Source: an uncultured bacterium
Lineage (GTDB): Bacteria > Acidobacteriota > Thermoanaerobaculia > Thermoanaerobaculales > Thermoanaerobaculaceae
Reading direction: 5' to 3'
Assembly (NCBI GenBank): GCA_937924755.1
Contig: CALEVZ010000065.1
Location: forward strand, 1 to 43,051
DNA: 43,051 nucleotides
Position numbers and translations under genes: made by a program. Positions 1 through 43,051 of this stretch are shown here, piece after piece. A model generated the notes under the pieces. The model was not told the origin of the DNA. It did not search any database and saw only the letters and a list, made by a program, of their open reading frames with translations. The number at the start of each line of letters is the position of its first letter. Positions within the stretch are counted from its first letter, which is position 1.

Positions 1-357
1 GCCCCCGACGGCTACCGCTCCCCTTGGGATGCGGTGTTTTCATTCATGACGCTGGGCATGCTGGCCGCCTCGGTGCCGGCCAGCGTGCGCTGGACCCGCT
101 GTGCGCTCCTCGCCCGGCAAAGCCGTCGGCGCTTCATTACCACCCACATCGTCGGCAACGCCGCCATGATTGCCGGAATGGTCGCCGCCGGGCGGCTGTG
201 GGGAGGGGCCCTGGGGGCCCTCCTGGGGATGCCCAAAGCGGGACATCACCTGGCCATGGTGGCGGGCATGGTCGCGGGTATGCACGCCGGGATGTGGCTT
301 GGGGAGGCGGTGGTGGGCCTGAAGCCCTGGCGCAAGGAGACCGTGCCGGTTCCTTAA
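1..357 (+). CDS. C-terminal part of a small glycine-rich membrane protein (5' end outside window)
   Basis: The frame is open from base 1 to a TAA at 355-357, so the gene probably begins before the window; a GTG at 34 and an ATG at 46 are possible internal starts but have no ribosome binding site. About 118 residues are visible. They contain two or three hydrophobic stretches rich in Gly, Ala and Met with small-xxx-small spacing (around MIAGMVAAGRLWGGALGALLG-like and HHLAMVAGMVAGMHAGMWLG-like segments), typical of tightly packed membrane helices, separated by a basic RQSRRR loop. The tail is short and positively charged. I do not recognise the family. Sixty bases separate it from the next gene, and a 5-bp stem at 363-376 follows the stop but lacks a T-run. 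Confidence 0.5.
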   Translation, partial: APDGYRSPWDAVFSFMTLGMLAASVPASVRWTRCALLARQSRRRFITTHIVGNAAMIAGMVAAGRLWGGALGALLGMPKAGHHLAMVAGMVAGMHAGMWLGEAVVGLKPWRKETVPVP

Positions 358-382
358 GTCCCGACTCTCGCGAGTCTTAACC

Positions 383-411
383 TGGCCAGGGGTGGCTCCT
401 GTCGCTATAAT
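383..411 (+). promoter_or_regulatory. Sigma70-type promoter, leaderless, for the coiled-coil gene at 418
   Basis: A perfect -10 hexamer TATAAT lies at 406-411, preceded by a 17-base spacer and a -35-like TGGCCA at 383-388 (4 of 6 to consensus). Only six bases lie between the -10 and the ATG at 418, so transcription should start at or next to the A of the start codon. The -35 sits inside a perfect 10-base palindrome CCTGGCCAGG (381-390), which could be an operator. Confidence 0.75.
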
Positions 412-417
412 GAAAGC

Positions 418-1341
418 ATGGAGCACGCGGTGCGCAGCTTCCGCGATCTGGTACAGGTGCTCGAGAACCACCCCGAGTGGCGGGCGGAGCTGCGCCGGCT
501 GGTGCTCACCGATGAACTCCTCACCTTGCCCGAGCTGGTGCGGGGACTGGCCGAGGCGCAGAACCGGACCGAGGGTCGTGTTGAGGAGCTCGCCGAAGCG
601 CAGGCCCGCACCGAGAGGCGGCTGGAGGAGCTGGCCGAGGCGCAGGCGCGCACCGAAAAGCGCGTCGAGGAGCTGACCGAGGCGCAGGCCCGTCTTGAGA
701 AGCGTGTCGAAGAGCTGACCACGGCCCTCGCCCAGCTCAGCCGGCGGGTGGACGAGCTCGCCGAGGCGCTCGCCCAGCTTACTCGCCGCGTCGACGAACT
801 GGCCGAGGCGCAACGCCGGACCGAACTGCAACTGGCGCAGCTGGCGGAGACGCAGCAGCGCCTGGAGTGGCGCGTGGCTCGCCTGGAGGACCGGGTGGGT
901 GGGCTGCTGGGGTCCGACCTCGAGCGGCGTTTTCGCGAGCGCGCCCCGGCCTTCTTCGGGCGAATCCTGCGCCGGGTTCGCCCGGTAGACACCCTCGAGG
1001 TGGCCGCCTGGCTGGACGAGGCGGTGCAGGAGGGCCGGATCAGCGAGGATGAACGACTGGAGGTCCTCTGGACCGATGCTGTGGTGCAGGGGGTGGGGGC
1101 CAGCGGGGCCGAGGTGGCGTTCGTCGTCGAGGCCTCCTACACAGTGTCCGAGCACGATGTGGAGCGGGCGCGGCGACGCGCCGACATACTGGCGCGGGTC
1201 CTGGACTGCGCCGTCTACGCCGCCGTGGCCGGCGAGCTGATCCCGCAAGAGGTGCGTCAGCAGGCGGAGCGGCAGCAGGTGTGGCAGTTCGAGGATGGCC
1301 GCGCGCGGCCACCAGCTGACGGGCCATCCTCCCGCGCATGA
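418..1341 (+). CDS. Coiled-coil protein with PD-(D/E)XK nuclease-like C-terminal domain
   Basis: A 307-residue cytoplasmic protein without signal peptide. Residues 1-39 are a short helical head; residues 40-165 are nine consecutive 14-residue units of the form [14 protein letters not shown], two heptads each, predicting one long uninterrupted coiled coil. Residues about 170-290 match the general pattern of the restriction-endonuclease-like domain found behind coiled coils in DUF3782-type proteins: Asp220 in LWTDAVVQG, then Glu238 in FVVEAS, then a [10 protein letters not shown] helix and an [11 protein letters not shown] strand. The catalytic Lys expected two residues after the Glu is Ser240, so nuclease activity is doubtful. 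The start is fixed by the leaderless promoter. It stands alone, convergent with coaD. Substrate and role are unknown to me. Confidence 0.75.
535..912 (+). repeat. Nine tandem 42-base units coding 14-residue coiled-coil repeats
   Basis: Within the coiled-coil gene, residues 40-165 repeat every 14 residues (R-V/L-E/D-E-L-A/T-E-A-Q-x-R-T/L-E-x). DNA copies are diverged but the 42-base period is clear, for example in the recurring GAGGAGCTGGCCGAGGCGCA-like block. Copy number could vary between strains by slippage or unequal exchange. Confidence 0.8.
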
Positions 1342-1458
1342 GGATCTCCTGACCCGGCGGCGGCGTGCCTGCCTTTGCAGAAGATGGCACCCCTGGCGTC
1401 GCGGTGGCTCCATCTGTCTCTCCCCGTGCCACCGCCCGAGGAGCGGCGCCCGCGGCCC

Positions 1459-1965
1459 TCACGCCCGGTGCGAGGCAACACTGCGGCGGCGGGTCAGCTC
1501 GGCGTACACCGGGGCGGGCACGAAGCTCGACACGTCGCCGCCGAAGGCCCAGATTTCCCGAATCACCCGCGACGAGAGGTAGACGAACTCTTCGTTGGGG
1601 GTAAGAAAGACCGTTTCGGCATCGGCCCACAGGCGGCGGTTGAAGAGCGACAGCTGGAACTCGAACTCGAAGTCGGAGACGGCGCGCATGCCGCGCAACA
1701 CCACCCGCGCCCCGGAGGAGCGCAGGAAGTCCACCAGCAGTCCCGAAAAGGAGGCCACCTCCACCCCCGCGAGGCCGGCCAGGCTCTCCCTGATCAGCTT
1801 CACCCGCACCGGCATTTCCAGCAGCGCCCTCTTCTCCGGGTTCTCCAGCACCGCCACGATAACCTTGGGGAAAATGGTCAGAGCCCGGTGGATGATGTCC
1901 ACGTGGCCCAGGTGGATGGGGTCGAAGGAGCCGGGGTAGACGGCGGCGGTGCGCGGGTCGCTCAC
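1459..1965 (-). CDS. coaD: Phosphopantetheine adenylyltransferase
   Basis: Catalyses the fourth step of coenzyme A synthesis, ATP plus 4'-phosphopantetheine to dephospho-CoA, in the cytoplasm. The 168-residue length is typical. The nucleotidyltransferase signature YPGSFDPIHLGH is at residues 10-21, the substrate-binding RGMRAVSDFEFEFQ at about 91-104, and the YLSSRVIREI motif at 129-138. The start is GTG at 1965, overlapping the TGA of the upstream beta-propeller gene by four bases (GTGA), so it is the last gene of the aroF operon. It ends 117 bases from the convergent coiled-coil gene; I see no clear terminator in that gap. Confidence 0.95.
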   Translation of the reverse strand: MSDPRTAAVYPGSFDPIHLGHVDIIHRALTIFPKVIVAVLENPEKRALLEMPVRVKLIRESLAGLAGVEVASFSGLLVDFLRSSGARVVLRGMRAVSDFEFEFQLSLFNRRLWADAETVFLTPNEEFVYLSSRVIREIWAFGGDVSSFVPAPVYAELTRRRSVASHRA

Positions 1966-4028
1966 GGGGTTTCGTCCACGGCCACGGTAGCACGGTTGTG
2001 GTGGGCGTCCACGGCACGCACGGCCAGTAGGCGCGGTCCCTTGACGGCGGGCAAGCGGAAGGTCTCCCGCCGCCCGTCCAGCAGGCCGTCCTCTGGGGTG
2101 AGGGGGATCCAGCGCTCCCCGTCCCGGTTGTACTCCACCAGGGTCAAGGGAGAGCCGGCGTCCTCCACGGTGATCACCCAGACCTCGCCGCTTCGGGCGA
2201 TTTCGATGCGGGGAGCGGTGTTGTCCACCACGAACCAGCGCGACAGGGCGCGAGTGGTGGCGGGGGCGTCGGGGTTGGCCTGGCCGTCACTGGCGGTGAT
2301 GCGAAAGCGATACGAACCGTCGGCCAGGGCCTGGGCGTCGATGGAGACCGAGGGCGACTCCAGGCGGGAGGCGACGGACCAGAACCGCTCCTGGCCTGCC
2401 CGTTGCAGCTCCACGTCGAACAGCAGCGGGTCGTTGTTGGGGTCGCTCGCTTTCCAGGAGACGGTCTGATACCCCACCAGGTAGTACTTTTTCCCCAGGC
2501 GCGCGGAAACGTCGCTGGTCTCGCTGTCCAGGGTGGTGAAAATGCCGGCCCGGGTGGGGTGGGTGACGGAGACTGCCCGGTCGGAGGGGGGTGGGCCTTT
2601 CAGGAAGACCTCGGCCGGATCGTGCACGGTGATCTCGTCAATCTGCGGCGGCAGGTTGAACTGGCGGTAGGCCACCCGCAGGAACTCCACCACCCCGGCG
2701 GGCCCCAGCTTTAACTGCCACTGCAGGTAACGGCTCGGCGGGGCGGTGGCCCGGGCGGCAAAGCACGGCTGCGCCGCCGTCCACTCGGACCAGGTATCGT
2801 CGGGGGAGGCGGAGTTGCCGGAGCGGAAGCGGATGGTGCAGGGAGCGCTGCCCCGCGCCGTCACCTCCCCCCAGCTGGCGGGTTGTCCGGCGTCCTGCAC
2901 GGGCGAGGTGAAGGTGCCACGGGGGGAGCCGGTTCGCCTCCACAGCGCCACCGGTCCCTGGGTGAGAACGGCCTCTCCCGCCGTCGCCAGCCGCACCACC
3001 TGGGCGGCGTCCAGCGTGTCCAGCCGCGCCGCCGAGCCCTCCACCACCTGCCACAGTTCGCCCTCCAGGCCGGTGCCCACCAGCAGCCCTTCGCCCCCCC
3101 ACGTCAGCGTGCCGGCCAGCTGTTTGCCGAAGCGATGGACGGCCGTGGCGGCGCCGGAGGGGTGGATCCGCACGATCTCCGAGGTGGCGGTGCCCCCTCC
3201 CTCGGTCTTGGGCGGGGGCGGGGTGTCAGCCGCACTCACGGTGACATCCCCCCCTGGAGCGGGCGACGAAGCGCCCATGGTGGGGTCTCCAGTGAGGCCA
3301 GCGGCGTAGACCGTGCCCTCGGGGGCGGCGGTGAGGGCGGCAATCTCGGTGAAGGGGGAGTCGTACACCATCCCCAGGGGATCCTTGCCGTTCCAGCGCA
3401 GCACCAGCCCCTTACCCGAGGTGCCGATCCACAGCCACGGCCCAGCGACCGCCAGGCAGCGGGCGTGGCGGTCGGGGACGGTGGCGGCCAGCTCCAGCCC
3501 GCTCCGGCCCAGGCGCAGCAGCCGGCCGGGGTTGCCGGCGGCGGCCACCAGCGTGCCGTCAAACCACGCCAGGTCCCACAGGTTGCCCTCGGCCAGGCGG
3601 GAGACCACCTGCGCGGCCCCGCTTGCCGCCGGAATGCGAACCAGCAGGGCCGGCACTGCGGTGGTGGCCCACAGGTCGCCCCCGGGGGCCAGCAGCAGCG
3701 CGGTCACCTGATCCGCTTCCAACTCGGCTAGCAGTGTGGGCGCAGTACCGCGCACCCGATAAATGCGAGCTGGCCGCCCGGTGCCCACGTAGGCGGTGCC
3801 ATCGGCGGCCACCGCCAGCGCCAGCCCCAAAGGCTCTTCCAACTCGGCCACCCGCGTCAGAGGTGATAGGGGCCGCAGCACCCCTTCGGGGGAGATGGCC
3901 ACTCCGCTGGAGAGGCTGCCGGCCAGGGCCCGGGGGGTGTCCAGGGAGAAGTGGCGGGTCGGCGTCTGGGCCAAACCGGCCGCGGCGACAGCCGCGACGA
4001 CCAGGCATAGGGGTCGGGCCAAGGTCAC
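1962..4028 (-). CDS. Secreted beta-propeller protein with C-terminal fibronectin/Ig-like region
   Basis: A 688-residue protein with an N-terminal signal peptide (basic MTLAR, hydrophobic LCLVVAAVAAAGLA, cleavage near residue 20). Residues about 60-350 contain at least six blade-like repeats with the pattern G-x-L/V-Y/W-x-G/A-T-G...G-x-L-x-R (for example DGTAYVGTGRPARIYRV and PWLWIGTSGKGLVLRW), as in NHL/YVTN-type propellers. The remainder, ending with VVDNTAPRIEI and a 90-residue strand-rich tail, resembles Fn3/Ig-like modules. There are no catalytic motifs I can name. Both ends overlap neighbours by GTGA: its start (GTG 4028) with the S55 protein stop and its stop with coaD. Function is unknown; a periplasmic or surface binding role is an inference. 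Confidence 0.7.
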   Translation of the reverse strand: MTLARPLCLVVAAVAAAGLAQTPTRHFSLDTPRALAGSLSSGVAISPEGVLRPLSPLTRVAELEEPLGLALAVAADGTAYVGTGRPARIYRVRGTAPTLLAELEADQVTALLLAPGGDLWATTAVPALLVRIPAASGAAQVVSRLAEGNLWDLAWFDGTLVAAAGNPGRLLRLGRSGLELAATVPDRHARCLAVAGPWLWIGTSGKGLVLRWNGKDPLGMVYDSPFTEIAALTAAPEGTVYAAGLTGDPTMGASSPAPGGDVTVSAADTPPPPKTEGGGTATSEIVRIHPSGAATAVHRFGKQLAGTLTWGGEGLLVGTGLEGELWQVVEGSAARLDTLDAAQVVRLATAGEAVLTQGPVALWRRTGSPRGTFTSPVQDAGQPASWGEVTARGSAPCTIRFRSGNSASPDDTWSEWTAAQPCFAARATAPPSRYLQWQLKLGPAGVVEFLRVAYRQFNLPPQIDEITVHDPAEVFLKGPPPSDRAVSVTHPTRAGIFTTLDSETSDVSARLGKKYYLVGYQTVSWKASDPNNDPLLFDVELQRAGQERFWSVASRLESPSVSIDAQALADGSYRFRITASDGQANPDAPATTRALSRWFVVDNTAPRIEIARSGEVWVITVEDAGSPLTLVEYNRDGERWIPLTPEDGLLDGRRETFRLPAVKGPRLLAVRAVDAHHNRATVAVDETP

Positions 4029-5740
4029 TGGCGAACCTCCTCCACGGTGAGGGGAATGCGAAACGCTCCCTCCAGGGGGTACGGCGCCCGCCAGCGGGCC
4101 ACCGCCACCATGCTGGTGCGCAGACGGGTGGTCTGAGCGGGGGAAAGCCCCACCGTCAGGGTAGCCGCCCAGGAGGGCGGCAGCCCCGGTTGGGAGGCTC
4201 CGGGAGCGGCAACGCCGGGCTCGAAGGCTTCCAGGGCGGCTACCAGGGTGGAGGCGGTGTCCAGGAGGGCCACCTGGGCCAGCTGCTGGGCGAAGGTCGT
4301 GGGCCTGATTGCCGTGGCGCGCTGCAGGTAGGCGCTCCAGGCCGCCCCGTCCGCCACCACCAGGTCCAGCCGGCCAGGGGGGGTGTCGGGGGGCACCCGC
4401 ACGGTCAGCCTCACTCGCGCCTCTTCGCCACCTTCCGGCTGCAGGTGAGCGGTGAGGGTGATGTCCTCGCCGGGGCGGACCCTCTGCCGGCGGGGGTAGG
4501 CCTGGGTGATGACCGCCCGGCGCGCCGCCTCGGTGTGCAGGGCGCGGACTTCCAGCCGCGTCACCGGCGGGTGGAGGAACGGCGAGTTGCTCAAGAAGCC
4601 CAGGAAGGCCCCGGCAAAGCCGGCGGAGCGGGCCAGGGCGTCGGCGCCCACGAAATCTTGGGTCACGGCGGCGGAAGCTCCGTCCTGGAAGGTGGCGGTG
4701 AGATCGAGCCGCACCGTGGCCTCTCCCACCCCGGCGCCCTGGGCGGTGAGGGCCCCGTTGACGAGAAAGGCGGTCAGCAGGGGTTCCAGCACCGGCACCC
4801 GGGCGGCGAAAAACCGCCAGCGAGTTTCGTCGTTTCCCCGGCGGACGGCGATGGACACCGGCAGGCCCTCCGGTGGTGCTCCCACCCGGGCCACCATGCC
4901 GGCGGGGCGGTCGGCCACGAAGGTGCCGAAGGGCTCCCCCACGGCGAACAGCTTGAAGGGATTTTGGAAGCTCCCCTGCACCGCCAGCACCCGGGCGCGG
5001 GCCGCCGGCAGGGCCACTGTCCCCAGCCCGAAGAGGGGGTGCCCGAAGGCGTAGAGGGTGTCCCCGTCGCGGGCGGTGACGGTACCGCCGGCCGCTAACG
5101 TGGCGTCCCCCCAGATCAGCAGCACCGCCGCCATTTCCCCGGCCTCGGGAACACCTCCTCCCCCGCCGGAGGCGGCGCCCGCCATGGCCACCAGCCCCGC
5201 CCTGGCTAGCAGTTCAACGCTGAAGCCGCCGGCAGTGGGCAGCCCGGCCACCACCACCGGCTGCGGTGACCAGCCGGCCGGGCGGGGGAGGGCGGGGAGA
5301 ATGGCCAGCGGCGTTCCCTCGCCCCGCGCCAGCGCCAGCAGCTGCTCTAGAGTCGGGGGCGGAGGGCTGCTCGCCGGCGGGCCTCCCACCTCGATGCGGC
5401 GCATGGAGGAAAAGGGCGTCACTCCGGCCAGGGGCTCGCGGGCAAAGGCCCAGCCGAACGCCACCGCTCCCAGCAGCCGGCCGTCGATGTACACCGGCGA
5501 GCCACTCATCCCCGCCGGCACCCCGGACCCGGCGAAGCGGGGGTCGTCGAAACGGACGAGGACAGCGGTACGCTCCGGGCCGGCGCCCTCCAGCACACCC
5601 ATCACCTCCACTGGGATCTCCCAGCGCTGCCCGTCCACCCACTCGGTGACACAGACGCCCCGCTGGCCCGGGCGGACCTCGGCCAGCTCGTAGGGCAAGG
5701 TGGCAGCCTGGGCGGCGAGGAGCAACGTGGCGACGAACAT
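4025..5740 (-). CDS. SpoIVB/S55-family serine peptidase-like envelope protein
   Basis: 571 residues with a short hydrophobic N-terminus (MFVATLLLAAQAA) suggesting export. The S55 nucleophile motif GMSGSP is at residues 77-82, so Ser79 is the likely nucleophile, followed by VYIDGRLLGAVAFG and TPFSSM. A second signature, LYAFGHPLFGLG with His234, lies about 155 residues later. In Bacillus SpoIVB the comparable GH motif precedes GMSGSP, so the order here is reversed; I believe this is usual in acidobacterial homologues. The C-terminal half is strand-rich with no recognised domain. It starts 10 bases after the aroF stop without a strong ribosome binding site, and its stop overlaps the propeller gene. 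A role in processing or scaffolding envelope proteins is inferred; activity is unproven. Confidence 0.75.
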   Translation of the reverse strand: MFVATLLLAAQAATLPYELAEVRPGQRGVCVTEWVDGQRWEIPVEVMGVLEGAGPERTAVLVRFDDPRFAGSGVPAGMSGSPVYIDGRLLGAVAFGWAFAREPLAGVTPFSSMRRIEVGGPPASSPPPPTLEQLLALARGEGTPLAILPALPRPAGWSPQPVVVAGLPTAGGFSVELLARAGLVAMAGAASGGGGGVPEAGEMAAVLLIWGDATLAAGGTVTARDGDTLYAFGHPLFGLGTVALPAARARVLAVQGSFQNPFKLFAVGEPFGTFVADRPAGMVARVGAPPEGLPVSIAVRRGNDETRWRFFAARVPVLEPLLTAFLVNGALTAQGAGVGEATVRLDLTATFQDGASAAVTQDFVGADALARSAGFAGAFLGFLSNSPFLHPPVTRLEVRALHTEAARRAVITQAYPRRQRVRPGEDITLTAHLQPEGGEEARVRLTVRVPPDTPPGRLDLVVADGAAWSAYLQRATAIRPTTFAQQLAQVALLDTASTLVAALEAFEPGVAAPGASQPGLPPSWAATLTVGLSPAQTTRLRTSMVAVARWRAPYPLEGAFRIPLTVEEVRQ

Positions 5741-5750
5741 GGCCAGCGAC

Positions 5751-6788
5751 TCAGGCCGAGACAGCCAGCGGTTGTGCCATGGCGCGGCCGGTCAGCGGCA
5801 GGATAGTGGGGAGTTGCCACATGAGCTGTCCCAGCTCCTCGGGCAGGATGGACTGGCTGCCGTCGGAGAGGGCCCGCGCCGGGTCGTGGTGCACCTCCAC
5901 CATCACACCGTCGGCGCCGGCGGCAGCAGCGGCGCGGGCCAAGGGGATCACCTTGTTGCGGCGCCCGGTGGCATGGGAAGGGTCGACGATGATGGGCAGG
6001 TGGGAGAGGCGCTGCACCGCCACCACCGCCGCCAGGTCCAGCGTGTTGCGGGTGTGGTCGGTGAAAGTGCGGATCCCCCGCTCGCACAGCACCACCTGGT
6101 AGTTGCCCTCGGCCAGCACGTACTCCGCCGCCATCAGTAGCTCCTCCACGGTGGCCGCCATGCCGCGCTTGAGCAGCACCGGCTTGCGCGCCTCGCCGCA
6201 GCGCCGCAACAGGGAGTAGTTTTGCATGTTGCGGGTGCCGATCTGGATCATGTCGGCGTATTCCACCACCAGCTCCAGCGACCGCTCGTCCAGCGCCTCG
6301 GTGACGACGGGCAGCCCCACCTCGCGGGACACCTGGCTCAGAATCTCCAGGCCCCGCTTGCCCAGCCCTTGGAAGGAATAGGGGGAGGTTCGCGGTTTGA
6401 AGGCGCCGCCGCGCAGGATATGGGCGCCAGCGGCGCGCACGGCGCGGGCGATGGTCAAGGTTTGCTCCTCGCTCTCCACCGAGCAGGGGCCGGCCATCAC
6501 CGCGAAGTGCCCGCCCCCCACCGGGACGCCGCCAACCCTCACCACCGTATCCTCGGCCTTGGCTTCGCGGCTCACCAGCTTGTACGGGTTGGAGACGCGA
6601 ATGACCTCCAGTACCCCAGGCAGGTTCTCGAACAGCGCCGAGTTGACCACGTCGCGGTTGCCGGTGATGCCGATGGCCACCCGCTGGGCGCCAGGGATGG
6701 GGTGAGCCTTGAGGCCTTGGCCTTCGATGGTGGCGATGACCTCGGCGATTTCCTCGCGAGTCGCGCCAACAGTCATGACAACGAGCAT
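5751..6788 (-). CDS. aroF: 3-deoxy-7-phosphoheptulonate (DAHP) synthase, type I-beta with regulatory N-domain
   Basis: Condenses phosphoenolpyruvate and erythrose 4-phosphate, the entry step of the shikimate pathway. 345 residues: an N-terminal ferredoxin-like regulatory domain (about 1-70, MLVVMTVGATREEI...) as in Thermotoga-type enzymes, then the TIM barrel. Visible motifs are GPCSVES at 100-106, GGAFKPRTSPYSF at 127-139, VLLKRGM near 205, CERGIRTF, and VDPSHATG. The N-domain normally gives feedback inhibition by aromatic amino acids. The ATG at 6788 has a strong Shine-Dalgarno (GGAGG-GGGGTGAGCA before ATG). It leads an operon with the S55, propeller and coaD genes and is divergent from the gene at 6843. 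aroA lies 20 kb away, so shikimate genes are dispersed. Confidence 0.95.
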   Translation of the reverse strand: MLVVMTVGATREEIAEVIATIEGQGLKAHPIPGAQRVAIGITGNRDVVNSALFENLPGVLEVIRVSNPYKLVSREAKAEDTVVRVGGVPVGGGHFAVMAGPCSVESEEQTLTIARAVRAAGAHILRGGAFKPRTSPYSFQGLGKRGLEILSQVSREVGLPVVTEALDERSLELVVEYADMIQIGTRNMQNYSLLRRCGEARKPVLLKRGMAATVEELLMAAEYVLAEGNYQVVLCERGIRTFTDHTRNTLDLAAVVAVQRLSHLPIIVDPSHATGRRNKVIPLARAAAAAGADGVMVEVHHDPARALSDGSQSILPEELGQLMWQLPTILPLTGRAMAQPLAVSA

Positions 6789-6842
6789 TGCTCACCCCCC
6801 TCCAGACGGCGCTATACTAGCTGAGGCAGGGAGGTTGTCAAC
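6789..6842. promoter_or_regulatory. Divergent promoter region between aroF and the secreted-protein gene
   Basis: This 54-base gap serves both directions. On the plus strand TATACT at 6813-6818 is a good -10, followed by AGGGAGGT (6828-6835), a Shine-Dalgarno 7-8 bases before the GTG at 6843. On the minus strand the overlapping TAGTAT (complement of 6814-6819) is a possible -10 for aroF, which has its own GGAGG just before its ATG. No convincing -35 is visible on either strand. Confidence 0.5.
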
Positions 6843-7586
6843 GTGAAGAGGTTGATTCTCATCGCCAACCTGTTCGCGGTCGCGGCATGGGCCGCCCAAG
6901 GCGCCTACGTCGTGATCCTCAACGACGGCAAACGGGTGGTGGGGAGGGAGAAGTACACGATCAAGGGGGACAACGCCCTGCTGACGTTAAAAAACGGCAC
7001 CCTGGTGGCAATCCCCTTGGACCACATCAATCTGGAAGCCACCGAGAAGCTCAACGCGCGCAACCTGGGCGACGCGATGCCGCTGGACTGGGCGGATGTG
7101 CAGGAGGAGGACCGCCCAGCGCCGTCCCCCACGCCAACCCCTAGCCTGACCACGCTGGGGGGCATTCGCCGGGGTGCGGGTCGACCCATCAATGAGGCCG
7201 CCCGACCAACGCCAACCCCGGGCATTTCGTACACCGGGACAGCCTACTCGGATCCCAGGGTAGTGCGGGCTTTCGAGGAGGGGCTGGAGCGCTCGCGTCT
7301 CTATCTCTACCGCATTGGCCGCGGCACCCGCCCCAATTACCTGGTGGTGGAGCTGCAGGTCAACGGCAAGCCCGAAGTCAACAAGGGGCTCCTGGCAGTG
7401 TGCGAGGTGTATCACATCCTCGCCACCACGGCGCCCGACCGCACCCCAGAACGCCTTGAAATCCGTATGCTCAACGAGTCGGGGCGTGAGGCGGGCCTGT
7501 TCCGGCTGGCGCCGGAGGAGGCGGCCGAGCTCGCCACCGGCCAAGTCACCGCCGTCGAGTTCTTCCAAAAGCATGTCATCTTCTAG
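6843..7586 (+). CDS. Secreted protein with Pro-Thr linker, unknown function
   Basis: 247 residues. The N-terminus (MKRLILIANLFAVAAWAAQG) is a signal peptide with cleavage likely near residue 18. Residues 20-75 form a small strand-rich domain (AYVVILNDGKRVVGREKYTIKGD) resembling the short SH3-like modules found in envelope proteins that begin with a residue-by-residue variant of V-x-L-x-D-G-x-x. A linker containing PSPTPTP and RPTPTPG joins it to a C-terminal 110-residue domain that I do not recognise. The GTG start is chosen for its Shine-Dalgarno (AGGGAGGT) and because it begins the signal peptide. It overlaps the DUF1684 lipoprotein gene by 14 bases, so the two are probably co-translated. 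Confidence 0.7.
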   Translation: MKRLILIANLFAVAAWAAQGAYVVILNDGKRVVGREKYTIKGDNALLTLKNGTLVAIPLDHINLEATEKLNARNLGDAMPLDWADVQEEDRPAPSPTPTPSLTTLGGIRRGAGRPINEAARPTPTPGISYTGTAYSDPRVVRAFEEGLERSRLYLYRIGRGTRPNYLVVELQVNGKPEVNKGLLAVCEVYHILATTAPDRTPERLEIRMLNESGREAGLFRLAPEEAAELATGQVTAVEFFQKHVIF

Positions 7587-8193
7587 CCACGGTCTGCCGC
7601 CGGGGGTGAGGCGGCTTGCGGCAGGTGCCGTGTGTCTCTGGGCAGCTCTGGTGGCGGCGTGCCGGCCGCCGCTGCCCGCCACCGAGGTGAGCTGGCGCGC
7701 CGAGCGGGAGCAGGCGGTGCGCCGGGCACTGCCCGAGGACCGGCGCGCCGATTTCGCCGGCCTGGTGTTTTTCCCCTACGATCCGGCCTACCGCTTTCGC
7801 GCCATGCTGGAGCCGATCACGCCCCCCGAACCCCTGACGCTGGGGGCCAGCGACGGCAGCCTGCGCCCCGCCGCCCGGGTGGGGCGGCTGCGCCTGCGCT
7901 TCCCGGCCGGCGAGGCGGTATTGACGGTGTTTCAGCTCCTGGATATCCGGGACAGCTATCCCAACCATTATTTCTTGCCTTTCCGCGACGCCATGGCGGG
8001 TAAAGAGACCTACGGTGCTGGCCGCTACTTGGAGGTCTCCCCCCTGGGTGCTGGGGTGGTGGAGGTGGACTTCAACCGCGCCTACAACCCCGACTGCGCC
8101 TACGGCATCACCGCCCGGTGCCCCATCACCCCGGAGGAGAACGCGCTGCCCTTCGCCGTACCGGTGGGGGAGCGCCTCCCCCCGGGGCATTGA
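7573..8193 (+). CDS. DUF1684 family lipoprotein
   Basis: 206 residues if translation starts at ATG 7573, inside the end of the previous gene. The N-terminus has a lipoprotein signal: a basic VRR, hydrophobic LAAGAVCLWAALVAAC with lipobox V-A-A-C, so Cys31 would be lipidated. The rest matches the DUF1684 pattern: FFPYDPAYRFRA, VGRLRLRF, LTVFQL, FLPFRDAMAGKETYGAGRY, then VDFNRAYNPDCAY and CPITPEENALPFAV with two conserved Cys and the GERLP tail. DUF1684 proteins are widespread and uncharacterised; some have been described as small-molecule-binding beta proteins but I cannot name the ligand. A longer in-frame upstream reading exists but would disrupt the signal peptide. Confidence 0.8.
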   Translation: MSSSSHGLPPGVRRLAAGAVCLWAALVAACRPPLPATEVSWRAEREQAVRRALPEDRRADFAGLVFFPYDPAYRFRAMLEPITPPEPLTLGASDGSLRPAARVGRLRLRFPAGEAVLTVFQLLDIRDSYPNHYFLPFRDAMAGKETYGAGRYLEVSPLGAGVVEVDFNRAYNPDCAYGITARCPITPEENALPFAVPVGERLPPGH

Positions 8194-8216
8194 CGCGCCG
8201 TCGAAGCGCGGCGGGG

Positions 8217-8222
8217 TACTCT
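8217..8222 (+). promoter_or_regulatory. Possible leaderless -10 (TACTCT) for the barrel-protein gene
   Basis: TACTCT lies exactly six bases before the ATG at 8229, the same geometry as the TATAAT before the gene at 418. A TTGACG at 8190-8195 looks like a -35 but the 21-base spacer is too long. The gene could instead be read through from the lipoprotein gene 35 bases upstream. Confidence 0.35.
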
Positions 8223-8228
8223 ACGCCC

Positions 8229-10688
8229 ATGCTTTCCTGGCTGCTGGCCGCCTCCGCAGTGGTGCTCCCGGTGGTGATTCCGGACCCCCGGGGCGGGCCG
8301 TCGGAGTGGGTGGTGGTGAAGGGCTCGCCGGGGACGCAGCCGTGCGGAGCCGCCGGCTATCTGTTACCCCTTCCGGCGAAGGTAGACCAGGCGTGGCTCG
8401 ATGGGATCGTGGCGCTTTCCGCCTGCGGCGCACCGCTGCTCGCCACCGGCGGGGAGCCGCCGGCGGCGGTGCGCCCGTACCTCGACGGGGTCGTCGTCGA
8501 AGGGTGGGAGGGCGGGGCTTTGCTGGAGTTTCGACGGGCTGCCCTGGGTCTGCCGTTGGTGGCGGCGGCTGGCGATGGTGCTGGCGTCGTCGAGGCCCTG
8601 GCCGCGGGCGCCAGGGCCGTGCTGGTGGTGCGGCCGCGCCAGGAGTGGGAGGTCGAGCTCGAGGAGTTGCTGCCGGCGCCCAGGTCGGCGATGTTCGGGA
8701 GCCGGCCGCTGCCCACCGGGCTGCGGGGTCGCGATCTGGCGATCGTGGTTGGTCTGCCGGCGGGGTTCGGCGGCGGCCCGGTGGAACTGGGCGACGACTG
8801 GGTCGCCGATGCGTTGCTGTTGGGGGAAGGGGGCAGCGAGCTGGCGCTGACGCGGCGGCGCGGCGGCGCCATCGTCGAGGTACCGGCGCTGCCGGGGGGA
8901 GGCATTGCGGTGGTGCGGCGTCCGGGGGAAGGTAGCGGCGAGCTGGAGGCGGTCACCGTGACCGGGCAGCGGCTGCCGGAGGTGGCCGAGGTGCTGGCGC
9001 GCCACCAGCGCGCCGCCGCTCGGCAGCAGCGACTGCTGTCCCGCTGGACCGCTACCCAGCGACTGCTGCTGCGGGTGCGAGTGGGCGAACTGGGGCGCTC
9101 CTTCGAGCTGGAGATGGAGGGCCCGCTGTTCGTCGAGGGTGGGGTTGGCGCCGACTGGGAGATTGCGCGAGCGTGGCTGGGTGGGGTGGTGTGGCCCCCC
9201 GACCGGCTTCCGGATTTGCCGCTGCTGGAGGCGCGGCGACCCCAGGTCCCGCCCCTGGCGGTGCGCCTGCAACCGGGCTGGAGCTATGCCTTCCTGGGGC
9301 TGGAGGAGCGGCAGGGGCGTGACTGCTATCTCCTGGGCTTCAGCACCACCAGCGGGGCGGAGGCGCGCTCGGGGGAAGCCTGTATCGACCGCCTCACCTT
9401 CGGTCTGGTGGAACTCACCGAGCGGGCTGGCGGGCTGGCCGGCGAGGTGCGGGCCACCACGCAAACCACCGTCAACGCACCCCTGTCGCTGGGGCAGGAG
9501 GTCGTGTGGCTGCCGGTGCGGGCGGTGGCGGACGACCTGGTGGCCGCCTTCGGCGCCGGTACCAGCGTCCACCGGGAGCTGACGGTGAGCCAGCATCATC
9601 TCGATCCCCCCTGGTTTGACCAGGCGCGGGCGGCGGCCTACGGGGGAAAGCGCCGGATGGTGCGGGACTCGCCGGCTGGTGTGGTGCGTCTGGTGCCCGA
9701 CGGCCGCGGCGGGCGGATGCCGGAGAGCGGGGCCGCGGTGCGGATGCGCCTGCTGTTGGCCGGGGTGGCGGTGGACCCCGGCCTCGAAACTCCCCTGCCC
9801 TTTGGGGGCCTGCAGATCGCCGACTTCGACTTCCGCGGCCGGGGCGAGCAGTTTCGGCTTTTCGCCGCCGGTGTGGTCAACGACCTGGCGTGGGCTCGGC
9901 GGCGCGGTCCCGGTGAACTCACCTTCGGGGCGTTCACCCAGCTCCTTCCCTTCGCCACCCCCGCCTACCTGGGGGGGGAGAAGGTACCGGGAGAGGAGAT
10001 CAAGGTGCAGCGCCAGCGTCTGGGCGTGGGGGTGGCCCGAGCCATCGGGCGGACGCGCCTTTCCCTCGATCTCGACCTTTACCGCTGGGATTTCGGTCGC
10101 ACCGAGGACACCGCCGGCGACTTCGCGCTGCCCCCGGACACCTGGGAAGGGGTGCTGCGCGGTGGCGCTCACACTACCCTGTCCGGTACCTCTCTATCCG
10201 CTTCCTGGGAGGTGGGGCAGCGCGCCCGGTGGACGGCGGAGGGAGCCAGACGCTGGCAGCGCTACCACGCCGGGGTCACCCACGAGTTGACGCTGGGACT
10301 GCTGGCCCGCCTCACCCTGGCGGGCGAGCTCTGGGGGGGCCAAGACCTGGACCGCTTCTCGGCTCCCACTCCCGGTCGCCTCGGCCCTCTGAGGCTGCGC
10401 GGCGTGCCCTCTGGCAGGGTTACCCCCGACCGCCTGGGGGTGGCCCGGGTGGCGCTGGCCTTGCCCATCAACCCGCAGCTGCGCGGCGAGGTGGGGGTGG
10501 ACGCGGGCTGGGTGCGGGAGGAGCGGTCCGGCTACCGGGCGCGGCCGCTGGCCGGGGTGGGAGCCTCGGCCACACTGCCCGGTCCCTGGTCCACCCTGGT
10601 TGAGTTGTCGCTGGGTTACCCCCTAACGGTGCCGGGAAAGCACGGCCTCACCGCCGAGCTTTTGCTCCTGCGCCCGCTGGGAAAGTGA
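8229..10688 (+). CDS. Large exported protein with probable C-terminal outer-membrane beta-barrel
   Basis: 819 residues from ATG 8229; the frame extends further upstream, but this Met begins a plausible signal peptide (MLSWLLAASAVVLPVV). Residues about 20-250 alternate strands and helices, with YLDGVVVEG, ALGLPLVAAAGDG and ARAVLVVRPR resembling a degenerate TIM-barrel or Rossmann-like layout. Residues 270-480 are strand-rich, with a basic hinge RHQRAAARQQRLLSR. From about 530 to the end, amphipathic strands alternate with turns (FGGLQIADFDFRGRGEQFRLFAAGV region; GVGASATLPGP; ELSLGYPLTVPG), as in surface-antigen/Omp85-like barrels; there is no terminal aromatic residue (it ends RPLGK). I do not recognise the family, and the barrel call is an inference from strand pattern. 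Confidence 0.6.
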   Translation: MLSWLLAASAVVLPVVIPDPRGGPSEWVVVKGSPGTQPCGAAGYLLPLPAKVDQAWLDGIVALSACGAPLLATGGEPPAAVRPYLDGVVVEGWEGGALLEFRRAALGLPLVAAAGDGAGVVEALAAGARAVLVVRPRQEWEVELEELLPAPRSAMFGSRPLPTGLRGRDLAIVVGLPAGFGGGPVELGDDWVADALLLGEGGSELALTRRRGGAIVEVPALPGGGIAVVRRPGEGSGELEAVTVTGQRLPEVAEVLARHQRAAARQQRLLSRWTATQRLLLRVRVGELGRSFELEMEGPLFVEGGVGADWEIARAWLGGVVWPPDRLPDLPLLEARRPQVPPLAVRLQPGWSYAFLGLEERQGRDCYLLGFSTTSGAEARSGEACIDRLTFGLVELTERAGGLAGEVRATTQTTVNAPLSLGQEVVWLPVRAVADDLVAAFGAGTSVHRELTVSQHHLDPPWFDQARAAAYGGKRRMVRDSPAGVVRLVPDGRGGRMPESGAAVRMRLLLAGVAVDPGLETPLPFGGLQIADFDFRGRGEQFRLFAAGVVNDLAWARRRGPGELTFGAFTQLLPFATPAYLGGEKVPGEEIKVQRQRLGVGVARAIGRTRLSLDLDLYRWDFGRTEDTAGDFALPPDTWEGVLRGGAHTTLSGTSLSASWEVGQRARWTAEGARRWQRYHAGVTHELTLGLLARLTLAGELWGGQDLDRFSAPTPGRLGPLRLRGVPSGRVTPDRLGVARVALALPINPQLRGEVGVDAGWVREERSGYRARPLAGVGASATLPGPWSTLVELSLGYPLTVPGKHGLTAELLLLRPLGK

Positions 10689-10704
10689 AAAGGGCAAAGC
10701 TGGC

Positions 10705-10846
10705 ATCCACGGACACAGACGCGGTCACCGATTCGTCCATTTCGGAATCGCTAACAACGCCGTGCCTGGTACCGCGGGTTATGGACGTTCCTCGTCGCGG
10801 GCACCGACACGGGCGCAGGCACCGTCACGCCCACGGGCACTGACAG
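10705..10846 (-). repeat. Degenerate GTGNCC hexanucleotide tracts downstream of the pilus operon
   Basis: Two tracts read on the minus strand. At 10799-10846 the hexamers are GTGCCC, GTGGGC, GTGACG, GTGCCT, GCGCCC, GTGTCG, GTGCCC; at 10705-10728 they are GTGACC, GCGTCT, GTGTCC, GTGGAT. Between them is a 6-bp inverted repeat CGATTC/GAATCG (10729-10734, 10745-10750). The tract begins about 29 bases after the last stop codon of the pilus operon. Similar tracts occur at 29415 and 34848. There is no open reading frame here. Confidence 0.7.
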
Positions 10847-10874
10847 CGAAACGGGTCAGGGAGGCCAGAATCGG

Positions 10875-11507
10875 TCAGCGAAACTTGGGCGGTGGCGGCG
10901 GGTCGGTGGGCTGGGGTCCCGGCGGAGGCGGTCGAACTCCCCCTTGTCCCTGGCGCTGGGGATCGAAGATGAACTTCCAGTCGCAGTAGCGGGTGCGGCC
11001 TTCGTACATCTTGATGGAGGTCTCACAGGAGCGCGAGGCGACGCCGATGATGGGTCCGCGAGCCTGGGGGCTCGGCACCCCGCCGCCGAAGGCGCCCCGC
11101 GGAGTGGGGGTGGGCGGAGGAGCGGCACCACCGCCTCCAGGCGCACCCTGCCCCTCTTGGCCGAGAAAAACCGGCACCCAGTCCGCCTTGCCGGTGATGG
11201 GGTCCACCCACTGCTTGCGCAGGCAGCGTGGCTTGGCCTTGTACATCTCCTCCAGCGAAAGCGGAAATCGACCGAAGCGGGCACGAAACAACCGCACACC
11301 TTCCACCATTTGCTGCCCGCGAAAGATCAGCTCCTCCTCCATCTCGCGCTTGCGCTGGAAGGTAGCCGTCTGCACGGCAAGGGTGAGGAAGACGGCCATC
11401 ACCGCCAGGGTGACCACCATGGCGGCGAGGGTGAAGCCAGCCTCTCGCCGCGGCGCCGGTCGCCGATCCCCCCGGGGGGAGCTACCAGTCGGAGTAGCGG
11501 GTGCCAT
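10875..11507 (-). CDS. Minor prepilin-like protein lacking Glu5, with Pro-rich loop
   Basis: 210 residues. A 24-residue basic leader ends in Gly24, followed by FTLAAMVVTLAVMAVFLTLAV, a class III prepilin cleavage site and N-terminal helix. The usual Glu at mature position 5 is Ala29 here; in type II secretion systems Glu5 is missing from the GspK-type tip pseudopilin. A helix (KREMEEELIFRGQQMVEGV) and RFPLSLEEMY resemble the GspG head. Residues about 115-150 are a PPPTPTPRG-type low-complexity loop, followed by SIKMYEGRTRYCDWKFIFDP, a segment I associate with acidobacterial secretion pseudopilins, and a polyproline tail. It overlaps the previous prepilin gene by 26 bases and is the last gene of the operon. 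Confidence 0.75.
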   Translation of the reverse strand: MAPATPTGSSPRGDRRPAPRREAGFTLAAMVVTLAVMAVFLTLAVQTATFQRKREMEEELIFRGQQMVEGVRLFRARFGRFPLSLEEMYKAKPRCLRKQWVDPITGKADWVPVFLGQEGQGAPGGGGAAPPPTPTPRGAFGGGVPSPQARGPIIGVASRSCETSIKMYEGRTRYCDWKFIFDPQRQGQGGVRPPPPGPQPTDPPPPPKFR

Positions 11508-11931
11508 CCAAGGCCGTCTCGTCGGAGCCGGAACGCACGTCGATGATCCCGACTCCCGCCTCTCGTTGCCGCTCGTCCTCCTCGTCGGAGGCCTCCTGGA
11601 AAATCTCCACCCACGTGCTGTCCGACCCGGTGATGTCGAGTGGCTTGCGCCGCATGTACCCCATGCTCACCAGCTCGTCCAGGGAGGTGGGGAAACGCTG
11701 GCGGTCGGCGTGGAACTGGTCGATGCAGGACCGCATGGTGAAGAGGTTTTCCTTCAGCGCCGCCTCGCGAGCCCGCTGGGGCGCCGTGCGCATGGCCGGT
11801 ACCGCGATGGTGGCGAGAATGCCGATGATCGCCACCACGATGATCAACTCGATGAGGGTGAAGCCGCGCTGGCGGGCGGTGCCGACGCGGTCCACGCGCG
11901 GGCAATGCAGTCGAGCGTTGCGCATGCTCAC
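11482..11931 (-). CDS. Prepilin / GspG-like pseudopilin
   Basis: 149 residues from GTG 11931, which overlaps the TGA of the preceding prepilin gene by four bases (GTGA); ATG 11925 is an alternative. A 23-residue leader with several Arg ends in Gly, followed by FTLIELIIVVAIIGILATIAVP, a canonical type IV pilin N-helix with Glu5. The globular part contains RFPTSLDELVSMGYMRRKPLD and ends ETALDGTRYSDW, the GspG-type C-terminus. It should be inserted in the inner membrane, cleaved and N-methylated by a prepilin peptidase not present in this window, and assembled by the PilB/PilC pair of the same operon. It could be a major or minor subunit; sequence alone does not say. Confidence 0.85.
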   Translation of the reverse strand: MSMRNARLHCPRVDRVGTARQRGFTLIELIIVVAIIGILATIAVPAMRTAPQRAREAALKENLFTMRSCIDQFHADRQRFPTSLDELVSMGYMRRKPLDITGSDSTWVEIFQEASDEEDERQREAGVGIIDVRSGSDETALDGTRYSDW

Positions 11932-12404
11932 CAGTCCCTGTACTTGCTGCCGTCCAGGGCAGTGGCCTCGGACAGCGAGTACACGTCGTAGACGTTCTGT
12001 CGCCCCCAGGAGCGGGAGTCCGGCTCGTCCTGGTACGAGCGCAGCCCCCACTCGGCCTTTCCGGTCATGGGGTCCATGGGGATGCGCCGCAGGAATTTCC
12101 TCTTCACCGTCTGGCCGACGATGTCAACCCCTTCGACCAACACCTCAAGCTCCTTGGGGTACCCTTCGGTGCCCAGATCCACCTGAATCATCCCCTGATC
12201 GGCCAGTCGTTTGTGTTCGTCGATGGCGTTGCGCATCAGGCGCAGCGCCAGTCGCAGCTCGGCCTCGCGCTCCCGCTTGACCATGAACCTGCCGGTGGGC
12301 ACCGCGACGGCGGCCAGGATGGAGATCAATGCCACCACCATGACCAGTTCGGCCAGGGTGAAACCGCGCGGGGCGCGTCGGGGCGAGGTTCCCTGGAGTT
12401 TCAC
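11928..12404 (-). CDS. Prepilin / GspG-like pseudopilin
   Basis: 158 residues. The start is GTG 12404, in a GTGA overlap with the secretin stop; it gives a 14-residue basic leader (MKLQGTSPRRAPRG) ending in Gly14, followed by FTLAELVMVVALISILAAVAVP with Glu5. The helix continues as KREREAELRLALRLMRNAID, and the head contains GYPKELEVLVEG and RIPMDPMTGKAEWGLRSYQDEP, the DP-x-TG-x-x-W-G-x-R-S-Y signature of GspG-like pseudopilins. It ends EATALDGSKYRDW. As the first prepilin after the secretin, and the closest match to GspG, it is the best candidate for the main filament subunit. Confidence 0.88.
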   Translation of the reverse strand: MKLQGTSPRRAPRGFTLAELVMVVALISILAAVAVPTGRFMVKREREAELRLALRLMRNAIDEHKRLADQGMIQVDLGTEGYPKELEVLVEGVDIVGQTVKRKFLRRIPMDPMTGKAEWGLRSYQDEPDSRSWGRQNVYDVYSLSEATALDGSKYRDW

Positions 12405-14809
12405 GATCCGGTTCCTCCCGCCGGCAAGGCCACCACCGTCGCCGGCCGCGCGGCCACGCCGCCGGCTGGCCCGGCGAAGATCACCGGCAGCTCTCCCACC
12501 TCCCGGGGCCGCACGGTGAGGGTGAGCAGCGTGCGCGTGGCGCGGGCCGTTCCCTGCCACGAGGCGGTCACCCATCCGACGGCCGGTGAATGCGACACCC
12601 CCACCTGCACACTGCCGGAGGTGGTGTCGAGTTCCCCGCCTTCGATGCGCACCACCTCCAGCCGCGCCGGGTCGTAGGCCAGGTGCAGCGGTGGCTTGAC
12701 CCCCAGCTCGCCGGGCTCCAGCACCACCGTGAGTACCGCCTCCCGCCCCACCACCGCCGGCAGCCGCGCCGGGTAGAAGACCACCCGCGCGAGACCAGCC
12801 GTATCCTCAGGGAAGGTGGTCGGGGTGAGTACTTCGGTGGCGGTCGCCAACGCCATGGTGGAGTCCAGACTCTCGCCATCCCCCCCGGCGTTCGGCACGG
12901 CGGCGGCCTTGCCGCCGGGGGGAGCAAAGCGCGCCCGGGGGAGACGAACCTCTTCGTCCTCCCGGATTCCCCCGACGGGTGGCGTCGCCTCGGGTGGGGT
13001 CTCCACCGGGGGCTCCTGAAAGTCGCCGGCTTCCGGGTTGATGCCGATGGGCAGGCGGGAATCAAACGGCCCTTCGGTGGCGTGGGGGGAGCGGATGCGC
13101 GGCGAGTTGCCGAAGATGGTGATGCGGTTCTCGGTGCCCACCCACACCGGAGCCAGATCCTCCTCGGTGATGTCGGGATTGCGGATGATGTGCGGCGTCA
13201 ACGTCAGGATGAGATCCTGTTTCGAGACCTCCTTGCGGTTGGAGCGGAACAGGCCGCCGATCACCGGAATGTCGGAAAGCCAGGGAAAGCCGGCGTTGCT
13301 GTCCGAGCGCCGGTAGCGGTACAACCCGGCGAGCAGGGAAGTCTCGCCGTTTTTCAGGCGAATCACCGTATTGATGGTCCGGGTGCCGATCTTGGGCTGC
13401 CGCTGCCCCTGGGACACCTCCACATACTCCCCCAGCTCCGACACCTCCACTTCCAGCTTCAGGGTGACCTCGTTGTTGTGGTGCACCCGCGGCTCGATGT
13501 TGATCTTGATGCCCACGTCCTGGTACTGGAAGGCGGTGATGGGGACGATGTTGCCGCCGATGGTCTGGGTGGTGTTGAAAGTGGTGGTGGGGATGGGCAC
13601 CCGGTCACCGATCACCAGGTTGCCCTTCTCCCCTTCGGTGATGCGCATCTCCGGCTGCGCCAAAGTCTCCGCTTCCCCCGCTGACTTGATGAGATTCACG
13701 GTGACGCTGGGGACCACCACCCCCCACATGGAGCGGGTGATGTCGTCCAATTGGGGGAGGGGAATGCGGGGGTTGTCCTTGGCGCCGGTGATGGGGGTGG
13801 GGTCGAAGGTGAAGGGCGCCGCGTAGGTGGACAGCGATACGCCGATGTCCCGCAGCTTGTTGGAGTCCACTTGGATAAGCTCGATGCCGATCATCACTTC
13901 GGCCTTGGCCTTGTCGTTGGCGTTGATCAACCGCTCGGCAATGGCCACCTTGTCGGCGGTATCGCGGATGACGATGGAGTTTAGCTGCTCGTTGGTGGAG
14001 ATGCGGCGGGCGTCGATGAGCGCCCGCAGCATGTTGTTCACGTCCTTTACATCGGCGTTGGAAAGGAAGAACGTCTTGACGACCAGATCCTCATAGTCGC
14101 GACGATTCTGCGGAGTATCTTCGACGATGATCAGCGTCCGCTCGTCCAACACCTTGTAAAAGTGGCTGGCCGCCTGCATGACGCTCTCCAGTGCCTGCTG
14201 GGCGGAGACGTTTTTCAGTTCGATGGCGAGTTGATTGTCCTTCAACTTGGGGTCGAACAGGAGATTGATGCCGAAAGCGTCGCCGATCGCCTTGTAGATA
14301 TCCTTGACCTTGGTTTGGTTGGGAAAAACCAGGGAAATGGGTTCATGGGAGGTGGGGCTCAGGATAGGCGGCTTGACCTTCATCTCGGCGGCGGCTTTTT
14401 TCATCGCGGCGAGCTTGGCCTCCCCCCCCTCCTGCGAGGCGACGGCGAGGTCGCGCTGCGCCTTGCGCAGCTCCAACTCGGCGTACTGATGGGTGGGGTC
14501 GAGCTGAACCGCCATTTGCAGCTCGCTGACGGCGGGCCGCAGAGCCCCCACCTCGGCCAACTGCATGCCTCGTTTGAAGTGTTCCTCGGCGGCGCGCCGG
14601 CGCGCCCGCTGCAAGTGCATCTTCAATTTGAGGTTGCCGGGATCCTTGGCGAGGGCCTCCATGTAGTAGTACACCGCGGCGTCCCAGTTGTCGGTCTGGG
14701 CGGCGTCGCTCGCCTGCTTGGTCAAGCGATAGCTGGCGCACGAGGCGGCCACCGTCACCGCCGCGATCAGAATGAAGAACCTGGTGTGTCGCATCGTTTT
14801 CACGTTCAC
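12401..14809 (-). CDS. Secretin (PilQ/GspD family) with N-terminal TPR-like and C-terminal cohesin-like domains
   Basis: Outer-membrane channel of the filament or secretion machine. 802 residues from GTG 14809, which forms a GTGA overlap with the PilP stop (GTG 14803 and ATG 14794 are alternatives). A signal peptide ends in VAASC, so Cys24 may be lipidated. Residues 30-120 are TPR-like (NWDAAVYYYMEALAKDPGNLK). An STN/N0-like module is at about 155-225 and a NolW-type ring at about 238-305. The secretin core is at about 365-543 with AGEAETLAQPEMRITEGEKG, VGIKINIEPRV, LLAGLYRYRR and FPWLSDIPVIGGLFRS. After a Pro-rich linker, residues about 673-795 look like a cohesin-type beta-sandwich (VGREAVLTVVLEPGEL; LHLAYDPARLEVVRIEGG). 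Secretin-cohesin fusions occur in acidobacterial and deltaproteobacterial GspD; the role of the tail is unknown. Confidence 0.9.
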   Translation of the reverse strand: MNVKTMRHTRFFILIAAVTVAASCASYRLTKQASDAAQTDNWDAAVYYYMEALAKDPGNLKLKMHLQRARRRAAEEHFKRGMQLAEVGALRPAVSELQMAVQLDPTHQYAELELRKAQRDLAVASQEGGEAKLAAMKKAAAEMKVKPPILSPTSHEPISLVFPNQTKVKDIYKAIGDAFGINLLFDPKLKDNQLAIELKNVSAQQALESVMQAASHFYKVLDERTLIIVEDTPQNRRDYEDLVVKTFFLSNADVKDVNNMLRALIDARRISTNEQLNSIVIRDTADKVAIAERLINANDKAKAEVMIGIELIQVDSNKLRDIGVSLSTYAAPFTFDPTPITGAKDNPRIPLPQLDDITRSMWGVVVPSVTVNLIKSAGEAETLAQPEMRITEGEKGNLVIGDRVPIPTTTFNTTQTIGGNIVPITAFQYQDVGIKINIEPRVHHNNEVTLKLEVEVSELGEYVEVSQGQRQPKIGTRTINTVIRLKNGETSLLAGLYRYRRSDSNAGFPWLSDIPVIGGLFRSNRKEVSKQDLILTLTPHIIRNPDITEEDLAPVWVGTENRITIFGNSPRIRSPHATEGPFDSRLPIGINPEAGDFQEPPVETPPEATPPVGGIREDEEVRLPRARFAPPGGKAAAVPNAGGDGESLDSTMALATATEVLTPTTFPEDTAGLARVVFYPARLPAVVGREAVLTVVLEPGELGVKPPLHLAYDPARLEVVRIEGGELDTTSGSVQVGVSHSPAVGWVTASWQGTARATRTLLTLTVRPREVGELPVIFAGPAGGVAARPATVVALPAGGTGS

Positions 14810-15375
14810 CTCGCCAAAGCCACGGTCTTCGTGACGCTGTCGGGATAGCCAACGTAGGCGATGGTCACGGCCAGGGCCGTCACCTCGCGCACGATGAACT
14901 TGCCGTCGATGATCTCGCCGCGGGGCACGACCATGATGGAGTTGCCATCGCGGAACACCGCCACCGGCAGCCGATCGGGTCCCAGCCAACCCACGAAGGT
15001 CAGGTTGAAGTTCGGGGGGGGTGGCAGCCGTTTACCGTCCACCAGGATACCCGGCGGGGTAGGGGTGGGCTGCGGGCGCGGTGGCAAGGTCGGCACCGGC
15101 GTCGGAGTGGGGCGGGGATCGGGAGTCGGGGTCGGCGGCGGGCCGAAGGCGAAGGGGTTGCGGCCCCCCGGTCGAGGGGATGGCAGTGCCCGCACCCCGC
15201 CTCCCTCCCACCCCAGCTCCGGCACCGAGTAACTGCCCACCCTGATTTCCGTGGTCGAGGCGCCGCCGATGCCCTTGACCAGGGATGGGCGCATCCGCAC
15301 CACCACGGCCACCACCAGAGTGGCGAGCAGGATGACCAGCAAGACGAGCTGGCGGGGATTCGATCTACTCGCCAC
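14806..15375 (-). CDS. PilP/GspC-like inner-membrane protein with Pro-Thr linker
   Basis: 189 residues. One N-terminal membrane helix (RQLVLLVILLATLVVAVVV) leaves the rest in the periplasm. Residues about 75-110 are a Pro-Thr linker (PPPTPTPDPRPTPTP) long enough to cross peptidoglycan, followed by a small strand-rich domain (FNLTFVGWLGPDRLPVAVFRDG, MVVPRGEIIDGKFIVREVT) of the GspC homology-region/PilP type, which normally binds the secretin N0 domain. The start is GTG 15375, overlapping the PilO stop by 11 bases; the stop overlaps the secretin start. Identification rests on topology, fold pattern and position. Confidence 0.75.
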   Translation of the reverse strand: MASRSNPRQLVLLVILLATLVVAVVVRMRPSLVKGIGGASTTEIRVGSYSVPELGWEGGGVRALPSPRPGGRNPFAFGPPPTPTPDPRPTPTPVPTLPPRPQPTPTPPGILVDGKRLPPPPNFNLTFVGWLGPDRLPVAVFRDGNSIMVVPRGEIIDGKFIVREVTALAVTIAYVGYPDSVTKTVALAR

Positions 15376-15994
15376 CGATCACCTCCTGCCTGTGGGTTAT
15401 CTCCTCGACCCCCAGCTCGGCCATCAAGGCGCGATCCATGTCGGTGAAATAGGTGCTCACGGCGAGCTGAACCCCCACGTCCAGAGTGGTCTGTTGCTCG
15501 TCACCGCGCAGCGACAGCCGCTCGATGATGGCCAGCTGCGGCGACTCCTCCAGCAGGTAGATGCAGCGCCGGATGTTTTCGTACATCCCGGTCAAGCTAT
15601 AGACGGCGGTGAACTGCACGAAGCCGGTCTTTTCATCCCTGCGGGCGGTGTAGCTGATGCGCTCCGGCGTCAGGCCGGCGCGCCTGGTCCGCTCCACCAC
15701 GTCCACCAGGAACGGCACCAGCCGATCCTTCATCCCGCCCACCTGCTCCGAGCGCACCAGCTCCAGCTTCGAACGCAGCTCTTCGACGGCGCCCTTCGCC
15801 CCGGTGAGAGCGCGCTGGTGTTGCTCCAGTCTCGTGACGTCCTCCTCGGCCGCCGCCACCTGCCGGGCCAGCCACGTCCCCTGGCCGATGACCGCGCCTC
15901 GCAAGCCGGCGAGCCAGACGACGTTGGCCACCACCAGCAGGGCGGGAGGGACCCACACGAACCACAGGCGCCCCCAGGCGCTGCCGCCTCTCAT
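15365..15994 (-). CDS. pilO: PilO/GspM-like inner-membrane alignment protein
   Basis: 209 residues from ATG 15994, in an ATGA overlap with PilN. One membrane helix (WFVWVPPALLVVANVVWLAGL), a coiled coil (residues about 40-90, RQVAAAEEDVTRLEQHQRAL) and a C-terminal ferredoxin-like periplasmic domain with the PilO hallmark LTGMYENIRRCIYLLEESPQLAIIE region. In type IV pili PilO pairs with PilN and links the cytoplasmic PilM ring to PilP and the secretin. Length and architecture fit the family, and it lies between PilN and PilP as expected. Confidence 0.85.
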   Translation of the reverse strand: MRGGSAWGRLWFVWVPPALLVVANVVWLAGLRGAVIGQGTWLARQVAAAEEDVTRLEQHQRALTGAKGAVEELRSKLELVRSEQVGGMKDRLVPFLVDVVERTRRAGLTPERISYTARRDEKTGFVQFTAVYSLTGMYENIRRCIYLLEESPQLAIIERLSLRGDEQQTTLDVGVQLAVSTYFTDMDRALMAELGVEEITHRQEVIGGE

Positions 15995-16563
15995 GGGCGC
16001 CCCCCCGGGAGGTAGCGGACCGCCAGCTGGAAGCGGTACCCTCCCGGATTGGTGGCGCTGGGCGCCTCCTCCAGCGCCGGCACCGGCTCGGCGAACGAGG
16101 GATCGTTGAACAGGCGGGTGAGGAGCTTGAGCCACGAGTCCCGCCCCGCCGCCACACCCACCAGCGCCAGCCGCACTCTCCCCTTGTCATCCACCGAGGG
16201 AGAGATCGACACCAGCCGCACATCCCAGGGCAACACCCGCTCCACGTCGGCGAGCATCGTCGTCCATGCCCAGCTCCGCTTCCCGGCGATCTGTCCGAGA
16301 GCGGCGGTATCTCCCTGCAGCTGTTTCCATGGCACAACGGCGAGGGTTCGGTTCAGCTCTCCGACGGCCTGCGCCACCACCTCGCGCCGCTGCTGGAGGA
16401 CCGTCAGCCGCTGGCGCAAGCCCTCCTCCTCCTCGCGCTTGAGGAGGAACTCCGACACCGATATGACGGTGAGCGCCACCGCTGTCACGAGCAGGGCGCC
16501 GCCCAGCACCCACACTGGGCGGGTGTTGAGAAACGGAGCGGAAGCCAGATTCGGACGACGCAT
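15991..16563 (-). CDS. pilN: PilN-like inner-membrane protein
   Basis: 190 residues. The short cytoplasmic head RRPNLASAPFLNTRPV contains the N-L-A-(S/T)-x-P-F-x-N element by which PilN-type proteins dock into PilM. It is followed by a membrane helix (VLGGALLVTAVALTVISVSEF), a coiled coil (LKREEEEGLRQRLTVLQQRR) and a periplasmic ferredoxin-like domain (WAWTTMLADVERVLPWDVRLVSISP). The ATG at 16563 shares one base with the PilM stop codon (TGATG), so translation is coupled. PilM and PilN are separate genes, as in type IV pili, rather than fused as in GspL. Confidence 0.85.
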   Translation of the reverse strand: MRRPNLASAPFLNTRPVWVLGGALLVTAVALTVISVSEFLLKREEEEGLRQRLTVLQQRREVVAQAVGELNRTLAVVPWKQLQGDTAALGQIAGKRSWAWTTMLADVERVLPWDVRLVSISPSVDDKGRVRLALVGVAAGRDSWLKLLTRLFNDPSFAEPVPALEEAPSATNPGGYRFQLAVRYLPGGRP

Positions 16564-17462
16564 CACTTCTCCCCCTCCCACACCCCACCCAGCAGCGCCA
16601 GGTGATCCAGCCGCGAGCCTCCCTCCGGCGGCACCCGGCCGGCGCCGGCTTCGAGCATTTTCACCGTCACTTTGGGAGTGCCGGCGCTCCACCGAGCCAC
16701 CACCTCGCCCCACTCCTCCCCGGCCGCCAGCCAGACGGACACCGGGCCGCCCTCGGCAGCTTGCAGGTGCTCGACGCTGCGAGTCAGCTCGTGGCACAGC
16801 AGTGCCTCGGCGCGTACCTGGCTGGCCGGCAGGACCTTCTCGCGCAACAAGGTCAGGCGACTGCCGGAGACCACCGCGATGCCCAGCGACCGGGCCTCCA
16901 CCGCCACCACCACCCCGCGACCCCGACCAGGGGCCAGCGCCGCCACCGCCAGGACCAGCGGCTCGATCCGCCCTAACCTGACTCCCGCACCGGCGAAGAT
17001 CTCCTCCAGGGTGGCCAAGGGCCTGTCGAGGGCGAGCAGGATGAGGTGTCGCCCGTTGTCGCCGAGTTGCAAGTAATCCAGGCGAACGTCCTCGGGCCGG
17101 CAGGGCAGCAGCTTCTTCAGCCGCCAGCGCAGCTGCTCCTCGGCATCCTGGCGCTGGCGCGGCAACACGCCCACATCCACCACCAGCGACCGCATCCAGT
17201 TGTCGGGCAAGGTCAGCGAGGCGTGGCGGGGGACCTTGTCCAGGCGCGCCAGCAGTGCCCGCAGGGCGCCTTCCAGGCCAGCCCGTTCGATCTGCAGCAC
17301 CCCCACCGGCCCCAGCTGGAACCATGGCGCCGACAGGGGGACCGCGGTCACCTGCAGGAGTGCGTCGCGTCGGCTGGACAGGCGGCCGTAGGCCAGGTGG
17401 TCGGCAAACGCGGCGAAGGCGTGGGGCGGAGCAGGCGTGTGGAAGAGGTGTGTCAGCTTCAT
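16563..17462 (-). CDS. pilM: PilM-like actin-fold pilus assembly protein
   Basis: 299 residues, cytoplasmic, from ATG 17462 in an ATGA overlap with the PilB stop. The middle region fits the PilM pattern: SLTLPDNWMRSLVVDV, then AEEQLRWRLKKLLPCRPEDVRLDYLQL, then LEEIFAGAGVRLGRIEPLVLAVAAL, then VVVAVEARSLGIAVVSGSRL. The N-terminus is shorter than usual and I do not see the canonical phosphate-binding D-x-G-S-x-x-x-K loop, so nucleotide binding is uncertain. PilM normally forms the cytoplasmic ring that couples PilB and PilC to PilN/PilO. The assignment depends partly on position between PilB and PilN. Confidence 0.75.
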   Translation of the reverse strand: MKLTHLFHTPAPPHAFAAFADHLAYGRLSSRRDALLQVTAVPLSAPWFQLGPVGVLQIERAGLEGALRALLARLDKVPRHASLTLPDNWMRSLVVDVGVLPRQRQDAEEQLRWRLKKLLPCRPEDVRLDYLQLGDNGRHLILLALDRPLATLEEIFAGAGVRLGRIEPLVLAVAALAPGRGRGVVVAVEARSLGIAVVSGSRLTLLREKVLPASQVRAEALLCHELTRSVEHLQAAEGGPVSVWLAAGEEWGEVVARWSAGTPKVTVKMLEAGAGRVPPEGGSRLDHLALLGGVWEGEK

Positions 17463-19093
17463 TCGACGAAGGTCACCTTGTTCACTTCGCGCAGCGTGGT
17501 GACGCCCGCGAACACTCGTTCCAGGGCTGACTCGCGCAGGAAGGTCATGCCCTCGGCCTTGGCCGCCCGCTTGATCTCGGCGGCCGGTCGCTTGTCCAGG
17601 ATCAGGGCGCGAATGTTGTCCGACATGTCTAAAAGCTCCGAGATCGCCGTGCGCCCTAAAAACCCAGTGCCGTTGCACTCGATGCAGCCGGCCCCCTCGT
17701 AGAAACGCACCCCCCGCACCATCTCCCGGGTCAACCCGGAGTCGTCCAGGAGAGCGTCAGACACCTGCACCTCTCGCCGGCAGTGGGGGCAGATGCGGCG
17801 CACCAGTCGTTGTGCCAGCACGCAGTTCAGCGCCGACACGAAGTTATAGAGGTCCACGTCCATGTTGAGAAACCGCCCCAGTACGTCCACCACGTTGTTG
17901 GCGTGCACGGTGGTGAACACCAGGTGGCCGGTGAGAGCTGACTGGACCGCAATCTGCGCCGTTTCGGCGTCGCGGATCTCACCCACCATGATCTTGTCCG
18001 GGTCGTGACGCAGGATGGACCGCAACCCCCGCGCGAAGGTCAACCCCTTCTTCTCGTTGACCGGAATCTGGGTGATCCCCTGCAACTGGTACTCCACCGG
18101 GTCCTCGATGGTGACGATCTTGTCCTCCTCGGAGACGATCTCCGACAGGCAGGCGTACAGGGTGGTGGTCTTGCCCGAACCGGTGGGGCCGGTCACCAGC
18201 ACCATCCCATATGGCTCGCGGATGAACTTGCGCAGCTTGCGCTTGGCCTCCTCGTCGAAACCCAGCACGTCGAGGCTCAGGTTGCGGAACTCGCGGTTGG
18301 CCGACTCCTTGTCCAGGATACGAATGACGGCATCCTCGCCATGTACGGTGGGCATGATGGAAACGCGGAAGTCGATGGTCCGCCCTTTCAGCCGCAGCTT
18401 GAAGCGGCCGTCCTGGGGGATGCGCTTTTCCGCGATATCCAGCTCCGACATCACCTTGATGCGGGAGATGATGGTCGCATGGTGCCGCTTGTCGATGGGC
18501 TCCATGGCCTGATAGAGCACGCCGTCGATGCGGTACTTGACCAGCACCTCGCGGTCCCGTGTCTCGATGTGGATGTCCGAGGCGCGCCGCTGGATGGCGT
18601 TGAAGATCACCGTGTCCACCAGCTTGATGATGGGCGAGGTGTCGGCGGTGATGCGGTCGATGGTGAGTGTCTCCTCGCCGTCCTCGCTCTCCTGCACCAG
18701 CTGGATGCGGAAGTCCTCGGTGGCCTCATCCAGCACCCGCTGGGTGGACTCGGACTTCTCCAGAATCTCCGAGATCTTGCCAGCGGGGCCCACCGACACC
18801 TCCAGGGGTGCGCCCAGCACCAGCTCCAGCTCGTCCATCACCGAGGGGCTGGAGGGATCGGCCATCACCCCGACGATGACGTCCCCTTCCCGCCGCAGCG
18901 GCAAGAAAAGGTAGCGCAGCATCATGTCCACCGGGATTTGCCGGAACAGCTCGGCTTCCACCCGGAACTCACTGAGGTCGTTGACCGGCAGTCCCAGCCG
19001 GGCGGCGATCTCCCGCGCCCGCTGCAGGTCCTCTTCCTCCCGGGACAGTCCCCACAGCGGCCGCGCTCCCATGGACAAGGAGGTCTCGCTCAT
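17459..19093 (-). CDS. PilB/GspE assembly ATPase
   Basis: Hexameric cytoplasmic motor that drives filament polymerisation. 544 residues: an N-terminal MshEN/GspE-N domain (about 25-140), the core N2 domain with SDIHIETRDREVLVKYRIDG, Walker A GPTGSGKTTTLYA near residue 300, the Asp box TIEDPVEYQL, Walker B-region DKIMVGEIRDAETAQ, and the His box GHLVFTTVHANN. A tetracysteine zinc site is formed by CPHC (about 430) and CIEC (about 468), typical of PilB/GspE and absent from PilT. The ATG at 19093 is one base after the PilC stop. It is the only ATPase of this family in the window, so retraction would need an ATPase encoded elsewhere. Confidence 0.95.
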   Translation of the reverse strand: MSETSLSMGARPLWGLSREEEDLQRAREIAARLGLPVNDLSEFRVEAELFRQIPVDMMLRYLFLPLRREGDVIVGVMADPSSPSVMDELELVLGAPLEVSVGPAGKISEILEKSESTQRVLDEATEDFRIQLVQESEDGEETLTIDRITADTSPIIKLVDTVIFNAIQRRASDIHIETRDREVLVKYRIDGVLYQAMEPIDKRHHATIISRIKVMSELDIAEKRIPQDGRFKLRLKGRTIDFRVSIMPTVHGEDAVIRILDKESANREFRNLSLDVLGFDEEAKRKLRKFIREPYGMVLVTGPTGSGKTTTLYACLSEIVSEEDKIVTIEDPVEYQLQGITQIPVNEKKGLTFARGLRSILRHDPDKIMVGEIRDAETAQIAVQSALTGHLVFTTVHANNVVDVLGRFLNMDVDLYNFVSALNCVLAQRLVRRICPHCRREVQVSDALLDDSGLTREMVRGVRFYEGAGCIECNGTGFLGRTAISELLDMSDNIRALILDKRPAAEIKRAAKAEGMTFLRESALERVFAGVTTLREVNKVTFVE

Positions 19094-19094
19094 C

Positions 19095-20303
19095 TCATTG
19101 CACCCTCTGAATGAGTGTAAACATGGGCAGGTACACCGACAGCAGCAGGCCGGAAATGATCAGGCCCATGAGCACCAGCACCGCCGGCTCCACCAGGGTG
19201 ACGATCCGCCCCAGCCGCATTTCGATGGTTTCGTCGTAGAACCGACTGACGTTGAACAGCATCTGCTCCAGGGCTCCGGTCGCCTCGCCCACCTGCACCA
19301 TGGCCAGGGAGAGGTCTGGAAACAGCTGCGTGGACTGCAGGGAGGTCCACAGCGCCTGGCCCTCCCGTACCCGCGGCGCCACCCGCAGGAGCACCTTGTG
19401 CACGAAACGGTTGGTCACCGTGGAGGTGGCGATTTCGATGGCGTTGACCAGCGGCGTCCCTCCCGCCACCAGGGTGGCCAGGGAGCGCACGAACTGGGAG
19501 AGGGCGAAAAGGTGAAACACCTCCCCCAGAAACGGCCAGCGCAGTTGCCAGCGGTCCCAGGAGATACCCCCTCGCTCCGAGCGCAGCCAGCGGCGCAGCA
19601 GCAGGCCCGCCGCCAGCAGCCCACCGCCCACGTAGGCGATGTGCTGCTGCAGCCAGTGGGAGCCGGCGATGATGGCCTTGGTGATCAGCGGTAGCTCCGC
19701 GGCGAAGCCCACGTAAAAGGAGGCGAAACGGGGGATCACGTAGGTCACCAGCAGCGCCACCAGGCCGAAGGCCAGAGTCATCAGCACCGCCGGGTAGGTG
19801 AGCGCGGAGGTGACCTTGCGCCGCACCCCTTCCATCATTTCCTGGTAGCGCACGTAGCGCTCCAGCACCTGCACCAGCTCGCCGGAGCGTTCGCCGGCCA
19901 TCAGCGAGGCGCTATAGAGCCGCGGGAAGGTCTTGCCCTGGGCGGCGAACGCCTCCGACAGCGCCGCTCCCGACTTCACCTCCTCCAGCACTCGCCCGAG
20001 CATCTGACGCATGAAGGAGTCGGTCTGCGCCTTCTGCAGCAGCTCCAGGGACTGCAGCACCGGGATGCCGGCGGCCAGCAGGGTGGCGAGCTGCTGGTTG
20101 AAGGCGAGAAAGTCCAGCGAAGAGATGTGTTCGCGCCGGCGCAGGAAGGACAGGGACAGTCCGCGGCGCGCCGGGGTGATGCGGAAAACATGCAACCCCT
20201 TGCTCTCCAGCTCCCGGCGCAGGGATTCCTGGGTCGGGGCGTGGTGGCGCTGCTCCAGCACCAGCCCGTCGGCGGTGCCCACCCGGGCGACGAACTCGCT
20301 CAC
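19095..20303 (-). CDS. PilC/GspF polytopic inner-membrane platform protein
   Basis: 402 residues, the usual size. The start is GTG 20303, in a GTGA overlap with the upstream gene; a longer reading is possible but would add an unrelated extension. Two GspF domains are visible: FLAFNQQLATLLAAGIPVLQ...RSGEL in the first half and ALSQFVRSLATLVAGGTPLVNAI...VGEATGALEQML in the second. Each is followed by membrane segments (PAVLMTLAFGLVALLVTYVIP; AYVGGGLLAAGLLL; EPAVLVLMGLIISGLLLSVYLP). It anchors the assembly ATPase and translates its motion to prepilins. Confidence 0.93.
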   Translation of the reverse strand: MSEFVARVGTADGLVLEQRHHAPTQESLRRELESKGLHVFRITPARRGLSLSFLRRREHISSLDFLAFNQQLATLLAAGIPVLQSLELLQKAQTDSFMRQMLGRVLEEVKSGAALSEAFAAQGKTFPRLYSASLMAGERSGELVQVLERYVRYQEMMEGVRRKVTSALTYPAVLMTLAFGLVALLVTYVIPRFASFYVGFAAELPLITKAIIAGSHWLQQHIAYVGGGLLAAGLLLRRWLRSERGGISWDRWQLRWPFLGEVFHLFALSQFVRSLATLVAGGTPLVNAIEIATSTVTNRFVHKVLLRVAPRVREGQALWTSLQSTQLFPDLSLAMVQVGEATGALEQMLFNVSRFYDETIEMRLGRIVTLVEPAVLVLMGLIISGLLLSVYLPMFTLIQRVQ

Positions 20304-20989
20304 CGGGCCCCCTCCCGCTCCGCCAGCAGCACCAGCACCAGCGCCCGGTTGGCCTCCTCCGAGCGCGCCGCTCCCAGCACGAAGGTCTGCCCTGTACGCA
20401 GCGTCAGGGTGGTGCGAAGGAGCGGCTGCAGTCTCTCGGCGCCGGCGTCGGCGACGACGCGGCGCGCAAACTCCAGCTGGGCGAGCTGCAGGCGGTCGCC
20501 GTCCTGGGGCACCGCCCGCACCACAAAGCGAACGTGGTAGCGGTCGGCCACCGCGGCTTCCACCGTGGAGCCGTCGGCGGCGGTGACCACCAGAGTGTCC
20601 AGCTCCGAGTAGGACGTGAAGCGAAAGAGCTGCTGCAGCTCGCTGCCCACCCCGGAGATCAAGGGCGCCGCCGGGCCCGCAGTGGGCGGTGTGGTGGAGG
20701 CGAGCAAGACCCGCAGGCGGATGGTGTAGTTGGGCGCCGCCACATCCCACGCCGCCACCACCGCCGCGATCCGCTCCAGCACTGCGGCGCTGTCACGCAC
20801 GGTGATGGCGTTGAGCTTGGGCTGCAGGAGTACGCTGCCCTCCGGCGACAGCAGCGGCTCCACCAACAGCGCAGCCTCGCGCGCCGGGCGGAAGTGCAGC
20901 TGAAAGACCCGCACCTGCTGATCGGACGCCGCCGCAAGCCACGGCACCGCCGCCATCACCGCCAACCCCAGCGCCGCCACCCGCGCCAC
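20300..20989 (-). CDS. Exported protein with NolW/secretin-N-like domain
   Basis: 229 residues with a signal peptide (MARVAALGLAVMAAVPWLAAAS). Residues about 25-85 carry VRVFQLHFRPAREAALLVEPLLSPEG...LNAITVRDSAAVLERIAAVVAAWD, the ring-building motif of secretin N-domains. A beta-rich region follows, ending RTGQTFVLGAARSEE...ALVLVLLAE, which echoes the secretin core T-G-x-x-x-x-L-x-G strand. There is no pore-forming secretin domain. The start is GTG 20989, four bases after the anti-sigma stop. It could be a small accessory ring, a pilotin-like partner of the secretin in the same operon, or a secretin relic. I do not know a named family with this exact layout. Confidence 0.7.
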   Translation of the reverse strand: MARVAALGLAVMAAVPWLAAASDQQVRVFQLHFRPAREAALLVEPLLSPEGSVLLQPKLNAITVRDSAAVLERIAAVVAAWDVAAPNYTIRLRVLLASTTPPTAGPAAPLISGVGSELQQLFRFTSYSELDTLVVTAADGSTVEAAVADRYHVRFVVRAVPQDGDRLQLAQLEFARRVVADAGAERLQPLLRTTLTLRTGQTFVLGAARSEEANRALVLVLLAEREGAR

Positions 20990-20993
20990 TGCC

Positions 20994-21500
20994 CTACAGC
21001 TCCAGCCCCGGATCGATGATGAACGCCACCTGCACTTCGCCCGAGGCGCTGCCGGCGAACTGATACAAGCGCACGTGGTCCCCCTCCACTTCCACCGCCG
21101 CCGGCGCCAGGGGAGGGGAGATCTGCACTAGCAGCGGCCGCTGCGCCACCGCCGGCCCCTCGGGGGGACCTTGGCGCAGGGTGCCGAGACCGACCAGCAG
21201 CACCCCGACCACGGCAGCGGCTGCCGCCAGCCAGCGGCGCCGGCGCGACCTGAGGCGGACCTCCAGACGACGCTGGTGCACCGCCGCCAGGACCTCGGAA
21301 ACGAAGGCATTGTCCTCCACCTGGCCGACCTGTCGCTGCAGGGCGTTGGCCAGCAGCAGTGACGGCTCGTGCTCCTGCGCGGCCGCCCGGCAGGGAGCGC
21401 ACTCGCGCAGGTGGGTGCGTACCTCCCGCTCCGCCTCCGGCCCCAGCTCCATGGCCAGGTAGCGCCCGAGCATCCGCTGCACTTCGGCACACCTCGTCAT
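20994..21500 (-). CDS. Zinc-binding anti-sigma factor
   Basis: 168 residues. The N-terminal zinc-finger (ZAS) domain has the HX3CX2C motif (His30, Cys34, Cys37 in THLRECAPC), which binds and inhibits an ECF sigma factor. A basic stretch RLRSRRRRW leads into one membrane helix (about 89-108), and a 60-residue periplasmic domain follows, including a segment (VRLYQFAGSASGEVQVAFIIDP) like the sensor tails of other anti-sigma factors. The ATG at 21500 is in an ATGA overlap with the sigma gene, the standard arrangement for such pairs. The signal is presumably sensed in the periplasm, where the secretion apparatus works. Confidence 0.9.
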   Translation of the reverse strand: MTRCAEVQRMLGRYLAMELGPEAEREVRTHLRECAPCRAAAQEHEPSLLLANALQRQVGQVEDNAFVSEVLAAVHQRRLEVRLRSRRRRWLAAAAAVVGVLLVGLGTLRQGPPEGPAVAQRPLLVQISPPLAPAAVEVEGDHVRLYQFAGSASGEVQVAFIIDPGLEL

Positions 21501-22114
21501 CGCCGGCCTCCCTGGGGAAGGTATTCGGGGTAACGGTGCGCCAGCTCCCGGCGCAGCACGGCCCGCGCCTGGAACACGTGGTTGCGCACCGTCGCCTCGC
21601 TACATCCCAAGATCTGGGCCACCTCCGCGGTGGCCAGGCCTTCCACCTCGCGGTAGAGGAACGCCGCCCGTTGGCTGGGGGTCAGCTTCTCCGCCAGCTC
21701 GGCGAAGATCCCCTGCACCTCCTGCTCCGCCAGCTCCCGCGGCGCCGCCGCCCCGACGCGGTCCGACACCAGACGCAGGTGCGAGGTGTGGGTGCGCTCG
21801 CGGCTGTCGCGGGAGCGCAGCACGTCGATGGCGATGTTAGTGGCGATGCGGTACAGCCAAGTGGAGAACGACCACGCCTCATCGTAGCGTTGGAGGTTTT
21901 CCCAGGCGCGCACGAAGGCGAGCTGGGCGACGTCACGGGCCTCCTCCATGTCGCCGAGCACGCGACCGGCGCAGCGCCGCACCCCCGCCTGATGGCGGCG
22001 GACTAGTTCGGCAAAAGCCGTCTCGTCCCCGTCCCGCGCGGCTCGCGCCAGCTCCCGATCGTCCCGCTCCCGGGTCACGTTCGGCCTGATCTGTTGAAGG
22101 CGCAGCCACGCCAT
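21497..22114 (-). CDS. ECF-family RNA polymerase sigma factor
   Basis: 205 residues from ATG 22114, chosen for its strong Shine-Dalgarno GGAGGTAGGA six bases upstream. Sigma region 2 is visible as FAELVRRHQAGVRRCAGRVLG, then EARDVAQLAFVRAWENLQRY and SFSTWLYRIATNIAIDVLR. Region 4 is LTPSQRAAFLYREVEGLATAEVAQILG with the helix-turn-helix CSEATVRNHVFQARAVLRREL. There is no region 1 or 3. It is translationally coupled to its anti-sigma factor and heads 11 further envelope-machine genes with gaps of at most four bases. Autoregulation is likely from the general behaviour of such pairs, but I see no typical GGAAC/CGT ECF promoter upstream. Confidence 0.93.
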   Translation of the reverse strand: MAWLRLQQIRPNVTRERDDRELARAARDGDETAFAELVRRHQAGVRRCAGRVLGDMEEARDVAQLAFVRAWENLQRYDEAWSFSTWLYRIATNIAIDVLRSRDSRERTHTSHLRLVSDRVGAAAPRELAEQEVQGIFAELAEKLTPSQRAAFLYREVEGLATAEVAQILGCSEATVRNHVFQARAVLRRELAHRYPEYLPQGGRR

Positions 22115-22181
22115 GGCACGTCCTACCTCCCCCTCACGTGTACGAGACGCCGCCCTCCGGCGTTGGGGCGGCGGGAGTATA
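22115..22181 (-). promoter_or_regulatory. Promoter, leader hairpin and ribosome binding site of the sigma/pilus operon
   Basis: On the minus strand TATACT (22181-22176) is a good -10 with no matching -35 (CCCTCC at the expected place). The predicted leader contains an 8-bp GC stem (22148-22155 with 22166-22173, 10-base loop) and then GGAGGTAGGA (22130-22121) before the ATG at 22114. The leader overlaps the 3' end of the LuxR-like reading frame. The hairpin could stabilise the long mRNA or end transcription from upstream; it has no T-run. Confidence 0.5.
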
Positions 22182-22955
22182 CGCCAGGGTGAGGGGCCGG
22201 AGGGGCAGACGCTCACCTCGCCCCCCAGCTGCCGAACTTTGCCCCGACCTCGGCCGGCTGTGTCGGACCGTTTTCTCTCCTCGGGGTCCAGGTTCAACCG
22301 GGGGTTGCAGATCGGCGCTGTCCTCCCAAGGGCGGATGGCGGCGGGGCCGCGGTGGATCAGGCGCACCAGCTCGGTTTGGTTAGCCGTGCCAGTCTTGGC
22401 GAAGATGCTACCGAGCTGGGTGTGGGCGGTATAGCGGCTGATCGCCACCTGGGCCGCCGCGCTGGTCAGGGAACGGCCACTGGCCGGGCTCATGGCCAGG
22501 CGCATCCCGGCTGGAATGAGGTCGTACGGATCGCGCAGCAGGCGCTCGGGAGTGACGTGGGTGCGTTCGACATCGGCGATGAAGACGATGGCGGCGGGGC
22601 GGTCGGCTTCGCTGCCGGCGGCCGACCGGCCCAGGGAAACGATGATGACGCCCAGCGGCACGCCGTGGGACGGTCGCGCCAGGCGCAGTCCGGCGCTACG
22701 AATGCGCCCGCAGGCGAGGGCGGCGGCGGGCTCGAGCCCGGCGGCGGCCAGGACGCCGGCAGTGGTGAGGTCGCCGGATGCCATTCTGAGTAATGCCGCA
22801 GGGAGCGACGGTCCCCCGGCCGGGGAGGCGAGGGCCGCAGGCCTAAGCTCGGGATTCGCGGCGGCGTCGAAGAAAGCCCCGGCGGTTGAAGGGGCATCGC
22901 TGGTCGCTCCACTCCCACCGTGTGGTTCTTGTGCACCGCGCCTGCGCTCGATCAT
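22134..22955 (-). CDS. LuxR-type helix-turn-helix regulator, possibly decaying
   Basis: 273 residues if started at ATG 22955; no good ribosome binding site, so the start is uncertain. The recognisable part is near the middle: LARPSHGVPLGVIIVSLG, RPAAIVFIADVERTHVTPERLL and a LuxR-type DNA-binding domain (about 145-200 in this numbering) containing AAAQVAISRYTAHTQLGSIF and AKTGTANQTELVRLI. This resembles a PAS-like plus LuxR-HTH family usually about 350 residues long. The N-terminal sensor half seems short, the first HTH helix is abnormal (DLIPAGMRLAMSPASG instead of a GLTPAEARLA pattern), and a 68-residue basic/Pro-rich tail runs over the leader of the sigma operon. It may be a pseudogene with no in-frame stop because of high GC. 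Confidence 0.5.
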   Translation of the reverse strand: MIERRRGAQEPHGGSGATSDAPSTAGAFFDAAANPELRPAALASPAGGPSLPAALLRMASGDLTTAGVLAAAGLEPAAALACGRIRSAGLRLARPSHGVPLGVIIVSLGRSAAGSEADRPAAIVFIADVERTHVTPERLLRDPYDLIPAGMRLAMSPASGRSLTSAAAQVAISRYTAHTQLGSIFAKTGTANQTELVRLIHRGPAAIRPWEDSADLQPPVEPGPRGEKTVRHSRPRSGQSSAAGGRGERLPLRPLTLAYTPAAPTPEGGVSYT

Positions 22956-23054
22956 CGCCCCAAAATGACCGAGGAGACCCGGCACAGGCACGGCCACAGG
23001 GCAAACAGAGCGAGCGCCGCCGGCGGCCAACCCGCGAGAGGTTGTATCGGACAG

Positions 23055-26000
23055 CTACTGGCCGCGCAGGCCCAGCGAGCGCAGATGGTAGAGCAGCCCC
23101 TGGCGGGTGAGGCCAGCGCGACGGGCGGCTTCGCTGCGGTTGCCGCCGCTGGCGGCCAGTAACGCGGTGAAGTACTCGGTAAGGAAGCGATCGCGCGCCG
23201 CGGCGAAGCTCTCCAGCGGTGGGGCAGGGGCGGGCGCGACCACGCCGAAACGCTCGGGGCCGAGGACCTCTCCCGCTCCAGCGGCCACCACGGCGCGACG
23301 CACCACCCACTCCAGCTCCCTGGCGTTGCCCGGCCACGCTGCCTGGCGCAGGGCCTCGAGCGCCGCCGGCGCCAGCCGTACCCCGGGGCGGTCGCATTCG
23401 CGGGCCGCCCGCTGGCAAAACAGCACCGCCAGTTCCTCGATGTCCTCCGGGCGTTCGCGCAGCGGCGGGACGTGGATCACCGCGGCGGCCAGGCGGTAGT
23501 AGAGATCCGCACGAAACTCCCTTCGCGCGGCGGCTGCCGCCAGGTCGCGGTTGGTGGCGGCCAGGAAACGCACGTCGACCACCTTCACACGCGTCGACCC
23601 GAGTCGGCGAACTTCGCGCTCCTGCAGCAGGCGGAGCAACTTGGCCTGCAGCTCGAGGGGGAGCTCGCCGATCTCGTCGAGAAACAAGGTCCCGCCCTCG
23701 GCGGCTTCCACCAGGCCCTCGCGATCCTCCTCGGCTCCGGTGAAGGCGCCGCGCACCGCGCCAAACAGTTCGCGCTCCAGGATATGGGTCGGCAAGGCGG
23801 CGCAGTTGATCGGTAGAAACGCCCCCCGGCGCCTTGAAATGCGGTGCAGTTCTCTCGCCACCAGCTCCTTGCCCGTGCCGGGCTCACCGGTGATCAGGAC
23901 CGGGAAGGGAAGTGGCCCCCAGCGGACGATGAGCTCGCGCACTCGCTGGAGAGCGGCGGAGCGTCCCACCAGGCCACCCTCCATGCGGACGTCCTCTCCA
24001 CTGGGCTCGCCCTGAGAACCTACCACCCGCGCCAGGCCCTCCAGGGCGACGCGTACCACCGCGTCCACCGCTCCTCCCCAGCGAACCGTCACACCGGCGG
24101 TGGCAATGGCGCCGTCCTCGGCCTCGCCATCCCCCCAGGCACCCAGCCGGCGATCGCCGCGCCAGAGCTCCAGCCGGTGGATGCCCAGCGCACGGGCCAG
24201 CGGCTCCAGATAGGTCCTGTCGGTGCAGGCGGTGCCGGCGGTCAAGGCGCCCACCAGCGCCCGCGTCAGGGCGACGGGGTCAGTCCGTTCGACGGCACGC
24301 AGACAGGCGGCCCAGCCATCCAGGTCGGCCGCCTGTAGAACCTCCTCGGCGCGTCGCAGCAGCCCCGCCCAGGACTCGTCCAGCCTCTCGCCCGCGCGCC
24401 CGAGCAGACGAACCAGGCGCGCCAGCGCCACCGCCCCCTCGCGGGGTGCACGGGCGAGAAAGCGGGCCGCCCGATCGCGGGCCACCTCCCCCTCGCCCCG
24501 CCTCCAGGCCGCCAGGATCGCAGCGCAGGGAGCCACACCCCAGCGCGGCGGCGGCGCGGGATCCGGGTCGAGCCCGCGTTGCCCCGCCAGCATTGCCGCC
24601 GCCAGGATCCGATCACTTTCCTCTGCTCCCGCAGCGGCTTCCTCCACCTGGTCCAGATCGCCCTCGGCCAGCAACAGATGAAGCCGCAGGGAGGACACCG
24701 CCAGCGACAGCAGTACCCAGGCCGGATTGGCCTTGCAGGCCGCCTGCAGCCGTGGCAAGGCGGCTCGCACCGGCTCGAGCCGGCCTCGCACCAGCTCGCA
24801 ACGCGCCAGCTCGACGGCGTTGGCGGCCTCGTGCAACGCCGCGCCCTCACCGGGGGGCGGGACCAATCCCTTGAGTAGCTCCTGAGCCTGGCGCCAGCGC
24901 ATGAGATCGTTGGCCACCACCGCCCGGTTGGCGCGAACGATGAAGAGTGCCCGCTGACAGCCGGCACGCTCCAGCTGGGTCTGCGCCAGCCCGTAGTAGC
25001 GCTCGGCCGAGGCCGGGCGGTCGCGCGCCAGGTGAAGGGTGGCGAGGTCGGCGCACAGCTCCCCCAGCGTCAGCGGGTTCAACCCCGAGCACAGACGCAG
25101 GCCTGCACGCAGAGCGGTGCCCGTCGCCGCCTCCCGGCCCCGGCGGAAGGCGTCCAGACCTAGCAGGTGCAGGTACCGCACCTTGAGCGCGCGGCTCCAC
25201 CGTGACCAGGCCTGCCGGCGCAGCTGCCGGAGCGCCGCAGCACCCGCCAGGGCAGCCCGGTGGAGCGCAGCCTCATCGGCGAGGGCGCCCCTGGACCGCG
25301 CCGCCTCTTCGAGGAAGCGGCGCTCCTGGTCGCTGTCGCCGCGCTGGTTGGCGAGTTCCGCCGCAATTAGGGCGCGGCGGGCCGCCAATCTTGGTTCGCT
25401 GTCTCCGGCAGTGGCGAGGGCCTCGCCGGCCTGCTGTGGTACACCCGCTAGCAGCGCCCACCAGGCCTGCAGCACCTGCCAGGCTCCCCGTCGCCGCTCG
25501 GCCGGCACTGCGGCCAGCAGCTTCGCCGCTTCGGATAGCCTGCCCAGCACCAATGCCGCCTCCGCCCCCCACAGGGCCAGCGGCGAGCCCGGCGGCATCG
25601 CCCTGGCCAGGTCGAGGACCTCCAGGGCCGACTCCTCTTCGCCCAGGCGAACGGCACACCACTGCTCCAGCGGGGTCCAGGAGCCGCCGGTGAGCGCCTC
25701 GGCCACCATCCGGGCCAGTGAGCCGTCCGGTAGCGCCGTCGCCAGGGTGCGCAGGCGCTCCTCGGACGGTCGAGCGGCGGCCGGCGTGATGCGCCAGCGC
25801 TGGCCATGATTCTGGGCCAGGCCGAGGCGAAGCAGCTCGGCGCGCGTCTCGGCGGCGATGCCGACGGCCTCGCATTCGGCCGCATCCAGGCCGACCGGCA
25901 CTGCGGCCAACCAGGCGAGGGCTGAGCGGGCCGCCGCCGAGGCCAACCCCTCCCGCTCCGTCAGGTCGGCGCCTGGCTCGGGAGGCTCGACGAAGGCTCG

Positions 26001-26912
26001 ACTCGCCCCAGCTGCCAGGACCTCGGCCACCACACGGGCGCGACCGCCGCTGCGCTCGTGCGCCACCTGCATGTGCACCGTCGCGTCCCCACCGGTCAGC
26101 CTGAACGTCCAGATTGCACCCTCCTCCGGCTCGATGGTGAGCGGCGCAGCGCCGGACACCGGCAGAGTGGTCAGCACCAGCCCTGGCTCACCCGAGGCGG
26201 CAAGAGCGGCCTGCCTGATGGCCACATCGTTCTCGTCCAGGCGCCCGCCGGCAACCAAGCCCGGCCGGCGGCCCGCCCGTCTCTGCAGCTCTGCTGCCGC
26301 CAGCAGGCGCGGGAGGAGCTCATCCTCCTCTACCCACACCACCCCGTTTCGGGGCAGGTGCAGTCGGCGCGCCCACAAGGCCCGTCCGACGCCCTGCCGA
26401 TGCTCGAGGAAGGCGCCGGCGCGTCCGCACCCGCGGATGACGTCGGCGAGGGCTTCTGCGGCTGAACCCGGCAAGGCCCGTGCCACCGCGGCCCCCAGTT
26501 CCCGCTGCCGCTCCGGGAGCAGGGTGACCAGCACCGGGAGAACGAGGCGAGCGGCCAGCGCGTCCACGCCCAGCAGCCCCTGCCCGGCTGGTGTGCGAAA
26601 CATCTTGTCCTCCGGGCGCCAACGCGGCAGCCGGGCGAGGACCACGGTGGGACCGGCCGCCGCTCGGAGCACACGGGCGCCGCGGAAGAGCTCCCGCTCC
26701 GGGTACCACCCGCGCGCCACGAGAAACTCGGCGGCCGCCAGGAGTTGCAGAGCCACCGCTGCCCGTATTCCCAGCGGCCCTTTGACCAGGCGCCCCAGGG
26801 GCTCCCCTGCAGATTCATTGCCCCCACCGAACTCGGTGGGAAGGGGCAAGAACGGCGCATCCCACAGGAGCAGCTCCGCCAGAGCTGCGGCTTGCCCTGC
26901 CCCGACCGTCAT
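23055..26912 (-). CDS. Sigma54-dependent activator with very large TPR-like N-terminal body
   Basis: 1285 residues, far longer than the usual 450-550. ATG 26912 forms an ATGA overlap with aroA. Residues about 1-400 include GIRAAVALQLLAAAEFLVARGW and VVWVEEDELLPRLLAAAELQRR, faintly like a degenerate kinase or STAND ATPase with no Walker A. Residues about 420-870 are helical repeats of TPR type. About 880-960 is GAF-like (YLEPLARALGIHRLELWRGDRR). The AAA+ domain follows: Walker A GEPGTGKELV near 1006, sigma54-contacting GAFTGA near 1055, Walker B GGTLFLDEIGELP. The C-terminus is a Fis-type helix-turn-helix (NRSEAARRAGLTRQGLLYHL). Targets are unknown; I found no convincing -24/-12 promoter in the window. 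Confidence 0.88.
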   Translation of the reverse strand: MTVGAGQAAALAELLLWDAPFLPLPTEFGGGNESAGEPLGRLVKGPLGIRAAVALQLLAAAEFLVARGWYPERELFRGARVLRAAAGPTVVLARLPRWRPEDKMFRTPAGQGLLGVDALAARLVLPVLVTLLPERQRELGAAVARALPGSAAEALADVIRGCGRAGAFLEHRQGVGRALWARRLHLPRNGVVWVEEDELLPRLLAAAELQRRAGRRPGLVAGGRLDENDVAIRQAALAASGEPGLVLTTLPVSGAAPLTIEPEEGAIWTFRLTGGDATVHMQVAHERSGGRARVVAEVLAAGASRAFVEPPEPGADLTEREGLASAAARSALAWLAAVPVGLDAAECEAVGIAAETRAELLRLGLAQNHGQRWRITPAAARPSEERLRTLATALPDGSLARMVAEALTGGSWTPLEQWCAVRLGEEESALEVLDLARAMPPGSPLALWGAEAALVLGRLSEAAKLLAAVPAERRRGAWQVLQAWWALLAGVPQQAGEALATAGDSEPRLAARRALIAAELANQRGDSDQERRFLEEAARSRGALADEAALHRAALAGAAALRQLRRQAWSRWSRALKVRYLHLLGLDAFRRGREAATGTALRAGLRLCSGLNPLTLGELCADLATLHLARDRPASAERYYGLAQTQLERAGCQRALFIVRANRAVVANDLMRWRQAQELLKGLVPPPGEGAALHEAANAVELARCELVRGRLEPVRAALPRLQAACKANPAWVLLSLAVSSLRLHLLLAEGDLDQVEEAAAGAEESDRILAAAMLAGQRGLDPDPAPPPRWGVAPCAAILAAWRRGEGEVARDRAARFLARAPREGAVALARLVRLLGRAGERLDESWAGLLRRAEEVLQAADLDGWAACLRAVERTDPVALTRALVGALTAGTACTDRTYLEPLARALGIHRLELWRGDRRLGAWGDGEAEDGAIATAGVTVRWGGAVDAVVRVALEGLARVVGSQGEPSGEDVRMEGGLVGRSAALQRVRELIVRWGPLPFPVLITGEPGTGKELVARELHRISRRRGAFLPINCAALPTHILERELFGAVRGAFTGAEEDREGLVEAAEGGTLFLDEIGELPLELQAKLLRLLQEREVRRLGSTRVKVVDVRFLAATNRDLAAAAARREFRADLYYRLAAAVIHVPPLRERPEDIEELAVLFCQRAARECDRPGVRLAPAALEALRQAAWPGNARELEWVVRRAVVAAGAGEVLGPERFGVVAPAPAPPLESFAAARDRFLTEYFTALLAASGGNRSEAARRAGLTRQGLLYHLRSLGLRGQ

Positions 26913-28180
26913 GTCCTCTTCACCAGGCCGCACCAGGCGGACCAGAACTCCGGCCACGACTTGGCCACACAGGCGGGGTTGGCGATACGCACCCCTGGCA
27001 CCAGGCACCCGGCCACGGCCAGGGCCATGGCGATGCGGTGATCCCCGTGGGGGTCGAGGGGCCGCGGCGGCGCCGGCCCGCCACCGCAAGGCCGGGCGTT
27101 GAAACTGTCGCTGTCCCAGCTCACGTCAAACCCCAGGGCGCGCAGGTGGGTCCCCATCACCTCCAGGCGGGGGCTCTCCTTGGCAGCCAGTCCCGCCAGT
27201 CCCTCCAGCCGCCCCCCCACCCGCGCCGTCACCACCGCCAGCGGGGGAAAGAGATCCGGGCTGTCCCGCAGGTCGGCGTGAAGGGGACGCTCGGCTGGTC
27301 CGTCGAGCTCCACCCCGGCGGCCGTCTCCCGCAGCCGGCACCCGGCCTCCGCCAGCAGCTCCGCCACCGCCGCGTCTCCCTGGCGACTGAATCGCCGTAC
27401 GCCCAGCACCTCCACCTGTCCTCCCGCCCCCGCCGCGGCGCACAGGGGAAACGCCGCCGCCGACCAGTCCCCCTCCACCGTATAACGCGTCGGCCGCAGT
27501 TTCGCCTCCACCCACCAGGTGAGCCCGCCATTGTGGACCTCCACCCTGGCCCCGAAGGCCTCCAGCACCTCGGCGGTGAGCGCCAGATAGGGGCGGGACG
27601 GCGGCGTCCCCTCCAGCTCCACCGCCAGTCCCCCGGGCAGGCGAGCGCCCAGCAGCAGCAGTGCCGAGACGAACTGACTGGACTGCCCGGCCGCCACCCG
27701 CACCGCGGAGCCCGCCAGCTTTCGTCCCCTCACCACCATGGGTAGCGACTCCCCGCTCGGCAGCGTGGCGATCTCCGCCCCCAGCTGGCGCAGGGCTGCC
27801 ACCAGCGCCCCCACCGGCCGCTGCCGCAGTCGGGGCACGCCGTCCAACACCCAGACCCCCGTGGTGGCGGCCAGCTGCGCCAGTAGAAAACGCATCCCCG
27901 TGCCGTTGTTGCCCATGAACACGGTGGCCCCGGCCACCTCTTGGCGCCCCCCGGAGGTGAGAACGCCTCTCTCCCAGCCCAGCTCCCAGCCGGCGGCGCG
28001 CAGCCCGGTGTACAGCAGGCGGGGGTCTTCGGCATCAAGGGGGTTCTCTACCCCGGCCCCCGGACCGGCCAGCGCCGCCGCCATCAGGGCCCGCTGGGTC
28101 AGGCTCTTGGAGGGGGGCACGGCAATGCTGCCCGACACCCCGCAGGCCGCCAGCGGCGCGACCACCTGGTCGAGATCCAT
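26909..28180 (-). CDS. aroA: 3-phosphoshikimate 1-carboxyvinyltransferase (EPSP synthase)
   Basis: Sixth step of the shikimate pathway, transferring enolpyruvyl from PEP to shikimate 3-phosphate. 423 residues, typical length. Motifs: PSKSLTQRAL at 23-32 with Lys25, GNNGTGMRFLL at 90-100 (the common G-N-A-G-T replaced by G-N-N-G-T), RQRPVGALVAALRQLGA, GQSSQFVSALLL, DLFPPLAVVTAR with the catalytic Asp, KESPRLEVM, DPHGDHRIAMALAVAG near 385-400 and AKSWPEFW at the end. The Asn in the GNNGT loop means the glyphosate-sensitive Gly96 equivalent should be checked by alignment. It is the first gene before the sigma54 activator. A weak -10 TAACCT lies nine bases before the ATG; divergent from amrS. Confidence 0.95.
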   Translation of the reverse strand: MDLDQVVAPLAACGVSGSIAVPPSKSLTQRALMAAALAGPGAGVENPLDAEDPRLLYTGLRAAGWELGWERGVLTSGGRQEVAGATVFMGNNGTGMRFLLAQLAATTGVWVLDGVPRLRQRPVGALVAALRQLGAEIATLPSGESLPMVVRGRKLAGSAVRVAAGQSSQFVSALLLLGARLPGGLAVELEGTPPSRPYLALTAEVLEAFGARVEVHNGGLTWWVEAKLRPTRYTVEGDWSAAAFPLCAAAGAGGQVEVLGVRRFSRQGDAAVAELLAEAGCRLRETAAGVELDGPAERPLHADLRDSPDLFPPLAVVTARVGGRLEGLAGLAAKESPRLEVMGTHLRALGFDVSWDSDSFNARPCGGGPAPPRPLDPHGDHRIAMALAVAGCLVPGVRIANPACVAKSWPEFWSAWCGLVKRT

Positions 28181-28256
28181 GGTTCGCCTAGGTTAGCGCG
28201 CCTCCCCCGCCTTTGCCCCCTTGCCGTCCACGGGGGGGAGGGTGCACATTGGTGCC

Positions 28257-29300
28257 GTGGCTACCGCCCTGGATCGTTGGACGGCCGTGCGCCGGGAGCT
28301 GGCCATGCCCCACCCCTCTGGCAAGGTGGTGTGCGTGGCCTGCGCCCACCGCTGCAAGCTCCAGGAGGGGGCCCGCGGCGTGTGCCTGGTGCGCCGCCGC
28401 GAGGGGCAGGCCCTGGCGGTTCCCTGGGGGTACGCCGCCGGCATCGCCGTCGATCCCATCGAAAAGAAGCCGTTCTTCCACTTCCTCCCCGGCAGCCGCG
28501 CCCTCTCCTTCGGCATGCTGGGGTGCGATCTGCATTGCGCCTATTGCCAGAACTGGTTCACCTCCCAGAGCCTGCGCGACGAGGAGGCGACCACCCGAGC
28601 CACCCCCGTCACCCCCGACGGCCTCGTTGCCGCCGCGTTGGAGCACCGCTGCGCCGTCATCACCTCCACTTACAACGAGCCTTTGATCACCGCCGAGTGG
28701 GCCCACGACGTCTTTGCCCTGGCCAAAAAGGCCGGCCTGCGCACCAGCTTCGTCTCCAACGGGCACGCCACGGGCGAGGTGCTGGATTACCTCGCCCCCG
28801 TCCTGGACGCTTGCAAGGTGGACCTGAAGGCCTTCCGGCCGGCCACTTACCGAGCCCTGGGGGGCAAGCTGGAGGCGGTGAAGGAAACCATCCGGGCGCT
28901 GGTAGAGCGGAGCATCTGGTGCGAAGTGGTGACTTTGGTGGTGCCCGGCCTCAACGACAGCGACGAGGAGTTGGCCGACATTGCCGCCTTCCTGGCCGGT
29001 GTGTCGCGCCAGCTGCCCTGGCACGTCACCGCCTTCCACCCCGACTACCGCATGACCGACCCGCCCCGCACCCCCGCCGCCACCCTGGCCCGGGCCGCCC
29101 ACATCGGCCGCGAGGCGGGCCTCGCCTTTGTCTACGCCGGCAACCTCCCCGGCCAGCTCGCGGGCCTGGAGGACACCCGCTGCCCCAGCTGCTCCGCCGT
29201 CCTCATCCGCCGCATCGGCTTTACGGTGCTGGACAACCGACTCGGCGACAGGGGCCGCTGCCCCGACTGCCGCACCCTTGTCGCCGGCGTGTGGGCGTAG
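28257..29300 (+). CDS. amrS: AmrS-family radical SAM enzyme (AmmeMemoRadiSam system)
   Basis: About 347 residues from GTG 28257. The start is unresolved: TTG 28221, GTG 28242 and ATG 28305 are also in frame, and I chose 28257 because it leaves the N-terminus at the family's usual distance from the first zinc-like motif CVACAHRC. That motif is followed by GVCLVRRREG, then the radical SAM cluster motif GCDLHCAYCQNWFTSQ (CX3CX2C), TSTYNEPLI, FVSNGHAT, VDLKAF and VPGLNDSDEEL. A C-terminal rubredoxin-like pair CPSC...CPDC is present. The AmrS subfamily resembles pyruvate-formate-lyase activating enzymes; substrate unknown. The partners AmrA and AmrB are not adjacent. Confidence 0.88.
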   Translation: MATALDRWTAVRRELAMPHPSGKVVCVACAHRCKLQEGARGVCLVRRREGQALAVPWGYAAGIAVDPIEKKPFFHFLPGSRALSFGMLGCDLHCAYCQNWFTSQSLRDEEATTRATPVTPDGLVAAALEHRCAVITSTYNEPLITAEWAHDVFALAKKAGLRTSFVSNGHATGEVLDYLAPVLDACKVDLKAFRPATYRALGGKLEAVKETIRALVERSIWCEVVTLVVPGLNDSDEELADIAAFLAGVSRQLPWHVTAFHPDYRMTDPPRTPAATLARAAHIGREAGLAFVYAGNLPGQLAGLEDTRCPSCSAVLIRRIGFTVLDNRLGDRGRCPDCRTLVAGVWA

Positions 29301-29414
29301 GCAGCATTTACCGCGCCAGGCCCGGAGACCTTGTCCGCGCGGCGGGAGGCCGGCCACTTCCAGCTGGCCACGGTCGCCCCTGACCGCACGGGCAAGAGTG
29401 CCTGTCCTCTCCAC

Positions 29415-29456
29415 TTGTCCGTGACCGCGGCGGTGTCCGTGTCGGTGCCAGCGCAG
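29415..29456 (+). repeat. GTGNCC hexanucleotide tract between amrS and smc
   Basis: Seven consecutive hexamers TTGTCC, GTGACC, GCGGCG, GTGTCC, GTGTCG, GTGCCA, GCGCAG on the plus strand, 114 bases after the amrS stop in a 231-base gap that otherwise shows only GC-rich non-coding sequence. Same orientation as the upstream gene, as at the other two loci. Confidence 0.65.
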
Positions 29457-29531
29457 GGGGGGTGCGGGGGGTGAGGTTCGAGCCACGCGAGGCCGTGCCG
29501 CGGCGCCGCGGTGTACCATTCCTGCTTCGAT

Positions 29532-32500
29532 ATGGCGGGCCCGTACCGCCTCGCCGCCCTGCGCTTGGTCGGCTTCAAGTCCTTCGCCGACCCGGTTGAG
29601 CTGCGCTTTTCTGGAGCGATTGCCGCCATTGTCGGACCCAACGGCGCCGGCAAGTCCAACATCGCCGACGCCATCGCCTGGGTTCTGGGGGAGCAGTCGG
29701 CGCGGCTGCTGCGCTCCCAGACCATGGCCGACGTGGTGTTTGCCGGCTCGCCCGGGCGCCCGCCGGCGGGCTCCGCGGAGGTGGCGCTGACGCTGAAGGC
29801 GGCTACCAGCAGCTGGGATAAGGACAACGGCACCCTGGAGATTTCCCGCCGGGTGCTGCGGGACGGCACCGCCGACTACCGCCTGGGCGGCAAGCGGGTG
29901 CGCCTGAAGGACATCACCGATCGGCTCCTGGATGCCGGACTGGGTACCCGGGCGTACGCCATCATCGAGCAGGGGCGCATCGGCCAGGTGCTGTCGGCGC
30001 GCGCCACCGACCGTCGGGCGCTGTTCGAGGAGGCGGCCGGCATCGCCAAGTACCGCCTGCGCCGCCACGAGGCCGAGCTGAAGCTCGCCGAGACGCGCGC
30101 CAACCTTTTACGCATCCACGATATCACCGCCGAGGTGCGGCGTTCTCTTGAGGTCGCCCGCCGTCAGGCGCGGCGCGCCGAACGTCACCGCCGTCTGCGC
30201 CAGGAGCTGGCAGGGGTGCGCGCCCTGCTGTTTTCTGCGCGTCTGCAGGACCTCAAAGCGGCGCTGGCCGAGCGGCAGGAGGCTCTGCAGGCGGCCCTGG
30301 CCGCCGACGCCGAGGCGGCCGCCGCCCTCTCCCGCGCCGAGGCGGCGGCGTTGACGGCTCGCGGCGAGCTGGAGGCAGCGCAGGCAGCGCTCGACAGGCG
30401 ACGCGAGGAGCTGGCTCGGCTCGATTCCACCGTGCAACGTTGCGAGGCAGCGGAACAGACGGCGCGCCGGGATCTGGCGGAGGCCTCGGCGCGCCTGAAC
30501 GCGGCGCTGGCCGACGAGCGCCGGCTGGCCGCCGTGCTGGCGGATCTGAGTTTCCGGGAGCATAGCCTGCTCGGCGCCCTCGCCACCGCCGAGCAGGCCT
30601 TGGGCGCACGTCAGGAGGAGGCGGCGCAACGCGCTCACGACGCCGAGCGCCTGACAGCGACGGCGCGAGCGGCGGCGAGCGCCGCCGAGGAGGCCCGTCG
30701 CCGCCTCCTCGCCGCTGTGGCGGCCGCCGCCGACGCACGCAACCGACTGCATCGACTGGAGGTGGAAAGCGAACAGGTGGCCTACCAGCGACAGCGCCTG
30801 GCCAGCGAAGAAGAGCGAATGCGCACCCACCTGGCTGCTGCCGCCGCCCGCGAAGCCGAGGCCCACGCCAACGAGCGTGCCGCCGTAGAGGCCCTAGCCG
30901 CCGCCGAGGAGGCGGTGCGCTCCCTGCGCCGCGACATGGAGATCGAGGCCGCTGCCATCACCGCCGCCGAGGGCGCGCGCGACGGAGCCGCGCACCGTCG
31001 ACTGGAGCTCCAGCACGAGGGTGACCACCTGGAAAGGGCTCTGGCCCAGGCGCGGGCCCTCCCCCAGGCGCTGGCCCGGGCGGTGGCCGACGAGCATCTC
31101 CTCGGTGTAGTCTCCGATTTCCTCGATCCTTCCCCCGAGGTCGCGCCGCTGCTGGACCGCGCCTGGGGGGATGCCCTGTCCCTCCCCGTGGTCACCAGCC
31201 GCCAGGCACTGACGGGCGTTGTCGGTCATCTCGGCCACGACGAGGGCCGCGTCGCCGCGGTGATCGCCGACTCCACCCTGCCGGTGCGGCCTTCGCCGCT
31301 GCTGGAGCGTGCCGGCGCCGCCCCCGAGCACGCCGGGTGGCTGAGTCACGCCCTCCCCCGCGCCGCACTCGCCGCCGACGAGGTCGAGGCCGAAGCAGTG
31401 GCCCGGGGTGAGCCCGATGCGGTGGTCCTGCTGCCCGGCGGGGCGCGCTGGCGGGGAGCCACCGTCGAACTGGCCGGCTCCCAGCGCGCCATCCGAGGGG
31501 TACTGGAGCTGCGCTCCCGCCTGCGGGCGGTGCGCGCGGAGCTGGAGTTGGCGCGCCGTGCCGAGGAGGAGGCGGCGGCGCAGGTGGTCGCGGCGCGGGG
31601 GCGCCAGGTGGAACGAGCGGCGGCGCTGGCCAGGGCCGAGGAGGAGGCGCGCCGGGCCTCCCAGGCCCACGCTGCCGCGGCCGCTGCCCGCAGCGAACTG
31701 CACCGGGAGCACGTCCGTCTGGAGAAGGAACTGGAGGCCCTGCGCCTGGAACTCGCTCGCCTGGCGGGGGAGGCGGAAGCCCTGGATCGGCGCCGTGCTG
31801 CGGAGGCTGGCGAGGTGGAGCGCCTGAGCGAGCGCGGGCGAGCTGCCGAGGCGGAGGCGGACACGCTGGTGGCCGCCGCCGATCGGGAGCGGGAACGGGA
31901 GGCGGCGGCACGGGCAGCCGCCGAGAAGGCGGCGGGGGCAGCGGAGCTGGCAGTCGAGCGGGTGCGAGCGGCGCAGCGGGAGCTCGACCACCACCGGCGC
32001 GAGCTCGCCGCGGTCACAGCGCGGCGAGGAGAACTGCGCCGAGATGCCGAGGAACAGGGCGGGCGCGCCGCCGCCGCCGCCGATGCCAGCGCCCGGGCCC
32101 GTGCCGAGCTGCAGGAGCTCCTCGCCCGCCGCACCGTCCTGCAGCAGGAGGTCACCCGCCTGGCAGGGGAGGTGGAGCAGCACCGGACCGGCGTTGTCGA
32201 GGCCGAGCGCGCTGCCGCCGACTGTCGCCAGCGTCACCTTTTTGCCCGGGAACAGGTGCACACCGCACGGGTGGCCGCGGTGGAGGGGCAGGGCGCCCTA
32301 GACCGACTAAACGAAACCATCGCCCTTACCTTCGGGGAGGGTGCCGTTCTGCCCGACGCCGTGCCCGCCCCGGAGCAGCTCCTTCAGCTGGAAGCCGGGG
32401 AGAGAGAGGCGCTCCGCGAGCTGGACGAGCTGGGGCCGGTGAACGAGCTGGCGGTGGCGGAGCGGGACGAGCTGGAGTCCCGCCACACCTTCCTGACCGA

Positions 32501-33026
32501 GCAACGACGCGACCTGGAGCGTTCCCTCGCCAGCCTCGCCGACACCGTGCGGGAACTGGACACCATCTGTGCGGAGCGCTTCGTGGCTACCCTCGAGGAG
32601 GTGGCTACCGCCTTCGCCGCGGTGTTCGCCGAGCTGTTCGGCGGCGGCGAGGCGCACGTGGAGCTCGCCGACCCCGAGCAGCCCCTGGACAGCGGAGTGG
32701 AGATCCGGGTGCGGCCGCCGGGCAAGCACACCCAGTCGGTGCTGCTGCTCTCCGGCGGCGAGAAGGCACTGGCCGCGGTGGCCCTGCTCCTCGCCCTCTT
32801 CCGCGTGCGGCCGGCGCCTTTCTGCGTTCTCGATGAGGTGGACGCCCCCCTGGATGACGCCAACGTGGAGCGCCTGTGTCGCCTGTTGCGCGACATGAGT
32901 CGGGACACGCAGTTCGTGCTCATCACCCACAATCGCCGCACCATGGCCCACGCCGACGTGCTCTACGGCGTCACCATGGAGGAGCCGGGCGTCTCTCGCC
33001 TGGTTTCGGTGCGCCTGGAGGAGTAG
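29532..33026 (+). CDS. smc: Chromosome partition/condensation ATPase SMC
   Basis: 1164 residues, normal for bacterial SMC. The N-terminal head has LVGFKSFADPVELRF and Walker A GPNGAGKSNI at 35-44, then AIAWVLGEQSA and EQGRIGQVLSAR. Two long Ala/Glu/Arg-rich coiled-coil arms flank the hinge (about 518-650: LGVVSDFLDPSPEVAPLLDRAW...). The C-terminal head has the ABC signature LLLSGGEKALAAVALLLALF near 1070, Walker B FCVLDEVDAPLDDANVERL near 1098, and a His switch region VLITHNRRTM. Start at ATG 29532 rather than 29511 because it aligns with the family N-terminus; a TACCAT -10-like hexamer lies 12 bases upstream. scpA and scpB are not nearby. The next gene follows after two bases. Confidence 0.96.
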   Translation: MAGPYRLAALRLVGFKSFADPVELRFSGAIAAIVGPNGAGKSNIADAIAWVLGEQSARLLRSQTMADVVFAGSPGRPPAGSAEVALTLKAATSSWDKDNGTLEISRRVLRDGTADYRLGGKRVRLKDITDRLLDAGLGTRAYAIIEQGRIGQVLSARATDRRALFEEAAGIAKYRLRRHEAELKLAETRANLLRIHDITAEVRRSLEVARRQARRAERHRRLRQELAGVRALLFSARLQDLKAALAERQEALQAALAADAEAAAALSRAEAAALTARGELEAAQAALDRRREELARLDSTVQRCEAAEQTARRDLAEASARLNAALADERRLAAVLADLSFREHSLLGALATAEQALGARQEEAAQRAHDAERLTATARAAASAAEEARRRLLAAVAAAADARNRLHRLEVESEQVAYQRQRLASEEERMRTHLAAAAAREAEAHANERAAVEALAAAEEAVRSLRRDMEIEAAAITAAEGARDGAAHRRLELQHEGDHLERALAQARALPQALARAVADEHLLGVVSDFLDPSPEVAPLLDRAWGDALSLPVVTSRQALTGVVGHLGHDEGRVAAVIADSTLPVRPSPLLERAGAAPEHAGWLSHALPRAALAADEVEAEAVARGEPDAVVLLPGGARWRGATVELAGSQRAIRGVLELRSRLRAVRAELELARRAEEEAAAQVVAARGRQVERAAALARAEEEARRASQAHAAAAAARSELHREHVRLEKELEALRLELARLAGEAEALDRRRAAEAGEVERLSERGRAAEAEADTLVAAADREREREAAARAAAEKAAGAAELAVERVRAAQRELDHHRRELAAVTARRGELRRDAEEQGGRAAAAADASARARAELQELLARRTVLQQEVTRLAGEVEQHRTGVVEAERAAADCRQRHLFAREQVHTARVAAVEGQGALDRLNETIALTFGEGAVLPDAVPAPEQLLQLEAGEREALRELDELGPVNELAVAERDELESRHTFLTEQRRDLERSLASLADTVRELDTICAERFVATLEEVATAFAAVFAELFGGGEAHVELADPEQPLDSGVEIRVRPPGKHTQSVLLLSGGEKALAAVALLLALFRVRPAPFCVLDEVDAPLDDANVERLCRLLRDMSRDTQFVLITHNRRTMAHADVLYGVTMEEPGVSRLVSVRLEE

Positions 33027-33028
33027 CC

Positions 33029-34813
33029 ATGGTTCCCCGCCACCCCGCCGAACCCCTCCCCTCCCGCCTGGTGGACACCCTCGCCTGGCTGGCGGCCCTG
33101 GCCCTGGTTCTCGCGCTGCCCCTGCTGTGGAGCACCGCCGCCGAGGAGACCTTCCGCGCCCCCAAGGCGCACCTGGCGGTGCTGCTGTGGGCGCTGCTGG
33201 CTGCCACCTTCGCCGTGCGGGCACCGGCGGAGGCCTGGCGGGACGGCTGGTGGCTGGCCTGGGCCGGGGTGCTGGCCGGCGGGGCTGTGAGCGCCGCCTT
33301 CAACGCCCAGCCGCTGCGCGTGGCAGGCTGCCTCATTCCTCTGGCGCTGGTCGCCCTGGGGTGGGGAGCCTTGCGCCAGCTGCCCGAAGCGCGCCGGCGC
33401 ACGCTGCTGCGAGCGGTGTGTCTGGCCGGAGCGGTGCAGGCGGCGCTGACCTTGCTGTTCCTGTCGCGCGCTTGGCGGCCCGAGAGCTTCGGCCTGCTGA
33501 AGGAGCTGGGGCAGCTTCACGGCCGCTTCGCCTGGATCGGCACCATGGGTAACCCCGGCGACGTGGCGGTGTTTCTGGTCCTGCCGGCGCTGCTGTCGAC
33601 GCAGCGCGCCCTCGCCGGCCGCCGGCGCTGGGGGTGGGGGGCGGCGGCGCTGCTGCAGGTGGGGGTGATCTTCGGCACCCGCACCCTCACCGCCTTGCTG
33701 GCGTTGGTCGTCGGAGCGGCGCTGCTGGGCTGGCGGCAGCTCCCACGCAGACGGCGCCTTCCCGTTCTGGCCGCGGCGGCGGCGGCACTGGTGCTTCTGG
33801 TCACCCTCACTCCCCTGCGCGAACGCATCGCCGTCAATGTGCGGGAGGTGCGGGAGTACGGCTGGGCCGGCCTGGGCAGCTTTCGCGGCGCCGGCATGGG
33901 AGCTGCCGTAGGCATGCTCACCGCCCGCCCCCTGGCCGGAGTGGGAGCGGGACAGTTCGAGGCTCACTCCTTCCGCTTCGTCCCCGAGCACACCCTGGCC
34001 GAGCGTGGCCGCTACCTGGGTTTGGAAACCGCCTTCGGGGAGGCCCACAACGATGTCCTGCAGTACGCCGCCGAAACCGGGCTGGTGGGCATGGCCCTGG
34101 CGGCAGCGGGGATTGTCTTGGCGTGGCGACGGCGCCCCCGCGGTCGCGGCGTGGTGGGGGACCTTCCTTCGTTGGTGGTCGCCGCGGCGGCTCTGGCCCT
34201 CAGCCAGTTTCCCCTCCACCTGGCCGCCGTGGCCGCCCAGTGGGCCGTGGTAGCGGCCCTGGCGCTACCACCCCTGCCCGCGCCCCGGCGTGAAACCTCT
34301 GGACGCGCCTGGGCCGGGCTCATCGTCGTCCTGGCATGCCTCGGGATCGCTGGCGGTCTTGTCTGGCAGCGCTGGCGCGCCGGCGTCACCCTGCAGCAGG
34401 CGAGGCTGCTCACCCAGGCGTTGCGCGCCACCGCCACCGCGGCGGCGCGCGCCGAGGCCTCCCGCCGTGCCTTGGAACGGGTGGAGGAGCGCCTCCGCTG
34501 GCTGCCCTACTCCTGGCGGGGCCACGTCATTGCCGGCAACCTGGCGGTGGACGCCGGCCGCCTGGAGGTCGCCCTCGCCCACTTTGCCGCCGCCCTCCGT
34601 CTGGCCGAGCGCCCCGAGATCCGCTTCAACGTCGGCCTGGCCCTCTACCTGGCCGGCGAGCAGGAGACCGGCCTCACTCATCTGACCCAGGCGGTCAAAC
34701 TCAATCCCGCGGTGCTCCACGAGATTGCCGCCGGCGATCTGCGCCGCCGGCTGCTCCAGCGTCTGGCCGCCGAGGGCTACATCCAACGCTACCCGTGGGT
34801 GGGTGAAGAATAG
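33029..34813 (+). CDS. O-antigen ligase/polymerase-like membrane protein with C-terminal TPR
   Basis: 594 residues, start ATG 33029 with GGAGG in the end of smc, two bases after its stop. About ten to twelve hydrophobic segments cover residues 1-440. The Wzy_C/WaaL hallmark is present: TMGNPGDVAVFLVLPALL, then GVGAGQFEAHSFRFVPEH, then EAHNDVLQYAAETGLVGM, which includes the conserved His of the large periplasmic loop. Residues about 480-590 form TPR-like helices (WRGHVIAGNLAVDAGRLEVALAHF, RFNVGLALYLAGEQETGLTHLTQA). Such proteins attach or polymerise lipid-linked glycans, or glycosylate pilins (PilO/TfpW-type ligases share the fold). Which of these it does cannot be told from sequence. Confidence 0.8.
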   Translation: MVPRHPAEPLPSRLVDTLAWLAALALVLALPLLWSTAAEETFRAPKAHLAVLLWALLAATFAVRAPAEAWRDGWWLAWAGVLAGGAVSAAFNAQPLRVAGCLIPLALVALGWGALRQLPEARRRTLLRAVCLAGAVQAALTLLFLSRAWRPESFGLLKELGQLHGRFAWIGTMGNPGDVAVFLVLPALLSTQRALAGRRRWGWGAAALLQVGVIFGTRTLTALLALVVGAALLGWRQLPRRRRLPVLAAAAAALVLLVTLTPLRERIAVNVREVREYGWAGLGSFRGAGMGAAVGMLTARPLAGVGAGQFEAHSFRFVPEHTLAERGRYLGLETAFGEAHNDVLQYAAETGLVGMALAAAGIVLAWRRRPRGRGVVGDLPSLVVAAAALALSQFPLHLAAVAAQWAVVAALALPPLPAPRRETSGRAWAGLIVVLACLGIAGGLVWQRWRAGVTLQQARLLTQALRATATAAARAEASRRALERVEERLRWLPYSWRGHVIAGNLAVDAGRLEVALAHFAAALRLAERPEIRFNVGLALYLAGEQETGLTHLTQAVKLNPAVLHEIAAGDLRRRLLQRLAAEGYIQRYPWVGEE

Positions 34814-34847
34814 ATGGGAAGACGAGGCGGGCGCCAGGGCCGGTAGG

Positions 34848-34889
34848 GTGACCGTGGCCGTGTCCGTGCCCGTGGCCGTACCTGTATCG
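34848..34889 (+). repeat. GTGNCC hexanucleotide tract after the smc operon
   Basis: Seven hexamers in perfect phase: GTGACC, GTGGCC, GTGTCC, GTGCCC, GTGGCC, GTACCT, GTATCG. This is the cleanest of the copies. It begins 35 bases after the stop of the ligase-like gene, in the same orientation, and lies in the 118-base gap before the convergent gpsA. Confidence 0.75.
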
Positions 34890-34931
34890 ACGTTGGCGTA
34901 GAAAAGCCTCCCCGTGCCGTAGCCGGCGTTC

Positions 34932-35930
34932 TCACAGCTGGGCTTCGTCTTTGAGCTCGCGGGTCATCAGCCAGTGCACCGCCTCCCGAGGGGTAACCTG
35001 GCCGTCGAGAATACTTTCCACCACGAAGGTGATGGGCATCTCGACCTGATGCCGGCGGGCAAGGGCGGCGGCGGCCCGGGTGGTGGGCACCCCTTCCGCC
35101 ACCTCGCGTCCCGCCAGGACGACCTCAAGGGACTCCCCGCGCCCTAGACGTTCGCCGGCGGTGCGGTTGCGCGACAGGGTGCCGGTACAGGTGAGGACCA
35201 AATCGCCCATGCCCGCCAGGCCGCGGAACGTCTCCTCCCTCCCACCCAGCTTGACCCCCAGGCGAGTGATCTCGTGGATGCCGCGGGTCAGCAGCGCCGC
35301 CAGGGTGTTGTGCCCCAACCCCAGGCCCTGGGCCAGCCCGGCGGCGATGGCGATGACGTTCTTCAAGGCGCCGGCGAGCTCGACGCCCACCACGTCGCTG
35401 GAAGTGTAAAAACGAAAGGAGGGGGCCGAGATGCGGCGCTGCAGGCGACGGACGACCTCCCGATCGGAGCCGGCGAGCACCGCCGCGGTGGGGAGGTTGT
35501 CGGCCACCTCGCGGGCGAAGGACGGCCCGGAAAGAGCCACGAACTGTGCAGGGGGCAGCGCCAACTCCTCCTGGACGATTTCGTCCATGCGTTGCAAGGT
35601 CGACACCTCGATCCCCTTGGAGGCGGACACCAGCGGGGCGCCGGCCGGAAAGTGCTGGCGCAGGGGGCGTAGCACGCTTCGCGCGAACTGCACCGGCACC
35701 GTGAACACCACCGCCTCGGCGCCCTCGACCGCGGCGGCCAGTTGCCCACTGGCGCGCACCTCCTGCGGGAAGGAGCACTCGGGGAGAAACAACGGGTTGC
35801 GGTGCTCGTTGTTGATCCCCTCCACCACCTCCGGCTCCAGCGCCCACACCGTCACCTCGCAGCCGCAACGGCCGAGATGAATGGCCAGCGCCGACCCCCA
35901 CGACCCCGCGCCCAGCACCGCCACTTTCAC
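34932..35930 (-). CDS. gpsA: Glycerol-3-phosphate dehydrogenase [NAD(P)+]
   Basis: Reduces dihydroxyacetone phosphate to sn-glycerol 3-phosphate for phospholipid synthesis. 332 residues from GTG 35930, in a GTGA overlap with plsY; a start 15 bases upstream is possible but less likely. Nucleotide-binding GAGSWGSALA at 7-16, SKGIEV, LSGPSFAREV, the catalytic ALKNVIAIAAG, LAGMGDLVLTCTGTLSRNRTAG and a C-terminal RELKDE are all standard. It directly follows plsY, so the operon supplies both the glycerol phosphate backbone and its first acylation. Confidence 0.96.
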   Translation of the reverse strand: MKVAVLGAGSWGSALAIHLGRCGCEVTVWALEPEVVEGINNEHRNPLFLPECSFPQEVRASGQLAAAVEGAEAVVFTVPVQFARSVLRPLRQHFPAGAPLVSASKGIEVSTLQRMDEIVQEELALPPAQFVALSGPSFAREVADNLPTAAVLAGSDREVVRRLQRRISAPSFRFYTSSDVVGVELAGALKNVIAIAAGLAQGLGLGHNTLAALLTRGIHEITRLGVKLGGREETFRGLAGMGDLVLTCTGTLSRNRTAGERLGRGESLEVVLAGREVAEGVPTTRAAAALARRHQVEMPITFVVESILDGQVTPREAVHWLMTRELKDEAQL

Positions 35931-36526
35931 CGTTTCCCCCCCCACATACGCGGCTCCTCGCGCCGTGCCAGCCGGCGAATATTGCCGTGGTGGCGGCCAA
36001 TGATAACCAGGGCGGTCATCACGGCTGCCCCCAGCTCGCCGCGGGTCGGCTCCCCGACCGCCTGAAGGGCGACCGGGAAGGCCGCGGCGGCGCAGACGCT
36101 AGCCAGGGAGACGTAGCGCCACAAGGCCAGCACCACCACCCAGACCACCGCCACTACAGCACAGGCCGCCGGAGCGAGGATGAGGAGGCCGCCCACCGCC
36201 GTCGCCACCCCCTTGCCGCCCGAAAAACCCAGCCACACGGGAAAGCAGTGCCCGACCACCGCGGCCACGGCCGCCGCCGCCGCCCAGTCGGGGCTGGCGG
36301 TGGTCTGGCGCATGAGCAGTACGGCAGCGACGCCCTTGCCCACGTCCAGGAACGCCACCACCAGCGCAACCTTCCAGCCGGCGGCACGCAAGGTGTTGGT
36401 GGCACCTACGTTACCCGAGCCGATGGTGCGCACGTCGCCGTGCCCGGCCAGACGCACGGCCAAATATGCGAAGGGAATGGATCCCAGCAGGTAGGCGACC
36501 AGGAGAGCCACTTCACGCATCCCCAT
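35927..36526 (-). CDS. plsY: Glycerol-3-phosphate acyltransferase PlsY
   Basis: Integral membrane acyltransferase using acyl-phosphate to make lysophosphatidate. 199 residues with five or so membrane helices. The three conserved loops are visible: GSIPFAYLAVRLAG with RTIGSGNVGATNTLRAAG, then DVGKG, then GHCFPVWLGFSGGKGVAT, and RHHGNIRRL near the C-terminus. ATG 36526 is preferred over ATG 36520 because GGAGG lies six to seven bases upstream; it overlaps the end of thpR by 14 bases. Coupled to gpsA downstream. Confidence 0.95.
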   Translation of the reverse strand: MGMREVALLVAYLLGSIPFAYLAVRLAGHGDVRTIGSGNVGATNTLRAAGWKVALVVAFLDVGKGVAAVLLMRQTTASPDWAAAAAVAAVVGHCFPVWLGFSGGKGVATAVGGLLILAPAACAVVAVVWVVVLALWRYVSLASVCAAAAFPVALQAVGEPTRGELGAAVMTALVIIGRHHGNIRRLARREEPRMWGGKR

Positions 36527-37094
36527 CGCTTCCCTCCGACTCCCCCACGGCGAGCCTCGCCAGCGCCTGGTAGCGCGCCCCGCCGGCTCCCAGCTGGCTG
36601 CGAAACAGCACCACTTCCCGGGCCACAAAGGGCGGCAACCGCCACCCGGCCACCTCCTGCAAGAAGCGCTCCACCGCCTCGTTCCCCCAGGGGCGCTCCA
36701 ACCGTGCGAGAGTGAGGTGGAGCGAGAACCCCCTCTCCTCGGTAGGCACCCCGTGACGCCAGGCGCACTGCTCCAGACGCCCAGCCCACCCCTCAATCCC
36801 CGCCGCCTCACCCCCCACCCACGCCACCCGCGGGCGCCGGGAGGAGGGAAAAAAACCGCCACCGGCCAGTGCCACGGTCACCGGTTTCACCTGCTGCAAG
36901 GCCAGCGCGGCGTCCTGCTGCAACCGCTCCACCACCCGATCCTCGAGCTCGCCGAGAAATTTCAAGGTGACATGGAGGCTCTCAGGTCGCACCCAGCGGG
37001 CGGGGGGCAGCAGCCGACGCAGCGGCGCCAGGCCATCGGCCAGGGTGCGCCGCAGCGGCTCGGGCAGCTCGACGGCGAAGAAAACCCGCATCAT
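36513..37094 (-). CDS. thpR: RNA 2',3'-cyclic phosphodiesterase (2H family, ThpR/LigT)
   Basis: 193 residues, the usual size. Two HxTL motifs define the 2H phosphoesterase active site: HVTLKFLG at 41-48 and HLTLARL beginning at His126. The N-terminal MRVFFAVELP strand is typical. The enzyme opens 2',3'-cyclic phosphate ends of RNA to 2'-phosphate; the physiological substrate in bacteria is unclear. ATG 37094 is in an ATGA overlap with the cinA stop. A cinA-thpR pairing is common in bacteria. Confidence 0.93.
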   Translation of the reverse strand: MMRVFFAVELPEPLRRTLADGLAPLRRLLPPARWVRPESLHVTLKFLGELEDRVVERLQQDAALALQQVKPVTVALAGGGFFPSSRRPRVAWVGGEAAGIEGWAGRLEQCAWRHGVPTEERGFSLHLTLARLERPWGNEAVERFLQEVAGWRLPPFVAREVVLFRSQLGAGGARYQALARLAVGESEGSDGDA

Positions 37095-38311
37095 CCCCCC
37101 ACCACGCATCGCCGCAGGAGATCCAGAGCCATGTTGGTGGCCCACTCCCGCACCGCTGCGCGGTCACCGGGAAAGGTAAAAACTTCATGCCGTCGCCCCG
37201 TCGGGGTGAGCGCGGCCAGGTGCACCGTGCCCACCGGTTTGGCCTCGCTGCCGCCGCCGGGCCCGGCGATGCCAGTGACGGCGACGGCGCACTCCGCCCC
37301 CAGCCGCAGTGCCCCGGCCGCCATGGCTTCAGCAACCGGCTGGCTGACCGCACCATGCTCCTCGACGAGGCGCGGATCAACGCCTAGAAGCTGCGCTTTC
37401 AGCGCGTTGGAGTAGGCCACTACGCCGCCGATGAACACCTCGCTGGCGCCGGCCTCGGCGGTAACCCGCGCACCCACCGAGCCCCCCGTGCACGACTCGG
37501 CTACCGCCAGTCGCCAGCCCCGCTGCCGCAGTGTTGCCAGGAGTGCCCCCGCCAGAGTGACATCGTCGACCCCGTAAAGATCCGCGCCGGCGGCGGCAAC
37601 GAAGGCTTCCTCCATGTCGCTCATCCGCCGGCAAGCCCCCTCTCCCGCCGCCTCCAACACCAAATCCACCAGCCCGCGGCTGGCCAGGATGGTGACATGC
37701 TCGCGACCGAACCGCTCGTACAGCGGCGCCACCCTTGCCTCCACCTGGGACTCGTACACCCCGGCCAGACGCAGCACCCGCACCGTTCCTTCCTCCACGG
37801 GCCAGCGGGGCAGGAGGTGACGGGTGAGGATGGTTTCGAACTCCACCGGGACACCGGGCAGTAGCACGACCGTCATATCCCCCGACACCAGTAATTGTCC
37901 GGGCGCGGTGCCCCGGGGGTTGGGGAGGATTTCCGCCCCCTCGATGATGTCCGCCATTTTCAGCGCAAAGGTGGGCACTTCGCGGCCCAACGCCCGGTAG
38001 CGGGCCGCCAACGCCTCCTCCAACGGGGGGAATCGGTGGATACCCACTCCAAGGGCTCGCGCCACTCCCTCTCGGGTGACATCGTCGGCAGTGGGGCCGA
38101 GTCCACCCGAAACGATGACCAGGCCAACGCGACCGGCCAGGCTTGCGACCGCCTCGGCGACGGCTGCCTCATCGTCCTCGACGCAGCGCTTTTCCACCAG
38201 GCGGAAGCCGCGACCGCGCAGCAGGCGAGCGGCCAGCAGCGAGTTGGTGTCGGTGCGCTGGGTGCGCAGCAACTCCGACCCGACGGCGATGAAGGCGGCA
38301 GGCGTGGTCAC
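37091..38311 (-). CDS. cinA: CinA-like protein / nicotinamide-nucleotide amidase
   Basis: 406 residues. The N-terminal MoCF-like domain (about 1-170) has AVGSELLRTQRTDTNS, VSGGLGPTADDVTREGVA and LLPGVPVEFETIL, typical of the ADP-ribose pyrophosphatase (COG1058) part. The C-terminal CinA domain (about 250-406) has AESCTGGSVGARVTAEAGAS, GGVVAYSNALKAQLLGV and VTGIAGPGGGSEAKPVGTVHLA, the NMN deamidase active site. Together they recycle NMN and related nucleotides in NAD metabolism. GTG 38311 is chosen because TACAAT lies exactly six bases upstream and because it begins the conserved N-terminus. First gene of the cinA-thpR-plsY-gpsA operon. Confidence 0.95.
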   Translation of the reverse strand: MTTPAAFIAVGSELLRTQRTDTNSLLAARLLRGRGFRLVEKRCVEDDEAAVAEAVASLAGRVGLVIVSGGLGPTADDVTREGVARALGVGIHRFPPLEEALAARYRALGREVPTFALKMADIIEGAEILPNPRGTAPGQLLVSGDMTVVLLPGVPVEFETILTRHLLPRWPVEEGTVRVLRLAGVYESQVEARVAPLYERFGREHVTILASRGLVDLVLEAAGEGACRRMSDMEEAFVAAAGADLYGVDDVTLAGALLATLRQRGWRLAVAESCTGGSVGARVTAEAGASEVFIGGVVAYSNALKAQLLGVDPRLVEEHGAVSQPVAEAMAAGALRLGAECAVAVTGIAGPGGGSEAKPVGTVHLAALTPTGRRHEVFTFPGDRAAVREWATNMALDLLRRCVVGG

Positions 38312-38317
38312 GCGGCG

Positions 38318-38323
38318 ATTGTA
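38318..38323 (-). promoter_or_regulatory. Leaderless -10 (TACAAT) for the cinA operon
   Basis: On the minus strand TACAAT lies six bases before the GTG at 38311, the same spacing as at genes 418, 8229 and 38385. No -35 hexamer is recognisable at 16-18 bases. Confidence 0.6.
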
Positions 38324-38349
38324 GCGAAACCCCTTGCGACGGCGCCCGC

Positions 38350-38378
38350 TTGCGCGCGAGGTCGTTTGGCGGTGAAAT
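38350..38378 (+). promoter_or_regulatory. Possible leaderless promoter for the NIF3-family gene
   Basis: TTGCGC (38350-38355), a 17-base spacer, and TGAAAT (38373-38378, 4 of 6 to consensus), then exactly six bases to the ATG at 38385. Together with the cinA -10 on the other strand it forms a divergent promoter in a 73-base gap. Confidence 0.4.
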
Positions 38379-38384
38379 GAACCC

Positions 38385-39146
38385 ATGCACCGCGATCAAC
38401 TCATCGCCTATCTCGACGATCACCTCAATGCCGATACCCTGCGCGACGCGGCAGTGAACGGACTGCAGGTGGAGGGTCGCGTCGACATCCACCGGGTGGC
38501 CACCGCGGTATCCTCCTCCGCTGCGCTGTTCCGCGCCGCCGCCGCCTGGGGGGCCGACGCCGTTCTGGTTCATCATGGTCTCCTCTGGAGAGGGGTGGAT
38601 CCCGTACCGCTGGCGGGTGCCACCCGCGAGCGCCTGCGCCTGCTGCTCGCGGCGGACATCAACCTGCTCGCCTACCACTTGCCCCTGGACTGCCACGGCG
38701 AGCACGGCAACAACGCGGTGCTGGCGCGCCAGCTGGGCCTCGAGCACCTGGAGCCGTTCGGCCTCTATCACGGTGTCGCCATCGGCTTTGCCGGCGTTTT
38801 CCCCCAGCCCGTGGGCGTCGAGGAGTTGACGCGCCGCGTCGTGGCGGCCACGGGTCAGCAGCCGCTAGTATTTCCCGGCGGCGGCGAGGGGATCATCGCC
38901 TCGGTGGGGGTGGTCTCGGGGGGAGCGCCGGAAACCTTCGACGAGGCGGTATCCGCGGGTCTCGACGCCTTCATCACCGGTGAGGCCCGGGAGTGGGTGA
39001 TGCACCGCGCCGCCGAGGAAGGCGTGACCTTCATCGCCGCCGGGCACTACGCCACCGAGCGGTTCGGCGTGCGCGCCCTGGGCGAGCACCTGGCCAGCCG
39101 TTTCGGCCTGGAAGTGCGGTTTTTCGACTTCCCCAACCCCGCATGA
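38385..39146 (+). CDS. NIF3/YbgI-family metal-binding protein (GTP cyclohydrolase 1 type 2-like)
   Basis: 253 residues. The dinuclear metal site ligands are visible: HHG at 63-65 (LVHHGLLW), HLPLDCH with Asp102 near 98-104, and AGHYATERFGV near the C-terminus supplying His and Glu. N-LLAYHLPLD-x-x-x-G-N-N is the family signature. Family members are widely conserved, often annotated as Nif3-like dinuclear metal centre proteins; the GTP cyclohydrolase label applies to some homologues and should not be assumed. The protein is divergent from cinA and 108 bases before ilvE in the same direction. Confidence 0.92.
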   Translation: MHRDQLIAYLDDHLNADTLRDAAVNGLQVEGRVDIHRVATAVSSSAALFRAAAAWGADAVLVHHGLLWRGVDPVPLAGATRERLRLLLAADINLLAYHLPLDCHGEHGNNAVLARQLGLEHLEPFGLYHGVAIGFAGVFPQPVGVEELTRRVVAATGQQPLVFPGGGEGIIASVGVVSGGAPETFDEAVSAGLDAFITGEAREWVMHRAAEEGVTFIAAGHYATERFGVRALGEHLASRFGLEVRFFDFPNPA

Positions 39147-39202
39147 GGCGAAGGACCTTCGGAGAGAGACAGCAAGGGGTGGCGATCCGAGCAACGGTGA
39201 GC

Positions 39203-39252
39203 TACTCTGCCCGCGCAGTTTTTCGCGCGGCCGCGCCGCGCAGAGAGGAAGG
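39203..39252 (+). promoter_or_regulatory. Leader of the aminotransferase gene with hairpin and ribosome binding site
   Basis: A TACTCT -10-like hexamer (39203-39208) precedes a 6-bp hairpin CCGCGC/GCGCGG (39211-39216 and 39225-39230, loop AGTTTTTC), then GAGAGGAAGG (39243-39252), a ribosome binding site just before the ATG at 39255. The hairpin's T-run is in the loop rather than after the stem, so it is not a standard terminator. No leader peptide rich in Leu, Ile or Val codons was seen. Confidence 0.35.
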
Positions 39253-39254
39253 CC

Positions 39255-40325
39255 ATGGAGATCCGTGATCTTTCGGTGGTCCGCCCCCCCCTCGCACCTC
39301 TCGACCCAAACCGACTCCCCTTTGGCAAGACATTTTCTCCCAACATGTTTCTCATGGACTGGAAGGCCGATGCCGGGTGGCACGACCCGCGCATCGTGCC
39401 CTTCGGGCCACTGTCGCTGTCGCCGGCCACCGCCGTGCTCCACTATGGCCAGGAGATCTTCGAAGGGTTGAAGGCCTTCCGCCACGCCGACGGCAGCATC
39501 CACGTCTTTCGCCCCGACCGCAACGCGGCGCGCTTCAATCGCTCGGCCAGGCGCATGTCCATGCCGGAGCTGCCGGTCGAGCTGCACCTGCAGGCGATTC
39601 GCACGCTGGTGGCGCGGGACCGCGAATGGACCCCGCCCAAACCGGGGGCGCTGTACATCCGCCCGGCGATGATCGCCACGGAGGAGGCGCTGGGAGTGAA
39701 GTCTTCATCCAGCTTCCTCTTCTTCATCATCACCGGTCCCACCGGCCCCTATTTCAACACCGAAGGGGGGGTGCGCATCCTGGTGGCGCGGGACTGGGTG
39801 CGCGCCGCCCCGGGCGGCACCGGCTTCGCCAAGACCGGCGGCAATTACGCCGCCTCCCTGCTGGCCGGCGAGGAGGCCAAGCGACGCGGGTGCCATCAAG
39901 TGATGTGGCTGGACGCCGTGGAGCGTCGCCACGTGGAAGAGGTGGGGGCCATGAACCTCATGTTCGTCTTCGACGGCGTGGTCACTACGCCTCCCACCTC
40001 GGGCACCATCCTGGAGGGGGTCACCCGCGAGAGCATCCGGGTGGTGTGCCGCGAGCTGGGCATACCCTTCGTGGAACGGGCCATCCACATCGAGGAGGTG
40101 TTCAACGGCCTCGAAAACGGGGATTGCACCGAGATTTTCGGCTGCGGGACTGCGGCCGTGGTGTCGCCGGTGGGCGAGCTGGTGGACGTGGTCAATGGCG
40201 AGGAGAAGGTGTACCGGGTTGGCGACGGCAACGAGGGACCGATCGCCCGCCAGCTGCGGGAGCGCCTGACCGGGATCCAGTTCGGGGAGTACCCCGACAC
40301 CTTCGGCTGGCTGATGGCGGTGTAG
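39255..40325 (+). CDS. ilvE: Branched-chain amino acid aminotransferase
   Basis: PLP-dependent enzyme interconverting leucine, isoleucine and valine with their 2-keto acids. 356 residues, the size of the longer (type II/eukaryote-like) BCAT group. Motifs: FSPNMFLMDW, LHYGQEIFEGLKAFR at 62-76, FRPDRNAARFNRSARRM, YIRPAMIATEEALGV, GGTGFAKTGGNYAASLLAGEEA with the PLP-binding Lys193, VMWLDAVERRHVEEVGAMN, and EIFGCGTAAVVSPVG. The ATG follows a GAGGAAGG ribosome binding site. It ends only 12 bases from the convergent parA. Confidence 0.95.
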   Translation: MEIRDLSVVRPPLAPLDPNRLPFGKTFSPNMFLMDWKADAGWHDPRIVPFGPLSLSPATAVLHYGQEIFEGLKAFRHADGSIHVFRPDRNAARFNRSARRMSMPELPVELHLQAIRTLVARDREWTPPKPGALYIRPAMIATEEALGVKSSSSFLFFIITGPTGPYFNTEGGVRILVARDWVRAAPGGTGFAKTGGNYAASLLAGEEAKRRGCHQVMWLDAVERRHVEEVGAMNLMFVFDGVVTTPPTSGTILEGVTRESIRVVCRELGIPFVERAIHIEEVFNGLENGDCTEIFGCGTAAVVSPVGELVDVVNGEEKVYRVGDGNEGPIARQLRERLTGIQFGEYPDTFGWLMAV

Positions 40326-40337
40326 GGCGAGCGGACC

Positions 40338-41150
40338 TCACCCGCGCGGTGACCGGCGCACCGATCGCTTGCGCGCCGACGGGTCGCCTGTTTGCAGGTG
40401 TTCCGCCAGCTTTACGAACTGCCTTGCCAGCTTGTGGCCCGGGGCCAGGTCCACCAGAGGGCGGGAGGCCTGGTGGGACTCCCGGACCTTCACCGAGTAG
40501 GCGAGGTAAGGCTCCAGCACCGGCAGTCGCTCCCCCTTCAACTCCTCCACCAGGCGGCGGGGCAGAGCGGCCCGGCTCTGAAACTGGTTGACGACGATCC
40601 CTTCCACCTCGAGATCCGGGTTGTGGTCGGCTTTCACCTCCCGCACCACCTCCAGCAGCGCGTACAGGGCGCGGCGGGAGAAATCATCGCAATCAAAGGG
40701 TATGAGGCAGCGCCGGGCGGCGATCAGCGCGGACATGGTGAAGAAGTTGAGCGCCGGCGGCGTGTCGATCCAGATCTCCTCGAAACCGGAAAGGGCCATC
40801 AAAGCTTCGCGCAGCTTGTAGATCTTGTAGTGCGACTCCAGTTTCGACTGCAGCTCCTCCAGCTGCCGCGACGCCGGCATGAGGAAAAGTCCCGGCAGCG
40901 GGGTGGGGTGGACGAAAGCCGCCGGGTTCTCGCGAAACAGCTTGAAGCCGAGGGTCTGCTCGAAGAGGGCGGCAGCGCCGGGGAGGTTCTCCGCCCTGTC
41001 CGGACCGAGTAGGTGGGCCGTACTGTTGGCCTGGGGATCCAGATCCACCACCAGCACCCGGCGACCCGCGCGCGCCGCCACCGCCGCCAGGTTACAGACG
41101 ATGGTCGATTTGCCCACCCCGCCTTTCTGATTGAACACCACCCGTCGCAT
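40338..41150 (-). CDS. ParA-family ATPase (orphan)
   Basis: 270 residues from ATG 41150, which has GGAGG four to five bases upstream and begins the standard [17 protein letters not shown]-terminus (deviant Walker A at 9-16). An alternative ATG at 41180 would give ten extra residues and an ATGA overlap with the kinase gene; translation may be coupled there. Other motifs are [11 protein letters not shown] and [13 protein letters not shown], followed by [14 protein letters not shown]. There is no parB or site cluster nearby, so this is probably a cargo-positioning or regulatory ParA rather than the chromosome partition gene, though that is an inference. Its stop is 12 bases from ilvE. Confidence 0.88.
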
Positions 41151-41176
41151 GCCCCCTCCTTCGCCCCGGGGTCTCC

Positions 41177-43051
41177 TCATTCGGCCAGCACGCTTTCTAG
41201 CTCGTGCGCGAGCGAGGCCACATCGAAGGGCTTCTGCAGGAAACGCACGCCGCCGTCGTCCACGCCGCGGCGCACCGCTTCATCACGGGCGTATCCGGAC
41301 ATGATAATGACCTTCAGTGCCGGCCACCGGTGCCGCAAGAGCTCGGCCAGCTCGCCCCCGTGCAACCCCGGCAACAGCAGGTCCGACACCAGCACGTCGA
41401 ATCGGGCGGCGGGGTCGATCGCCAGCGCCTGCTCGGCGCTGCCCACCGCTTCGACCTCGTACCCCAACAGGACGAGCGCCTCGCGGATGCCCTCCCGCGC
41501 CCCCTCCTCGTCCTCCACCAGCAACACGCGAATCCCGGTGCGCCCTGAACAGGCCACCGGAGGTTGCGGACGCCGCTCGCTCCCGCCGCCCGGACGCCCT
41601 TCCGCAAGGGGGATGCTGACCTTGAACACCGACCCTCGTCCCGGCTCGCTGTCCACCTCGACCTTGCCGCCGTGGCGGGCGACGATGCCGTGCACCACCG
41701 CGAGGCCGAGCCCGCTGCCCTCGCCGGCGGTCTTGGTGGTGAAAAACGGCTCGAAAATCCGCGCCTGGAGCTCCGGGGCGATACCGGCGCCGGAATCGCG
41801 CACCTCGACCACGGCGTACCCAGCCTCCGCCCCGGTGCGCACCAGCAGCCGCCCGCCCGCGGGCATCGCCTCGCGCGCGTTAACCGCCAGATTCACCAGC
41901 ACCTGCTCCAGCTGCCCGCGGTCCGCGTGCACCGGTAAGACCTCGGCGGCCAGCGACAGAGCGAAGACGACATTCTCCGGCAACAGCCGCCGCAGCATCG
42001 AGCTGGTGCCGCCCACCACCTCATTGAGATCCACCAGTTCCAGCCGCGTCACCTCCCGCCGCGCGAAGAGCAGCAACTGGCGCGCCAGCTGGGCGCCGCG
42101 CCGCACGTACAGCTCGAGCTCGCCGAGCGCGGCGCTGACGTCGGCCAGGTGGCGGTGGCGATGGCGCAGCACTTCGGTGGTGGACAGCATGGCCTGCAGA
42201 ATATTGTTGAAGTCGTGCGCCACGCCGCCGGCCAGCTGCCCGATGGCCTCCAGCTTCTGCGCCTGCCGCAGGCGTTGTTCCACGGCGCGCCGCGCCGAGA
42301 CGTCCCGCACCACCACTTGCATCGCCGGAGCCCCCCGGTACGAGAAAGGAACGGCCGCCACCTCGACGTCGATGGGGGTGCCGTCGGCGCGCAGAAACAC
42401 CTCCTCTATGAACGGCTGCTGCTCACCATGGACAAGGGCGCGCTCAATGCGCTCTCGAACTAGCTGCCGGTAGTCGGGGTGAACGAAATCCAACGCCGGT
42501 CGCCCGATGATCTCGGCCGGCGAGGCGCACCCCAGCAGGCGCGCCCCTTGCTCGTTGACGAAAGTAATTTTACCGTCGGCATGGATAATGATGCCGTCGG
42601 GGGACAGCTCGACCAGCGATCGGTAGCGCTCCTCGCTTTCCTTAAGTGCTTCCTCGGCGCGCTTGTGGTCGGTGATGTCCTCGTAGGTGCCGAGCACGCC
42701 GAAGATGTTGCCGTCGGGGTCGCGCAGGGGGACCTTGGAGGTGCGCACGACCCGCCTCGACCCGTCGGGTGCCCTTTGCGGCTCCTCGAAGCCGAGCTTG
42801 GCCTCGCCGCTGGACATCACCGCGGCGTCGTCCGCCCGGTACAGCTCGGCCTGTTCCCGCCAGCCCATCTCGAAGTCGGTCTTGCCGACCACGTCGGCCC
42901 ACGAGTCCAGCCCGGCATCGCGGGCGAACAGGGCGTTGCACCCGAGGTAGCGAGACTCGCGGTCCTTCCAGAACACCCGCACCGGAATCGTGTCCAGCAC
43001 CAGGCGCAGCATGCGCCGGGATTCCTCCCGCTCCCTCTCCGCCTGCCGCCG
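41177..43051 (-). CDS. Hybrid sensor histidine kinase with PAS domains and C-terminal receiver (5' end outside window)
   Basis: The frame remains open to the window edge, so 624 residues are visible and the N-terminus is missing; ATG 43012 is probably internal because the preceding codons (RRQAERERE) continue a linker helix. Two PAS domains (about 15-130 and 140-250 of the visible part) are followed by a HisKA dimerisation helix with [19 protein letters not shown], whose His is the phosphorylation site. The HATPase has [20 protein letters not shown] and [14 protein letters not shown] receiver domain ends the protein: [13 protein letters not shown], the phospho-acceptor Asp in [18 protein letters not shown] and LQKPF. 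No membrane segment is visible. The signal is unknown; parA is the next gene. Confidence 0.93.

Follow-up and report, generated by a model that had tools for sequence, protein, structure and literature searches.

The window analysed here (the whole 43,051-nucleotide stretch of contig CALEVZ010000065.1, from an uncultured bacterium of the Acidobacteriota, class Thermoanaerobaculia) raises the question of why a small exported protein with a secretin-type domain is encoded between an anti-sigma factor gene and the genes of a type II secretion machine. To our knowledge, how the assembly or function of an envelope-spanning machine is sensed is little understood for type II systems. The features concerned are as follows, starting from the promoter side.

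22137..22164, minus strand: ECF-type promoter motif AACG-N16-CGTACACG, ending 22 nt before the likely SIG ATG
21497..22114, minus strand: SIG, ECF sigma factor, likely start ATG at 22114; the longer ORF matches Sigma70_r2 (E 5.1e-17) and Sigma70_r4_2 (E 3.6e-15) in Pfam
20994..21500, minus strand: ANTI, zf-HC2 anti-sigma factor, 168 aa (zf-HC2, E 5.3e-8)
20300..20989, minus strand: NOLW, predicted exported mini-secretin, 229 aa, GTG start; signal peptide ~1-21 (by eye), Secretin_N 26-86 and a predicted gate-less, eight-stranded core 87-229
19095..20303, minus strand: T2SF, PilC/GspF inner-membrane platform protein, GTG start (T2SSF, E 6.7e-53; 310.7 bits against the GspF model, under the model cut-off)
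17459..19093, minus strand: T2SE, GspE/PilB ATPase with N-terminal MshEN (T2SSE, E 2.2e-131; MshEN, E 2.3e-18)
16563..17468, minus strand: PilM-position protein, labelled by operon position, without Pfam match at E <= 0.1
15991..16575, minus strand: PilN-like protein (PilN, E 0.0086, below cut-off)
15365..15970, minus strand: GspM/PilO-like protein (T2SSM_b, E 0.033, below cut-off; longer ORF, XpsM, E 0.00084, below cut-off)
14806..15375, minus strand: GspC/PilP-position protein, labelled by position, without Pfam match
12401..14809, minus strand: SECR, the operon's full secretin (Secretin, E 8.9e-42; Secretin_N, E 2.3e-11; 172.2 bits against the GspD model, below the model cut-off)
11482..12419, minus strand: two pseudopilin-like genes, G2 and G1, each encoding a methylation motif at the N-terminus (N_methyl, E 2.4e-6 and 6.9e-10)

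SIG and ANTI overlap at ATGA, the NOLW start lies 4 nt past the ANTI end, and NOLW and T2SF overlap stop-to-start at GTGA. Residues 26-86 of NOLW matched Secretin_N/NolW (PF03958) in Pfam (38.7 bits, cut-off 28.2; E 1.2e-9), and this was its sole Pfam domain. The signal peptide, judged by eye from the sequence, had no lipobox Cys. The initial annotation had described an exported 229-residue protein with a NolW-type motif between the anti-sigma and PilC genes, and both the match and the coordinates bear this out. Secretin_N was present in all 54 aligned family members, whose length was 217-276 aa with starts picked by script; none of the 54 matched the secretin core PF00263 at E <= 0.01 in the profile search, and the Pfam search of NOLW and these members gave no STN, Plug or barrel domain. 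A homologue fused to a full secretin core, which the initial annotation had named as refuting evidence, was found in 0 of the 54. Because all of them retain the same single-domain architecture, a truncated or broken secretin copy was rejected.

It was found that 96 of 99 genomes, the window's own included, had a NOLW match at E <= 0.001, as did 77 of the 78 genomes with completeness of 90% or more and contamination of 5% or less. Among the three genomes without a match, G037 possessed a diverged copy at the same operon position (HMM E 3e-10), and the remaining two were 83% and 77% complete. No second copy was detected at E <= 10 in the window's own genome (3.35-Mb assembly, 96.9% complete). 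Two strict peptide patterns from close relatives, run against the whole contig collection, returned ten loci. In a draw across the phylum, 190 of 199 genomes matched the NOLW profile at E <= 1e-4, a number that overstates the family, because many of the matches spanned only the N-domain inside long ORFs, as those of ordinary secretins would.

Comparison of profiles by hhalign gave E 1.9e-6 for NOLW against SECR over the whole length, mostly from the N-domain, and the core half of NOLW alone gave no significant match to SECR (E 0.076). For this reason structures were compared. The AlphaFold2 model of NOLW, built with the alignment of 54 sequences, had a pLDDT of 88.7 and a pTM of 0.76, with residues 1-20 (the signal peptide) poorly predicted, and showed eight strands in its C-terminal half. 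Foldseek returned 33 matches at E <= 0.001, all of which were secretins or chains of secretin complexes; the matching chains of 7ah9 and 9u5s we take to be secretins, InvG in the case of 7ah9. By VIA-align, the N-domain alone matched the N-domain region of XcpQ with Z 12.3 (64 residues, 1.3 A), and the whole model matched 7ah9 with Z 11.9 (187 residues, 4.6 A) and pIV 7ofh with Z 11.2 (175 residues aligned of a 231-residue chain, 4.9 A). Residues 85-229 matched RcpA 8odn with Z 10.4 (117 residues, 4.4 A), and residues 84-227 the Acidithiobacillus secretion protein 8jvb with Z 9.5 (116 residues). The nearest unrelated chains were 7s9y (Z 8.6) and then 9kgz (Z 7.2); the core match is therefore above the unrelated chains, but not far above them.

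The full alignment of NOLW and SECR was collinear through the core to the end. By-eye counts between flanking motifs gave about 28 residues in SECR and about 2 in NOLW for the Gate-1 segment (the automatic alignment sets this first gap slightly later), and about 36 and about 9 residues, respectively, for the amphipathic loop. The hairpin at the Gate-2 position retains roughly its length, as seen by eye. Since the gate and amphipathic segments are shrunken within a secretin-type fold, NOLW was interpreted as an N-domain followed by a gate-less core, about half the length of the SECR core. The N-domain joins the core directly, as in the secretins GspD, PilQ, InvG, RcpA and phage pIV (PMC8563730, PMC10499894). 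In pIV, the outer and the inner barrel each receive four strands from every subunit, which also has two gate loops (PMC8563730), and the NOLW model likewise has eight strands there. Unlike these secretins, NOLW lacks the Gate-1 and amphipathic helical loops, has a shorter outer region and gives no PF00263 match.

These results demonstrated that the statement of the initial annotation that NOLW has no secretin core holds for the PF00263 profile (0/54) and fails for the predicted fold, in which a reduced secretin core makes up the C-terminal half; the description as a ring module without a core was accordingly replaced by that of an N-domain plus a gate-less core. As far as the predicted model shows, NOLW is a real, conserved mini-secretin lacking the gate. 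The loss of the Gate-1 and amphipathic loops relative to SECR might also be expected of a decayed secretin duplicate without function, but the conservation of length and domain content in 54 members, the full-length matches in many families of the phylum and the fixed gene order leave this reading hardly any credibility.

Gene neighbourhoods were compared at 49 loci of the window's class and 40 loci of other classes. The former comprised the window and 48 others, namely 40 from the genome matches, selected mostly for contig room, the G037 locus and seven loci of family f6 that were added once the f6 split (see below) was known; the latter came from phylum matches covering most of the profile, several such matches being omitted. 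At 49/49 class and 38/40 other-class loci (87/89), a co-directional SIG lay no more than 2.5 kb upstream, and the two loci without SIG begin 484 and 691 nt from a contig edge. An ANTI profile match lay between SIG and NOLW at 48/49 class and 32/40 other-class loci. At five f16/f42 loci, a separate ~100-aa TM protein without zinc finger occupied the ANTI position; the short gaps between SIG and NOLW there had raised the possibility of a single gene joining zf-HC2 to a complete NOLW, but at these five loci the gap contained a gene of its own. The initial annotation had called the arrangement unusual; within the class it is commonplace, SIG being upstream at every class locus examined.

T2SF followed NOLW within 1.5 kb at 35/49 class and 28/40 other-class loci (63/89). 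The class share is lowered by the seven added f6 loci, without which it is 35/42. All 14 class loci without adjoining T2SF were from families f6 and f8, and in 12 of these 14 genomes an operon-type T2SF was located at a separate locus (E 2.6e-103 or better). In the other two, G049 and G079, only a second PilC-type gene was visible. Six genomes of other classes (G154, G165, G245, G208, G252 and G099) also had a SIG-NOLW locus apart from the type II secretion operon. Eleven separate T2SF loci, five from f6/f8 and six from other classes, were scanned with the profile and none held a full-length NOLW; that of G099 gave a core-only match. With 14/49 class and 12/40 other NOLW loci lacking an adjoining T2SF, the statement that NOLW is present and encoded with every type II machine does not hold. 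The gene context indicated that the constant partner of NOLW is the ECF sigma/anti-sigma pair rather than T2SF. The link to the anti-sigma gene proposed in the initial annotation was strongly supported by SIG upstream at 87/89 loci and by the trio remaining intact where the secretion operon lies elsewhere. At ten stand-alone trio loci, the next downstream gene was convergent in six by a crude gene call. Ten proteins from these loci were searched against Pfam: three, all from f6, were PHP-domain, polymerase-X-like proteins, and the others were dissimilar or without match. As these neighbours are dissimilar, no new target gene emerged.

These data bear on the possibility that NOLW serves the type II machine as a structural accessory, either an extra periplasmic ring, as the initial annotation had offered, or a secretin assembly factor. 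The position directly before T2SF, with overlapping stop and start in the window and T2SF as the next gene at most loci, agrees with such a role, as do the secretin fold of the model and a related core found directly before T2SF in six genomes (described below). Where trio and machine are apart, however, NOLW stays with SIG, with no full-length copy at the eleven separate T2SF loci; at fused loci it adjoins T2SF and not the secretin; and six genomes carry a SECR-type secretin with no NOLW match at E <= 1e-4. We regard a structural accessory as improbable, and a structural part of every machine was judged unlikely from the split loci and the secretins without NOLW.

The last point comes from 30 genomes which were tested for a secretin of SECR type. 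The phylum draw contained nine genomes without NOLW match; six of them were tested for the secretin and the other three left out. G105, G201, G217, G225, G232 and G263 had a SECR-type secretin (E 4e-105 or better) and no NOLW match, with at most 14 candidates scored per genome. Conversely, G181, G254 and G162 had a NOLW locus and no SECR-type match at E <= 1e-20, and G127, which also has a NOLW locus, gave only a weak match (E 1.1e-21); these four assemblies are 77-92% complete. The mismatches in both directions indicated that NOLW is not strictly tied to the SECR-type secretin. Unless they reflect assembly gaps, the four NOLW genomes without a strong match speak against sensing of that secretin.

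A second form of the core was found in 6 of the 199 genomes searched, from families f15 and f41. The G099 copy lies immediately ahead of T2SF; its product has a cytosolic stretch at the N-terminus, a single TM segment (by eye) and a NOLW-type core that lacks the N-domain. T2SF directly followed the core gene in all six loci, and in five of the six genomes the core matched the NOLW profile within positions 83-225 (E 1e-8 to 1e-4); the core locus of G114 (L275) gave no NOLW profile match. The TM part was visible in G099, G172, G181 and G162; the contigs of G114 and G189 stop short of it. SIG is the gene immediately ahead in G172 and G181, giving the order SIG - [TM + core] - T2SF where the others have SIG - ANTI - NOLW - T2SF, which further strengthens the link between NOLW and the anti-sigma gene. 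G181 has SIG-NOLW elsewhere as well (L177), showing that both forms can coexist. No SIG was found within 5 kb before the G099 gene, and in G114, G189 and G162 the contig ends close to the gene. Three middle or TM-plus-core proteins (from L211, L176 and L184) gave no significant Pfam match. The G099 protein has no Pfam match, and its anti-sigma function is thus assigned from position; for the TM-plus-core proteins and the middle proteins without zinc finger alike, this role is putative and deduced from where their genes lie. Since the membrane-tethered form has no N-domain, docking may normally be the task of the N-domain and sensing that of the core.

The ANTI model had one long helix at 64-109, containing the TM segment, with a short periplasmic tail beyond, which in the window ends QVAFIIDPGLEL. 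Strand-like tail ends were also seen elsewhere (RVVWIVDRSLDI, VMIFDENLPADL and AVVMIVDASLDV), and the tails ended in L, I or V at 40 of the 48 class loci with an ANTI match. Modelled alone, the tail had a pLDDT of 43-62 and two short strands. A peptide that acquires its fold by binding a partner would be expected to be predicted this poorly in isolation.

Taken together, NOLW is probably the periplasmic third component of an ECF sigma/anti-sigma module that heads the secretion operon, a reading based on sequence, the predicted model and gene context. It is favoured by the fixed order SIG-ANTI-NOLW, which is kept away from the secretion operon, by the conserved SIG promoter motif (see below), by the gate-less core fold and by the TM-plus-core proteins between SIG and T2SF. 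ANTI is a single-pass protein whose C-terminal tail is short and conserved. In the mechanism we propose, NOLW would be exported to the periplasm and dock on this tail, probably by beta-strand addition, and this docking would set whether ANTI is held or proteolysed. By analogy with FoxA/FoxR, NOLW may shield ANTI until a signal withdraws it. Released SIG would then drive its own transcription and, where the loci are fused, that of the entire type II secretion operon. Because NOLW is built like the machine's secretin, it could plausibly sense that secretin or its cargo; candidate signals would be the related secretin, its cargo and general envelope stress.

A more specific scenario can be put forward, though tentatively and with limited confidence. 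A secretin would have been copied, stripped of its gate and made into a sensor, which co-assembles with the channel ring or competes for it; loss or jamming of the machine would change the amount of NOLW on the ANTI tail, so that the assembly state controls the machine's own operon. In f15 and f41, a membrane protein encoded at or close to the anti-sigma position would have gained the core as its periplasmic domain, with the N-domain lost as docking was unneeded.

The closest analogue is PUMA3 (VreA-VreI-VreR) of Pseudomonas aeruginosa, associated with the Hxc type II secretion system (PMC2729926). There, VreA is described as mostly soluble and probably periplasmic, with an STN-type domain and no barrel; it is encoded with the sigma factor VreI and the regulator VreR beside the Hxc type II operon, and six Hxc genes were raised on VreI overproduction (PMC2729926). 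PUMA3 resembles the NOLW trio in combining an ECF sigma factor, a membrane anti-sigma factor and a small barrel-less periplasmic protein with a secretin/TonB-type domain (PMC2729926). The domains differ in that VreA has STN (N0-like) and a TolA-like C-terminal domain whereas NOLW has Secretin_N and the predicted gate-less secretin core, and VreR is a CSS sigma regulator whereas ANTI is a zf-HC2 protein with a short tail (PMC2729926). The gene order is also unlike that reported for PUMA3, since here SIG is first and the trio is ahead of the secretion genes on one strand (PMC2729926).

For FoxA-FoxR-FoxI, one of the TonB-dependent transducer/anti-sigma systems, the report describes a model in which the FoxA signalling domain and the C-terminal part of FoxR share a beta-sheet, and a FoxA-FoxR contact that protects the anti-sigma factor from proteolysis (PMC11637429). 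The likeness lies in the contact between a secretin-related domain in the periplasm and the C-terminal periplasmic portion of an anti-sigma factor, which for NOLW is a prediction (PMC11637429). The FoxA signalling domain sits on an outer-membrane receptor whereas NOLW has no receptor barrel, and FoxR-type anti-sigma factors have an STN domain of their own whereas the ANTI tail is a short strand-forming peptide only (PMC11637429).

The trio shares with three-component ECF signalling an ECF sigma factor adjoining a single-pass anti-sigma factor with a periplasmic tail. The partner in CSS is a TonB-dependent receptor or an STN-bearing protein, and in NOLW only PF03958 was found. Lacking this defining feature, NOLW may work like a CSS third component rather than being a member of that family; on the sequence evidence the module is a variant of three-component ECF signalling which uses a gate-less secretin. 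In the literature searched, at the level of titles and abstract openings and with few subscription papers covered, no account was found of an Acidobacteriota ECF module whose third component is secretin-like. NOLW would add a new kind of ECF periplasmic partner beside TonB-dependent transducers and VreA, and a likely role is offered for proteins which Pfam recognises here by Secretin_N alone. The pattern suggests that NOLW reports secretion-machine or envelope status to the cell; the initial annotation had likewise raised communication of machine state to the anti-sigma tail. As a cut-down channel relative that is genetically linked to a sigma/anti-sigma switch in many families of the phylum, NOLW makes the module a direct, testable handle on machine sensing.

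Whether SIG might act on the secretion genes was addressed through promoter motifs. RACG-N16-CGTA preceded SIG at 44/49 class loci; each of the remaining spacings between 10 and 22 gave 0 or 1 class loci, and mononucleotide shuffles gave a mean of 0.32 RACG/CGTA occurrences per spacing. At loci of other classes the SIG motif was present in only 12/38. Neither RACG-N16-CGTA nor RACG-N15/16-CGTC was found before T2SF at any of the 35 fused class loci, and a motif before SIG with none before the fused T2SF fits one transcript. At the separate T2SF loci of f6/f8, RAACGTTT-N12-CGTC was observed about 40-60 nt ahead in 10/12 cases (7 exact and 3 differing at a single position of the ACGTTT hexamer; the spacer is 13 in one). 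ACGTTT is common to the SIG promoter of 10/14 split trios (7 exact, 3 one-mismatch). The T2SF motif differs from the SIG motif in the spacer and the last -10 base, so that another sigma factor could read it; control of the separate f6/f8 T2SF by the same sigma factor is plausible. In the six split genomes of other classes, no ECF motif of either type was found before T2SF (0/6), and a TTGACA-like sequence was seen there by eye in most of them. SIG thus does not obviously control secretion in these genomes, where the sigma-secretion link seems to have been lost while the trio persists.

These observations are relevant to the view that NOLW is a general envelope-stress sensor of SIG, whose place before the secretion operon is only historical. 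This view overlaps with the module reading, as the partner is the same and only the signal and target differ. It would account for the trio standing alone in f6/f8 and several other families beside genes of varied function, for the T2SF without ECF motif in the six split genomes and for the four NOLW genomes without a strong match to a SECR-type secretin. It sits less well with the fused arrangement being the majority (63/89 loci), with the ECF-type motif before the separate f6/f8 T2SF in 10/12 loci and with the tethered core before T2SF in f15 and f41, and we consider it rather unlikely. A periplasmic third component serving a module that heads the secretion operon remains the preferred reading.

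The occurrence of both patterns was inspected at the genome level. The T2SF-type pattern gave 0-8 sites per genome in nine genomes, with 6 of 31 sites at T2SF, and the SIG-type pattern had 5 of 25 sites at the trio's SIG. Another ECF gene behind the T2SF-type motif was considered and rejected: for 30 of the 31 sites a surrounding locus of up to 3 kb was readable, and no SIG-like gene was found on the same strand downstream of the non-T2SF sites at E 1e-3. One T2SF-type site (L244) was located inside a SIG-like gene, on the opposite strand.

At 10 of the 12 loci in families f6 and f8 (L088–L092 and L199–L205), where the secretion operon lies apart from the sigma, anti-sigma and mini-secretin genes, an ECF-type motif, RAACGTTT-N12-CGTC, was found upstream of the PilC/GspF gene with at most one mismatch allowed. 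Its spacer was 1 base shorter than that in the sigma gene's own promoter motif.

Three genes of the window were noted as well:
12401–14809, minus strand, full secretin of the operon, with a TPR-like N-terminal region and a long C-terminal extension past the core
17459–19093, minus strand, operon ATPase with an MshEN domain (E = 2.3e-18)
23055–27089, minus strand, 1344-aa ORF upstream of the ECF sigma gene

MshEN domains bind c-di-GMP, and a second control input is therefore possible. The TPR-like assignment came from a TPR_2 match (E = 0.00034) below the cut-off, and the C-terminal extension of the secretin looks, by eye, putatively cohesin-like. The 1344-aa ORF, likewise judged by eye, has a C-terminal stretch that resembles a sigma-54-dependent AAA+ activator.

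At L176, L179, L181, L182 and L185 (families f16 and f42), the protein encoded in the anti-sigma position was ∼100 aa long, had a single TM segment and lacked a zinc finger. The mini-secretin core also occurred in a second form, tethered to the membrane and encoded immediately 5' of the PilC/GspF gene, at L274, L275, L276, L277, L278 and L279 (families f15 and f41); in two f41 genomes its gene directly followed an ECF sigma gene.
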